A DNA stretch of 64,000 bases from Megalobrama amblycephala. Taxonomy: Eukaryota; Chordata; Actinopteri; Cypriniformes; Xenocyprididae. The first letter of the stretch is position 1. Each line of letters opens with the position of its first letter. The DNA lies in the NCBI RefSeq assembly GCF_018812025.1, contig NC_063049.1:5765013-5829012 (forward strand), written 5' to 3'. The position numbers were made by a program, and so were the translations under genes. Shown in pieces: positions 1 through 64,000 of this stretch. The notes beneath the pieces are model-generated. The model was not told where the DNA came from, ran no database searches, and saw only the letters and a program-made list of their open reading frames with translations.

Positions 1-344
1 GGCATGCTGCACTCCCATGCAAACAACACACATTTCACGCGAGTCCCTGTCCAGGATAAAACGCGGACAAGGGTGCACGCGCTTCCTGTATTGTTGCTCG
101 CTCGCCATGATAAATACTCGTAGAGTAGACAGACAATGGTAAATAAGACAGAAAGATCACATGGAGCGCTTGCTGAAGACACAGAAGCTGAATGACAGTG
201 TTTTTGGGCTGGCTTTATGGTTCCTGGTCAGTGACGTCACCCGCCTATGACGTTCCGTCTCCTGATTGGACAGATTGCATACGTGGTTCACGACGACATC
301 ACGCAGAGGCGTTCCCATAGCGATTTACGCAGCGCGAGTTCCCA
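1..344. other. Unassigned sequence at window start
   Basis: No open frame of note and no recognised family. The stretch is relatively CpG-containing, with short direct GC-rich words, before the LINE-like coding sequence begins near 345. It may be the tail of another repeat cut by the window edge. Confidence 0.4.
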
Positions 345-1165
345 TGAAAGGGAAACACAATTTAGAACAAAAATTTCAAATACATTTGCATAATGATAAA
401 ATACAATTAGTAACTCAATTCAAGTATCTTGGGTTGGTCCTTGACCCCCAACTAAAATTTGATAAACATATTGAGAGAATATCAAAAACAATACAACAAA
501 ATTTAAATTGTTTCAAATTAATCTGACATTACATTCCGAACCAGGCGGATCTTTTCTCATATTTCATACTGCATGACAGCATGGGCCCAGGCAGCTCCCT
601 CAGCTACAAAGCGCATTGGTTCACTTTACAACCAAGCAATGAAAATTATGGATAGAAAACCATTTCGCTTTCATCACTGCTACATTCTTAAGAAATATAA
701 TTTATTAAGTTTTGAAAGCTTCAGCAATGTATGTTTTCTCAATTGTTATTTAAGTGCACCAATAATTTGGCTCCTGAACCCCTGAGTACATTTATCCAGA
801 GACCAAACAGCAGTAGAGTGACAAGAGGTTCCTCAAATCAAAACTGTAAAATCCCACAGTGCAGAACATCTTTTGGCAAATCAGCCTTTTCTCACAGGGC
901 TTGTAAACTGTGGAACTCATTGCCCACAGAGATTAAGATCATTTCTGAGTTTAAAATGTTCACCTCTAGGCTCAAGGCATGGCTGAAAAAAAACAAAACT
1001 GTACCCATTTGTAGTTGTCTGAACATGAATGAGTGAGTTTTGAATATGTAAAATTGCACAGTGTACTTTTTAGAATGAGTTTTTAGAATGAGTGAGTTCT
1101 GAATATGTAAAATTGCATTGTGTATTTTTTCTTAGAACTGAATATTGTGTTATTATAGTAGAAAG
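345..1165 (+). pseudogene. Degenerate LINE ORF2 C-terminal region (fish LINE remnant)
   Basis: This is the broken C-terminal part of a non-LTR retrotransposon polyprotein. Three short frames read in order as one protein: 345-526 carries the end of the reverse transcriptase (FKYLGLVLDPQLKFDKHI, the thumb-side motif common to LINEs), 573-730 carries an AxPSATKRIGSLYNQAMKIMDRKP-type segment, and 731-1036 carries the typical LINE tail with FGKSAFSHRACKLWNSLP. Frames 1 and 3 agree and the middle piece is shifted, so at least two frameshifts separate them. The palm motif with YADD and the endonuclease are absent, so the copy is 5' truncated and dead. A near-duplicate of about 50 bp follows the stop (1026-1075 and 1086-1135). 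The exact clade (L2, Rex1 or related) cannot be fixed from this fragment. Confidence 0.75.
1026..1135. repeat. Short tandem duplication in LINE 3' region
   Basis: Two imperfect copies of about 50 bp begin with gaatgagtgagtt and continue with tgaatatgtaaaattgca. They sit directly after the LINE stop codon. Confidence 0.6.
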
Positions 1166-1423
1166 CATGGGCGTAGGTTTAGGGGGGGACGCTAGGTACT
1201 AGTTCCTATCAATATTTTGAGATGACAAATTTGTCCCCACCAATATTTAGCAAGCTCCTTTGAACTGCTATTTGGATCTTTGCACTGCTATTTGGATCGA
1301 TTCTAATGGCCAGGATGACGACAGTACAAGAAACGCCGTAATTTGATTGGTGGTGGGGTATCTGACAGGCTACACGTGCGGGCCGGGACTACTTTTGTGC
1401 TTGCACTAGCAGCGAGCGGGTGG

Positions 1424-1446
1424 TGTGTGTGTGTGTGTGTGTGTGC
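1424..1446. repeat. (GT)n microsatellite
   Basis: Uninterrupted GT run ending in gcgc, near the left end of the hAT element. Confidence 0.9.
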
Positions 1447-2159
1447 GCATGTTGACGATGCCGACGGTAAGTTACCAGGGCTGTCTCTCTGCCACATACA
1501 AAGGCCAGAGTTAAAACATTTTAATATTCAGTTTTTTTGCCCCTTTTTGTACTTTGTAGATGCCACCCAAGAAGAAGAAAGGGGACATAAGAAGCTTTTT
1601 CATAAAGCAGAGTCAGAGTGTAAGTAGGCAAAATAACTAGCTAGCCACACAAATAAACTAGCAGTAGTGACTGACCAGGCTTTCAAATGCAGATTCTACT
1701 GTTGAAAATAGTATTAATTGGTGATAGTATGTGTTACCCAGGATGATAGAATGCTACGTTAGCAAGTAACAGAATGTCAATTAGCCTGTACCTTAACTTA
1801 GAATCTTGCAGTTAACATAAACAGTGGATCTGAGCCATTTTTCGTTTCCTACATTCTGTTTATGTAATGTATTTGTGAGTGTAGCCTACCCTACATGCAG
1901 AGAAATAAAAGGGAAACCACCCACAGTTTAATGAAGAACTGACATTGCTAGACACATGTGCTGGAAAAAACGTGTTGGCAATGTTAAAAAGGCAAAAGTT
2001 AACACCGTTGGTTATTCAAATATAATGAATCATTATTTAATTCATAATATCCAATAACACTATCTGGTAGGAGGATTAAACTTGCTAGCCATAGGATAGA
2101 CTACAAAATTAATTAACCATTTTGTATGCAGGAAAGACAGCATCAAACCACAACAGATT

Positions 2160-2225
2160 TACAATTACATTTATTCATTTAGCAGACACTTTTATTCAAA
2201 GCGACTTACAATTGAGAACAATAGA
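2160..2225. repeat. Teleost-wide short interspersed repeat segment
   Basis: The stretch containing catttagcagacacttttat and ttcaaagcgacttacaa resembles a short motif found many times in fish genomes. It lies in intron 1 of the hAT gene. I recognise the motif but cannot assign a SINE family with certainty. Confidence 0.55.
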
Positions 2226-2451
2226 AGCAGTAAATCTAGGACAACAATATGCAAGTGTTATAACCCTTCCCAGTTTAATCTAATGCACTATTTTTTATTT
2301 TTGTTATACTAATCAATGTTATATAGTTCAACAATGATAAAATGTTAGAATATGATCTGTATTTTATTCTAATGTTGATCTAGCTTACTGCTAGTCTCAT
2401 ACAGACAAACTAACACATAGATTAACATAAATTTCAACACATTAATCCACA

Positions 2452-2640
2452 AAACCATGTCCCCTTCATATTTAAAAATGGCTCTGAAATATAAACATGA
2501 TGTGTTGAATGCATACTATGATACGTGTGTATTTTATTCATTGGTTCATTTAATTACATATAGGAAACTCAGACATCTTGTGAAGATGTCATAGAGCATG
2601 TTGAGGAAGAAGTAGCTGGACCTTCAGGGCTTAAGGTGAG
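2452..2640 (+). repeat. Exon-plus-intron duplication, copy 1
   Basis: Contains a 72-nt exon (2564-2635) and its upstream intron starting ccatgtccccttcatattt. Copy 2 follows at 2703-2892. Both exons keep AG and GT borders and the same phase. Confidence 0.85.
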
Positions 2641-2702
2641 GTCTTTATGAACTATGAATTATTAAAGCGTGATTAAAGGAAATCATGCATGTTAAAAGTT
2701 TT

Positions 2703-2892
2703 AAAATCCATGTCCCCTTCATATTTAAATTGCTCTGAAATATAAACATGATGTGTTGAATGCATACTGATACGTGTGTATTTGATTCATTAGTTCATTA
2801 TTTAATTACATATAGGAAACTCAGACATCTTGTGAAGATGTCATAGAGAATATTGAGGAAGAAGTAGCTGGACCTTCAGGGCTTCAGGTGAG
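2703..2892 (+). repeat. Exon-plus-intron duplication, copy 2
   Basis: Copy 2 of the unit above. Exon 2816-2887 differs from 2564-2635 at only a few bases (for example EHVEEE against ENIEEE in protein). The event added 24 codons without changing frame. Confidence 0.85.
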
Positions 2893-5213
2893 GTCTTAAA
2901 GTGATAGATCATCTTAAAGAGAAGGTCTTAAAGTGATTCTGTGATGAGATATACTACTATTGATTAATAGCAAATTATTAAATATAAATATAGTCTACCT
3001 GTTTTATTATGTGAAAGTGAAATGAATTGGTATTAGTATAAAAGGATATCAGTGTGGATAAAAACCAGGGTATGTTTTGTTTGCTCTTCAGGAGACAGTC
3101 AGTGAGAGCAACAGCAATCCTCAAGCAAGTCAGTGTAGCAGTGTCCTGGACTTGGGAAGTAAGCCATACCAGCCTGATCCAAAATTCATAAAAGTACAGC
3201 AACTTCGAAACAAGAAGTTAAGGTTTCAGGCAAAGTGGTTTAATCAATATCCATGACTGCATTATAGTCCTACATTACAGAAAGTTCTTTGTTTTGAGTG
3301 TGTCAAAGCATACACCATCAAAAAGACCACACTAGAGAAAAGAAATTACCCTGCCTTTTGCTCTAATGGGTTTAACAATTGGAAACACGCCGTAGAATGC
3401 TTTAATCGCCACAAGAAAAGCAAAGCCCACCATCATGCCATTACTGTCAATGCACTCGAGCAAACTCCAGTGCACACTCAAATATCCAGTTCAATGGCTA
3501 GATTACAGGAGGAGGCGAGGTACTGTCTCGAGCAAATCATGGGCTCTTTGAGATATCTAGCAAGGCAGGGAGTTGCCTTTTGAGGATATGAGGTTAATGA
3601 GGGTAATTTTTACCATCTTGTGAAATTCCTTGCAACCAAGGACCCTATTTTATCCTCTTGGCTCAAACGTTGCCATGATTATATCAGTCCACAGTGCCAA
3701 AATGAGTACTTAGCTTTATTTGCCAACACAATTGTGAGGGAAATTGCCTCAACAATCAGGTCCTTGTCTGTGCTACATTTTTCAATCATAATGGATGGTA
3801 CACAGGATATACAGGGGAAAGAGCAGGTTTCCATATGTCTCAGATATGTGGATCAAGACCTTGTGCCGCAGGAAGTCTTTGTGGGATTGTATGAGGTGCT
3901 AGGGACAACTGGTGAGCAGATGGCTAAGCTAGCTATTGATGTGCTCCTGAGATTGAATATTTCAATCTCTGGCTTGCGAGGTCAGACTTACGATGGAGCA
4001 GCCAATATGGCAGGGAAATTCTCAGGAGCACAGGCAGTGTTGAAGAGAGAACAGCCATTGGCTTTGTATGTGCATTGTGGTGCACATTGTGTAAATCTAA
4101 TAACACAGAGTGCTTGCAGTGCCTCTACCTTACTATGTGATACATTGCAGTGGGTCCATGAGCTTGGAACTCTGAGCAACCAATCAGTGAAATTCAAAGG
4201 GGTATTGGCTAACCATCTAACATCTGAGGGGCCTACCAAAACAGTTAAACCTCTGTGTCCAACTAGGTGGACAGTGCGTGGTCAAGCTGTTGATACAGTT
4301 CTTAGCCAGTATGAAGCTGTGTTGTGTAGTTTGGAGGAAATGTCCTCTGTTGGTTCTCAAAATAGCACTAGAGCCAGTTGTCCAGAAGTTTCCAGAAGGG
4401 TAATACTGTTCTTGGACTGCTGGTAGCATCAGAGGTGTTGGGAGAGCTTGAGTGCTTAAACAAATCTTTGCAAAAACAGTCCCAAACAATTAAAGGCATG
4501 CAAGCTGCTGTTGACTATGTTAGTTCAACTCTTCAAGAAAAAAGGAGTGAGGAAAAGTTTGCAAAAGTGTTTTAGAAGGCAGTGTCAATGGTAGACTCCA
4601 TGGGAATTGAACCTATTCAACTCCCTCATCAAAGAAATCCCCCCAAAAGATTCACTGGCGGGGCAAGTCAGCATAAGCCAAAAACACCAGAGGAATACTA
4701 TAGAATAGAATTTTTCAATGTGTTGGACAGTTTGGGCATTCAGTTCAAGGAACGGTTTAATCAACCAGACTTACAGAAACTGAAACAGATCGAGAATGTT
4801 CTCCTCACTGGGCAGATGGATGATGTGATTGTACAGTATCCAGAAATAAACATGGATATTTTGAAGGTTCAGCTACCAATGTTTCTTTCAAAGCATACAA
4901 TCACATCAAGTAATGAAGCTGCATGCATTCTGGAAGCAGAAGTGAGGTGAGAGGCTTATTTGATGAGGTTGAGAAGCTTGTTAGGTTGTTGTTGGTCGTC
5001 CCTGTGGCCTCAGCTGAAGCTGAACGAAGCTTCAGTGCACTGACGAGACTGAAAACTTGGTTACGATCTACTATGTCTCAGCAGCGCCTTAATAATGTAA
5101 CTGTATGTCATGTACATCAAGAGGCCCTTGACAAAGTGGACCTTAACGATGTAGGCCAACAGTTTGTATCTGTAAATGACAGACGTAGGCATCAGTTTGG
5201 AAAGTTTAGATAA

Positions 5214-5699
5214 AAGGAAGGAATCAAGAAAATGCAGTAAAATGTGGAAAGTAGCCATAATGGAGTTATAATTTTGAGTGCCAAATAGTAGAATAAAGAT
5301 GTTTTTTTGCTTTGTTTTTTGGTTTATTATTATGCTCCAAAAGTTCTCAAAGTCTACCTCTTGCAACAGTGTTTTTTTGTAAGTATAAATAGGCTACTAA
5401 CGTACATAGTAAATTATGTTTGTTTGCATTTGTCAGCATTTCACATTCCCAGGTATTAACGTGAGTGTACTGGAGGGTAAATAGTGTTTATAATAGAAAA
5501 AGGTTATTATATTTATTTATTTAGATTTGTTTCCTTGTGGCACAGTATTTTTTGTTAGTGTAAATCCTAATGTACATAATAATTTCTGTTAATAAAACGT
5601 TTGGTTGTGCATCATTACACAGTCTCAGGTTTTTATTTTTATTTTTTGAAAGTGCATTTTTGAGATTATACAGTTATACTAGCTATTTAGGGACAGTAT
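5214..5699. other. hAT 3' untranslated region and junction
   Basis: AT-rich sequence after the transposase stop, with aataaa signals near 5290 and 5590. No gene and no clear inverted copy of the element's left end is visible. Confidence 0.45.
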
Positions 5700-5761
5700 A
5701 CAGGATGGTGTATCGGGGTCAGGGATCCTGACTCACGATACAATATAATGAGATGAAGTAG

Positions 5762-6842
5762 ATGTGCGAACACAGGGATTTGGTGCTCAGACACCTCAGC
5801 CAGTTGGGGCTTCAGGTCAACTGGGAAAAGAGCAAACTCGCCCCGGTGCAGAGGATCTCTTTTCTCGGTATGGAGTTGGATTCGGTCGAGCAGATAGCAC
5901 GCCTCACAGAGGAACGTGCTCGGTCGGTGTTGAACTGCCTGAATACATTCAATGGCAGGACAGCGGTCCCACTGAAATTCTTTCAGAGGCTCCTGGGGCA
6001 TATGGCGGCTGCTGCGGCTGTAACACCACTCGGTCTGCTTCATATGAGACCGCTTCAGCACTGGCTTCACGGCCGAGTCCCGAGATGGGCGTGGCAACGC
6101 GGCACGTTCCGGGTGCCAATCACTCAGGAGTGCCGCCGAACCTTCAGTCCGTGGTCGGACCCCTTGTTTCTCCGGGCAGGAGTGCCCCTTAGAACAGGTG
6201 TCCCGGCATGCTGTGGTATTCACAGATGCTTCTGCCACCGGCTGGGGTGCCACGTACAACGGGCATGCAGTGTCAGGGGTTTGGACGGGACCCCATCTGC
6301 ATTGGCACATCAACTGCCTCGAGTTGCTGGCAGTACGTCTTGCTCTGAGCCGCCTCAAAGGCCTGCTACGGGGCAAGCATGTACTGGTCCGTACGGACAA
6401 CACTGCGACCGTTGCGTACATCAACCGTCAAGGTGGTCTACGCTCCCGTCGCATGTCGCAACTCACCCGCCATCTCCTCCTGTGGAGTCGGATGCATCTG
6501 AGGTCGCTTCGCGCCATTCATGTCCCCGGTGTGCTCAACCGTGTGGCCGACGAGCTATCACGAGCTGCGCTGCCAGGAGAATGGCGACTCCACCCCCAGG
6601 TGGTTCAGCTGATCTGGAGAGAGTTCGGAGAGGCTCAGGTAGACCTGTTTGCCTCACCAGAAACCTCCCACTGCCAGTTGTTTTACTCTCTGACCGGGGG
6701 AACACTCGGGACAGACGCACTGGCACACAGCTGGCCCCGGGGCCTGCGCAAATATGCGTTTCCCCCAGTGAGCCTACTTGCACAGACTCTGTGCAACGTC
6801 AGGGAGGACGAGGAGCAGGTCTTGCTAGTTGCGCCTTACTAG
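5762..6842 (+). pseudogene. DIRS reverse transcriptase C-terminal part plus RNase H, frameshifted
   Basis: Frame 2 (5762-6190) encodes the region after the RT palm, with QLGLQVNWEKSKLAP and ISFLGMELD, typical of DIRS RT thumb sequence. RNase H continues in another frame from about 6190 to 6842: VVFTDASATGWGA holds the first catalytic Asp, HINCLELLAVRLAL the catalytic Glu, and VRTDNTATVAYINRQGG the next Asp. The switch is explained by a single extra base near 6190, in the run of pyrimidines just before the tta. The polymerase YLDD motif lies upstream of the truncation and is absent. The protein would copy RNA to DNA and remove the RNA strand in the cytoplasmic or nuclear particle. Confidence 0.8.
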
Positions 6843-7621
6843 CCCAACCGGACCTGGTTCCCAGAACTCTCACTCCTCGCGACAGCCCCTCCCTGGCCCA
6901 TTCCTCTGAGGAAGGACCTTCTTTCTCAGAGACGGGGCACTCTTTGGCACCCGCGTCCAGACCTCTGGAAACTCCATGTCTGGTCCCTGGATGGGACGCG
7001 GAGGTTCTAGGTGACTTACCCCCTGAGGTACGTAACACCATCACTTCGGCTCGTGCACTGTCTACGAGACGTGCTTACGCCTCGAAGTGGAACCTGTTTG
7101 TTGAGTGGTGCTCTTCTCGCCGAGAAGACCCCCGAAGATGCTCGATCGGTGTCGTGCTTTCCTTCTTGCAGCAAGGGTTGGAGCGTAGGCTGTCCCCCTC
7201 CACCCTCAAAGTCCATTCTGCTGCTATCTCCGCTTACCACGACCACATAGATGGCAAATCTGTTGGTCAGCACGACCTGGTCGTCAGGTTCCTTAGGGGG
7301 GCGAGACGGTTCAATCCTCCTCGTCCCCCCTCCATACCCTCTTGGGACCTCGCTCTGGTGCTAAGAGCACTTCAGATTGCTCCTTTTAAGCCTTTGCAAT
7401 CGGCAGATTTAAAGATTCTGTCTATGAAGACTTTGCTGCTGTTTGCGTTGGCTTCCATCAAGAGGGTAGGGGACCTGCAGTCATTTTCGGTCGACGAATC
7501 GTGCCTGGAGTTCGGGCCGGGTGACAGCCACGTGGTACTGAGACCCCGGCCTGGCTATGTGCCCAAGGTTCCTACCACTCCCTTCAGGGACCAGGTGGTG
7601 AGCCTGCAAGCGCTGCCCTGA
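6843..7621 (+). pseudogene. DIRS tyrosine recombinase, N-terminal part only
   Basis: Frame 2 stays open from within the RNase H region through 7621, consistent with the overlapping ORF layout of DIRS elements. The recognisable recombinase begins near 7025 (LSTRRAYASKWNLFVEWC, the SAM-like core-binding domain) and reaches the first catalytic arginine in SIKRVGDLQSF near 7460. The HxxR and tyrosine region, needed to cleave and join DNA strands, is missing: at 7621 the coding sequence stops and the element's 3' end begins. The enzyme would integrate a circular DNA copy without target duplication. This copy cannot. Confidence 0.8.
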
Positions 7622-7751
7622 ATGGGTTTGGGAACAACAGTGATCGACCCTCTCTGTGTGTCAGCCCTGTCCCACCGTCCGCAGGCAAGGGGGTTCAGGT
7701 GGCTTACAACAGAGCGCTGGAGGAGGGCAGCTCCTGTGGCGCTTTGGTAGG

Positions 7752-7809
7752 GATTCCTATTAGTCGGTCTGTCCGACGTACGTCGAACGTGACCGACTGA
7801 ATGGGAACG
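7752..7809. repeat. DIRS internal complementary region (ICR)
   Basis: The sequence around gtacgtcgaacgtgaccgac is the reverse complement of the left end of the related copy at 18471-18525 and matches the same region at 20349-20406. This is the internal complementary region that DIRS elements use as template to complete and circularise their ends. Confidence 0.75.
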
Positions 7810-8140
7810 TCTCGGTTACAAAGGTAACCCTCGTTCCCTGAAGGAGGGAACGGAGACGTACGTCCCGTCGCCACAGTTGTTGTCCTGCTGTGCTGCTGCC
7901 TGCTTAGTTCGGCTCCTCAGCGAAAACCAGAAGATGCAACGCACCGGCTGCTCATTATATACCCGCGCTGCGAGGCGAGCAGCTGATGCAGATGATTGCA
8001 TGCCAATGTGCATTGGCTCGTTTTAGTTACACTCGAAGTAGATTGGCCTCTCTGGCGAGATTCCTATTCGTCGGTCTGTCCGACGTACGTCTCCGTTCCC
8101 TCCTTCAGAGAACGAGGGTTACCTTTGTAACCGAGACGTT
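7806..8140. repeat. DIRS right terminal unit with inverted 57-bp arms
   Basis: The arms at 7806-7862 (starting aacgtctcggttacaaagg) and 8084-8140 are inverted copies of each other around about 220 bp. A TATA-like tatata on the minus strand (near 7957) lies in the spacer. Confidence 0.7.
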
Positions 8141-8205
8141 CTGTAACTATGTTTGACTGCATTGTCCCTGTCAAATAAACTAATAAATAAATAAATAAAT
8201 AAACG
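8141..8205 (+). repeat. Probable LINE 3' tail with (AAAT)n
   Basis: Sequence tgactgcattgtccctgtca followed by aataaactaataaataaataaa resembles the 3' end and tail of fish LINEs. It may be the displaced tail of the LINE fragment at 345-1165. Confidence 0.5.
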
Positions 8206-8719
8206 AACATCAGCTATATTACATCTAATGGAAATTAGGAAATTATATACTGATAATATATAACAATGCCAAGGTCTTTGGAAAGAGGTTTGGTTTAGTG
8301 ATATTTACGTTCCACTTTGTTGAGTCCAATGACGTCTTCCACTGGTTGTGCTGGGTGACAGTGCAGCGGGGAGAGGAGCCAGAATCTGTTTTAACAGTCT
8401 TGAAGACGAAGCTCTGTGGGATGCTGATCTCCTGGAGCACCAAAGGGTCCTAAAATCTGGAACACGCAGATGAGGCCCTGGTATAGGTGCAGAAGGTCCT
8501 TAACAATCTGGAACACGCAGACAAAGGTACCTTGGAGTGAAGGTTTGCTCTCCTGAGCTTAATGTAACCCAGGTTACTAGTGGTTAGTGACTGAGAAAAA
8601 AAAACAAAAAAAAAAACATTTGAAATAAACAAACTATATATAAAACAATATATTAAAATAAGTATAAAGAGGCTGAAACCATAAATGATGTAATTTTACT
8701 AATTACATGGAATTATGTG

Positions 8720-8760
<41 letters not shown>

Positions 8761-10345
8761 TCAGTGCATTGAAGTCGGAGAAAAGTAATGTAAGGATGAT
8801 TTATAAGTCTCTAAATTATTTGTATGTGATTATGTAGAGATTAGTGTGAAACAAGCACAAGTGCGATATTTACTCGTATCTCCGTTCATTCCAATGAATG
8901 TTAATGACGTGTTTTAGCATTAGCTTAAGCTAATGTGACGTGGTATACGTGTATATTTCTAACAAAAAGGTTCAGAAAGAAGCAGATTCTGTGAAGAGTG
9001 ACATTTTGGAACGCGTATGCTCTGGAAAATTCCTGTTGGCCGATGTACATGTGATGAATGAGTTCCTTGGTGAGTTCAGGCCTTTTTTTATTTTCAATTC
9101 AGTAACGTTACATTACAAAGTCACATTGAGTGTTTAATCAAATGATTGTTATTGGTGTAATATTGATGGTGATTATAGCGTTAAGTGTAAACTTAAAGCA
9201 GAAAAGACGCTGTATATATGTTATATGAAATGTTAAGGTGCAGTTTGTGTGTTAACTGAAAAGCAAGTGCACAAGGGTTAAACGAAGGCCCTTAATGGTA
9301 AGAGAATTAATTGCACAAAGGGAAAAATGTTATACAAATTGATGTAACAAGATACAAGGATATTATTTGATGTTTTATTTGGAATTGAGTTTAAACTGAG
9401 TAATGTGTGCTTTTATAGCATCAGTTATTAATTGTTTTTTTTTTTTTTTTTGGCCTTGTGTGTTCAAGGCCAGGTTTTTTTTTCTTCCTGTATGTCTTGT
9501 CTGTTGAGTTTTGTGGAACCAGCCTCTGAATGTTGCCTGATCTGATGTGGACTGATCAAAGCGTGAATCCTTCTGATTCGTGAATCGTCTCAACTCCTTC
9601 CTGCACTTTCTATATGCATCTTGGCGGGCCACCTGTAGAGTGAATCCTTAACTTCTTGTGAACTTAACCGTGTGGTCGTCGAACGGTAGTACGGAAATTA
9701 CACAACAAACTTGTTTTTTGTTTTTTTTCCATCCTAATCCTGGATCAACTGCACAGACTGTGAATTATACCACATTCAAGGAACATTTCTTCCAGGAACT
9801 GAATTGAATTCATGGACTGATTTTTATTTTATTTTTTTATTTTGAGGTTTTTTCCATTTTATGGTGAATGAACCCTGTGGTTACTGGTCATTCAGTTCAT
9901 TAACTGAAATTTTGTTTATGTTAAACTGATTTGATGTTAATGTTCAAAAAGTGAAAACTAAATAGGGTTGAATTCAAGAACAAGTAATTCAGACAAAAAG
10001 GACAACCAAATTATATTTTATTTAGTCTCAATTTATACACAGACAGATTGCATTTGCCTTGATTGAATTCTGAACTAAAAATTAAATTTATAAAGCGAAA
10101 CAACTATCAAATTCCTGGAAAGAAAAAGGAAAGGGTACAAATTAGTAACATGTGATTATTCTTATGTCACTGCATTTAAATGAAATCATTTATTCCTTGT
10201 GTTCAATACACTCAAATTTTGTTCTTACCAAAAACCTTGATCGTCTGAATTTGTTCACTCTTGTTGCACCATCTCTCTCTGTGGACAAACCTAGTCTTCT
10301 GAGCACATTGGTCCAGTTGTAGAGCTAACATAAAATTTACACCTC
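8206..10345. other. Unassigned AT-rich region
   Basis: No gene is supported. The minus frame 9375-9632 is lysine- and arginine-rich (ARQDAYRKCRKELRRF) and has a coding look over about 60 residues, but I recognise no family, and its far end reads through a poly-T tract at 9434-9452. Two similar 30-bp words ending in ctggaacacgcaga lie near 8455 and 8510. The short word taatgtaaccca near 8563 recurs inverted near 10352. Confidence 0.4.
8716..8759. repeat. Compound (TA)n(GA)n microsatellite
   Basis: A run of TA repeats passes directly into GA repeats. Confidence 0.9.
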
Positions 10346-10369
10346 AGGTGTGGGTTACATTAACCTTGT

Positions 10370-10830
10370 TGCCGATGTCGTTACTGTCTCGCTGGACGGA
10401 AACTCTGAACGCAGTTTGTTAATGTCTCTTTCCTCGCAAGCGGGAGGCTCAGAATGTGGTCATCTCTGTTGTTGCCTCACAAGCTGTAGACTCAGATCAC
10501 AGGATCTGTTGTTGTCTCTTCTGGATGGACCAGAGGCTCAGAACGGTGTTGTATCTGTTAGTGTCTCAGCTTCGTAAAACGGGACTCAGAACTGTGTATC
10601 TGTTAATGTCTATCCCCATGCAGGACAGACTCAGAACAATATCTGTTAATGTCTCACTCTTTACAGAGTTGAGACCCAGAACAATATCTGTTATGTCTTT
10701 CCCTGTTTGAAGGGCAGACTCAGAACGGTATATCTGTTAATGTCTATCCCCGTGCAGGACAGACTCAGAACGGCGTATCTGTTGTGTCTTTCCCCTTTGT
10801 TGGGCAGACTCAGAACAAGGAAGGAATGAA
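10370..10830. repeat. Imperfect tandem repeat, about 50-65 bp units
   Basis: The unit cagactcagaac, then tatctgttaatgtct, then a variable stretch recurs about seven times, with clearer copies to the right (10620-10815). Two alternating subtypes can be seen: one with tatccccgtgcagga and one with tttccctgtttgaaggg. No protein reading is convincing. Confidence 0.7.
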
Positions 10831-11545
10831 CAAGGATACCTTTATCCCTTTCCGATGAGGAGGAGATTGCATTTTGGTGCTTCTCCATTCGAGTGCTGTG
10901 ATTGGCTGCTGGCATCAGAGGGGACACACAGAGTGTGACCCACCCTTCTTTCTCCTGTGGAACACATTTGCATAAAGCACAAAGTTGGAAGTCTTTACAG
11001 TGTCTTTAAAGTTTACCAATGCATTTCTCACTTTCCAAACCACCACCAGAATACCTTTGGTAATATTATAAACAAATAGAGACTAAACATGATGGAAAAA
11101 GATTGAACTGTCACTCAATTGTACATTAACAGCTGAATTTGTATCAGATATTGCACTACAAATAGCTGTCACGGAGAATACTTATTTCTGTGAATAAGTA
11201 TGAAAAGGATGTGTAGTTTGCATCAGTTCTAAGGTTTTCAAACATAGTTTTGAATGGATTTGGATGGATCTTTGTGATCTCTCTTTGTTTCACCCATTGC
11301 TGCTAATGTCCCGAGGAATTTTTATGGCAACCTGGAAGTAGTCTCTAGATGGGTGAAGGGCAGAAACTCCACGTGGACCAATGGGAAGTCCTGTCCTTCT
11401 CAGCCTTGGTACAAGAGGTCTTCTTCTTGGCCTCTAAGAGGTGTCTGGATGTTGTCCTTACATCTTTATCTGATGGCGTTGGACAGTTTGTTTGTGTTAC
11501 TCCACCAAGATCCAATCAAAATGTAGCAAACCTTTGTCCGCTGTT
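10831..11545. other. Unassigned region
   Basis: No gene, RNA or repeat family was recognised. The short frames have no coding character. Confidence 0.4.
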
Positions 11546-11725
11546 ACGGACAGAGAGGGGCCCGGCCATAAACTGGGCCCTGGAATGTGCTGTTCACTAC
11601 AATATGTTATCTATATTTTATTGCGAATAAAATACAAGTTTATGAGATTTGTAAATTATTGCATTCCTTTTTTATTCACAATTTGTACAGTGTCCCAACT
11701 TTTTTGGAATCGGGTTTGTATATAT
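11546..11725. repeat. Tc1/mariner-type terminal fragment
   Basis: The stretch ending in gtgtcccaacttttttggaa and tcgggtttgta matches the outer end of an abundant fish mariner-like family whose ends read tacaaccc...ttccaaaaaagttgggac. Only one end is present. Confidence 0.6.
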
Positions 11726-12235
11726 TTACTCTATTATTGCATTTACAATGCTTATAGCCAAATTTTGATACACTTTTTATTTTGAAATTGCAAAGCACAG
11801 CAACTGATAAAGTGTTCAAGTATACAGACTTGAATAAAATTTTCATTTCAATAAATCTACATTTTGATATATGTGAAATTTATATTATTACAGTATTATT
11901 GCAGTGCAAAAACTGTGTGTATAAACAGTAGTTTCTTTGTTTCAGTTGCTGATTAAGATTAGTGAGCAGCAGCTGGAGATGGAGTGATGCTGGGGTGATG
12001 CTCAACACGGGTGACAAAAATTATGTACATATAAGGAATCATACAAATCTGGGTGATGTAGATCCTGTTCTAGATTGTAATAGACTTGTCCTTAAAAAAA
12101 TAATAATAAAACCGATCAAAATCACAAAACGGCTCTTTTTTTGTTTGTTTATTATAGCACTACAGTGCAATTTATTTTTACACATGCATTATATTTTTTT
12201 CACTCAATTATGTCATAATATCAAGATATTATTTT
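11726..12235. other. Unassigned region flanking the hairpin minisatellite
   Basis: AT-rich, no gene. The last 70 bp (gcattatatttttttcactc, aattatgtcat) recur in inverted orientation at 25092-25135, so they belong to the same dispersed repeat as the minisatellite. Confidence 0.5.
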
Positions 12236-12690
12236 GTTAAAACAACATCTTTTCTCATAAAAATGAGATGTTGTTAAAACATCTTTTCTTATAAAAACTA
12301 GATGTAATGTTGTTAAAATAACATCTTTTCTCGTAAAAACGAGATGTCGTTAAAACAACATATTTTCTCATAAAATGAGTTGTCATCAAAACGGCATCTT
12401 TTCTCATAAAACGAGATGTCATCAAAACGACATCTTTTCTCATAAAAACAAGATGTAATAAATGACATCTTTTCTCATAAAAATGAGATATGTCGTTAAA
12501 ACGACATCTTTTCTTGTAAAAACGAGATGTCGTTAAAACATTTTCTTGTAAAAATGAGATGTCATAAAAACGACAATATTTCGTTAAAATGACATCTTTT
12601 CTCATAAAAATATGTTGTTAAAACACATTTTTTCTCGTAATGACGAGATGTTATGTCATTAAAATTACATCTTTTTCTCATTAAAATGAA
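12236..12690. repeat. Hairpin-forming minisatellite, 36-43 bp units
   Basis: About eleven copies of a unit with consensus acatcttttctcgtaaaaac then gagatgtcgttaaaac. Each unit is itself an imperfect palindrome: acatct pairs with agatgt and ctcgt with acgag. The 116-residue minus frame across it (repeated MRKDVVLTTSRF-like units) is a reading of the repeat and not a gene. Confidence 0.85.
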
Positions 12691-12987
12691 TAAAGGGGCT
12701 TGAATGATTAATAATCAGTATCTAACCTGACGAAAAGATATTTATTAAATGTTCGGTAGGAAATTAAATTTAATTGAATATGGAGGATTTTAACTGTGAC
12801 AAGATGATTGACAGGGTAGTTTAAACAGTTACAGGTTGCGTAACTAAGCAACAGAATGTCCGTTAAAGACTCAATTATGACAAGGAAGTATGTCCCAAAG
12901 CTTGCATACTCTTCTGCTGCACACTCAAAAGTATGTACTTTTTCTTACAAAAACAGTACATACTTTTAGGACATAGTATAAGCAGGC
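12691..12987. other. Unassigned; contains a small inverted repeat
   Basis: Between 12886 and 12976, agtatgtccc and aaagtatgtactttttc are mirrored by gtacatacttttaggacata, a small palindromic repeat. The rest is unassigned. Confidence 0.45.
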
Positions 12988-13420
12988 GAATCATGATTCG
13001 GATCGTGCGTCAAACTGCCACACGGCTGAAATCACATGACTTTGGCGCTCCAAACAGCAGATTCGACACAGCGATTCATTTATGATCCGATGCTTACTGA
13101 AGCAGTGTTTTCAAACCGGCCATCACTATATAAGTCATTATTTTGTTTTTTGGCGCACCAAAAATATTCTCGTCGCTTTATAATATTAATATTGAACCAC
13201 TGTACTCACATGAACTGATTTAGATGTGTTTTTAGTACCTTTACGGATCTTGACAGAGGAAGTGTCATTGCTACCTATGAAGGCCTCACGGAGCCAACGG
13301 ATTTCAACTAAAATATCTTAATTTGTGTTTCGAAGATTAACGAAGGTTTTACGGGTGTGGAACATCATGAGGGTAAGTAATAAATGACAGAATTTTCATT
13401 TTTGGGTGAACTAACCCTTT
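12988..13420. mobile_element. Palindromic MITE, truncated copy
   Basis: The right part, ending gaattttcatttttgggtga then actaaccctt, and the interior (cctcacggagcca, cggatttcaactaaaatatc) match the complete element at 30011-30630. The left inverted terminus is missing. Confidence 0.75.
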
Positions 13421-13551
13421 AAAGCTCGTCCCATGTTCTGTATCATCTTTTCATAAGATTCAATCCGAAATGACATATACACACACTGAGGACAGAATAT
13501 TTCTCCAAACTTACACATACAAAACAAAGTTCAGCCACCATCACACAAGTC
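13421..13551. other. Unassigned spacer
   Basis: Short sequence between a MITE and the 3' end of the L2 LINE. Nothing recognised. Confidence 0.4.
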
Positions 13552-13966
13552 AAGTCACCTTTATTTATATAGCGCTTTTTACAATGCAGATTGTGTCAAA
13601 GCAGCTTTACATTGATAACTGGTACATAATTTGGCTGCACAGCAGCTCTTAAAGAATAGTGTCAATGCAGGCAGATCAGAAGCACTGTTGAATAAATGTC
13701 AGGAATACTATTGAATATCAAATGTCAAGTGTCCCCAACTAAGCAAGCCAAAGGCGACACCGGCAAGGAACCCAAACTCCATCAGGTGACATCAGGTTGC
13801 ACACAAGTGGCAAATAGTTGTTAAAATGGAGAAAAAAAACCTTGGGAGAAACCAGGCTTAGTCGGGGGGCCAGTTCTCCTCTGGCAAACAGTGCTTTGTT
13901 ACAATTCAGGTTGCTATCATAAGTCTGATAGGATTGCAACAATCAAAGTATTTATTTAAGTTCCAT

Positions 13967-14255
13967 CCAGTTGAGGATCGTATTCATCACGCCAGTATGG
14001 ACGGTCTGTTGAGGAACTGTGCTACTGGCTGTCGTGTCGATGAAGCCTTCACAATGGATGATCCAGTTGACTCGATCTCTGCTGATACTTCAGGGCTGCG
14101 TTGTGGTCGTGTCCAGTTGAGGATCGTATTCATCACGCCAGTATGGACGGTCTGTTGAGGAACTGTGGCACTGGCTGTCGTGTTGAAGTCTTCACAATGG
14201 ATGATCTAGTTGACTCGATCTCTGCTGATACTTCAGGGCTGCGTTGTGGTCGTGT
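13967..14255. repeat. 146-bp tandem duplication in L2 3' UTR
   Basis: Copy 1 is 13967-14112 and copy 2 is 14113-14255, starting ccagttgaggatcgtattca. They are nearly identical except for a 3-bp deletion and a few substitutions in the second. Confidence 0.9.
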
Positions 14256-14439
14256 CATGGCACCGGTCCTTGGTCTCAGCTGGATACGCCCCGGATCTGG
14301 TTGACTACGGTAAACCTCGGGATAAACAGAAAGACTAATATTAGCGTAGATGCCATTCTTCTTCTGATGTAACGAGTACATCTGGTGTTATAGGAAGTGT
14401 TCCCGGTTCCGGCTGACCTAAATTATGCAGCCTAATAAT

Positions 14440-15760
14440 CCTTTAACGGATTTGAAAATATAAATTGATAATGTGTTATGTGTATGCCAGGTTAAAGAGA
14501 TGCGTTTTTAGTCTAGATTTAAACTGACAGTGTGTCTGCATCCCGAACAATGCTAGGAAGATTGTTCCAGAGTTTAGGAGCCAAATAGGAGAAGGATCTA
14601 CCACCTGTGGTTGATTTTGATATTCTAGGTATTATCAGCTGGCCTGAATTCTGAGATCGCAATAAACGTGAAGGACTATAATGCATTAAGAGCTCACTTA
14701 GATACTGGGGAGCTAAACCATTTAGTGCTTTGTAAGTAATTTGTAAGCAAGATTTTAAAATTTATACAATGTTTAACAGGAAGCCAATGCAGTGATGACA
14801 GAACTGGGCTAATACTTCCTAGTTCTAGTAAGAACTCTAGCTGCTGCATTTTGTACGAGCTGTAGTTTATTTATCAAGTGAGAGGAACAACCACCCAGTA
14901 GAGCATTACAGTAATCTAGCCTTGAGGTCATGAACGCATGAACTAACTGTTCTGCATTTTTCATTGAGAGCATATGTCGTAGTTTAGATATATTTTTAAG
15001 ATGGAAGAATGCAGTTTTACAGATGCTAGTAACATGGCCTTCAAATGAAAGATTGGTATCAAAGAGCACACCCAGGTTCCTAACTGACGACGAAGACTTA
15101 ATAGATCAGCCATCAAGTGTTAGACAGTATTCTAGATTATTGCGTGAAATCGTTTTCGGTCCAAAAATTAGAATCTCTGTTTTTTCTGAATTTAGTAGTA
15201 GGAAATTACTGGTCATCCAGTTTTTTATATCAGCTATACATTCTGTTAATTTAGCGAATTGGTAAGTTCCGTCAGGGCGCGAAGAAATATAGAGCTGAGT
15301 ATCATCAGCGTAACAATGAAAACTAACGCCATGCTTCCTAATGATATCTCCCAAGGGTAGCATGTACAGAGTGAAAAGCAACGGTCCTAGTACTGAGCCT
15401 TGCGGTACTCCATATTTAACTTGTGACTGATATGACATCTCATCGTTTACTACTTTAAAACTGATGACGGTCAGATAAGTATGATTTGAACCATGCCAAT
15501 GCAATTCCACTAATGCCAACATAGTTTTCGAGTCTGTTTAGAAGAATATTGTGATCAATAGTGTCAAATGCAGCACTAAGATCCAGTAACACTAATAGAG
15601 AGATACAACCACGATCTGATGATAAGAGCAAATCGTTAGTAACTCTGATGAGAGCAGTCTCAGTACTATGGTATGGTCTAAATCCTGACTGAAAATCTTC
15701 ACAGATACTATTTCTTTCTAAAAAAGGAACATAGTTGTGATGAAACTGCCTTTTCTAGTA
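14440..15760 (-). pseudogene. L2 LINE reverse transcriptase and C-terminal domain, frameshifted
   Basis: On the minus strand the RT begins near 15735 with [20 protein letters not shown] and [16 protein letters not shown] (motif A, in a frame interrupted near 15500). It continues with [18 protein letters not shown] (motif B) and [12 protein letters not shown] (catalytic YADD), found in 15106-15522. The next frame (14809-15069) gives FMTSRLDYCNALLGG and LQLVQNAAARVLTRTRKY, characteristic of L2-like LINEs. The end (RSFSYLAPKLWNNLPS region) lies near 14560. At least three frame breaks separate these parts. The enzyme would copy the LINE RNA at a nicked chromosomal target in the nucleus. Confidence 0.8.
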
Positions 15761-16875
15761 TTTTTGACAGAAAAGTGAGATTTTTTTAGCTGTTGTTTTT
15801 AGGGCCCGAGTGTGCTCATTGTACCATGGTGTTGGATTAATTTCTTTAATCTTTTTTAAACGCAAAGGAGCAACTGAGTCTAATGTGCTGGAAAAGAGAG
15901 AGGCAATAGTTTCTGTTGCAACATCGAGGTCTACTAAGCTGTCTGGTATGCTAAGGCGATGAAACTGATCAGGAAGATTATTTATAAAGTGATCTTTAGT
16001 GGTAGAAGTGATGGTTCTACCATATTTATGGCAGGGAGGCAGTTTAGCCGCTTTCACTAAATGTAATTTACACAAGACTAGATAATGATCTGAGATGTCT
16101 TCACTCTGCCGCAGAATTTCAATGGCATCAATATCGATTCCATGTGACAATATTAAATCTAAAGTATGATTACGACAATGAGTGGGTCCTGACACGTGTT
16201 GTCTAACACCAATAGAGTTTAGAATGTCTGTAAATGCCAATCCTAATGAATCTTTTTTATTATCTATGTGGATATTAAAATCACCAACAACAAGGACTTT
16301 ATCTGCAGCTAGTACTAATTCTGATAGAAATTCGGCAATCTCTTTGATAAAGTCTGTATTGTGCCCTGGTGGCCTGTATACAGTAGCCAACACAAATGTC
16401 ATCTTACATAATGTTACGTAAAGCACCATCACTTTGAAGGAATTATATTTGAAAGACTTCTGGCTGATACTGTAAATATTACTATAAATTACAGCAACAC
16501 CTCCCCCTTTGCCTTTCTGACGAGGATTGTGTCGATAATCATAACCTTGAGGACTAGACTCATTTAAAGTAATGTAATGTGTTTTAGCCAGGTTTCTGTC
16601 AAACACAGCACATCTAGATTATTGTCTGTGATAATATCGTTTACAATAAGTGCTTTTGAAGAAAGTGATCTAATATTTAACAACCCAAGCTTTATCATTT
16701 GTTTATCATTATTATCTCTATTTTTTATTTGTTGAACATCAATTAAATTTTTACTATTAAATGGGTTTGGAAGTTTTTTGTTTTTATTAATTCGGGGTAC
16801 AGACACAGTCTCTATGTGATAATATCTAGGTGCGAGAGTTTCTATGTGTTGGGAATTATCTGACTTCTGTAACAT
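15755..16875 (-). pseudogene. L2 LINE apurinic-type endonuclease domain
   Basis: Two overlapping minus-strand frames (16564-16875 and 15755-16606) together give the endonuclease. The motifs are in order: [13 protein letters not shown] (first metal site Asn), LCLTETWL (catalytic Glu), KGGGVAVIYSN, ATVYRPPGHN, LVVGDFNIHID (catalytic Asp-Asn), NHTLDLILSHG, and EDISDHYLV (the Asp-His pair). A frameshift near 16590 separates the first two motifs from the rest. The reading ends near 15755, where the linker to the RT is deleted. The role in an active copy would be to nick target DNA to prime reverse transcription. Confidence 0.82.
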
Positions 16876-18180
16876 GAGGCAGCTAGCAGACGGTCGGTTT
16901 AGCCAGTCTGTCTTCTTCCTGTCCTGGGGCGGTAACCCCCTGCCTTAGGTTGTCCCCTGTCTGGACAAAGAGGATCTTACCCATCATTGAGAAATCACCT
17001 CGTGCACACTGGTAACACACACTCACACTAGACACATGAATATGAACCTGCTCATTGACAAGGTTTGCTTTTTGTTTTAAATCTAAAAACATGTTTAAAC
17101 TTCACATTTTTCCTGTAGGTTTTTAGAAAAGTCAGCTAGGTGGTTTTGGTTCTAATCTCAATGCTTTGTTTAAGCTTTAGCAGACTGATAACAGACAGAG
17201 TTCCATCCTTGCCTCTACTCAAGCAGTCTCTCTCTCTTACTGCACAAATAATCTTTTCAACAGAATCACAAGTCTAACTTAGTCAGAATTGAATATTAAA
17301 TTACTATACAGAACCCTTGGTTATTCACAAAGGTTAAAATGTAAATGTTTAACTTTCAAATAAAAACCATTACCACCATCTAAAATGTGTTATGCTAGTA
17401 GCCATGTTTGAGGTTATCTTTGGTTTAAATGCTGAATGCACTTATATGTCTCTTGAATCTTCAAAAGCAGTCTTCATCTTTAGCCCCCACCATGTCTATG
17501 AATTATCCTATGCCATGTCCAATGACCTGCAGGAGTAACAACTATAATATAGACACATTAGATCAAAATAAACACAGCATCTTGGACTTAGGGATTCATA
17601 GTACTGCTGAATCTAAAACTTCTACACAGTTCTTGCCAATAGGGCAACCAACATCATGTTACTAAATGTTACTCTGGTCTCCCCAGAAATTATGGACAAT
17701 TACCTCATGGTCTCAGTTGGCTCTTGAAAGCTCATTCCCAACAACTCTTTATCAATAATCTTCTCCTCATGGCCTTGTCCCCTGGCATAGTTGATCAATT
17801 TGTGGACTTGTCACAATGAAAAACAAGCCATCCTAGGAATGCGGTTTCTGGTGAGTGGTATAGATGAAAATTTTTGGGGCAGACTGCTGTACCTGTCATA
17901 GCTCCCCCCTTAATGATGCTGCTGGCATCACAGACGTCCTGCTCAACTCTCATACCCATCTCACATAAAACACCTCCCATCAGGGTAGATTCCCAGTGGC
18001 GGCGGTAACCCCCTGCCTTAGGTTGTCCCCTGTCTGGCCAAAGAGGATCTTACCCATCATTGAGAAATCACCTCGTGCACACTGGTAACCGCTCTTTCCC
18101 ATCATGAAATCTTTGACAGTTTTCTTCAACAGAATCATGTGTTTTCTGGTGCATTCAAGAGTCACCAGAGCCATTGGACT
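16876..18180 (-). other. Possible 5' region of the L2 LINE, with direct repeats
   Basis: No complete gene. Minus-strand frames at 16883-17092 and 17980-18174 share the peptide CARGDFSMMGKILF and [12 protein letters not shown], because the DNA contains two direct repeats (16929-17013 and 18001-18089). A third minus frame (17795-17980, with PKNFHLYHSPETAFLGWLV) is unrecognised. The first frame runs up to the LINE endonuclease region, so this could be LINE leader sequence that was partly duplicated. That is inference. Confidence 0.4.
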
Positions 18181-18470
18181 GCCTAATAGTGTTAAAAAAT
18201 GGAGACAGGTAAATTACAGCAGTATTTAATCACTAAAATCATTAGACTGTGCATTCTCTCAGCAGCAACATATCCGTGCTGAGATTATACTCAGTGAACT
18301 TAGTTCTCACAACTGTCCATTCAGAGTAGTGTTCTGCTACATCTGTAACTGGAGCCATCGGCCCTGCACATGGTGGTGACAAAGATCAGACAAAAATTTA
18401 TTATTATAGATATTTCCTTCAAAAGGAATTCCTTAAAACTACAATTTTATGACCTTATTGTTATCTCTTG
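18181..18470. other. Unassigned spacer
   Basis: About 290 bp between the LINE region and a DIRS left end. Nothing recognised. Confidence 0.4.
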
Positions 18471-18623
18471 TTCCCATTCAGTCGGTCACGTTCGACGTAC
18501 ATTGGACAGACCGCCGAATAGGAATCTTGCTAGAGAGGCCAATCTACTTCGAGTGTAACTAAAACGACCCAATGCACATTGGCATGCAATCATAGGCAGC
18601 AGCTGCTCGCCTCACAGTGCGAG

Positions 18624-18630
18624 TATATAA
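18624..18630 (+). promoter_or_regulatory. Possible TATA box of the DIRS left terminal repeat
   Basis: tatataa lies about 160 bp upstream of the gag-like frame, in the left terminal repeat. The inverted counterpart lies in the right ends of both copies. The promoter role is inferred. Confidence 0.45.
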
Positions 18631-18787
18631 TGAGCAGCAGGTGCGTTGCATCTTCAGCTTTTTGCTTCGTAGCCGGCAGAGGGGTCGAAGTCCTCTTTTT
18701 TTTTTTTTTTCCTTTTACTTTCGTTTTGTCTTTTGAGCAAAAAGCTGTTCTTTCAGTTTAAAAAGGCTGTTCTCACGACTGGTAACA

Positions 18788-19515
18788 GTGCATTTTGCAG
18801 TGCTAAAAAGCCGTCTGGGCTTAAAGCACGCTGAGGCAGCATTCGTGGATGAGTCATGTACCCACTGTGGGAAGATCTTGGAGTTGCAATCGAGACTCCA
18901 GTTCCTGCAAAGGGGCGGAGTCCCAGTGCCGTTGCCTTGTTCCAATCCTCCTCCGTTCCGGTGGGTCCTCCTCCCTCACCGCACTTTATGGTGGTGCAGC
19001 GAAGGGTTATCTGCGCATCCCCCCTGTGGAACGGCCCGTTGCTATGAACTGTGCCCTAACTCCACCTGGCGGGGGAGCCGTCTCTCCCTTCCTGGGCCTG
19101 TAAGCACTCGGCAAGGCTTACCAGGCCTGCGGGGAAGCCGCATCCACCCTACACGCTATGGCATTGTTGCAGGTCCATCAGGCCTGCACGACGGTGGTCA
19201 TGATCCACAAGTTCTCCAGGAACTTCGTACTGCTATGGACCTTGCGCTTTGTACGATGAAGGTTATGGCGGGGTCAGTGGGTCGTGTGATGTCCACTATG
19301 GTGGTCCAGACTGTGTCTGGCCAGACCGGCCTCTTCAGCGACGCGGTCGAGAACCCAGCAGTTCTCGACTGTACAGAAGCAGTCTGAGGCCATCAGTCAC
19401 ATCCTGCTGCGCCACCCATCTGCCGCCCGCAGCACCACAGCCTGCTCGTCGCCGAGGGTGCCCCCCTTCGGCTACTCCCACTCCTGGGCCGCAGCAGCAG
19501 CCTCCATCCAAGTGA
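18788..19515 (+). pseudogene. DIRS gag-like gene, broken
   Basis: The frame 18788-18960 gives HAEAAFVDESCTHCGKILEL, a cysteine-containing N-terminus. A different frame near 19100-19260 gives ACGEAASTLHAMALLQVHQA, a conserved segment of vertebrate DIRS Gag proteins. The reading must switch frame at least twice, and stops occur after about 19255. The protein would form the particle that holds the element RNA. Long competing frames on both strands in this GC-rich stretch are shadows. The assignment rests on the position between left end and deletion, and on the alanine-rich segment. Confidence 0.6.
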
Positions 19516-20220
19516 CACCGTGGAGCCAGTCGCAAGCGGGGTGCCCAGCCCAGCCAGGCCCCCACCAAGAAGGGTGGTAAAGCCAAGAGCAAGAGGCCCT
19601 AGGACGGGCGGCCCGGAGATGGATGGGACTGCACTTCAGGAGGTGGTGACTGCACCACTCCTTCCCCCGGAGGAGGGCCGGGAGGTAAATCCTTTGTTTC
19701 ATTTTGTTTCTGTACCCAAATTCTCAAAAAAAGAGCAGTTTCCTTCATCAGCCTTCGTGTCTCCTCCCGTGGTCTCACCTCAGGTCAGAGGCACTGCGAG
19801 GCCCAGGCTTAGTGTCGGCTTGCTGCGCTTACATGCGCTTTTACTCCAGTGAGTGCCTACAAGGCACCCTGTTGAGTCCTCCGATCTCTGATCATGTCGG
19901 CAGCCGACATGGTGGTGCATCTGGTGCCAGGCCTATACTCCGTTGCATCATTGAGAACCGGGTTTAGGCTGGGTACCATATGTGTGACCCTACAGGGATC
20001 CCATATGTCTAGTTCAACGGTTGCTCCTAAATGAAGCCTGTGTCTTTCCCTCTGGGAGTACCCACCTCTAATCATGTTGGAGTCACCCTAGTTCTTCCAT
20101 ATGTAGTACAGCCCTACGGAGTTAGTCCATATGTGCTTCTCCACATAACACGTGGCTCCGTAGCGTTCCTTTCCAGTGAAAGGGTATGCTTTCCCAGTGT
20201 TATCCAATAGTCTCACTGAG
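19516..20220. other. DIRS copy 2 interior, non-coding remainder
   Basis: Several tccatatgt or ccatatgtg words recur between 19975 and 20135. No recognisable RT or recombinase sequence is left. The deletion joins post-gag sequence to the element's 3' region. Confidence 0.45.
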
Positions 20221-20783
20221 TGGGGTTTGGGGAACAGCAGTGATCGACACTCTCTTTGTTAGCCCTGTCCCACCATCCTCAGGCAAGGGGGTTCAGGTGG
20301 CTTACAACAGAGCGCTGGAAGGGGGCAGCTCCTGTGGTGCTTTGGTAGGGATTCCTATTCGACGGTCTGTCCGACATACGTCGAACGTGACCGACTGAAT
20401 GGGAACGTCTCGGTTACAAAGTTAACCCTCATTCTCTGAAGGAGGGAACGGAGACGTACGTTCCGTCGCCACAGTTGCTGTACCCTGCTGATGCTGCCAC
20501 CTATCCGGTTCGGCTACTCAGCAAAAAGCTGAAGATGCAACGCACCTGCTGCTCATTATATACCTGCACTGCGAGGCGAGCAGCTGCTGCCTATGATTGC
20601 ATGCCAATGTGCATTGGCTCGTTTTAGTTACACTCGAAGTAGATTGGCCTCTCTAGCAAGATTCCTATTTGTCGGTCTGTCCGACGTACGTCTCTGTTCC
20701 CTCCTTCAGGAAACGAGGGTTACCTTTGTAACCAAGATGTGCTTTCTCAGTTTCACAAGCCCATTCTTAGACAAAGTCGAAGT

Positions 20784-21270
20784 TTATATTTTTTGTTTCT
20801 TTTCTTTCTTTTGTTTACAATATTTGTGAATATGGCCAAGTTTCCTACACTGTCTACACCTTTTTGGTGGGCATTTACAATTATGGCCGAGATGGCCCTG
20901 CTCACCACAATTAAAACACTCCTTGTCATCTTTATTACGTTTGGTAATCAAATTGAACTATCCCTCAGTTACTTCTGGGATTTTTCCATCAGGAGTTAAT
21001 GGTACCCTGCCCATTTTACAAATCCATGAATAAGCACAAACAGCTAAACATTTGCATTTTTCTGGTTTTTTCTTTGTTTGTAGCCAGTCTGGTTGTTGTT
21101 TAACTTTCCAATCAGAATCAAAACCCTGACTAACCATTTTCTTAGTAATCTCTGTCTTTGAAGTGAGAGCTTCAGAGCAGAGCTGCTTACAGCATTTTGC
21201 TCTATTCCGTCTCATTATCTGTATCAGGACTGATCAAGTTTAAGTTCAAGTTACTCAATTTGTCAGCCAT
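20784..21270 (-). pseudogene. Gag/nucleocapsid-like remnant with two CCHC zinc knuckles
   Basis: The minus strand from an ATG at 21270 reads a short acidic start (MADKLSNLNLNLIS), then after a frame change a basic middle part (20958-21215), an in-frame stop, and then two perfect CX2CX4HX4C zinc knuckles: CFNCGEQGHLGHNC at 20877-20918 and CRQCRKLGHIHKYC at 20817-20858, followed by a lysine-rich end and TAA at 20784. Paired knuckles like these bind nucleic acid in retroelement Gag proteins and in a few host proteins. At about 160 residues it is much shorter than a full Gag, and no protease, RT or flanking LTR pair was recognised. It could be a decayed endogenous retroelement or a broken gag-derived gene. 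I describe it only as found. Confidence 0.65.
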
Positions 21271-22070
21271 ATCTTATTCAAAGTTAATACTCACCTGAAA
21301 TAGATGGAGGCGGCAATCTTTAAACAACACAGCTTTGGCTTCTGCTTGATGATACTGCAAAGTATACTCCAAAATCACAGTTACATACTGGTCCAAGCCA
21401 ATTAGGGTCACAAAATTTTACTTTTCTCTGAATCGTTCTAGATGCATCCCAGGCAAACAAGAAACCCTATATCTATTTATTTTTTTCATTTTGTAATTAA
21501 CTAATAGCTTAATCCCTAACTGTCTGAATCACTAATTTCGGGGTACCCCTATCTGATGTGGAAGAGACAGTCAGATTCACAGTGCCACCGGATCTACTCC
21601 ATCCAGTGCCTTACACTCCCTGTAGGGGTACCTCTATACACCATGCCATGTCCTAGTCACTTTTGTGTCCCTGTATTGGAGTGTGTTAGACGCACTGCCT
21701 GCCGTCCTGTGGCTTCAGCGACTTCTTATACTATCAAATTCAATGATCATCAATATCATAAAGCTAGTATAATTAACGTACCTTCCCGGTCTCCGGTTCC
21801 ACGGTACTCCTCACTCACGTCTGAGTGAAGCTATCCTGTTCCTCTCACCCAGTCTCTTCCACACAGATAGCCATAACAAAATAATAAAACCGCTTCCTAC
21901 CTTGTTTGTTGTTTAGACAGGGATGTCACCAAATAGTGATTGCCTGCATCCTCCACCATAAACCGTTTGGGATAAACAGTTTAGGACCCTTAAAAACAGG
22001 TATGTTTAATAAAGACCCGGAGTCAGAGTTTAAAAAAATTTAATAAATTGAAGAAAAATTTAATGAAGAA
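21271..22070. other. Unassigned region
   Basis: No gene recognised. On the minus strand ttcag/gtgagt at 21285-21295 could be a splice donor upstream of the zinc-knuckle frame. The word ggggtacc occurs twice (21540, 21625). Confidence 0.35.
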
Positions 22071-22072
22071 TA

Positions 22073-22152
22073 CAGCTATGGAAAAAATTAAGAGACCACT
22101 TAACATTGATTTCTGAACTTGGAGTGGTCTCTTAATTTTTTCCATAGCTGTA
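22073..22152. mobile_element. Minimal mariner-like hairpin MITE (80 bp)
   Basis: The 29-bp inverted termini start acagctatggaaaaaattaa and enclose only about 22 bp. TA dinucleotides lie at both borders, as expected for Tc1/mariner insertion. The whole element can fold as one hairpin. Confidence 0.8.
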
Positions 22153-23541
22153 GTTTGCAGTTTTATCAGCTGAAGCCAGCTTCAAGTCTTACCAGGAGTT
22201 CGTAGGCCGCTCTGCGTACATTCACATTTCCACAACAATTATACTCTAACAGAGTCAACTAACTACGTCATTACTTGACTTGGCTGAATGATTCTGATTG
22301 GATAAGAAAAACGGACAAATTTGGTAATCTTCCACACATGTACAGATTTAAGTTTTGCCTTAATATTGCTTTCATTAGCGTGTTTAGCATTCATAATTTT
22401 GTTTTGCATTAACTACTAATTACTTAGGCTATTAACTGAGTTTGCAGTTATTTGGTTGTTTTGTATTAATTTGTTTTGCTTGAATGTATGTTTTGTATTT
22501 AAGTTCTTTTGTTTGTAATTTGTTTGGTTAACATGATTTGCTTTAATGTATGTACTTTTGTATTTAAGTATTTCTTTTGGTTGAAGTTAATTAATTTGGT
22601 TTTGCATTCATTATTTTTTAGGATTTGCATTTAATCTCTGTTTACATTTAAGCTGGTTGCATTGTGAATGTTTGTTTTGCAGTCAAGCATTCTGTTATTT
22701 AAAAATCCTCTTTCCCCCCCTTTGTTTGTTTTGTGGCAACAAGTTTGTTTGTGCTAGTTGTGATTTGATTGTTTGTATAATTTTCTCCTCTTGTCTGTGG
22801 GAGCTGGGGGCTTGGAGAAGGTAGGCTGGCTGTTCCTGTGTGGCATTAGCCCTGTTCACCAAAGTGGTGTGAATTTGCAGGGAATTTCCTGGGTGTAAGT
22901 GTGGTTTTGTGCACGTGTGGGAATTAAGTAGTACGGGCTTTATTGAAGCCTGGTGCCTAGCTGCCTCCCTATTGCGAAGCCCCTGCTCTTTTGTTGTCCT
23001 GTTCTCTCATGTGTACTCTTGGGCAGCTAGTTGCACTTACGTATAATTTTCATCTCTTACTGAATGAGACAAACTAATAAAGATTAATAATAAAATAATA
23101 AAGATTTGTATTTTTATACAAGGTATTCACATCTCTGGGTCATTTTGTAAAAAGGCAAACCTGTGGGTCTTTCCCGGGTGTTGAATTCCAGGGTGGCGTA
23201 GTTGTGACTGTGAATTAGAATAGTTCAACTTTCTTTAACCCTTTATATAACATCATCTCTCGTCACACGTAGATACTGGGACATGAGTAAAGTACAAAGC
23301 ATCATTAACATAATAAATAATAGTTTAGTGTCCAAGTGCGAAAATAGAAATATTTAGATTTGTGCCGAATGAGAGGAGTGCAAGTTTCAGCTTCCCTTTG
23401 AATAAATTAGTTTAGGCTTTAAAATAAATATTGTTTCTAATGAATGCCACTATTATTTGTTTATTTTATACTTATATTTTTCTTGTTTTGTATTGAATAC
23501 CATTACATTTTAAAGGATTTGCTGTGGAAATAGCCTAAAAT
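22153..23541. other. Unassigned T-rich region
   Basis: From 22370 to 22690 the plus strand is built from words such as ttgttttgcatt and tatttaagt. From 22700 to 23200 it is richer in G and ends with aataaa signals and a ttcccgggtgttgaattcc segment. It could be an LTR, but no second copy was found. Confidence 0.35.
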
Positions 23542-24100
23542 ACTAGCCTGACTACGTCAGACTTCCTACTTCCGCTCAATTTCATTTCGCTTCTGTACTC
23601 AGTCTGATACAGCGTCAGAGCTTTCTGTTTGCCACCGGTCTGGAAACAGCCGGGCCAATCAACGAACAGAGGGCGGGCTGAGAGCCGTGACGTAGATGCT
23701 AAGCGCCGAGTTTTACATTGTAGGTTAGAGAAATCGAAAACCGAAACGACCGCGGAAATGGGAAACGAGACACGGGATGCAATTCGCTCTGTTATGGAGA
23801 ACATTCAACTCTTTTTCAAACTGAAGCCAGAACAAGAAGAGTGTTTGATAAACATTTTAAGTCTTTAAATCTTTAAACAGATTTGAGTTCGATGCATGAT
23901 GTCTGTGCTTCGATGCGGCTGTACAGGCGCATAACATACGTCATAACTAAACGTATCTGATTGGCTTACGGGTAACCAATGATTTTAAACTTCAAACAAG
24001 CGCCCCCTAGCGAGAGAGAAAACACTTCTCTATTATGCCATTCCAGACTCTGTCTACGAAGCAAAGTGAAGTAGCAGAGTCTGGTATTACCAGGCTACTA
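23542..24100 (+). mobile_element. MITE-like element with a helicase N-terminal exon remnant
   Basis: Inverted ends: tagcctgactacgtcagact on the left, and on the right agtctggtattaccaggcta, which mirror each other imperfectly over about 30 bp. Inside, an ATG at 23758 starts a 36-residue frame (TRDAIRSVMENI, KLKPEQEECLINIL) that resembles the start of the helicase-like protein at 50005-50271. It ends in a stop before the ATP-binding motif. The element appears to be an internally deleted derivative of a larger transposon. Confidence 0.6.
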
Positions 24101-25043
24101 AAATACAGATTTATAGCCTAATTTTTGTAAACATTTTAGTTTTAGCAACATTATTTTTGAATGTAGGCTATAATAAAATACGACTGATACACCAACAGTT
24201 TGAGTGTCAAAATATAACATAACCCATTATAATCTGTGATATTTTCTACACTGGATGTGCCGCTGAAGAGCTTCCAGAATCTACAGGAGTTCAATGCTGG
24301 ATTTGCTCAAAGGCTTTTACTGAAAGAAGCAGTTCCCACTTTAAAAGCAGAAGCTGCTGTTTATTGGCTTCAAACTGTGAGTATGTTTTATTGTTTGTAC
24401 ATGTATTTTAAACGTATAGTTTGCTATTTTTTGGTTGCATTGAGGAAGTTAACAAAGACCAACACGTTTTTGCTTCGCTAGCCAGTTTCATACTTCTCCA
24501 GCAAACGGCAACAGACACCAACAAACTTCTATGTTCATAGACAAACAGTTGTTCATGCTATAAATTAAATGATAAATTTACAAAAATGCAACTACTCAGT
24601 CATGTATTCGGCTACAGTAAAGCTTTAATCAGGATAAAACTGTATATTGAAAGCTAACAAACAGCAGTGACAGCATCTAAACACTTTGACACAAATACTA
24701 AATGAAATACCATTCATAAACGTCCTTTAAAAGCCGTGATTGGAGAGGTTCTGCTTTATCCTCTCCATCTGGGTCTGATTCGGGCTCAGTTTGATACAGC
24801 ATTATAGACGGCATTATTTACATTTCCACTGAAGCATGTAACAACGAATGGTAAGGGGCGTGGCGTTTCCGGACGCTTCAGCGAATCACGATACACTGGG
24901 CCCACTAACCAATCTGAGCACATTGCTTATTTCGCAGGGAGTGGCTTCATAGAACCAGGAAGTCAAATGAGCCGTTCACTGATTTGCTATATAAATTCTC
25001 TATTGTAGAACAGATAAAGGTAAACGTACACGTCATGTACAAA
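24101..25043. other. Unassigned region
   Basis: A frame at 24236-24380 ends at a possible donor (caaactgtgagtatg) and has a mild coding look (FNAGFAQRLLLKEAVPTL), but I recognise no family. Sequence from 24740 to 25020 resembles promoter-like or MITE sequence with several CpGs. Confidence 0.35.
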
Positions 25044-25135
25044 ATGTCATTTTAATGACATCTTGTTTTTATGAGAAAATATGTAATTTTAATGACATAA
25101 TTGAGTGAAAAAAATATTATGCGTTTTAATATTAA
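25044..25135 (-). repeat. Inverted copy of the 12170-12260 repeat family
   Basis: tgtcattttaatgacatctt and ttatgagaaaatatgtaatt followed by tgacataattgagtgaaaaa are the reverse complement of the minisatellite edge near 12190-12260. Confidence 0.7.
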
Positions 25136-25914
25136 TAATATTAATATTAAAATATTAATAAAAATAATATTTAATATTAAAGCATTTTAAAAGATCTATT
25201 AAAGTGATCTTTACTTGCCACGTTCACAGACACAACCAACTGTGTTTACTGTTTATTTGACTGTTTAATCGCAATACATGAAAGACAAATTAGTTGATCA
25301 TATGCATTGGTTGTGTGCGCTCAGAAAACCATATATCAGAAGTTTAGACTAATATGGCTTTAAAACACATGCAGATGATAATCTTTTATGATGATGAAGA
25401 ATTACAATGTCACGTGAGCGTATCCACGATAGAGATGATCATCAAAACCAAACAGATATCATGTTTTAGTTTTCAGTACAGAGTGCACAAGCTATTGGCT
25501 TCACCCTCTGGGGTGTGGACCAGCAGCTTTTTGCATTTAAAAAGACACACAAAAACAGCTCTTTTTTCTCTCACTCAAAAATGGGCATTTTCAACATGGT
25601 ATAATAAATGATTTGTGGGATATTTTGAGCTGAAACTTCACATATTCTGGGGACACCAGAGACTTATATCACATCTTGTAAAAGGGGCATTAAAGGTCAC
25701 CTTTAAACATAAATCAAAATCACAAATTATACAATGTATTGCACACAATAAAACAAAATTATACAAAGTAAATGTGTTAACAAACAATAAAACATCCTGC
25801 AGCTGTTTACAAATGAAAATGCCTTATATTAACAATGAATAACATCTTTACACTGAACTCAGCTTGATCATTGTTGGAGCTCATGAGACTTTGATTAAAC
25901 CGTAATGTGTAATT
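25136..25914. other. Unassigned region downstream of the receptor gene
   Basis: AT-rich, with an attaatatt palindrome cluster near 25130-25160. No gene recognised. Confidence 0.4.
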
Positions 25915-25975
25915 TTAATTTTTTTATTTGTATAGTGCCTTTCACAATCCAAGTGTTTTCAAAGCAGTTTTGAAG
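25915..25975 (-). repeat. L2-like 3' tail in the receptor gene 3' UTR, with AATAAA
   Basis: ttttatttgtatagtgcctt and the nearby caagtgttttcaaagcag resemble the L2 3' end at 13558-13610. On the minus strand it supplies AATAAA (25923-25928) about 100 bp after the receptor stop codon, so it may act as the poly(A) signal. Confidence 0.5.
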
Positions 25976-26023
25976 AAAATTGTGCCTTAAAGTCTTGAAG
26001 TGTTCAAGATAAATCAGGAATAA

Positions 26024-26116
26024 TCATTTGTTCTCAACACTCAACACCACTGAATCTTCATCTTCATCATCAGCCTTCGTATATTTAATCTGTTGTGTTT
26101 CTGCTGTGTTCTGCTT
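26024..26116 (-). CDS. Receptor gene, last coding exon (acidic tail)
   Basis: Encodes KQNTAETQQIKYTKADDEDE and nine more residues, then TGA. The acceptor is ttgttcag. The tyrosine context IKYTKA is close to, but not, an ITIM, since the +3 residue is Ala. Confidence 0.7.
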   Translation of the reverse strand, partial: KQNTAETQQIKYTKADDEDEDSVVLSVENK

Positions 26117-29100
26117 CTGAACAAGAAGAACAAGTCATGTCATTTAAACAGTGTCCATGTCACATCCTCAAACATTTGGAGAATGTTGTATGAAGTTAAA
26201 GTCTCCTGATGTTGCAGATCTGATGTTGTAAATCTCAAATCAAGACAGCTTTATAAATGATACGAACCTGACAAGACTGGATACAGTTTGTGATCTCTGT
26301 AAAGTCAGAACAGAGAGAGAAAAGACATTAGCGGATCTGTTTGAATCTGATCATTCTCAATTTAAATTAAACTAATCTACTCATTCACGTAAACCTTCAA
26401 GAATTACATATCATTTTAATAACTGCTGTCACTTTTAATAATTTTTAACTGTGACTCCGAGTGGTTTAAGACGCTAAAAAATTATACTATTTCAAGTTAA
26501 AAACTTTTGTAATTAATTTGCTGGCTAAAGCTCAGACATAAAAAGATCCCTGATATACTTCAGCCCAATCAATGACCTGAATAAACCAGAGGCAGCAAAT
26601 ACAAAGATTGAACTACAACACACATGGACATTAACACACATGCCGCAATAATTGTGACATGCACAAATATCTGAATAATATCCATTTCACCCATGTTTCT
26701 GTTAGAGAGCATACACGCTAGGCCACATCTCAGGTCATGTGATGATCTTGAGCTGTTCAGTGTTTGTGAGGTTGTGATATAAGAGTGCCGTTCTCTCTGT
26801 AACCATGTCATTCATCTTCACTATGGCCAAGTACACACTGCAGCTAAATTCAGTGTCAGCTCACATTTTAGTGCCTAATCCTGTTCTGTACACACAAATT
26901 GCAGTAAAATACAGGAGTGAAAATTATTTTACAACTGAATTAACTCCCAAAAAAATGCAGGTAGTGACAAATGCATTTACAGTCATTCTGCACAGTATTT
27001 ACAGAACCAAACTGAATAACTAGTTGTTGATGTATTTTAACATGCATCGCAGATGTGTCTTTATTCTGAATGTATGGTGAATCACAGGGAAAGCAGCACA
27101 AGCAGCGGAAAAGACCAAGCCCACAATAAAGCAAAATATATTAAAATGCCTTACGCTGAAAACAAGATCAAAATTTGGTGACCCACACTTGCTCACTTTA
27201 ATAACTACATAAACTCAACTGCTTCATGAGTCAAAGCCCAAAAACGCCTATAATAAGTGGATATGGCAAAACTGCAAGAGCTCTGTGAAGCAGCCTTTCC
27301 AAGCATAAGCAAAAAATGACGCTTTCGTTGACTATGCTTTATTTATAAAATGCTGAACATAATCAATCTTTTGTCGCTGTAATATTTCAGAATAGCGAAT
27401 AGCAAAGATGTGGGACACCAGAATGTTGCTATGGTTACCATGGGGTCAATCATCGCAGTTTCAGGAGTGAGTGCTGCATTTAAATGTGGTTGTCACTCCT
27501 AAAACTTTATAGTGTGTACATGGCATATGAGCTGCTCACAGTGTGTGAAACTCAGCAGATGCTTGAATTCTATAGGATTTCACTCTTAATGGGGCTCTGG
27601 GGGATTTAAGTGTTGTGAGAAAAAATGACAGATTATTAATAAATTATTAGGAGCCTGACATATGTAGTGTCCAGATAAACATATGATCGTCAATCAAACA
27701 GGAGCAAATTAACACACAAACAGAGACACACAACACAATCTATGTGTTAAATATGTGAATGAATCAGAATTCAGGCACTTCAAAGGATTAGTTCACTTTC
27801 AAATAATTTTTCTGATAATTTACTCACCCCCATGTCATCCAAGATGTCCATGTCCTTCTCTCTTCAGTTGAAAAGAAATTAAGGTTTTTGATGAAAACAT
27901 TCCAGGATTTTTCTCCATATAGTGGACTTCACTGGGATTCAACGGGTTGAAGGTCCAAATGTCAGTTTCAGTGCAGCTTCAAAGAGCTTTAAACGATACC
28001 AGACGATGAGGAATAAGAGTCTTACCTAGAGAAACCATCAATCATTGTTGCTTTGACGCAAATTATGGGAGTAACTTCCGTTAAGCTGTAAACAGTCAGA
28101 ATCACTCTATGAACGCAATAATACTTTTTATTTTTAAACTGGGTACAATGAGATGACATTATTCTTGTCACCCTTCAACCAATGAACAATTGGACATTTA
28201 AAAGTGTAAAAGCATCAACAAGGTATTTTAAACAGGCCATGAAAAAGCATGATTCTTTCTACAGCAATAGCTAATGGGTTAAATATAACTATAGTGATAT
28301 GTACTATGTAATATGCGTTGCCCTAATAAAAATTTTCATAAACTTCAGCATTGCGTGATACTATTTCAAAGTGATTTATGTCATTTTTACAGATAATAAA
28401 TTGTATTTACCTGTGAAAACAAATCTAGAAAGAGATGTGAGGCTTTGAGGAGTAAAACGAGAGATTCTTTGTGCATTCTAGTGAATTATTAATGGGATAT
28501 ATCATAAATTATATCGGGAGAACAGTCCAGAAATGTGCAGCATATGTTGTCCTTATTCATACTATTACAGCAGTATGCAAAAAGACGAAATAATTGGGAG
28601 GATAGAAAGCAGCGGCTGAAAAGAGTTCTTGCCATAGATATTCTTGTCATAACATGTTATGTTACAGTACCAAGCGTTATGTTATTCTCATGATGTCTGA
28701 AAATAAATCATGAAAGAAACTTTGACAGCTCATTCAGTCAAATGGGCAGATAAGCATTATTTGTTGGGAAACCTTATGATTTGAAATGATTTGTTTCAGT
28801 CTTTTTGAATCGAAGTTCTCCAAACCAGAAGTGGAACCCATAATTCGAAACACAGAAGGCTAGTCAGGAATAAGGTCAATACGTTTTAACAATAAATGCT
28901 CATCTTGAACTAGCTCTCTTTTTCTCCACTATTTGAATAAAGTGTATTACTGCCCTCCACAGGTCAAAGTTTGAACTAAATTGTCATATACAATATGCTA
29001 GTGCAAGTATATAACAATTTTTATTTTAGAAAATGAGCAATGGTTTCTCAGGACCCTTTTTTCTTGGCTGGTATCGTTTAAAGCCCTTTGAAGCTGCACT

Positions 29101-32100
29101 GAAACTGTAATTTTGACCTTCAACCGTTTTGAGAAAAATCCTGGAATGTTTTCATCAAAAACCTTCATTTCTTTTCAACTGAAGAAAGAAGGACATGGAC
29201 ATCTTGGATGACATGGGGGTCTAACTAATCCTTTAACTACAGCATGAAACTAAAGGATTGATCATTTATTTGACTAATTGTGTTTGTTCTGAAGAAAGAC
29301 AAATGACTGAGAAAACAGATGAACACAAGCTCATGTGATGTAAATGTGATCTAATGGATTATAATTGGAACAGTTCTGGTTTATACTCACTGGATGCAAA
29401 TAATCCTGAAAGCAGCAGAGATACAGCAAAGAAACATTCAAAAGGAAAGACAATAAATCTCAAATCTCCAACCGTACGATCACCATTCACTGAAAAACAC
29501 AAGAATATTTTCGTGAAATGAAATCAATCTGTATTTGTATAATTACTCCCGATGATTTCTGCATATATATGTAATATTACCATGAACCTTATTATTGAAA
29601 TATTTTTCTCAAAGTGTTGTGTTTTATTACCTGCTTTCAGTATCAGTTCAGTTGTTAGTGCAGTGGAGGTCAGTAAAATAAATCCAACTGATCCAAACAC
29701 ATAAACCGGGACAAAACGATGAAAATCTGTAATGCAAGTTTAAATGTTTAATGTGAAGATTAAACAAACTGCTGAATAATTGCATCAGTTTACCTTTAGG
29801 GACATAAAAATGTTCAATTACTCACTAAAACAATGGTTTAATTTAATTACCATTTAATTAAAAAAATATATTATTAGAGAAAATTATTGAAACCACACAA
29901 AAACTAAACAAAAAATACACATTTAAATTATCTATTAGTCTTTGTTTGCATTTAATCTGTGTTGTTTGATATGATTGATGTCAGCCCTTCGTTCTTCTAC
30001 AGATCATTTTAAAGGGTTAGTTCACCCAAAAATGAAAATAATGTAATTTATTACTCACCCTCATGCTGTTCCACACCCGTAAGACCTTCGTTCATCTTCG
30101 GAAAACAAATTAAGATATTTTTGATGAAATCTGATGGCTCAGTGAGGCCTCCATAGCCAGCAATAACATTTCCTCTCTCAAGATCCATTAATGTACTAAA
30201 AACATATTTAAATCAGTTCATGTGAGCACAGTGGTTCAATATTAATATTATAAAGCCACGAGAATATTTTTGGTGGCCAAAAATACAAAATAACAACTTA
30301 TTTAGTGATGGCCGATTTCAAAACACTGCTTCATGAAGATTCAGATCATAAATGAATCAGTGTATCAAATCATGATTAGGATCACATGTCAAACCCGCCA
30401 AACTGTTGAAATCATGTGACTTGAACTGATTTAAATATGTTTTTAGTACATTAATGGATCTTGAGAGAGGAAATGTCATTGCTCCCTATGCAGGCCTCAC
30501 GGAGCCATCGGATTTCAACTAAAATATCTTAATTTGTGTTCATAAGATTAATGAAGGTCTTACGGGTGTGGAACGAATGAGGATGAGTAATAAATGACAG
30601 AATTTTCATTTTTGGGTGAACTAACCCTTTAAAATATTGTCTATCAATTAAATATGATGTATTCAACTGATAATTACTGTTAATTAATTAGTTCAATCAG
30701 TGTAACTGATTGATTAGCTGTTTCCATCAGGAATGAGAATTAAAACTAAAATTACACAGAGACAAAGGGACAGTTTTTTTCCCCTTAAAAATGTGTCCCT
30801 TCTAAACACAGACCTGCTTAATATTTCAATTCTTGCATGCTTAATATAATTAACTACTGAAGTATTTAATTGTACATGAATTTAAACTGATGTTGAAAAA
30901 TGTAAAAGATAATCAAAGATGATCAATACTGTACTTTGAGAAAAAGAGATCAAATAATATGGATCTGTAAACTTCACAACTGCCCAGTGTATCTGCAGAT
31001 ACACCATCACACAGCCCCATCCGACTTGATCTGTAGATTGATCAGAGCCAAATAAACAATTACTTCTCCAGCAAATATTCACACAAATGTCTAATTTATA
31101 TTCAAGATTTTTTTTTTTCAGGATTGTAGACCAGACATAACAGTGAAAGAAGAGAGAGAGAGAGAGAGAGAGAATGAATGAGACACAGATCAGACTCAAA
31201 CCGGCATGAGCCCAACAGCTGTATATACCCTAATCGTGATCAACACTTTGTGCCACGACTCCAGCATTTAATGACAAGCTAATGAACTAATGAAAACACT
31301 ATGTTAAACTTATATTTAATAGATCAATGACGTGTTATATTTCCAAACATTATTAAAATATGATACCTGTTGTCTTTTCCAGTGTCATGTAAAAACAGAT
31401 AATCACTGCATTAATCACTAATATGAAGATTAACATCACTGTTCTTGTGACTGAAGGTGAACCTGTAAGAGACGAGAGAGTGAGATTTATCTATTAGGAC
31501 CTCATTCAGACCGTCACCACAGTTTTACTTGAATGACGCCATTCTGCTAGCTCTCCTCAAGACCTTATATAAACAAAACCAGATGACCAACCCCAAGTGG
31601 TTGGTTCCCAATAAAACATCCGGGTGAACCGAACACTTTTTTTTGCCTTTCTCGCCTATTCTGAGACCGGTTTTGGAAAATCTGCGTGTATATGATGATA
31701 TTTGGAAATATTTACCCATTCAATCCGTCACTATAGTGCAGGCGTCTGGTGCCCCTGAGGATTGCAGTAATTTTTCTATATTTCAGGTGAGTGGTTGGTA
31801 TTGTTTACATAATACATTTTTCAAGTTAATTCATATTAATATTTGTTTTGTAGTGTTTATATTCTGACTCTTGGGAAGCACATGGATATGGTGAGTAACT
31901 GCTTTGTATGTGTGCAACGGTTCAAATTGCTCACGGTTCGGTTCGTATCACGGTTTTAGGGTCACGGTTTCGGTATGTTTCGGTACGTGATTTGTTGAGG
32001 GAAAATAGGACTATTGTCTAAAAATAAAGAAAATAAGAACAAACAATCAAACTACAAGCAACAGCACAAATAAATACAATAGAGCAAATATTCAAATAAA

Positions 32101-35100
32101 ATAAACAGTACTTTTAAGGATTTCAGGTATCTAACAGTAGTTTAAAGGTACAGAAAATGGATAAAGTAATCAAATATAAAAAACACCGCATATTATCTTC
32201 ACCGTATAAAATAAAGTTGAATCATTATTGAAGTTACAAAAACTATTCAGTCAAGAGCAGTGAGTGATTTCTTTAACATTAAAAACACATGCAGCAGGAA
32301 TACATTTTCTTCCCTTTAAGACATGCACGATCCAGTACATATACTGTTACACATGCACTGTCTTTCTCGACTAATATACGTTCACTTAAGACATAACCAA
32401 CTATGTTTGCTAGGATACTCACCAAGACGGGCATGTTGACATAATTTTTGTATGTTGACATAATATTTGTCCGCTGAAGCGCAAGACTGAAATAAGCGTG
32501 TGCGCGCTTCGGATGAGCCCACACACAAATCTTCTCACAGCGCGTGCGAGTTCTCTTTTGCATCTTGCTCTTAAATGTTTACATCAGCAAGGCTTAAATG
32601 AGATTAATTTAAACACAGATAGCAACGTGTGCTGTTCAGGTTCCCCGAGAGAGGGTGCAAAAAGCTAGCCTTACTGAGTGAGCAACTTGTGATAAAGCCC
32701 AGCCATCATGATCAGTTGTGGATGCATGCTCCCTTAAAAGAAGAAAGGAGCATTCTTCTATTGAAGTTCAGGATCGACCTGGCTGTTCTGATGAAAAAAG
32801 GTCAATTGCTTCAGACCATCAAGCTGAAACCCAGATGCATATTCTAGCAACTTCACATGATTTTGCTGTGAAAATTGATCACTTTGGACCCCAGAAAATA
32901 GGGTTAAGCTCACAACAGCACTCAGGGACAAAAGAGGTAACATTCCTGACACTATTTCTCTCCATGCTCATGACTCTCTTTTTGGTAGTAACGATCAGGA
33001 TATCAAGATCAAGAAGGTGAGTCCAAGTCTTCTGCTAATTATAGGGATCATACACAACCTGATATTCTTACTCGAATTTTTAGTGCTGCAAGAATTTTAG
33101 GTCTGAAAATGCAGGCTGAGACATCAGCTGCACCAGTGGTGCAAGGAGTGTGGGCTGGAGCCTCCCAGTCCCAACCCTCTGTTTTGATTCCTGTTACTGA
33201 AGACTATTCACAAATGCAAAGTAAAACTTGGAATAACCCCAAAGCTGCATCCCAGTTCAATCCTGGTTGTAGACGTTTTGCTAATATTCAATATGCTGCA
33301 GAAACGGGCATGGGAGGTATGCATGGCATCCTTAACACTCTTGGGCCCAGTCCAGGTGACTGATGACCCACAGAGTTCCTGGAAAGAGTGTGAGAAGACT
33401 GATAACTTAGTGTGTCTAACCTACAACTCAGCCACACGCACAGCCCGATCTCTGGCTTCTTTATGGAAACTTTTTAGTTTGGATGATCGGGACATTGGGG
33501 CCTCTGTCATCTGCAATATTTTCTCTTAGACAGGACCAGGACCATGAGAGTTTGACAAAAAGACAAAATAGTAATTATCGGAGGTTTGCCAACAGCAGAA
33601 GTGTCAGACAAGCACCACGACACACACAAATGGCTCACTCTTGTACCTCGATCAGAGATGCACCACAAAGGAAGTGGAACTCCAGGGGCTCAGGCCGGAA
33701 TCTTTTAAAGATGCTGCCATTCAAGATGCTGACCATCTTGGAGGTTATACAGGTCCTTCTCAAAAAATTAGCATATTGTGATAAAGTTCATTATTTTCCA
33801 TAATGTAATGATAAAAATTAAACTTTCATATATTTTAGATTCATTGCACACCAACTGAAATATTTCTGGTCTTTTATTGTTTTAATACTGATGATTTTGG
33901 CATACAGCTCATGAAAACCCAAAATTCCTATCTCAAAAAATTAGCATATCATGAAAAGGTTCTCTAAACGAGCTATTAACCTAATCATCTGAATCAACTA
34001 ATTAACTCTAAACACCTGCAAAAGATTCCTGAGGCTTTTAAAAACTCCCAGCCTGGTTCATTACTCAAAACCGCAATCATGGGTAAGACTGCCGACCAGA
34101 AGGCCATCATTGACACCCTCAAGCGAGAGGGTAAGACACAGAAAGAAATTTCTGAACGAATAGGCTGTTCCCAGAGTGCTGTATCAAGGCACCTCAGTGG
34201 GAAGTCTGTGGGAAGGAAAAAGTGTGGCAAAAAACGCTGCACAACGAGAAGAGGTGACCGGACCCTGAGGAAGATTGTGGAGAAGGACCGATTCCAGACC
34301 TTGGGGGACCTGCGGAAGCAGTGGACTGAGTCTGGAGTAGAAACATCCAGAGCCACCGTGCACAGGCGTGTGCAGGAAATGGGCTACAGGTGCCGCATTC
34401 CCCAGGTCAAGCCACTTTTGAACCAGAAACAGCGGCAGAAGCGCCTGACCTGGGCTACAGAGAAGCAGCACTGGACTGTTGCTCAGTTTTGCATGTCATT
34501 CGGAAATCAAGGTGCCAGAGTCTGGAGGAAGACTGGGGAGAAGGAAATGCCAAAATGCCTGAAGACCAGTGACAAGTACCCACAGTCAGTGATGGTCTGG
34601 GGTGCCATGTCAGCTGCTGGTGTTGGTCCACTGTGTTTTATCAAGGGCAGGGTCAATGCAGCTAGCTATCAGGAGATTTTGGAGCACTTCATGCTTCCAT
34701 CTGCTGAAAAGCTTTATGGAGATGAAGATTTCGTTTTTCAGCACGACCTGGCACCTGCTCACAGTGCCAAAACCACTGGTAAATGGTTTACTGACCATGG
34801 TATTACTGTGCTCAATTGGCCTGCCAACTCTCCTGACCTGAACCCCATAGAGAATCTGTGGGATATTGTGAAGAGAAAGTTGAGAGACGCAAGACCCAAC
34901 ATTCTGGATGAGCTTAAGGCCGCTATCGAAGCATCCTGGGCCTCCATAACACCTCAGCAGTGCCACAGGCTGATTGCCTCCATGCCACGCCGCATTGAAG
35001 CAGTCATTTCTGCAAAAGGATTCCCGACCAAGTATTGAGTGCATAACTGAACATAATTATTTGAAGGTTGACTTTTTTTGTATTAAAAACACTTTTCTTT

Positions 35101-37992
35101 TATTGGTCGGATGAAATATGCTAATTTTTTGAGATTTTGGGTTTTCATGAGCTGTATGCCAAAATCATCAGTATTAAAACAATAAAAGACCAGAAATATT
35201 TCAGTTGGTGTGCAATGAATCTAAAATATATGAAAGTTTAATTTTTATCATTACATTATGGAAAATAATGAACTTTATCACAATATGCAAATTTTTTGAG
35301 AAGGACCTGTAGAACCGATTGAGTGGTTTACAACACTAGACCTCAAAGATGCATACTTTCATGTGCCTATTTATCCAGATCACAAGAAGTTTCTTCGCTC
35401 TGCTTTCCAAGGCCAAGCATACCAATTCAAGGTACTCCCATTTGGCCTTTCACTTTCTCCCCGGGTCTTTACCAGGGTGGTGTCAGCCGTCATTTACCCT
35501 CTTCAGGTTGGGGGAATAAAGATCCTCCCATATCTGGATGACTGGTTGATCTGTGCACAACGTCATCACCAGGTCTTAAGAGATACAGAGACTATTATCA
35601 AACATATACAAGGACTTTCAACTCCACCCCAAATTACACAGGCGAATGAAGTTGAAGGTCACATGGAAATGTATTCAGGCTTTGCGTCCATGGATAAGCA
35701 GAAGCAAATTGAACCAAGGGGTTCCTATACCAGCAAGGAGAATGGTGGTGACAATGGATGCTTCTCTGATAGGTTGGGGGGGCTGTCTGGCAAGGCAGAA
35801 CAGTCAGAGGCTCATGGGCGTTTCCTTGGACCACGGAACACATGGACTTAAGCTGAGAGCAATCTCTGTCTTTGAGACACTTGATTCCATTCCTACGGGA
35901 CAAGCATGTCCTTGTAAAGACCGACAATATGTTGGCAGTCTATTACATCAACCACCAGGTCATTGCGCTGCCTCCAGGAAACCAAGAGACAACCTTCTGT
36001 TTTGGTCCTACCCAAGACTTGCCTTTCTCAGAGCAATCTACATACCCGGAATAGTAAACCGGGCAGCTTATCTCCTCTCCCGAACTGGACCTCTCTCGTG
36101 GGAATGGTGGTGCATCTGATATGGGATCGGTTTGGAAGAGCCCATAACCACATGTTTGCATCAACTGTTTACATCACTTTTAGACTCCGGAAGAAAGGTC
36201 AACAGTTTATGTTGTGGTTATTTCTCATTTTCACAGTATTGTGGAAGGGTTATCAGTTGGTAAACACATGTTGGTGTCTCAATTTCTTAAAAGGGCACAT
36301 CGCCTTTCTCCGGGAATAGGTTGCGATCATCTTCCTGGGACCTCCCCATGGTTCTACAGTCATTGGCTCAGATGGATCTTAAATCACTAACGTGGAAAGC
36401 AATTTTCCTTCTTGCTATCTGTTCAGCTAAAAGAGTGGGTGAATTACATCCATTAATAGTAAGTGAAGACTGTCTGAGATGGAAAGCAGACTATTCAGTC
36501 TCTCTTTGGCCAAAACCCGGTTTTCCTGCCAAAGGTTCTTAATCCTTGCACAATCAATCAGGTTATGGAACTTGCAAAGTTTCAACCTGACCCTGGTCTT
36601 TCAAATGTAGAGTGTGATCTCGCTACCTTGTGTTCGAACACATCGCACATACATTGAGCACAAACAGTCATTACAACTTTCACACACTCAGCTCTTTGTG
36701 TGTTTTGATAAAGCAAAAAGTGTCAGACAACCAGCCTCGAAACAACATTTATCACTTTGGATAGTAGACACTATTGCACAAGCATACTCCAGCCAGAGCT
36801 TACCAGTTCCAATGAACCTGGTGGCTCAGTCTACCAGGAGTCTGGCCACATCCTGTGCGGCTCTGAAGGGGGTGGCACTTATGGACATTTGTGGACATCA
36901 TGGAGTTCACCTTGTACCTTTGCCAAGTATTACAGGATCAATGTGGCAGACCCAATTATGCATGGGTCCACAATTCTGCTCCCGGGCCGCTAAACATTGA
37001 TGTAAAGCAGGGGAGGCTTCCTCGTGAACTTGATGGCATTAGTCATCCAAGGTAAGACCGTGGTGACAGTCTGAGTGAGGTTGAAATAGATCGTAAGTTA
37101 TGTCTATAACTATGGATCAATGAGATCGAATGATGACCGCCACCATCTCTTGTCACTCGCGATGAACTATTTCATCAATAGACAGAAATAGAGCTGATCA
37201 GATCAAAGGATAAAATGAATAAAGACATTTAATGTAAAGATGATCAGAAAACAAACATCTGAACACTGGGCATCATGATTCTACTCACTGAAGAATCAAA
37301 CAAATAATTTCTGCTGTAGATTAAACTCAAACCATTAGAGAGAGTCAGAAATCAATGACTGTTATTGACATGAATGAATCAAGATTATTATTGATCTGAT
37401 CATCAGTGATGAAGTTACTCAAAAAAGTAAATTCACTACAGATTAATAATTACCTTAATAATTAACTTCTCAATACTTTAATTAAAAACTCAACTCTGGT
37501 TTATTACAGAATCTTTCAGTTCTTTAATATTGATCATATGAAAAAATTACAAAAACAACAACATGATTAAAACTCTAAAGCCAAACTCTCTTCTGAAACT
37601 GAAGCTGTGCTGATGTCTGTGTGTGTGTGTTTGTACTTATGGTTCATTATATTCCCTTGCTTGTGTGTAAACTGTAGGTGTAATCTCTAGCAGCCACACC
37701 AAGTACCTTAGCAACTGCATAGCAAAACCCTAGAAACCACCTAGAATAACCTAGCAATCGCATAGCAACATCCTAGTAACCACCCAGAATACCCTAGCAA
37801 CTGCATAGCAACACGTCAGCAACCACACACAATACCCTAGCAACTACATAGCAACACGCTAGCAACCATGCATCAAGTGACGGGACGAAAAATAAACTAT
37901 AATTCTGCTATGAACTATAATGTTATAGTTAAAGTAACTCGACACTGTAACAGATTACAAATGTTGTAAATGTATCCCATGAAAAATATTTG

Positions 37993-38062
<70 letters not shown>

Positions 38063-41000
38063 CAAGTGATGAAGTGACATGACTCAGTAACTGTATCATG
38101 AATCTAATATAAAACTCATTATATCACTTAGATTGACAGTGAATCAGACACTGATCAGATCAGTGTAACATGTTTCTCTCAAAGCTCATGATAAATATAT
38201 AACAGAGATACTAATGTAGTTCTACCGAGATCAGATCAGAATTCATCAAATACTCACAGCTGAGCCTACATCTGCATCTATCAAAGCATCTGTCATCTGT
38301 CATCATCAGTAACACTGGTAACATTACAACAATTATGAATCCTAAAAACAGTAGAGAAATTATTTTGGATATTATGAGAGATAAACAGATTCACAGCAGA
38401 TCACAGTAAATCATTATAAACATCAGTTTCAGTAAATAATGAGTGTTTTGAAGTGACACTGAAGAAGATGAACATGTTCAAATGATGTTGATCTGAACTA
38501 TCAATAAAATATACTCATATCATTATGAATATTAATCACCTGCTCCAGAAGATCCAAACATGTAAAACAGGAGTATGAATTGTAAAGTAGGCAGAATATC
38601 AAACATCATATCAGCCACAAGGTCAAATATTTCAATTGTCTGTCCTCTTTTCTTTTCATTCTGTGTAACTAAACATATAAGAGAAACATTTTCAGTTATT
38701 AAGATATTTGATTCAGTTTTGAGTCATTATAATGACAGTTTATAATGATACAATTTACAACAATAAACAATACAATCAACAACAAAAGCTGAAGAACTGA
38801 GCAAATCATCATGTGACTGAGAGATTCATTTAAAAACATATTTTAATAATAACAGCACTAGTCATTCACTAACCTTCACTAACATTCATGTTTCTAATAA
38901 AAACTATACAGTTTTACGATATTTAATGAAAATATCAATATGCACTATTTCAACTACAACATCAGATCTGAACATTAAAATATGTTTGTATTTCAGTATC
39001 AAAATCTAGTGTGAAATGAATTTAGATTATTACAGTAATGTTATGAAGGCAGTTCAGATCAGTGAATCCGATAAACACTTTCATCTATTTCACTCAGTGA
39101 GTCGCTAGTTTCTGATGGGAATACTGTACATCACAAAAATACTTACAGTAAATGATTTTGCAGAGGCAGCACAGAAACACTATTGAAAACAGGACTGAAA
39201 ACAGGACTATAATCACGACTCTGTCAAAAACAGCAATATTCAGAAGTTTTTGCCAAGCAGTTGTAAAAAGAGCTGGAAGAAAGAAAGAGATAAAAACAAA
39301 TATTATCAAATAGAGGCACAATCAAACTATAAATACAGTTAGGAAAAATTACAAAACATTTAACTGAGGGTTTTTATGTGAATCATCTTGTTTAACTATA
39401 ATTTAAACTGACAGTCTCTCTTATAATCTGAGATTCATTGAGGTTATGCTTTGGTGCTTTAATACACAGTATATACCAGTCTACGTGTATTGAGAGATGG
39501 GTCGTAAATAAACTATAAACCGGAGGCCTGCTGTGTGACATTTAATGTAGATTTTGTTCATAATCATATGTACATCAGGGTGCATTTAATAAGATCATGA
39601 AATAAGATCTGACTAAATCCTGTTATGCACCACAACTGCTCTATGTTTTTGCCATGCTATGATTTATGCAATACTATTTAGATCAACTACATTCAAATTC
39701 TGACAAAAACAATTCTCATCTGTTAATGTACATTTTAATGTGCTCATAATAAAGATTGATTGATATTTGTATTTTATTTACCTGAATAAACAATGATCGA
39801 GAAAACAACATATTCTGCAACATAACTGTAATTCAGAATCCATGTTTTAATTTTGTCTGTAAAACAGAAACAACAATATTTGCAATTATATTGTGATACA
39901 CAACTACACACTGTCACTAAACAACATGTCACTAAAACAACATTAATAAAGCAATAATCCCATGAAGCCATGGATGCTCCTATAAATTCACTTTAAATCA
40001 TGGCTTTGCAGGGCTTATTGCTTTTATAAAACTGTTAGTCCATAAAATATGTATTTATTTCACACGGACGCAGTGGCACAGTAATACTAATGTAATTAAG
40101 GTCACATGTGTTTGTTTGTAGAGTAATTTACAATGGCTTTGAATGCGTCTCAACCAATTAAAATCAACTGTCCATTTTATGATACAAGTTTTATTCAAAT
40201 TTCTTTTGGTAAATCACACAAAGAATAAATGAAGTCTAAACATCTGGTATGAACATATTTCCTCTTCTCTAATAAATGACTCAAACCTGTAAATTCATTA
40301 ATATATGGAGCCGCCCAGAATATCAGGAGAGGTCTCAAAAAATAAAGAGCACAACAAGAGACCGACTCATTCACAGATCCTGAAACACAAACAGATAGTA
40401 ATAGTTTCTGTATTAATAAACAAATATTAGGATGATAAAATGCACTGATAAACAATCAGCAGTGAAACACTCACCTTCAGAAACACCCCAGAAGACAAAA
40501 GCAAGAAACATCATAATATTTGGAAAGAAGACTAGAAACATATGAAGACGAAAGACTGTGTCTAGAGAGAAAAGACAAAATATCTCCAACTGAGTCAAAT
40601 GGGTAAATTATTTTGAAATAAATATTTGATAATTATTAAAACTACTACTATCAGTAATTCGATTTTCTAACTCGATTTCTATTTATAACTTAATAAATAA
40701 AAATCAGAATTGTGTTGGAAACACAAAATTGATATTTAAAATAACTAAACCATTGATTAAGGATAGAAGAGTAGGTCTCTTTCTTATCTCTTGACTTACC
40801 AAGTAGTTTCATCACCAAATTTATCTTGGCTGAAAACATATCATTCCAAGAAAAGTGCCTATAAACTCTACATGTGTATTGTCCCTCATCTTCAGCTTTC
40901 AGATTGTCCAGACGAAGGGAGAAGTTTCCATGTTGAATCTGATCAGTAAAGAAACGAGCTCTATCAAGAAAATCCTCCTGCTGGACCTCTGGTCGACTCT

Positions 41001-41144
41001 CACCATCTTGATACAAAATCAGAGCCTTCCCTTTACTTCTCCAGTCTACCTGCAGACCCTCCACCTCTAAAGGTTCAGAATAAAAGGGCAAAACCACTGA
41101 AGATCCCAGAGGAACAGGTGTGTAATGATGTTTCACAATGAATC
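26024..41144 (-). CDS. Ig V-set receptor with polytopic membrane region (B7/butyrophilin/MOG-like), 12 exons, 5' end missing
   Basis: Twelve minus-strand exons with AG/GT borders join into one open frame of about 450 codons: 40800-41144 (V-set), 40475-40561, 40287-40379, 39782-39856, 39147-39272, 38540-38668, 38258-38341, 31367-31462, 29631-29726, 29391-29489, 26268-26296 and 26024-26116 (stop). Borders are phase 1 except the last, which is phase 0. The V domain has GNFSLRLDNLKAEDEGQY and the F-strand Cys, but its B-strand position is Phe. The nine middle exons each encode a hydrophobic stretch; 39147-39272 and 31367-31462 are the clearest membrane spans. The tail is acidic with one Tyr (IKYTKADDEDED). 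A cell-surface immune or adhesion role is inferred from the V domain. Introns of 6.8 and 3.1 kb are filled with transposons. No signal peptide exon was found; expression and exact exon use are unproven. Confidence 0.7.
26268..26296 (-). CDS. Receptor gene, 29-nt cytoplasmic exon
   Basis: Encodes KITNCIQSCQ when joined to the preceding exon. It enters at phase 1 and leaves at phase 0, which matches both neighbours. Confidence 0.6.
27782..29234. mobile_element. Palindromic MITE, about 1.45 kb
   Basis: The left arm (27782-27996, aaaggattagttcactttca) and right arm (29068-29234, ending gggggtctaactaatccttt) are inverted copies that include gatgacatgggggt and ttttgatgaaaacattccag. The right arm lacks about 30 bp present on the left. 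The roughly 1.07 kb between them has no coding frame. Confidence 0.8.
29391..29489 (-). CDS. Receptor gene, hydrophobic exon 9
   Basis: 99 nt, phase 1 on both sides. Encodes a segment with DLRFIVFPFECFFAVSLLLS, a likely membrane span. Confidence 0.7.
29631..29726 (-). CDS. Receptor gene, hydrophobic exon 8
   Basis: 96 nt, phase 1 on both sides. Encodes FVPVYVFGSVGFILLTSTAL. Confidence 0.7.
30011..30630. mobile_element. Palindromic MITE, complete copy
   Basis: Begins aaagggttagttcacccaaa and ends tttgggtgaactaaccctt. The inverted ends are over 100 bp including subterminal parts (actcaccctcat, cacacccgtaagaccttcgt). It shares its interior with the truncated copy at 12988-13420. It lies in the intron between hydrophobic exons 7 and 8. 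Confidence 0.85.
31150..31173. repeat. (AG)n microsatellite
   Basis: Short uninterrupted AG run. Confidence 0.85.
31367..31462 (-). CDS. Receptor gene, hydrophobic exon 7
   Basis: 96 nt, phase 1 on both sides. Encodes TVMLIFILVINAVIICFYM, a strong membrane span. Confidence 0.72.
31463..32599. other. Receptor intron, unassigned, with an hAT-like end
   Basis: 31908-31990 (cggttcggttcgtatcacgg, tttcggtatgtttcggtacg) resembles the end of a fish hAT element. A plus frame at 31643-31790 ends at a possible donor, but no family was recognised. Confidence 0.4.
32720..33748 (+). pseudogene. Gag-like remnant of the second DIRS family
   Basis: Broken frames at 32718-33020, 33109-33363 and 33278-33529 contain SRSRR, NNPKAASQFNPGCRRFANI and SATRTARSLASLWKL. 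The last resembles a segment of vertebrate DIRS Gag that reads ATxxARSLAxL. The position directly before the RT supports this. The frames overlap and shift, so no intact protein remains. Confidence 0.5.
33750..35309 (+). mobile_element. Tc1 element with about 205-bp inverted repeats, apparently young
   Basis: Starts caggtccttctcaaaaaatt and ends with its mirror aggacctg. TA target duplications lie at 33748-33749 and 35310-35311. The inverted repeats (33750-33957 and about 35100-35309) differ by about one substitution and a small indel. Length 1560 bp. The element interrupts the DIRS copy. Confidence 0.92.
34079..35038 (+). CDS. Tc1-type transposase, open frame but lacking the first catalytic Asp region
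   Basis: Open frame of 319 residues, start MGKTADQKAIIDTLKREGKT. The N-terminal half (about residues 1-115) holds two helix-turn-helix motifs (EISERIGCSQSAVSRHLSG; ETSRATVHRRVQEMGY) with a basic linker, for binding the inverted repeats. The catalytic half shows VFQHDLAPAHSA (Asp223) and DLNPIENLWDIVKR (Glu258), spaced 34 residues apart as in the DD34E family. The first Asp should lie in a WSKVLFSDESK-like segment just after residue 136, but here VAQ is followed directly by FCMSFGNQG. The deletion is in frame, and the protein is about 20 residues shorter than usual. It would bind DNA but should not cut it. Confidence 0.9.
   Translation: MGKTADQKAIIDTLKREGKTQKEISERIGCSQSAVSRHLSGKSVGRKKCGKKRCTTRRGDRTLRKIVEKDRFQTLGDLRKQWTESGVETSRATVHRRVQEMGYRCRIPQVKPLLNQKQRQKRLTWATEKQHWTVAQFCMSFGNQGARVWRKTGEKEMPKCLKTSDKYPQSVMVWGAMSAAGVGPLCFIKGRVNAASYQEILEHFMLPSAEKLYGDEDFVFQHDLAPAHSAKTTGKWFTDHGITVLNWPANSPDLNPIENLWDIVKRKLRDARPNILDELKAAIEASWASITPQQCHRLIASMPRRIEAVISAKGFPTKY
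35312..37000 (+). pseudogene. DIRS RT, RNase H and tyrosine recombinase of the second family, frameshifted
   Basis: RT begins right after the Tc1 element: WFTTLDLKDAYFHVPI (motif A), LPFGLSLSPRVFTRVV (motif B) and LPYLDDWLICA (motif C, YLDD catalytic). RNase H starts near 35745 (VVTMDASLIGWGG) and shifts frame near 35870 (DKHVLVKTDNMLAVYYINHQ). The recombinase is near 36380-37000: AICSAKRVGELHP (first Arg), AQSTRSLATSCAALKG (HxxR box with His replaced by Gln), and HTFAKYYRI-like sequence with the catalytic Tyr in a further frame. Several shifts and a stop at 36540 make it inactive. The function in an active copy would be reverse transcription and recombinase-mediated integration. Confidence 0.78.
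37121..37684. other. Receptor intron, unassigned
   Basis: AT-rich, with no exon-like border pair found. Confidence 0.4.
37685..37872. repeat. Minisatellite, about 42-bp units
   Basis: Repeats of ctagcaaccaccagaatac then cctagcaactgcatagcaac-like units, about four to five imperfect copies. A similar repeat is common in cyprinid introns (from memory). Confidence 0.8.
37997..38058. repeat. Compound (TA)n(GT)n microsatellite
   Basis: Uninterrupted TA run passing into a GT run. Confidence 0.95.
38258..38341 (-). CDS. Receptor gene, hydrophobic exon 6
   Basis: 84 nt, phase 1 on both sides. Encodes FIIVVMLPVLLMM followed by a cysteine- and arginine-rich TDDRCFDRCRCRLS. Confidence 0.68.
38540..38668 (-). 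CDS. Receptor gene, hydrophobic exon 5
   Basis: 129 nt, phase 1 on both sides. A charged start (TQNEKKRGQ) precedes MMFDILPTLQFILLFYMFGS. Confidence 0.7.
39147..39272 (-). CDS. Receptor gene, hydrophobic exon 4
   Basis: 126 nt, phase 1 on both sides. Encodes VVIIVLFSVLFSIVFLCCLC, the strongest membrane span in the gene. Confidence 0.75.
39782..39856 (-). CDS. Receptor gene, hydrophobic exon 3
   Basis: 75 nt, phase 1 on both sides. Encodes YVAEYVVFSIIVYS, moderately hydrophobic. Confidence 0.65.
40287..40379 (-). CDS. Receptor gene, hydrophobic exon 2
   Basis: 93 nt, phase 1 on both sides. Encodes SCCALYFLRPLLIFWAAPYI. Confidence 0.65.
40475..40561 (-). CDS. Receptor gene, hydrophobic exon 1
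   Basis: 87 nt, phase 1 on both sides, directly after the V-set exon. Encodes LHMFLVFFPNIMMFLAFVFW, a likely membrane span. Confidence 0.7.
40800..41144 (-). CDS. Receptor gene, Ig V-set exon lacking the B-strand cysteine
   Basis: 345 nt, acceptor ttttttcag, donor ggtaagt. The V-set signature is clear: VDWRSKGKALILYQDGESRP (C strand Trp and beyond), RARFFTDQIQHGNFSLRLDN, and DEGQYTCRVY with the F-strand Cys. The B-strand motif reads SSVVLPFYSE, with Phe (codon TTT) where VVLPC is expected. The related exon at 46475-46810 keeps that Cys. Confidence 0.85.
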
Positions 41145-41789
41145 CTGAAAAAAATAAATAAATAAAACATTTTTTATCAGCTTATCTGAGAAAATCATGT
41201 TAACACTTTTACAGTAAGCTCTTTTAAAGATGAAATAATCACTAGATTTAATAAAGTTTGTCAGGTTGCCGACTTCAAGGCCTGGTTTCATAGACAGGGC
41301 TTAGATAAAGCCAGGCGAAAGGTCTTAGTTAAAACTACAAGACTTTCAAGTATGTTTTATAAATGTGCCTTTGAACAGGGGTTTTCAAAACTGTTATGGA
41401 GCCTTCAGCACTGCACATTTGAGCTGTGTCCCAGTTCAGAGGCTGCATCAGCTTTGTAACTTTCCCAGTTTGTGTAAATCTACTAAGGGATCAGATCATT
41501 TCTTTTGTTCCACATTAATTTCACAGCCTGGTACAAATATGTGGCTTTGTTTCATTAATGCAGGGTACATTTTTGTCTTTATTTATCCTGATGTATGGGA
41601 AGTAAAAATGTGACAAAAGTCTGTGTCTTTTGCTTCCATTCTTTTTTTATTGTTTAACCACGTCAAGAAAAAAAAAGAATGGTTGCTGCATTTTTAAATG
41701 CTATGTTAAATAAAATTTAAATTAAAACAAAATACACAAATTTCATATGCACAAAATAAACGTTGACTCTGTTACAGGTGTATGTAGGA
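41145..41789. other. Unassigned; contains a common fish repeat fragment
   Basis: aggcctggtttcatagacag then ggcttagataaagcc near 41278 resembles a widespread cyprinid repeat. No exon found. Confidence 0.4.
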
Positions 41790-43047
41790 AAGATGAAGCG
41801 AGTACGGAGATCCACAAACAATAGGCTTTAATAGTAATATAGGAATACAGAACAACGTAACACACACTATCAGGTAACATTAACAGAGAACGGACAGGGA
41901 GTGAAGGGAGTGAGTCCATAATAAAGGCAGTGCTGATGAAGGAGTCCAGGTGCAGGTGATGAGTGCTGATGGGGAGATGACAAGGGAAGTGAGTGCAGGT
42001 GTGGAAACAGGAGGATTATGGGAAATGGAGTCCGGGAGACAAGGGAACTGTGACATTACCTCCCCCTCCCGGTAGGCGCTACCTCACGCCGTAGAAGGGG
42101 GGGGCGGGCGCCCTGGAGACCTCATACAGGTGCAGGGAGAGGAGCGGACTGGAATGGAGGTCTCCAGGGAGGATTCATGAGCCATGGCGGGTCAGGAGCC
42201 TCGGCAGGGCATGGCGGGTCTGGAGATGTGGGCTGCTTTGGCGGGTCTGGAGACGTGGGCCGCCATGACGGGTCTGGAGGCGTGGGCTGCCATGGCGGTA
42301 TTTGAACCCCACCCACATGTGTGGCGCCCACATGTACCCCACCCACAGGTACCTGCCCCCCCCAAAAAAAAATACTTCGGGAGGTTTAGGGAAGTCTCGA
42401 AGGGTCCACGGCAAGGAGTGGGCTTGTGGGTTAGAGTGAGCTCGAGGGCTGTCAGAGCGGGTTTGGCAAAGGCAGGAGCGGGCTCGGCGAGGGCAGGAGA
42501 TGTTTACTGGAGCTGGTTTGGCGGCAGCGGAGCATGGAGCAGAGGGCTCGGCAGGGCGGCTGGAGCAGAGGGCTCGGAGAGGGCTGGAAGAGGGGTCCAG
42601 TCCATACCCTCGTACACAATTAATATCCACACAGGAACGGGAGCGGGCCCGATGGAGATTGGAGAGGGCTCAGCGGAGACTGGAGAGGGTTTGGCCTTCT
42701 TCCTCTTCCTCCTTTTGGACTGCCCGGACACAACAGAGGAGTGTGGCTCAGATAGGACGCAGGGGAAAAGCTCACTGGAGGGGTATGTGGAGGAAGATGG
42801 AGACTGACAAACTGGCCAGGCCGCCCATATTTCTGGGGAGACTGGACGAGATAAGCACTTATTTTAACCTCTTCAACAACAAATTTGGAGCCATTTAAAT
42901 ACAAAATCAGATTAATAGTATCGATTAAGGAAACATAATAGTCGGGTTGAAGGATTCCAGGTGCAGGTGATGAGTGCTGATGGGGAGATGACGAGGGAAG
43001 TGAGTGCAGGTGTGGAAATGGAATCCGGGAGACAAGGGAACTGTGAC
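41790..43047. repeat. GC-rich block bounded by direct repeats
   Basis: ccaggtgcaggtgatgagtg then ctgatggggagatga and what follows occurs at 41948-42055 and again at 42957-43047. Between them, 42060-42900 is unusually GC-rich, with short repeats of about 30 bp (ggcgggtctggagacgtggg). Long frames on both strands here follow from the low density of stop codons. Probably part of a retroelement; family unknown. Confidence 0.5.
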
Positions 43048-43866
43048 AGACATCTTTTCAGATTTTTGTTCATTGCGTTTACGTAAATGACGTAAAAATA
43101 GACAAAGACAAAGAAATGTCAATTTACAAGTTTTCTTTTGTAAAATTATTGTTTCTCCCACACTTTCGAGAGCCATGTCTATGTAATGGATGACTTGATT
43201 TTAAAACTGAAACGGACATTGCAGTACACCTGTATCAACATGGTGACTGGCGAGATTTTTCCCCTCACGAGGGGTCCAGTATCTGCCGCAAGAGAATGCT
43301 ATACTGGCGGCAAATGCGGCCAGCAAAGCGGGACATTCTAAGCACTTAGCGTGAAAAATGCTGACTTAAGACAGTGATATTGAAGGACCAAATTCAGTAT
43401 TCTACTATACACCTTATAAATAAAACATTTAGACTACAGACAAGCAGATGCGCCCATACTATGAATCCAATTACACCTTTAAGCAAACACTTCATGCATT
43501 AAGACAGTGATATTAAAAGATCAACAAACCTTAAGCAGGTCAAGCCAAATATGAAGGCAACACACTTATACATTCAGCATTATGAACAGTTAGAGATGCT
43601 AGAGAAATGTACTTCCACTTTGTTTACACTGTTGTCTTAACCATAGATGCTGTTGATGACAAGAAAATGTGTGAGACCCTGGTTATTGTTTTAGTAGGAT
43701 TAATCCATGTAAAGTGTTAATGTCCCAGCGACACAGCTATAACACATTGCTTTCAGTGAGAATTGAGAAACATTAAAACCTTCACTGAGGCAAAGGGCAT
43801 GGCAATTTTGCCTTTATTTAAAAAAAAAAAATACATATTTGGGTAGCTTATAATTTTGTTATCATG
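43048..43866. other. Unassigned region
   Basis: No gene or repeat family recognised. Confidence 0.4.
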
Positions 43867-43956
43867 ACATAGGGTGAATTCAGGTTGATTTGGACACATT
43901 TTCCAAGTCATCTCTATGGGAAAAAGTGTCTCATTCACCCTGAATTCACCCTATGT
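43867..43956. mobile_element. Short palindromic MITE (90 bp)
   Basis: acatagggtgaattcaggtt at the left is mirrored by gaattcaccctatgt at the right. The two arms meet with almost no spacer. Confidence 0.8.
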
Positions 43957-46160
43957 TGGTGTAACAGGTATACAAAGCATACTGCTAAATATTGTTATAA
44001 TTCACACAAAATTGTTCTTTTATACATTTTATATGGTTAGCTGATCTAAATGAGTGCTTCCCCTTTAGGTGTTGCATGGTGACAGTATGACCTAATTTCC
44101 CATCCTGTCCCCTCCTCTTCCCTTTTGAAATGTGATTCAATGGGGGAGGTAGGTTTCTTTTGTCATCCTGCTAATCCTTACTTTAATTATTGCTTTTATA
44201 TCTGTGTATAGTGTTATTTTATCTATCCGTGAGATTGTTTTCGTTATTTTGCATTCTTTGAAGTATATTTCTGTCTTTTATGTGAAACGAGCACATGGTG
44301 ATGGAGGTGCATCATGTTTGTTTTGAGTGTTATAAGGGCCACTTACTCTGAGGCTGTTTATTTGTCTCTATGTTACCCAGATTCGAGTAAAAAGATCCAG
44401 TGAATCTGCTGCCCCATGTCTGTCTCCACAATCTCACACAAAGTAACACAACGCAGACCAAGTTTTAATACCTGGTGTCACTGGCCATGCATCATGCTGG
44501 GCATAACCGAGCCGCACAGGTTACATTGGCATCTAAAGCAGGACATCAGCATCTAAAGGCCTGTAGCCTATAAACCAAATCCTAATCCTAAAAAAAAATT
44601 CTCAATATAATACACCTAACAGCCAGACAAAAAAGTCACAGTAATTTAGATGTCGTTGTGGCCTTTATTCATATAAAACAATAGTGAAAAGCAATGAGAC
44701 GGGATCGAGACCATAGGTTGTGTTTACACTTGGCATTAACATGCGACCTGTATCTGGATGTTGTCCACATTGAAAAGACAAGTGTAAACACGTTTGTGAT
44801 CGGAATGTTATCCGATCAATATGCCAACATGACCATGTGACAGGACAATTTATTTTTATTTATTTTTTTCATATAAAATAATAGCATTTCTTTAGAAATT
44901 TAAATTATAATAATTTTGTAGTTTGACAATGAACACTGCAAAACAGCTAAACAGCACTGGTCAAAATAATACAGGCACACAGATAAAAAAAAATATTCAA
45001 AAAAAGAAATGAACAAAAACACTCCCCTCCCTCCACTCACAGCTCTCACAGAACACAAGACAAATAGATAAGCCAGTACAAATGCTGAAACATTTCTTGA
45101 AATAATATTTTATAAATGTTCTGCTTTTTCCTCTCAGTTTTTATTCGCTTCCATGGCTTCTGAACAGATATTCATAAAAGTGATTTATCCCAATTGTATT
45201 ATTAACTGTATAGAAATCTTCAGTGACATATTTCTGATTTCTGAATTTTCTCTATATATTGTTGATGGTGACTAGTAAATACATTACGTTTCATCATGCT
45301 AGCATGTGTATAAAGTATTTAAACAATGTTTGTTACTACTAACGCTGGGTTAAGTTGTGCCTCACGCTCCCCTACTAAAGGCGTGCAGTCTTTACTAATG
45401 AGCCAATGACTTGAGTCAGGTGTGTGCAGATGTGCAGTATACTGGACTGATTTGAAAAACATTACTGGTGTGCATCTAGAGACAAAACAATGGCACTGGC
45501 TTATTTTAGGATATGTTAGTGCAAGTTACTTTCAGTTAAAACAGCTCGAACATGTGACTGAACTGCTTGTTTTCAAAAATATGATTTTATATATTACTAG
45601 GTTACATCAAGGGTCAAATAAAATAGAAATGGCACATTAAAGTTAAAAGTTACAGTTGCACGATAAAACCTTTTTTTGTGTGTGTGTTTACGTTCATTGT
45701 ACAGGTCTGATATAAAGAATGTTTTTGCTCAGGTGGCCAAAATCTGTGCTCAACAGAGTTTTGCTCAGCGAGAAAAAAAAAATTAGAGGGAACATTGGCT
45801 CTCAGTGGTCAAAAGTATAAAAATTCCTTCCACAAATTTGGATTTTTTACATTATCTTCTAATAGCTTTTATATACATTTAATGCATTGACTTCTGCTGT
45901 TTTATGTTGTAGAAAAATTACTTTACATACACCAGTGTCTACAAACCCAGCACCACAAACCAATAATACTGATAAAGCACATAAATACATGATCAGATGT
46001 AGTTGGTGCTTTTCAACATGAACACCATGTGTATAATTAATAATATATGACCAGTTGAGGCAATTATATTTACAGTATCACTTATCTGGAAATACTATAA
46101 CTATACTGATTAATTAAATTCATTTTGATCAGGGCTACAACAGCAGCAGAGTTTACTTAC
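43957..46160. other. Unassigned region between two V-set exons
   Basis: AT-rich. I searched the minus strand for a signal peptide exon or further membrane exons and found none with good borders. Confidence 0.4.
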
Positions 46161-46198
46161 CCGACTTTGGTTTGGTTGATTGCACACCATCCTGTTTC
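46161..46198 (-). CDS. Candidate 38-nt exon (NRMVCNQPNQSR)
   Basis: Acceptor tagtttacag and donor gtaagt bracket 38 nt. It would enter at phase 1 and leave at phase 0, like the 29-nt exon at 26268. It cannot sit between the two V-set exons without breaking frame, so it may be a tail exon of an alternative form, or not an exon. Confidence 0.3.
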
Positions 46199-46474
46199 CT
46201 GTAAACTATAAATATATACAAATGTATTCTGATTTTGTATTATTTCCTGTTTGGAAATAATTGCAAATATTGAAACTTTTAATATAAGGTAATCAGTTGT
46301 GAATAATTTGACAACACTGTAATGTATTAATTATCTTGAGTTGTCCTAAATTAATAATACTGGTTGTAATGCAACATTAAAATTTGGATTGATTAACTAT
46401 TAAGATTGGTTGGATTAAATTGCAGTTAAATGTATAAAAATGAGTCAAGTTTGATTTTAGTTTTGTTTACTCAC

Positions 46475-46810
46475 CCAAATGTGTTGTGTTTGAAAACACA
46501 CAAGTCCTCTTGCTATAAACTCTACATGTGTATTGTCCCTCATCTTCAGCTCTCAGATTGTCCAGACGGAGGGAGAAGTTTCCATGTTTAATGGGATCAG
46601 TGAAGAAATGAGCTCTACCTTTAAAATATTTGTCCTGTTTCTCTGCTCGACTCTTACCATCTTGATACAGATGAACCAGAGTGTTTGAGATTCTTCTTGT
46701 TCTTCTCCATTCCACCTTCAGACCTTTAGTTAGTAATTTTTGATGAACATGACAGGGCAAAACCACTGAATCTTCCAAATTATCTTCACAAGAATTTTGC
46801 ACAATCAAAC
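46475..46810 (-). CDS. Ig V-set exon with canonical cysteines (second V domain)
   Basis: 336 nt, acceptor ccttttcag, donor ggtgagt, phase 1 on both sides. The V-set hallmarks are complete: EDSVVLPCHVHQ with the B-strand Cys, LKVEWRRTRR with the C-strand Trp, YQDGKSRAEKQDKYFKGR, and LRAEDEGQYTCRVYS with the F-strand Cys. It is similar to the exon at 40800-41144 over its whole length and lies 5.3 kb upstream in the same orientation. Phase allows a direct join to that exon, giving a two-V-domain receptor, but the two could also belong to neighbouring duplicated genes. Likely a ligand-binding extracellular domain. Confidence 0.85.
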
Positions 46811-47834
46811 CTGAAAAGGAAAAGTAATTTAATTCCCAGTGTGAAATATGTAAAATGACCCCACTGTAATCTTGTTTTGGCTGATTCAATCACATGTTCA
46901 GCACTAAATACAGGTGCAAATGGTGCCAGTGATCAGATTATTAGGACATTACTGGATTAAACACATGACCATAAACATTTGTAAACACTTATGAGGCGTT
47001 TACACTGACAGTGATATATTCTAAATTACTGGAGGTTCCAGAGTTTATGTGCTTTTAGTTTTTTGTAGTTATTCTTACTCTGCTGTGGTACAGAATTGCA
47101 TCACATGTCAGATCTCTATCTACTGCACTCTTGTGTTCAACACATTTTGCCTCTACTAATTTGAGCTCCAAAGAAATGAATCATAACCCATACATAAAAA
47201 CTACCCAGTTCAAAAGAGGCCATTAAGCTTACATTACTAATTCAGCAGACACTAGTAATGGTGACTTGGATTGTTTCTATGCAGATATTGGACAAAGGAG
47301 TGTGATCAAGTATGTCTGATTCAAGGACATTTATAAATGATCTATTTGTACTTGGAGAAAGCTATCCGTTTCCATTCAAGTAAATTTTGTTTGCCCGGCT
47401 GCACAAAGGTCACGATTAGAAATCAGCACTCTTTTCTCATACAGGAGCTCATTTACGCTGTAAATGTGATGTAACTAATAAGTCACATGAAAATTACACT
47501 GATTGATGCCACCAAAACCACAAGAACACACAAAAACATTCAAAGTAAATAACTGAGCCATCTAAATATTTTTTTATTTTTTATTTTTTATAATACTTAT
47601 GAGCAATCAGCCTACAGGTTCAAGATTTTGCTATATTTTTCTGAGTTTAGCTACTAGTAACTCAATGCTTTATGGATACCTTTGTTCCAAATTTAATAAT
47701 TTAATTCAGCGATACTTTCAGCGCTGCTACTGGCTATTATCTTATTTAATATCACTGTATTCCATATGAATAACTACTTTAAATTATTTTCCACTGAATT
47801 ACAGCAATTAAAAATATCTTCATTTTATTTGTAC
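46811..47834. other. Unassigned, intron-like
   Basis: No exon with good borders found. Confidence 0.4.
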
Positions 47835-47936
47835 CTTTAGTAGTTGATTTGCAGTAGATCAGACAACAAAGCAGAAGTGCAGATCCAGATGCAGAGATAC
47901 AGAGAATCAGCACCATTGTCTGTGAAACAGATAAAC
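47835..47936 (-). CDS. Transmembrane exon upstream of the second V-set exon
   Basis: 102 nt, acceptor gttttacag, donor gtac (weak), phase 1 on both sides. Encodes MVLILCISASGSALLLCCLI followed by YCKSTTK, a membrane span with a basic end. It could be the span of an upstream receptor, or an internal span before the V-set exon. Confidence 0.65.
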
Positions 47937-48030
47937 CTGTAAAACACAGAGTTATTGGACAATGCTATTATTGTGCAATTCTTTGTATATATAGCGTTCA
48001 AATTTGTCCCCAAAATATTATCAAGTAGGT

Positions 48031-48055
48031 TCTCTCTCTCTCACACACACACACA

Positions 48056-48113
<58 letters not shown>

Positions 48114-48120
48114 CACACAT
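48031..48120. repeat. (CT)n(CA)n microsatellite
   Basis: Short CT run followed by a long CA run with one interruption. Confidence 0.95.
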
Positions 48121-49888
48121 CCATGTTAATACTACTTTGTGGGTTAGGGGTTAAATGACCCCACTAAGATAGTAAGATGAGAAATGTACAACATTGTGGG
48201 GTCCTTTAGTCGGACCCCACAAAGACATAAGAATGTTTGACAAAATCTTAAAAGTCACTAATCACTACTATAATATTATTACACCCCTGTCTGAAGATTT
48301 GAGCTGACAGATTTCATGGAAAATTGCGTAGTAGGCTATATAATGGACACAGACTCCGATTTTTTAGTTTCAGACTTTGATTCCATCCAGTCGGAGGATT
48401 TAAAATCACGTTTGATATTTTGAGCTGATATTAGAACACATGTATGATATGCATTGATAATAATACATGGTACGGTCATATGCTGCCCAGACAATGGAAA
48501 TCAAGGGTGCGAAGTCACAAAGATCGAGAAAAAAAATGGAGACAACTGTACAAGATCGGGTAAAAAGGAAAAACCATCATCCAGCTCACGGATCACAAGT
48601 TTGCCGCATGATGAGTGATCATGTTAAAAAGCTAGACAGAGCCACGAGCTCGCGCATGGCATGCATGAATTAAGTGTATGAGAAAACGCAGAATCTGCCG
48701 TTTGTTTAGTAATTGTTTCATGCCATTTACGGCCCCCTTCCGCCTCCCGGTCGCAACTGATCTCAAAAATAAAACATAATCCGGCCGCTAAATTATTATT
48801 ATTAATATTATTATTATCTAGTTGTATCATACCATATTCCATATGAAAAGAAAAAGTCGCAGTTCTAAGGGGCCATTCACATATCGCGTCACATAAGTGG
48901 CCGCGCCGCTTTCTTCTTCTTTCCAAAGCGCTTTCGCTCCGTGGCGTCTGTCGTTGCTATGGAACCACGTACCATGAACCACGCTTTCCATGATGAAATT
49001 GATTTCTAGTCCTTGCATTAGCTCTAATACTAGATATATTTATAGAGATGAGAAATAAAAACCCGCCCTGTACAGCTATGATCAGCTGTTTGGCTGAGCC
49101 TTTGATGTTGTTATGAAAGGCCGAAGCTCATCGGTTGGTCCTTGTCGCATGACCTGCGGTGCGCTTGCGGCATTCTGAAAAGTTGAGAAGTTTTCATCTT
49201 GCACACCTGGATAAACAAGTGTGCATGTGCACTGCTCGTTGCTTCTATTTTGAGCGCGCTTGCCTAAATTACAGTAAAACATACGCGCAAGTCGCGAGCG
49301 TCAATTTTAAACCACCAAAACGAGTCCGATGCTACCAATAAACGTTACCGATGTTCAAACGGCATCTTGGACAATTGGCTCAGCTGTGTGAGCATAAGTG
49401 CTGCCAGGTGTCTGGCAAGAAATAGAATAGTGTACAAATGTATTCAGGGATTGCATTTGTTCAGTACAGTGTTATTCAGTACAAAGTTACTCTATAACAA
49501 TGATAAAGACATTGCTGTTTAGATTTTTTATTTTTATTTCTTTTGTTAGGTATGGCAAAAATATTTTAGTAATGAAATTCGAAGTAAATGAGAAAAAAAT
49601 GCAAAGGAAAGTACATTTTCAGAACATTTGCGCAGGTGCTTGAAAATCCATGTAGTGTGTAGTGTAGTGTAGCCTATTCCAGCCTTTTAAAAATACAGTC
49701 ACTGGAACCTAACGTAATTTTAACATATATATATATATATATATAGCTACAGCTGTAAATATCCAAAAACCACTAGGCCAGTGTTATATATTTTGTTCAC
49801 TTACAGTACTTACAATATCCCAAATGTTTCCAACTATTTGTAAATTGTGAGAAAATTGCAGTTTTAACCAAGGCTCCGGGATGTGTGT
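48121..49888. other. Unassigned region
   Basis: No gene supported. 48880-49010 has CpG-rich, transposon-like sequence (gccattcacatatcgcgtca). A short AT run lies at 49722-49744. Confidence 0.4.
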
Positions 49889-50440
49889 AGCCTGACGTGG
49901 TCATACTCAATTCTAGTCAGAATATGAGTCTGATACTGCTCCATTGGGCTTTGATTATGGGGGCGTATTTCAACCGATCCAGGAAAGACCTCAATTGGAT
50001 AGACCTACAACCAATCAGAGCTACAGAGTAAGTGACGTATGTTGAGTGACGCATAGTTGTCAACAGAACTCTTCTTAGCGACCATCGGGGCCAGCTGATA
50101 AATCAAACTTTTGCCGAATCCCGTAGGAAGGACGACAAAGACATCTTTCCCATCGACAAATGCCTTGATCGCGGTCCTCTGTTCCTCTTTTAAAATTAAT
50201 GCGCTGTCGATATCTTCTATAACGGACGCGATGGCGGAATCTACACATCTCAGTTCTTCAACAGCCATCATTGTTGTAAACTAATTGACCTTTCGCAAAG
50301 ACTCGTCCCCCTTAGTTACTGTTGCTTTGTCCGACAAGCCGTGGCGCTGTCACGCCACACAGAGTGGAAAATACATCGCGGAGCAAAGAGGAAACTGACA
50401 ACACATCGACAGACGAGACAGAGCAGGTTACTTATGATAT
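49889..50440. mobile_element. Transposon remnant carrying a RecQ-like helicase N-terminus
   Basis: The left end tagcctgacgtggtcatact resembles the left end of the element at 23542 (tagcctgactacgtcagact). The right end is not defined. The enclosed minus-strand frame is described separately. Confidence 0.5.
50005..50271 (-). pseudogene. Truncated RecQ-like helicase N-terminus with Walker A motif
   Basis: From an ATG at 50271 the frame reads EELRCVDSAIASVIEDIDSA, then LKEEQRTAIKAFVDGKDVFV (Q-motif-like region of RecQ helicases), then VLPTGFGKSLIYQLAPMVAK, a Walker A loop that binds ATP. After about residue 64 the match to helicases stops and the frame runs 24 unrelated residues to a stop. A full helicase would need six further motifs. 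Fish genomes hold many transposon-borne RecQ-like genes, and the flanking inverted end suggests that origin. The protein fragment alone should have no activity. A host gene fragment is a less likely alternative. Confidence 0.65.
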
Positions 50441-51530
50441 TAAACAAAGTCCCAGCTTTCAAACTGTGTAGTTATTAAAAAAATTCAAACAATAAAAACC
50501 GTTTTGTGGCTCTTTAATGGGTTGTGACCATGATCGTGACAGATTGCTGTAGCGCCTCAGCTCAAGAGGCTCGTGAACCGATCATCTCTTCCTACTAGTC
50601 CATTTATAGCATCAAATAAACATGAATGAACATGATAATGAATGTTGTTTCAAACGCGGAAAGACGTCAATATGCACAATTTTTCAAGTTTAACTCCACC
50701 GATGTTATCAACCACCGACAAGATCGCTTGTCAATCAAACTCCCCAAGCGCTCTTTGATGACGTGAGTGGTTACGTAACCGCAGATAGCCTGTCCATCAT
50801 CGATTAAAGCCCGCCCTGGCAATTTGATTGGCTCGGCCTTCTGGGAGCCGAGCATAATTACCATAGACAGTAAAAGAAATGGACACAGCGACCCCATTGG
50901 AACTCAATTGAGAGAAGTGAAGCCCATTTTTAGCGATTTTTAGCACTTCCGTTTCTGACGCGCAGACTCAAACTAAGCTTGATGACGTCCGCAACCTGTC
51001 TGACAGATGTAAATCTTCTAGTAGCTGTGCGTGCAAACTGCCATCGTTAATCTTGCAGAGACGGCGAGCTTGAGCGGGGAGTTCTTTGGCGTGAGTAAGC
51101 AGGAGTAAGTATTCTGATTAATTATTTTGTATAGTATTTTAAAATGTAACGCCAGTACGCCATCTCTCTTGACATCTCCCCGATTGCCTGCGAGCTTCTC
51201 CTCCTGTCTGTACGGTAATTTCTCTACTGTGCGACAGAGAGTCGAGTGGTTATGACGCAATCGTTAGCCTATTTTTACAAAAACTGTATCTACGGGGCCA
51301 TAATGTAACATAGAAGGTAATGGAGCCCTTTATACATTGTCGTGTATCTTTAGAAATAAATAATGGACAAATGGAGTCTTTAAACGCCTCAGATGTAAAG
51401 TTATTCACTGTCAAAGTGACGCCAAAATGAATGGGAGTCAATGGGGATGCTAACACAAGTGAAGTTCTGCTACAAGATGGCGGCACCCGGCCGACTTCAA
51501 CTTCCGGTCGACTTCCTTGGGCACTGATGT
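50441..51530. other. Unassigned region with MITE-like ends
   Basis: 50863-50960 (accatagacagtaaaagaaa, cccattggaactcaattgag) resembles the end of a fish MITE. A related inverted end (ttttttacagtctatggta) is at 58708-58726. No gene. Confidence 0.45.
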
Positions 51531-52366
51531 TAGGTGTGTTCGAGCTCATGCAGCGCCGCAAAGGCCGATCGGCGGCTGACTTGAAGCAGTGCATGCCGGT
51601 AAGAAATTTTGTCCGACTTGAGACAGCGCCGACACCATGTGACTGTGACGTATGGCTTCAAAGTACCACGAGAGCGATTCGAGATCAGCCGCCTGAGGCA
51701 GCCAGCGCAGTTTCTCAAGAGGAGCTGCACGAGCTGTGATGACGACACAGCTGTTTCACGATTGGCCGGATTCACCGCATGACAACGATCACGTGTGTTT
51801 CGTGTTTATTTTCACGCCTTCAGTTCCACGAATGCTTACAAATCTGTACTTTTATAACAGTTAAAGCTCTTTTCATGAAGTCACGATGTTATTGTGTCAT
51901 GTTTATCAAAATAAAACTGATAAGAAACGTAGACCCCACAACATTGGTATTTAAATAATATATGCTTATATTGAACTTTATTCTTGTAAAAACAGATGCT
52001 GTAAGTGTAAGCCTCTTCAGTTCCACTCATGCTCATACACGCACTTTCAAAACAGTAGCCTACAATTCATATTTCATGTCGTTTTCATCTTTTTTTTTTT
52101 TTTTACATTATTATTATTTGATTCATTTGTTTATAAAGGTTTTGTGTATAGGTTTATTTTGGACTTTCATACAAACTTTTACAGTATTAAGCATAAGTTT
52201 ACAGCAAACGCCACACGATCAGCCATGACTGACGTAAATGCAGCAAACTACGTGAACCACAGCGTGTCCGACTTCACGTCTCCGTTTTCAGCTCCTCCCC
52301 GCCTGCACACGGCTACTCTCGCCGATCGGTTGCATCCAGCCGCAGCCGATGTCGAACACACCTAAT
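51531..52366. mobile_element. MITE-like element with 25-bp inverted ends
   Basis: The left end ttaggtgtgttcgagctcat and the right end gatgtcgaacacacctaa mirror each other, with a shared inner word cgatcgg (inverted). The interior is GC-richer at both ends and AT-rich in the middle. No coding frame with a known domain. Confidence 0.65.
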
Positions 52367-54117
52367 TACTCCACAATGGATCGAGTCCAGACCAAACTTC
52401 CCGTCCAAAAAATGTTGTGGGCGGGGTTCGGGCTGGCACCCAGGCTAGGATGTGTGAGGAGTCGCCTGTCAATGGCGTCATACCCGCGTTACCCTCGGTT
52501 TCTGCTTTTATTTTGTAGAAACCATGGAAACACCAAAGACACTTTAATATATTACATGTTTTAATAGACAAGAGCAACTATTTTGATATATTTATATTTT
52601 ATTGTAATACAGCATTTTCTCCATCATACAATATGTTTTCAAATTAATTGCATGCCATTTATCAACACAAGCCATCCAGTATTTATTAATATGATATTGT
52701 AAAATTGATCTCTCTACTGCAGCATGTAACAGTGTCTCACAGCAGCCGCCGAGCGAACGCACAGAGTAGCTAATTACGTTATAACATCATTTTCAACACA
52801 CTCAAATGTATCTAATATGATAAACAGAGCTGTGTTACCTCATACTCATGACCGGAGAAGCGGAAGCGGCACCGGCGACTGTGACATAATAAAAGTCCTG
52901 CTGTTCGTGAGGCGTGTGTTACTGGTGTGAGGCATGTGTAGCCTACTGTGCTCGTGGCATGAACTTAAGAATTGCTCATGCAAATGCGTCGGCGCACGCT
53001 GCAAATTACTTTATTATATATTAAATAAAGCGCAAAAGAAACTACGGGTATGCTGTCATTATTCTGAGGTAAATTAAGTCATAGAATTGCCAAACATGCG
53101 ATTAAAGCTGCCTCAAAACTGTGCATGCATGTATGTGTGGCAAGTGACATCTAGGGAGTAAAGTTACGAATTGAGGGGTGTGGCTAGCTATGTATAAAGA
53201 TTGGTGGTAGGAACGAGAACGGTAGGCGCATTTGTTTCTGGCCGGTCGAAATAGATCGACACTTCTACTGTTTATTTGCGGGAGTTTAAAGAATATTCAC
53301 CAACAAGAAGCAACACTCAATAGAACGTTCCATTGAAACAATGGCGCCCAGCAGCGGCCCTGCGTTTCCGACATTTTGGGGTGAAAGCGAGTCGGCAGTC
53401 CACTAGTTTCTATGGCAATATCAGCTGCTTTGTTTGAACGTTAAAATATTAAAGCTAAAAACAAACCTGAATGATGACAACACAGAATAAAATACTATCA
53501 CTAATGATCATCAAATCCTTTTTAACAGTTTATTTTACACACTTTGTGTTTAAGTCTTCCACTTTTTTCACAAAACCTTTGCTCTCTAGAAACCCAGTCA
53601 GTTTGGGTTAAAATTCTTTAAAAGGCTTATAAACAATGAATTATTACCAACATATGAAATTAAATAAAGGACATGCATCAGAAAAATTGGGAATGTTGGA
53701 CAATTAATATATGAATATAACAGCTTGATTTTGCAGTGTTGTCTAATGTCCGTTAAAGCAAAAGTGTCCAAAAGTGTGAATTATGTGATAACGGACACAG
53801 CAATGCATCATGTATTATAAGATCATTATGTTTGTCCATTAAAATGTACAATATATATTTCAATTCAGACCTAGATATTATTACTATTACTCCACTAGGT
53901 CTGAAATATATTGTTCGCTGCAAATGTGATGATCTTAAATTTATTAATTATTAATTTACTATTAATAAATGTGTAAAGTTGCATAAAATGGAAATACTCA
54001 ATAAAGTAGGCTAACTGCGTTACTTCAGATAGATGAATGGTTGGATTCCACCACTGGTAAAATAAAACATATATAAGACAATAACATTTACTGTAGGATC
54101 ATACAATTTACTGCCCA
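52367..54117. other. Unassigned region
   Basis: No gene recognised. Sequence at 53330-53410 (caatggcgcccagcagcggc) is CpG-rich and resembles a MITE end. Confidence 0.4.
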
Positions 54118-54392
54118 GATAGCACACGTACGTCTGCAAGATGTCTGTTAAAGATCACTTCATCTGGAAATCATCTGCTGTTTACAATCATCTGATAGAT
54201 ATCTTTAAGATGTCAGTTTTACATACATTCTAAATCACAAATATCTTAAAGACATCTTCTAAACGTCTATTTGACATCTGACAGGAAAGGTCCTATAGAC
54301 GTATTGCAGATGAGCAAACACTCTAAAAAATATGTCTTCCAGACATAAACACACACATCAAATAGACATCTCCGAGATGTACGTGTGCTATC
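54118..54392. mobile_element. Palindromic MITE (275 bp)
   Basis: gatagcacacgtacgtctgc at the left mirrors gagatgtacgtgtgctatc at the right. The interior has repeated agacatct words in both orientations. Confidence 0.85.
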
Positions 54393-55181
54393 AGTGACTT
54401 AATTTAAAAAACTGTTCTATTGTGCTTCTGATTTGGCAGTGAAATTCGCAGATTTTGGGTGCGTAAGATGTGAAGGATTCTATGGTCCAGTTAGTATTTT
54501 CACCCCATAATGGCGGCCGCGCTACCGGAGTGCCATCTAGTGGCCGTTACCCAAAAAATATCAAGTGTCGCCTCTTGGGTTCTAAGTTCTTTGAGGAGGT
54601 TCCCAAATGTGGATTTTCTTGGATCTCGGAGATAGGTATGAGTTTATTTGAATTATTTAAAGTGTTTTAATATGTGGTGTTTGTTTTTAGGAAGGAAAAT
54701 AAAGGTGTTTTAATGCATGTTTTTCAGCTCTATGGAGCCCATTGGTTCATTTTGGATCTTTGACATAGGTATGAGGTTGTTTGAAGCACTAAAACATTTT
54801 AATAGGTTATGTTTGTCTTGATGTCTATGTCTTTAATAATAAAGGTATTTTAATGTGTGTGTTTCAGCTCTACGGAGCCCATTTGTTGCTCTTGTTGTAT
54901 TTGAGTTTCAGTTTATTTTTTTGGATTGAATGTTTTGGTTTGGGTATATTGTCTAGTCTGCCCAGTATTTAAAGTGGTAATTGGGCTGAAAGATGTGGTT
55001 ATGGCCCTTTGGGCTAGTTTCCATTTTGTTTTCTTTTCTTTGTAATTTGTTTGTTTTTCCCATTTATATATACTTTACAAGGACACTATGTTTAGTGTTT
55101 AAGCAGAGTTTAGCTATTTTTGTATGTACTTTTGATGAATTGTGTGAATCACGAGGTTTCTTTTTATGAATTTATTTATTG

Positions 55182-55218
<37 letters not shown>

Positions 55219-56841
55219 TTTATTCTTGTGTGGTTTGATGCTCAACTCTGGCTTGGTTACCTCATATATAGGGTGTCCCGTATAATAACTTTGTAAAGCC
55301 ATCAATAAATCTTGATGATTTATTTAAACGAACCTGAGTTTTGTTGATGTTTATATAAAGGTGGACCTTGTTACATATGTATTTGTTGACATGGTTTTAA
55401 AGCTATTGTTATCCAATTTGTGGGCCTTAAAACATCTTAAAATGCACATATGTCCACCAGGGAAATCTAGCAAATCCTAGCAAACTACATTTTGTTACCT
55501 CTGTAATTATGAAACCATGCGTATGCCCATATTTCTATTCTATCTAACGAAATCAATAGTAATTGTGTATTTCTCCATATGTGCATACTTTTGGGCTAAA
55601 AGTTTGTATTTGATCAAAAATAGATGGGAGCAAACGTGATTAAATGTTGAGGTTTGTGTGTCATTATTCAATTAAAAAAATCAATAACTACCGATTGATT
55701 TTACATTCCTATCAGAAATTAAATATTAGTTTAATTAGTTTCATTGTATATTGTGGTGCAAGTACCGAAGCTATCTAATCTAATAATTTAAATCTCAAGT
55801 TTAAATCAGAAGATTTATTGTACAAATGTTTCTGTAATAACTGCCACTGTTGTTTGATTTATTTTCAAGGGGGGGAGAAAAAAAAAACTCTCCCCAACCC
55901 CCCAAAAAATCAGATAAACCCACAATATGATCTTAACATGTTAATTTTTTGCACATAGTATATTTTATTAGTATGATATTTAGTAAGTTTGGTCAACTAA
56001 AATCACATTAGTACATTAAGCCACATTAAGCGTTTTTCACGTTAAGCGTTTTAGAATGTCCCCTTAAGACTGCTATTAACTAAAACGTCTCCACAGACTA
56101 CACATTGCGGTTTCGGACTTTCTGCATCACCAATCCATGTGAACATGAAACCAATGTAACTGTCACTTGCGTTTCTTACTTGACATTTTCTCACTCTCTA
56201 ATGTAGGCCTATTTTTCTTGTGCATCTCTGTTATGTTTCTCTGTTTCCGCCTCTTCACCCCGTTCATTATCCTCTGAGTCCATTCAATCAGGGCTGCGTT
56301 CAGCCCCGGCAAAATGTTGCAAAACGTTTTTTAAACGGAAACGGTGGTGCGTTGAACACCCTGTTCTGATGACGCAAGAGATGCAATATGGCAACTGAGA
56401 AGGCCATTATTTGTTTCTTTTTGAAGAATTTTCGTAGCCTGATTAAATCTGTATAAACACGTGTTTAATACTACAAAATACGCTTGGTGTTACAGTCACT
56501 GCCCTTGACGTCCAGAATTAAAGAGAACATCCCAACCGAGTGAAGGGATTTGTGGAAACTTCTAATTATTGTGATACAACACTTGCTTTGCATTTCAGCA
56601 TGAAAAGACAAACATTTCAGGTGAAGGATATTCCACTTCTTACCTCCGAGACTGTGTTGATCTATATTATTTTTATTGTGAGTATTAGGCTTATCATTAT
56701 TGCTGATCACTGTTGTGCTATGATATTGTAATATTTACCATTATATAATCAGAGGAGTAGGCTATAGAAAAGTTTATTAAAGTGTTACTTCACAATACAA
56801 TAGCAAAATAAGTAAAGTATTTTTATGTTTCATTAATATCG
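54393..56841. other. Unassigned AT-rich region
   Basis: No gene recognised. Words tttcagctctatggagccca (54724) and its near copy at 54865 form a direct repeat about 140 bp apart, together with the surrounding taaaggtgttttaatg. Confidence 0.4.
55187..55218. repeat. (ATT)n microsatellite
   Basis: Uninterrupted trinucleotide run. Confidence 0.9.
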
Positions 56842-59109
56842 GTGAGGGAATATTTTTCTCGTGGCCACGACTTCATTACGTTGAGGGAAAGACATAATTT
56901 CTCATGAGTTAAATGTGTAAACAACCTGCGCTACCATAGCAACCTGGAATTATCACAAATGGACAAGACTATAATAATATTTATTATTAATTTAGAAAAA
57001 GAATGGAATTAAGAAATTATTATATTAACATAGTGCATATTATATTGCGTGCAATGTTGCTTAGATGGCATTCGAATGAAGTTTATAAATAAATGTTTAA
57101 ATGTTGTACATTTTAATCCCATCCAACCGTCTTTTAAATCCATTCACTGATTGTTTATTTTTTATTTAATATGTTTATATTATTATTAGTTAGGCTACAT
57201 TTGTACATTTATTTGCTTTATTTTCCCCTTCATTTCTCATATTTCTTTATCTAATTAATATCCTGTACTTTATGTTACTTAAAGTTTGTATTCTGTAAAT
57301 ACTGTAAATGCCTGATCATGCCAGTAAAGTTTTGAGTTTATGATTGTTTCTGTAGCCTATTTCTGACTACAGTAGCTTAAATGAGCGTCTGTTTTCTTTT
57401 GTAGCCTCCAAGCGGCAACCTCTCCCAGTTTCTCGTAAAGCCAGTACGGAAGTCACTTAAACTGCGATTCATCGACTGGCCGCTAGGGACAGGCTGCAGA
57501 AAAGAGCATAATCTCATTGACCATCATGTTAAAACGGCCAAGTTTACAGCAGAAAAAAAACATGTTTACAGCCTGGTTCAAATTGTGGTTTTGGTCTATA
57601 TAGCTAATTTTGCGCTTCATGACAACTCTAAGGGGGGTGAATTTTTTTTATAACTCATCTGTTTAAATTATATTAAGCCTTAAAGTTCTGCATAATTAAG
57701 GGCATGGTCACTTGAATGACAGGTATGCCGCAGCTGTCTGTGAGCTGTGTGAACTTTGTCATGTTACCTCAGCAGCTAATTTCAGCCACTGAATTTGGCA
57801 TCTCAGCCATATTTGTGCTTTTTTTCTGGATTATTTTATACAATTATAAAATATGGCTTGCTGCATTATTAGTCAAGACTGATATGCGTCTGTGTACATG
57901 TGCTATTGCAGAAGATAAACAGAACACGTTGATGGATTGTCTTGGCGTTTTGTTCCTGAGATTTACATAAAGCTCCAACAGCACTGCTTGCATAATGTAA
58001 CTAAAACTGCTGCACTATTTTGAAAAATTATACTTTGGACACGTGCTCATTTGTTTGAGAGAACATTTGAGAGATATACAGATATATATGTACGTAACCA
58101 GTTTTGCATCACAAACAATGCTCACATAGCATAATTTCCTGAAGGACGATGATGGAGAGCAGATCATTCAGAAGAAATGTGATGCAAACAATGGATAATA
58201 TATCAATATTTCATGGATTTAATGTTTTCGTGGACAAAAAGTACTGTTTTTTGTTTTGCAATGGACATTTTACCCAAGTGTCATGGATTGGATTCATCTT
58301 GCGATCTCTATTTCATTATAAAGGTATGAAGTCCTGTTTGATTTTTCGTGTTGTTATTTGCACACCCCACACAAATTAATTACTGGTGGAGTACCTATAT
58401 TTAAAAAAAAAATAAAAAAAAAACACAGTAGATTGACAGTAAACATTTAGAACTTTCTAATGATATAACTAGTTATCTTTATTAATATTTTAGATAGTAA
58501 GATGGATAGCTCCTTTGATGGTAACGTCGAGCTAGGCGGCATGGTTTCAGCAACCAGAAGCATGAGCTCCAACTACGTCCCGCCTCTTTGCCCATTTTCA
58601 GTTATCCGGGAGTGACGTGGGTGATGCGCTGCTAAGATGGCAGCGGCCTCATTTTCGCTTCAAAACTGCTCTTCGGAACTCTATGGGTGACGTCACGTCC
58701 ATATTTTTTTTACAGTCTATGGTAGCCCCTCATGCCTGTTACAGTATTTGAGTTAAGTTCAATAAGGTTTTACTATTAATAGGGTATGTTAAAATAATAT
58801 TTTGTTTATTATTTGTACATAACCTATCAAAGCTTTATTTATGATTTTATTTTATTTCTGTAGGTGCACAGGAATTTTACAGTAAGTTAATTTATGGGAA
58901 TTTATACTGGTTAATAATCATTCCTTAATTCCACCCTTATTTTTCATTCTTAATTAAAATTATTATTATAGTCTTGTCCATTTGTGATAATTCCAGGTTG
59001 CTATGGTAGCGCAGGTTGTTTACACATTTAACTCGTGGCCATGAGAAATTATGTCTTTGCCTCAACGTAATGAAGTCGTGGCCATGAGAAAAATATCTCG
59101 TTCCCTCAC
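56842..59109. mobile_element. Large MITE with about 165-bp inverted ends
   Basis: The left arm 56842-57010 (ggtgagggaatatttttctc, gtggccacgacttcattacg) is mirrored by 58938-59109. Arms include caacctgcgctaccatagca and cctggaattatcacaaatgg. Inside, another MITE-like end (58650-58726) suggests nesting. No transposase frame was found. Confidence 0.75.
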
Positions 59110-60779
59110 CATATGATCTCGAGGCCACGACTTTACATCATGTGGCCACAACATAAGGATGTCATTACCACGTTTATTATGTACAAATTATAAACGTGGC
59201 CACGAGTTATTATCACATTCCCACAAATTAATATCTCTAATATCCCACATCCAAACTAAATGAACCGAACATAATTTACAGCTTGTAATGTGAAATTTCT
59301 ATTTATCAATAAAACTTTGACATGTGAAGTTTACCAAGTTAAATATGTAAAAATAACAAAGCAACCATTTTTACACCATTACAAACATTCCTTCACGCAC
59401 CCCAGTTTGGGAACCGCTGGCTTAGTCATTTATGAATCATACATTAAAGGTGCAATGTGTGAAATTTTGGAGGATCTATTGACAGAAATGCATTATAATA
59501 TACACAACTAAACATTGTTTTTGTATTGCCTTACAATGAGCCATTTCTATCTACATACACTGCGGGTCCCCTTACATCGAAGTCACCATTTTGCTCTACA
59601 GAGCGTGTGTTTAGATGCAGCTTGCATAATCACTACGTTGAATACACACAAAGAAGTAGTTGTAGTAGGGTCATCTGGTTTATTAGAAGCAGAGACCGTT
59701 CGAAGAAGAAACCTCATTGCTTGACTGGCTACTCTCTGCTGTCTCAGACAACGACATCTTTGTCTTGTGTCGGCCAGGCGGCCACCGTAGCTTCTCTATG
59801 TGTTTCAAAAGGAAGGGGTGAGTGCTATTGGTTGCAAGTTCACAACCTCACCACTAGATGCCAGTAAAAATACATTACACTAAAAAACATTCTTTTTTTG
59901 TGATGGACTCAAATAAAAAAAGTTCATAGAACTAATATACTCACATTATTTACACATTATGAATATTAAATTGCAATGTTAATGTATTAATGTATTCTGT
60001 AAATCATAGCTTTTCTTGATTTGCTGTTTTTACAGTTATGATGTGTTTTTACAGTATAATTGTAGTTGATTATTTACAGTACTCTTGTTAATTTACAGAC
60101 TTGGCAACCAAAATTGTTAATAAGTTGCTGTAAATTTTACAGCTTTTTTTTTTTTTTTTTTTTACAGTGTGTGCATTATTTAAGCATCAATTTATATTAG
60201 TGCATCCCAGGGACGTTTCCTCTGAGGAGGCAAGGGAAGCAGTGCTTCCTTTAAAAAAAAAGAAAAAGAAAAGAAAAAGGATGAGAAGATAATCCATATT
60301 ACAATAATAAAACAATGCAAATATTACATAATGTGACATATAAAAGTGGATAAATTACAGTTTTTTTCTAAAGTAACAATGTCTAACAGGTGACACCAGC
60401 AGGTGAAATTACAGCGGGAGTCTCGAGTTTTGTGCATATTCGCAAATTGGCCTGAATAAAGAAAATTATGCCGGTAATGGGAAGACTACAGAAAAAGTAA
60501 ATAAACAGAGAACTGATACCAGTTACAGCGTGAAATAAACATGAATGAACAAAGGTATGTTAAAAGATACAGTTAAACTTATCAAAATCCATATCATGTC
60601 TTGTGTAATCATGCTCAATCATTGTTTCAACTGTTAATAAATATGCTGGTAAACAAACAAATGCAACATTTACATCAGAACAAACATATCCATCATGACC
60701 ATAAACTTGTTAGTCAGCTAGAAAAATGAACTCTAGAGAGGAGCATTTAGCTTAATATATGTACCATATTACATATTAT
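59110..60779. other. Unassigned region
   Basis: No gene recognised. After the MITE, gtggccac-type words continue to 59215, so the repeat may extend further. A poly-T tract lies at 60145-60167, and an A-rich tract at 60248-60282. Confidence 0.4.
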
Positions 60780-62855
60780 ATTTTTTATGGAAGTAAATTA
60801 ATGCCTAATGTTTTTGAAATAAAAAGCTTGTTGAATTGCACTAATTGAAAAAAAATATGCATTACATTAACTGTGCTTACATTTTTATGCATTGTATTTT
60901 TAAGGTTTGCATTTTATGGGCTGAAATTCAACATGGTTGTATATTTAAGCTGTGAATATTTCAATTAAAAATATTTCACACACATTTTCATTATTAAAAA
61001 TTCAATAATTTATTTTCACCTTTCAGATTTCACTTCCAAAATAATCATTCTGTTTAAAAATACAACCTATAAAATTCGACTAGCAATTTTCAGTCCATTT
61101 TATTTCACTTTACAAATTCGCTTCCACAAATTCAGTGGTTCAAATTCGGCAGAAAATTTAACATTTCACATCCGGGGAACTGCAGGAAAAGCAGTAGAGT
61201 GCCGATGCATGATCTCTATCTGCTGTTAGTCTTCTTTACCAGCAGGTGCCGCTAGCGGCTGTTTAAGACCAGAGCAACGGCTAGTAAGTCATTCATTCAT
61301 AAAAACGGATTTACAGAAATGGAGCAAGCGGTAAGTGAATGTGTGATGATTATCAGGGCCAGTATACATGCAGAAAAGCTGATAAAGACACAAAAGCTGC
61401 ATTTATGTTTAATTCAGTGTCTTTATGGTTACCTGTGTGTAGTCTACATTTAAGCAGCTTTCTCTCCAGTGAACGAGATTATAACGTTATTCCCGAAGCT
61501 GGTGTACAGATCAAATGTTAAATCTGAGGTAGACATATATTTCTCTCTGTTGTTTAGTTTCCTTAACTTTATATCGCGGCACTGTGTTGTAATACTAGGG
61601 TTTCCCTCATCCGTCACAGGATTCCTCTGCCATCAGGACATATAAACTCTTAACACAGCTTAATGGACTCGTACAGTGATATAAAAGACCAAACTCGCAC
61701 CTCATTTGTGATGTAGGTTATACTACTGTATATAGCCTCCAAGAAAGCAGATATTCGCATAAAGTTGTTTTGATGCTGAAATCATTCTCTTTAAACGCTA
61801 TTGAAGGAAGAAACGTGAATACCAATGTCGTAACTTTAGAGACGGTCCCTAAATTTGCGAATATCAAACGTTCAGCATCAAAACAACTTTATGCGAATAT
61901 CTGCTTTCTTGGAGGCTATATACAGTAGTATAACCTACATCACAAATGAGGTGCGAGTTTGGTCTTTTATATCGCTGTACGAGTCCATTAAGCTGTGTTA
62001 AGAGTTTATATGTCCTGATGGCAGAGGAATCCTGTGACGGATGAGGGAAACCCTAGTATTACAACACAGTGCCGCGATAAAGTTAAGGAAACTAAACAAC
62101 AGAGAGAAATATATGTCTACCTCAGATTTAACATTTGATCTGTACACCAGCTTCGGGAATAACGTTATAATCTCGTTCACTGGAGAGAAAGCTGCTTAAA
62201 TGTAGACTACACAGGTAGACACTGAATTAAACATAAATGCAGCTTTTGTGTCTTTATCAGCTTTTCTGCATGTATACTGGCCCTGATAATCATCACACAT
62301 TCACTTACCGCTTGCTCCATTTCTGTAAATCCGTTTTTGTGAATGAATGACTTACTAGCGTTGCTCTGGTCTTAAACACCCGCTAGCGGCACCTGCTGGT
62401 AAAGAAGACTAACAGCAGATAGAGATCATGCATCGGCACTCTACTGCTTTTCCTGCAGTTCCCGGATGTGAAATGTTGAATTTTCTGCCGAATTTGAACC
62501 ACTGAATTTGTGGAAGCGAATTTTTAAAGCGAAATAAAATGGACTGAAAATTGCTAGTCGAATTTTATAGGTTGTATTTTTAAACAGAATGAATATTTTG
62601 GAAGTGAAATCTGAAAGGTGAAAATAAATTATTGAATTTTTAATAATGAAAATGTGTGTGAAATATTTTTAATTGAAATATTCACAGCTTAAATATACAA
62701 CCATGTTGAATTTCAGCCCATAAAATGCAAACCTTAAAAATACAATGCATAAAAATGCAAGCACAGTTAATGTAATGCACATTTTTTTTTTCAATTAGTG
62801 CAATTCAACAAGCTTTTTATTTCAAAAACATTAGGCATTAAATTACTTCCATAAT
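60780..62855. repeat. Giant inverted repeat: two about 1-kb arms, 90-bp spacer
   Basis: The left arm 60780-61780 and right arm 61871-62855 are reverse complements over almost their full length with few differences. The spacer is 61781-61870. Each arm contains the same possible first exon, ATG GAG CAA GCG followed by gtaagtg, on the plus strand at 61319 and on the minus strand near 62317. No recognisable protein is encoded. Confidence 0.9.
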
Positions 62856-64000
62856 TTTTTAATGTTCTTTAATATAATTCATATTTGAATAAATCCATCA
62901 AGTTGACAGCCACCATTTAAATGTTTATATTTCAAAAACCTAATTGGAGTAGAAATAATTTTAAAGTTAGTAGGCCTACTTTATTATTATAAACATTTCC
63001 TTAAGTGTAATTTAAGTTTGTATACAAATCAGTTCATTTTAACCTTCAATAACTGATTCCCATGGATATTTTACAGCATTAGTTGAGAGATTTTCTTTCT
63101 TGATAAAATTTGCCATGTACTGTACCTGATATACAGTATATCCAAAATAACTGATACTGAACCGAATTGCAAAGCTTGTGAATCAAAATGCATAACTGTG
63201 ACAGACTGGCAGGAAATTATGCAAAACAGAAAACAAGGTCCAAACAAGGTGATATTATGACATACTGATAAGCCTCATCTTTACATTATTGTTAATAATA
63301 GTTGCAACTTGCACTCTAAAAGGTGCATTGAAAATTTCCAGGTGATAACCCCTGGGAACGTGATCACGGGGCACCCTCCTGGAGATTTGCTTAGGGCCCC
63401 CAATAACCTAAAAGGTGCCATCGAATTGAAAATTAAATTCACCTTGGCATAGTTGAATAACAAGAGTTCAGTACATGGAAATGACATACAGTGAGTCTCA
63501 AACTCCATTGTTTCCTCCTTCTTATATAAATCTAATTTGTTTAAAAGACTTCCGAAGAACAAGTGAATCTCAACATAACACCGACTGTTACATAACAGTC
63601 GGGATCATTAATATGTACGCCCCCAATATTTGCATATACCAGCTCATGTTCAAGGCATTAGACAAGGGCAGAACGTCTGGATCTGAACAGCTGAATCATC
63701 AGACTAGGTAAGCAAGCAAGGACAATAGTGAAAAAATGGCAGATGGAGCAATAATAACTGACATGATCCATGATATCATGATCTATTTAGTGATATTTGT
63801 AAATTGTCTTTCTAAATGTTTCGTTAGCATGTTGCTAATGTACTGTTAAATGTGGTTAAAGTTACCATTGTTTATTACTGTATTCACGGAGACAAGAGCC
63901 GTCGCTATTTTCATTTTTGAACACTTGCAGTCTGTATAATTCATAAACCACTTCATTCTTTATAAATCTCTCCAACAGTGTGTAACGTTAGCTTTAGCCC
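62856..64000. other. Unassigned region at window end
   Basis: No gene recognised. 63330-63420 (cctgggaacgtgatcacggg, gggccccc) is a GC-richer patch of unknown nature. The final 120 bp look like the start of a repeat cut by the window edge. Confidence 0.4.

Follow-up and report, generated by a model that had tools for sequence, protein, structure and literature searches.

Immune proteins that combine an Ig domain with a polytopic membrane region are rare (CD47, which is a ligand of SIRP-alpha, and SKINT1 are examples), and butyrophilins have a single span. The locus described here lies in a fish genome and carries a V-set exon followed on the minus strand by a series of hydrophobic exons. It raises the question of whether these exons form one gene for such a protein and, if they do, what kind of receptor that gene would encode. 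The window, by which we mean the whole 64-kb stretch of DNA that was analysed (C6:5765013-5829012), was examined for gene structure, membrane topology and known domains, and the genome to which it belongs (1.11 Gb in 243 contigs) was searched for further copies.

Gene structure in the window

The gene comprises 12 minus-strand exons between positions 41144 and 26024 (Table 1), and all 11 introns begin with GT and end with AG. When joined, the exons give a single open frame of 449 codons plus stop, while the two alternative frames of the same join contain 37 stops apiece. The twelve exons with canonical borders and the single frame of about 450 codons that an initial annotation had proposed for this DNA are thus all present. 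Intron phase is 1 throughout, the last intron excepted. The exon order is a V-set domain, nine hydrophobic exons, a 29-nt exon and an acidic terminal exon; the first of these matches the Pfam V-set model PF07686 above its curated cut-off (34.3 bits, cut-off 26, E 3e-8), and the exon-by-exon frame bears out the hydrophobic exons and the acidic tail that had been annotated behind it. The C-terminal tail is approximately 40 residues long, and polyadenylation-type signals (AATAAA/ATTAAA) are located at 25928 and 25919, about 100 nt past the stop codon. All 12 exons had been placed correctly, with a correction to the model: exon 1 (41144-40800) contains neither a Met nor a signal peptide and is not the start of the protein. 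We hold with high confidence that the gene structure as modelled is real.

Table 1. Exons and candidate exons of the locus, in transcriptional order (positions within the window)
Feature	Position	Strand	Evidence and remarks
Exon u, one TM segment	47835..47936	-	Scan; also in the C1:65.49M and C71 copies, adjoining exon 2 in C71
Second V-set exon (V2)	46470..46808	-	Both canonical Cys kept; order u-V2-(Vx)-V1-exon 2 in the C1:65.49M copy
Weak signal-peptide candidate MYLCALSVLLVCGAGFVDT, between V2 and V1	45933..45990	-	Similar match in 16.5% of shuffles
Exon 1, V-set domain V1	40800..41144	-	B-strand Cys is Phe, F-strand Cys present; five further copies also have a V exon as the next one before exon 2
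Exon 2, hydrophobic segment 1	40475..40561	-	Frame, scan, copies
Exon 3, hydrophobic segment with CCALYxLRPL, perhaps re-entrant and not spanning	40287..40379	-	Frame, scan, motif in 9/9 copies compared, topology scoring
Exon 4, beginning of hydrophobic segment 3, conserved SYxxxY	39782..39856	-	Frame and copies; missed by scan
Exon 5, hydrophobic segment 4, then basic loop	39147..39272	-	Frame, scan, copies
Exon 6, hydrophobic segment 5	38540..38668	-	Frame, scan, copies
Exon 7, hydrophobic segment 6, then Cys/Arg-rich loop	38258..38341	-	Frame, scan, copies
Exon 8, hydrophobic segment 7	31367..31462	-	Frame, scan, copies; preceded by 6.8-kb intron
Exon 9, hydrophobic segment 8	29631..29726	-	Frame, scan, copies
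Exon 10, hydrophobic segment 9	29391..29489	-	Frame, scan, copies
Exon 11, 29 nt, ITNCIQSCQ	26268..26296	-	Same-length exon with ITNCLQSCQ in the C1:65.49M copy
Exon 12, acidic tail and stop codon	26024..26116	-	The C1:65.49M copy has a diverged counterpart in frame, including acceptor and stop

The hydrophobic exons were also recovered by a scan of both strands of the 64 kb to which no coordinates were supplied, and which selected segments of 66-135 nt with splice-like borders, phase 1-1, an open frame and a hydrophobic 19-mer. All nine exons that the scan returned are on the minus strand; the plus strand gave none, nor did phases 0 and 2. Eight of the nine are exons 2, 3 and 5-10 of the gene, the ninth is the separate single-TM exon u (47936-47835), and exon 4 fell under the threshold. 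It should be noted that the splice weights of the scan are approximations and that its final thresholds were relaxed after stricter settings had yielded three and six minus-strand exons, again with none on the plus strand. When the DNA was resampled 100 times under a first-order Markov model, the mean yield was 0.09 and 0.14 per strand, with a maximum of two. This control, together with the copies found elsewhere in the genome, rules out the explanation of the hydrophobic exons as chance AT-rich frames.

No convincing internal repeats were detected among the hydrophobic exons (exons 2-10 and u, best ten of 45 pairs; 21 block pairs). Among these best ten, the top-scoring pairs were exon 5/u (4.9 SD) and exon 8/u (4.1 SD), a similarity that we put down to common composition and multiple testing; the best pair inside exons 2-10 reached 2.4 SD, and the best of the block pairs 1.9 SD.

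Copies elsewhere in the genome

Using the 335-residue membrane part and tail as the query, 110 matches were obtained among 120 scored candidates (172 in the first look). These cluster to 36 places, the window included, under a rule of our own choice (gaps under 16 kb). Three or more exons were seen in 24 of the 36 places, a count that may be inflated by matches crossing introns, and single-exon matches near E 0.01 may be due to chance. Seventeen places are on C1 (51.9-69.4 Mb), with the rest distributed over C3, C6, C14, C15, C16, C71 and C102. The gene belongs to a real multi-copy family in this genome.

All nine hydrophobic exons are present in five loci, namely the window, L049 (C1:65.49M), L050 (C3:4.94M), L051 (C71) and L052 (C1:65.42M), and the exon borders are conserved in most of them. 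In L050 the end of exon 6 is shifted by one base, and in L051 no acceptor of exon 6 is evident where expected. L049 has the V exon, exons 2-10, an exon 11 that is likewise 29 nt long and, in place of exon 12, an in-frame equivalent with acceptor and stop; this equivalent has diverged (39% over 28 residues, E 0.07), and its charge is more mixed than that of the window tail. The aligned pieces of the window and L049 share 78-90% identity, introns included, which indicates that the unit was copied as a block.

Association of V-set and membrane exons

Eight loci, each with exon 2 and at least 1.3 kb of upstream DNA, were judged for the exon preceding exon 2; L036, with 46 bases upstream, was left out. 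The next exon found upstream is a V-set exon in six of the eight (the window, L049, L050, L052, L055 at C15:5.29M and L028 at C1:65.39M). The intron between V and exon 2 measures 238 nt in the window and approximately 100 nt in L028, the V exon of L050 has an acceptor, and in L052 V and exon 2 are separated by a broken u-like piece that is not an intact exon. The full exon orders are V-V3-u-V2-V1-exon 2 in the window and its flank, u-V2-Vx-V1-exon 2 in L049, and V-V3-u-exon 2 in C71.

As a separate observation, which counts against the overall explanation preferred below, C71 has u and not V directly before exon 2, with V3 and V lying 3.3-4.0 kb upstream of exon 2, and no V was found within 1,359 bases upstream of exon 2 in L042.

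Between the window and L049, silent divergence is the same in the two parts of the gene (dS 0.147 for V and 0.150 for the membrane exons), whereas replacement divergence is higher in V (dN 0.158 versus 0.087, p 0.009). Such a pattern would be expected if a single gene combined a recognition domain that changes fast with a membrane domain held under constraint. For the membrane exons, the pairwise dN/dS values between the five loci with all nine hydrophobic exons (ten pairs) range from 0.41 to 0.85. For the window they are 0.46 against C71 (p 4e-6), 0.58 against L049 (p 0.026) and 0.71 against L052 (p 0.15), which implies that the membrane part codes for protein and that selection has acted on it over longer times, with a weak signal among younger copies. 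The proposal of a polytopic Ig-domain protein is well supported by the recurrence of V and hydrophobic exons together in other copies and by the constraint relative to C71. Judged from these sequence comparisons, V and the membrane exons are very probably joined in one transcript, and the more rapid amino acid change in V suggests that this domain recognises a partner that varies (immune cells or pathogen). The weak constraint on the membrane part relative to the closer copies, L049 and L052, is also to be set on the other side of the balance where a fixed platform is proposed.

V-set domains and upstream exons

V1 lacks the canonical pair of B-strand and F-strand Cys residues, Phe replacing the first. 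The first Cys of the V exon adjoining exon 2 is gone in three of six copies (Phe in the window, Ser in L049 and Tyr in L055) and present in L050, L052 and L028. Among the best 60 of 222 matches of V1 to solved structures in the PDB are MXRA8, CD276, PD-L1, MOG, VTCN1, BTNL8 and BTN2A1. In this comparison, made with solved structures alone, V1 belongs to the B7/butyrophilin-like lineage of V domains. The CD47 family is absent from the Pfam matches of V1, and V2 scored 18.2 bits against V-set_CD47, below the cut-off of 21. No IgC exon was found between V1 and exon 2, and the joined protein gave no B30.2 match in Pfam.

The window and L049 share the order u, V2, (Vx), V1, exon 2, which makes it possible that the ectodomain has one to three V domains or that two genes adjoin. 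The protein may include V2 as an additional domain, and exon u would either anchor the product of an upstream gene or be an alternative or earlier exon of the polytopic gene. No convincing signal peptide was found; the candidate at 45990-45933 was rejected as a signal exon, being weak against shuffles and having lost its donor in the L049 copy.

Topology and database comparisons of the membrane part

Membrane topology was assessed with a home-made scorer that combines an insertion scale with the positive-inside rule. For the window protein with its tail and V outside, the best span counts over six settings were 5, 5, 5, 8, 8 and 7, and nine spans scored below each of five to eight in all six. 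Applied to two yardsticks, the scorer gave five spans for CD47 in all six settings and 4, 4, 5, 6, 6 and 7 for rhodopsin with its N terminus outside, so that only the last settings are near calibrated. Among four family members scored with the tail removed, eight spans was the best V-outside model in 8/8 runs, and the segment omitted in the eight-span models printed is exon 3. With V inside, a nine-span model roughly equalled the eight-span score in the window and L052, exceeded it in L049 and fell short of it in L051; these scores would fit one extra TM segment (exon u) placed first. Nine spans with V outside, as initially annotated, therefore fared worse than fewer spans, and a count of nine would be allowed by a V domain inside or by an extra first TM. 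On this modelling nine spans are doubtful: nine hydrophobic exons need not mean nine spans, and eight would be favoured with V outside.

Comparisons with sequence libraries returned no relative of the membrane part. Four members were compared, and none matched a Pfam or NCBIfam model in this part (NCBIfam being a prokaryote library); no PDB chain matched below E 1.8 (profile) or 0.27 (single sequence). PHROGs gave no match. Viral and prokaryote contig collections, which are not fish genomes, gave 34 and 60 pattern matches for the whole protein and 93 and 61 for the V alignment, none of them confirmed.

Comparison with CD47, SKINT and butyrophilins

CD47 is the nearest known system in architecture, with one V domain at the N terminus, a polytopic membrane domain after it and a short tail at the C terminus (PMC8410850, PMC5413580). 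It is termed the sole 5-TM receptor of the immune system; loops of the 5-TM bundle are described as holding its IgV domain, and its tail as small and subject to alternative splicing (PMC8410850). In contrast to the five spans of CD47, the window gene has nine hydrophobic exons; it also differs in the missing first canonical Cys of V1 and in its many copies. Homology to the CD47 membrane region was absent from Pfam and not significant in the PDB, and the hhalign probability to a CD47 membrane part was 0.2%.

The SKINT proteins resemble the window gene in having a butyrophilin-type V domain, more than one TM region, a short tail and a fast-evolving gene cluster (PMC4046983, PMC4271611). SKINT1 is described as having an IgC domain and three TM domains (PMC4382165), whereas the window gene has nine hydrophobic exons and no C domain was found, which departs from the pattern of IgV, IgC, three TM and short tail. 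No similarity to a Skint1 membrane part was detected. The V domain is of the same lineage by sequence as those of butyrophilins, B7, MOG and CD276; butyrophilins, however, are described as having two Ig-like domains and a B30.2 domain (PMC4046983), and the window gene has no B30.2 and many hydrophobic exons. With no match for its membrane part in Pfam, NCBIfam or the PDB, the protein cannot be filed in either the CD47 or the SKINT class. No title or abstract opening among the papers listed by literature searches describes a fish V-set protein with many spans, and there is a fair chance that the family is undescribed. That the membrane part has no sequence link to CD47 or SKINT is also an observation against carrying their mode of action over to this gene.

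Evolutionary and functional scenarios

The explanation that we prefer overall, with a probability of roughly 0.55, is a multi-copy family of cell-surface proteins with one or more V-set domains on a conserved polytopic platform, serving displayed recognition. It builds on the gene anatomy, the block duplication and the constraint on the membrane part, and it extends from these to putative roles for the V and membrane domains. One or more V-set domains of B7/butyrophilin type would lie outside the cell, ahead of a polytopic membrane domain whose nine hydrophobic exons would probably make eight crossings, with exon 3 embedded and not crossing, or ten crossings if exon u is used. Recognition would fall to the surface of V, which can change, and the membrane domain would stay fixed as a platform by which V is oriented or clustered, with the signal passed through partners as in CD47 and SKINT. 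For this displayed-ligand mechanism, which is proposed by analogy, we see a little less than an even chance. A fuller description would be an undescribed family of polytopic Ig receptors with dozens of loci in one fish genome, a membrane domain of no known fold family, a membrane-nearest V repeatedly lacking the canonical disulphide (3/6 copies), and a locus where splicing may allow a switch from a single-pass to a polytopic anchor and back; taken whole, it is tentative and on balance rather improbable. If the family does pair a constrained polytopic domain with a fast V in many copies, it would be a further case of an Ig domain shown on a membrane bundle, and would permit a direct test of what membrane platforms add to recognition.

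Other scenarios account for parts of these data. A single locus could use alternative anchors, splicing its V exons either to exon u, for a single-pass protein, or to exons 2-10, for a polytopic one. The introns are in phase 1, so the frame would be kept either way, and the three exon orders given above agree with such switching, as does the u-like piece between V and exon 2 in L052. Tandem neighbouring genes could give the same order, however, and u together with V2 and V1 would put both V domains in the cytosol, and we consider this scenario unlikely. In another scenario the V exons belong to one gene, next to which lies a polytopic gene that starts separately. That the V exon and exon 2 share phase 1 does not prove that they are joined, and exon 2 contains a few Met codons that suit this scenario, but the shortness of the introns between V and exon 2, the presence of V as the next upstream exon in most of the loci judged and the matched silent divergence of V and membrane exons make it very improbable.

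The loss of the canonical Cys in V1 could be decay, and the window copy might then be degenerating or already dead, with intact members of the family elsewhere. This would fit the transposable elements in the 6.8-kb intron before exon 8, the lack of a clear signal exon and the frame shift in another copy, L050. Against it, the frame and all splice borders of the window copy are intact, and the same Cys is replaced in L049 and in L055 (where V and exons 2-4 were covered) with frames open where seen, so that its loss may be tolerated; we judge decay to be distinctly improbable. It is about equally hard to favour a scenario in which the polytopic part is channel-, transporter- or scramblase-like and V is an accessory regulatory or adhesion module. 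In its favour, charged residues are present in exon 3 (Arg in 9/9 copies), exon 4 (Glu in 8/9, with Gln in L055) and exon 5 (Asp-Arg in all four aligned members, absent in L042), yet no channel or transporter family was matched in Pfam, NCBIfam or the PDB, and the copy number and fast V evolution are more like recognition.

Within the window, V1 and V2 give an overall dN/dS of 1.1, and gene conversion may account for a stretch of 24 codons in their alignment where one silent change and two replacements are seen.

V-set exons within and beyond the window

Over a stretch of 24 codons, the V-set domain of exon 1 (V1, 40801-41142) and the second V-set exon upstream (V2, 46470-46808) are set apart by just one silent change and two replacements, and outside it the two are strongly different; this is the pattern that gene conversion would leave. 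A third V exon, Vx, is present in the second copy of the gene in the same genome (C1:65.49M) and absent as an exon from the window, where 45796-46213 aligns to that copy immediately downstream of Vx.

Upstream of the window, the V-set array goes on along the minus strand into the flanking pieces L009 (C6:5829013-5839012) and L010. A whole-genome V-set search over many contigs gave 4477 first-look candidates, and all of the 150 that were scored matched. The hits form dense clusters on C22, C10, C15, C17, C1 and C2, and the genome looks to hold a huge expansion of V-set exons.

Mobile elements and further open frames

The Tc1/mariner-type transposon in the gene has terminal inverted repeats of 183 nt that are 99% complementary, and its 352-aa open frame carries HTH_Tnp_Tc3_2 and DDE_3 domains; the element is probably young. 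The inverted repeat in another part of the gene has arms of 156 nt with 91% complementarity. Elsewhere in the window, the transposase-like remnant may be of hAT type. By eye, the 619-aa open frame looks like a retroelement, with no match in a Pfam search, and the 91-aa frame appears RecQ-like.

Mobile elements, repeats, open frames and V-type exon pairs (window coordinates unless L009 is named)
Feature	Position	Strand	Match or location
LINE piece	2169-2222		UnaL2 3' element
Transposase-like remnant	3584-4423		DUF4371
619-aa open frame	5762-7621		
LINE pieces	15109-16618	minus	endonuclease and RT frames
Inverted repeat pair	30068-30574		intron of the gene
Tc1/mariner-type transposon	33743-35316	opposite to gene	intron 7
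Reverse-transcriptase fragment	35300-35848		RVT_1; intron 7
91-aa frame	50008-50280		DEAD/DEAH helicase
V + V3 type exon pair	L009 1478-775	minus	
V + V3 type exon pair	L009 ~9998-9442	minus	crossing into L010
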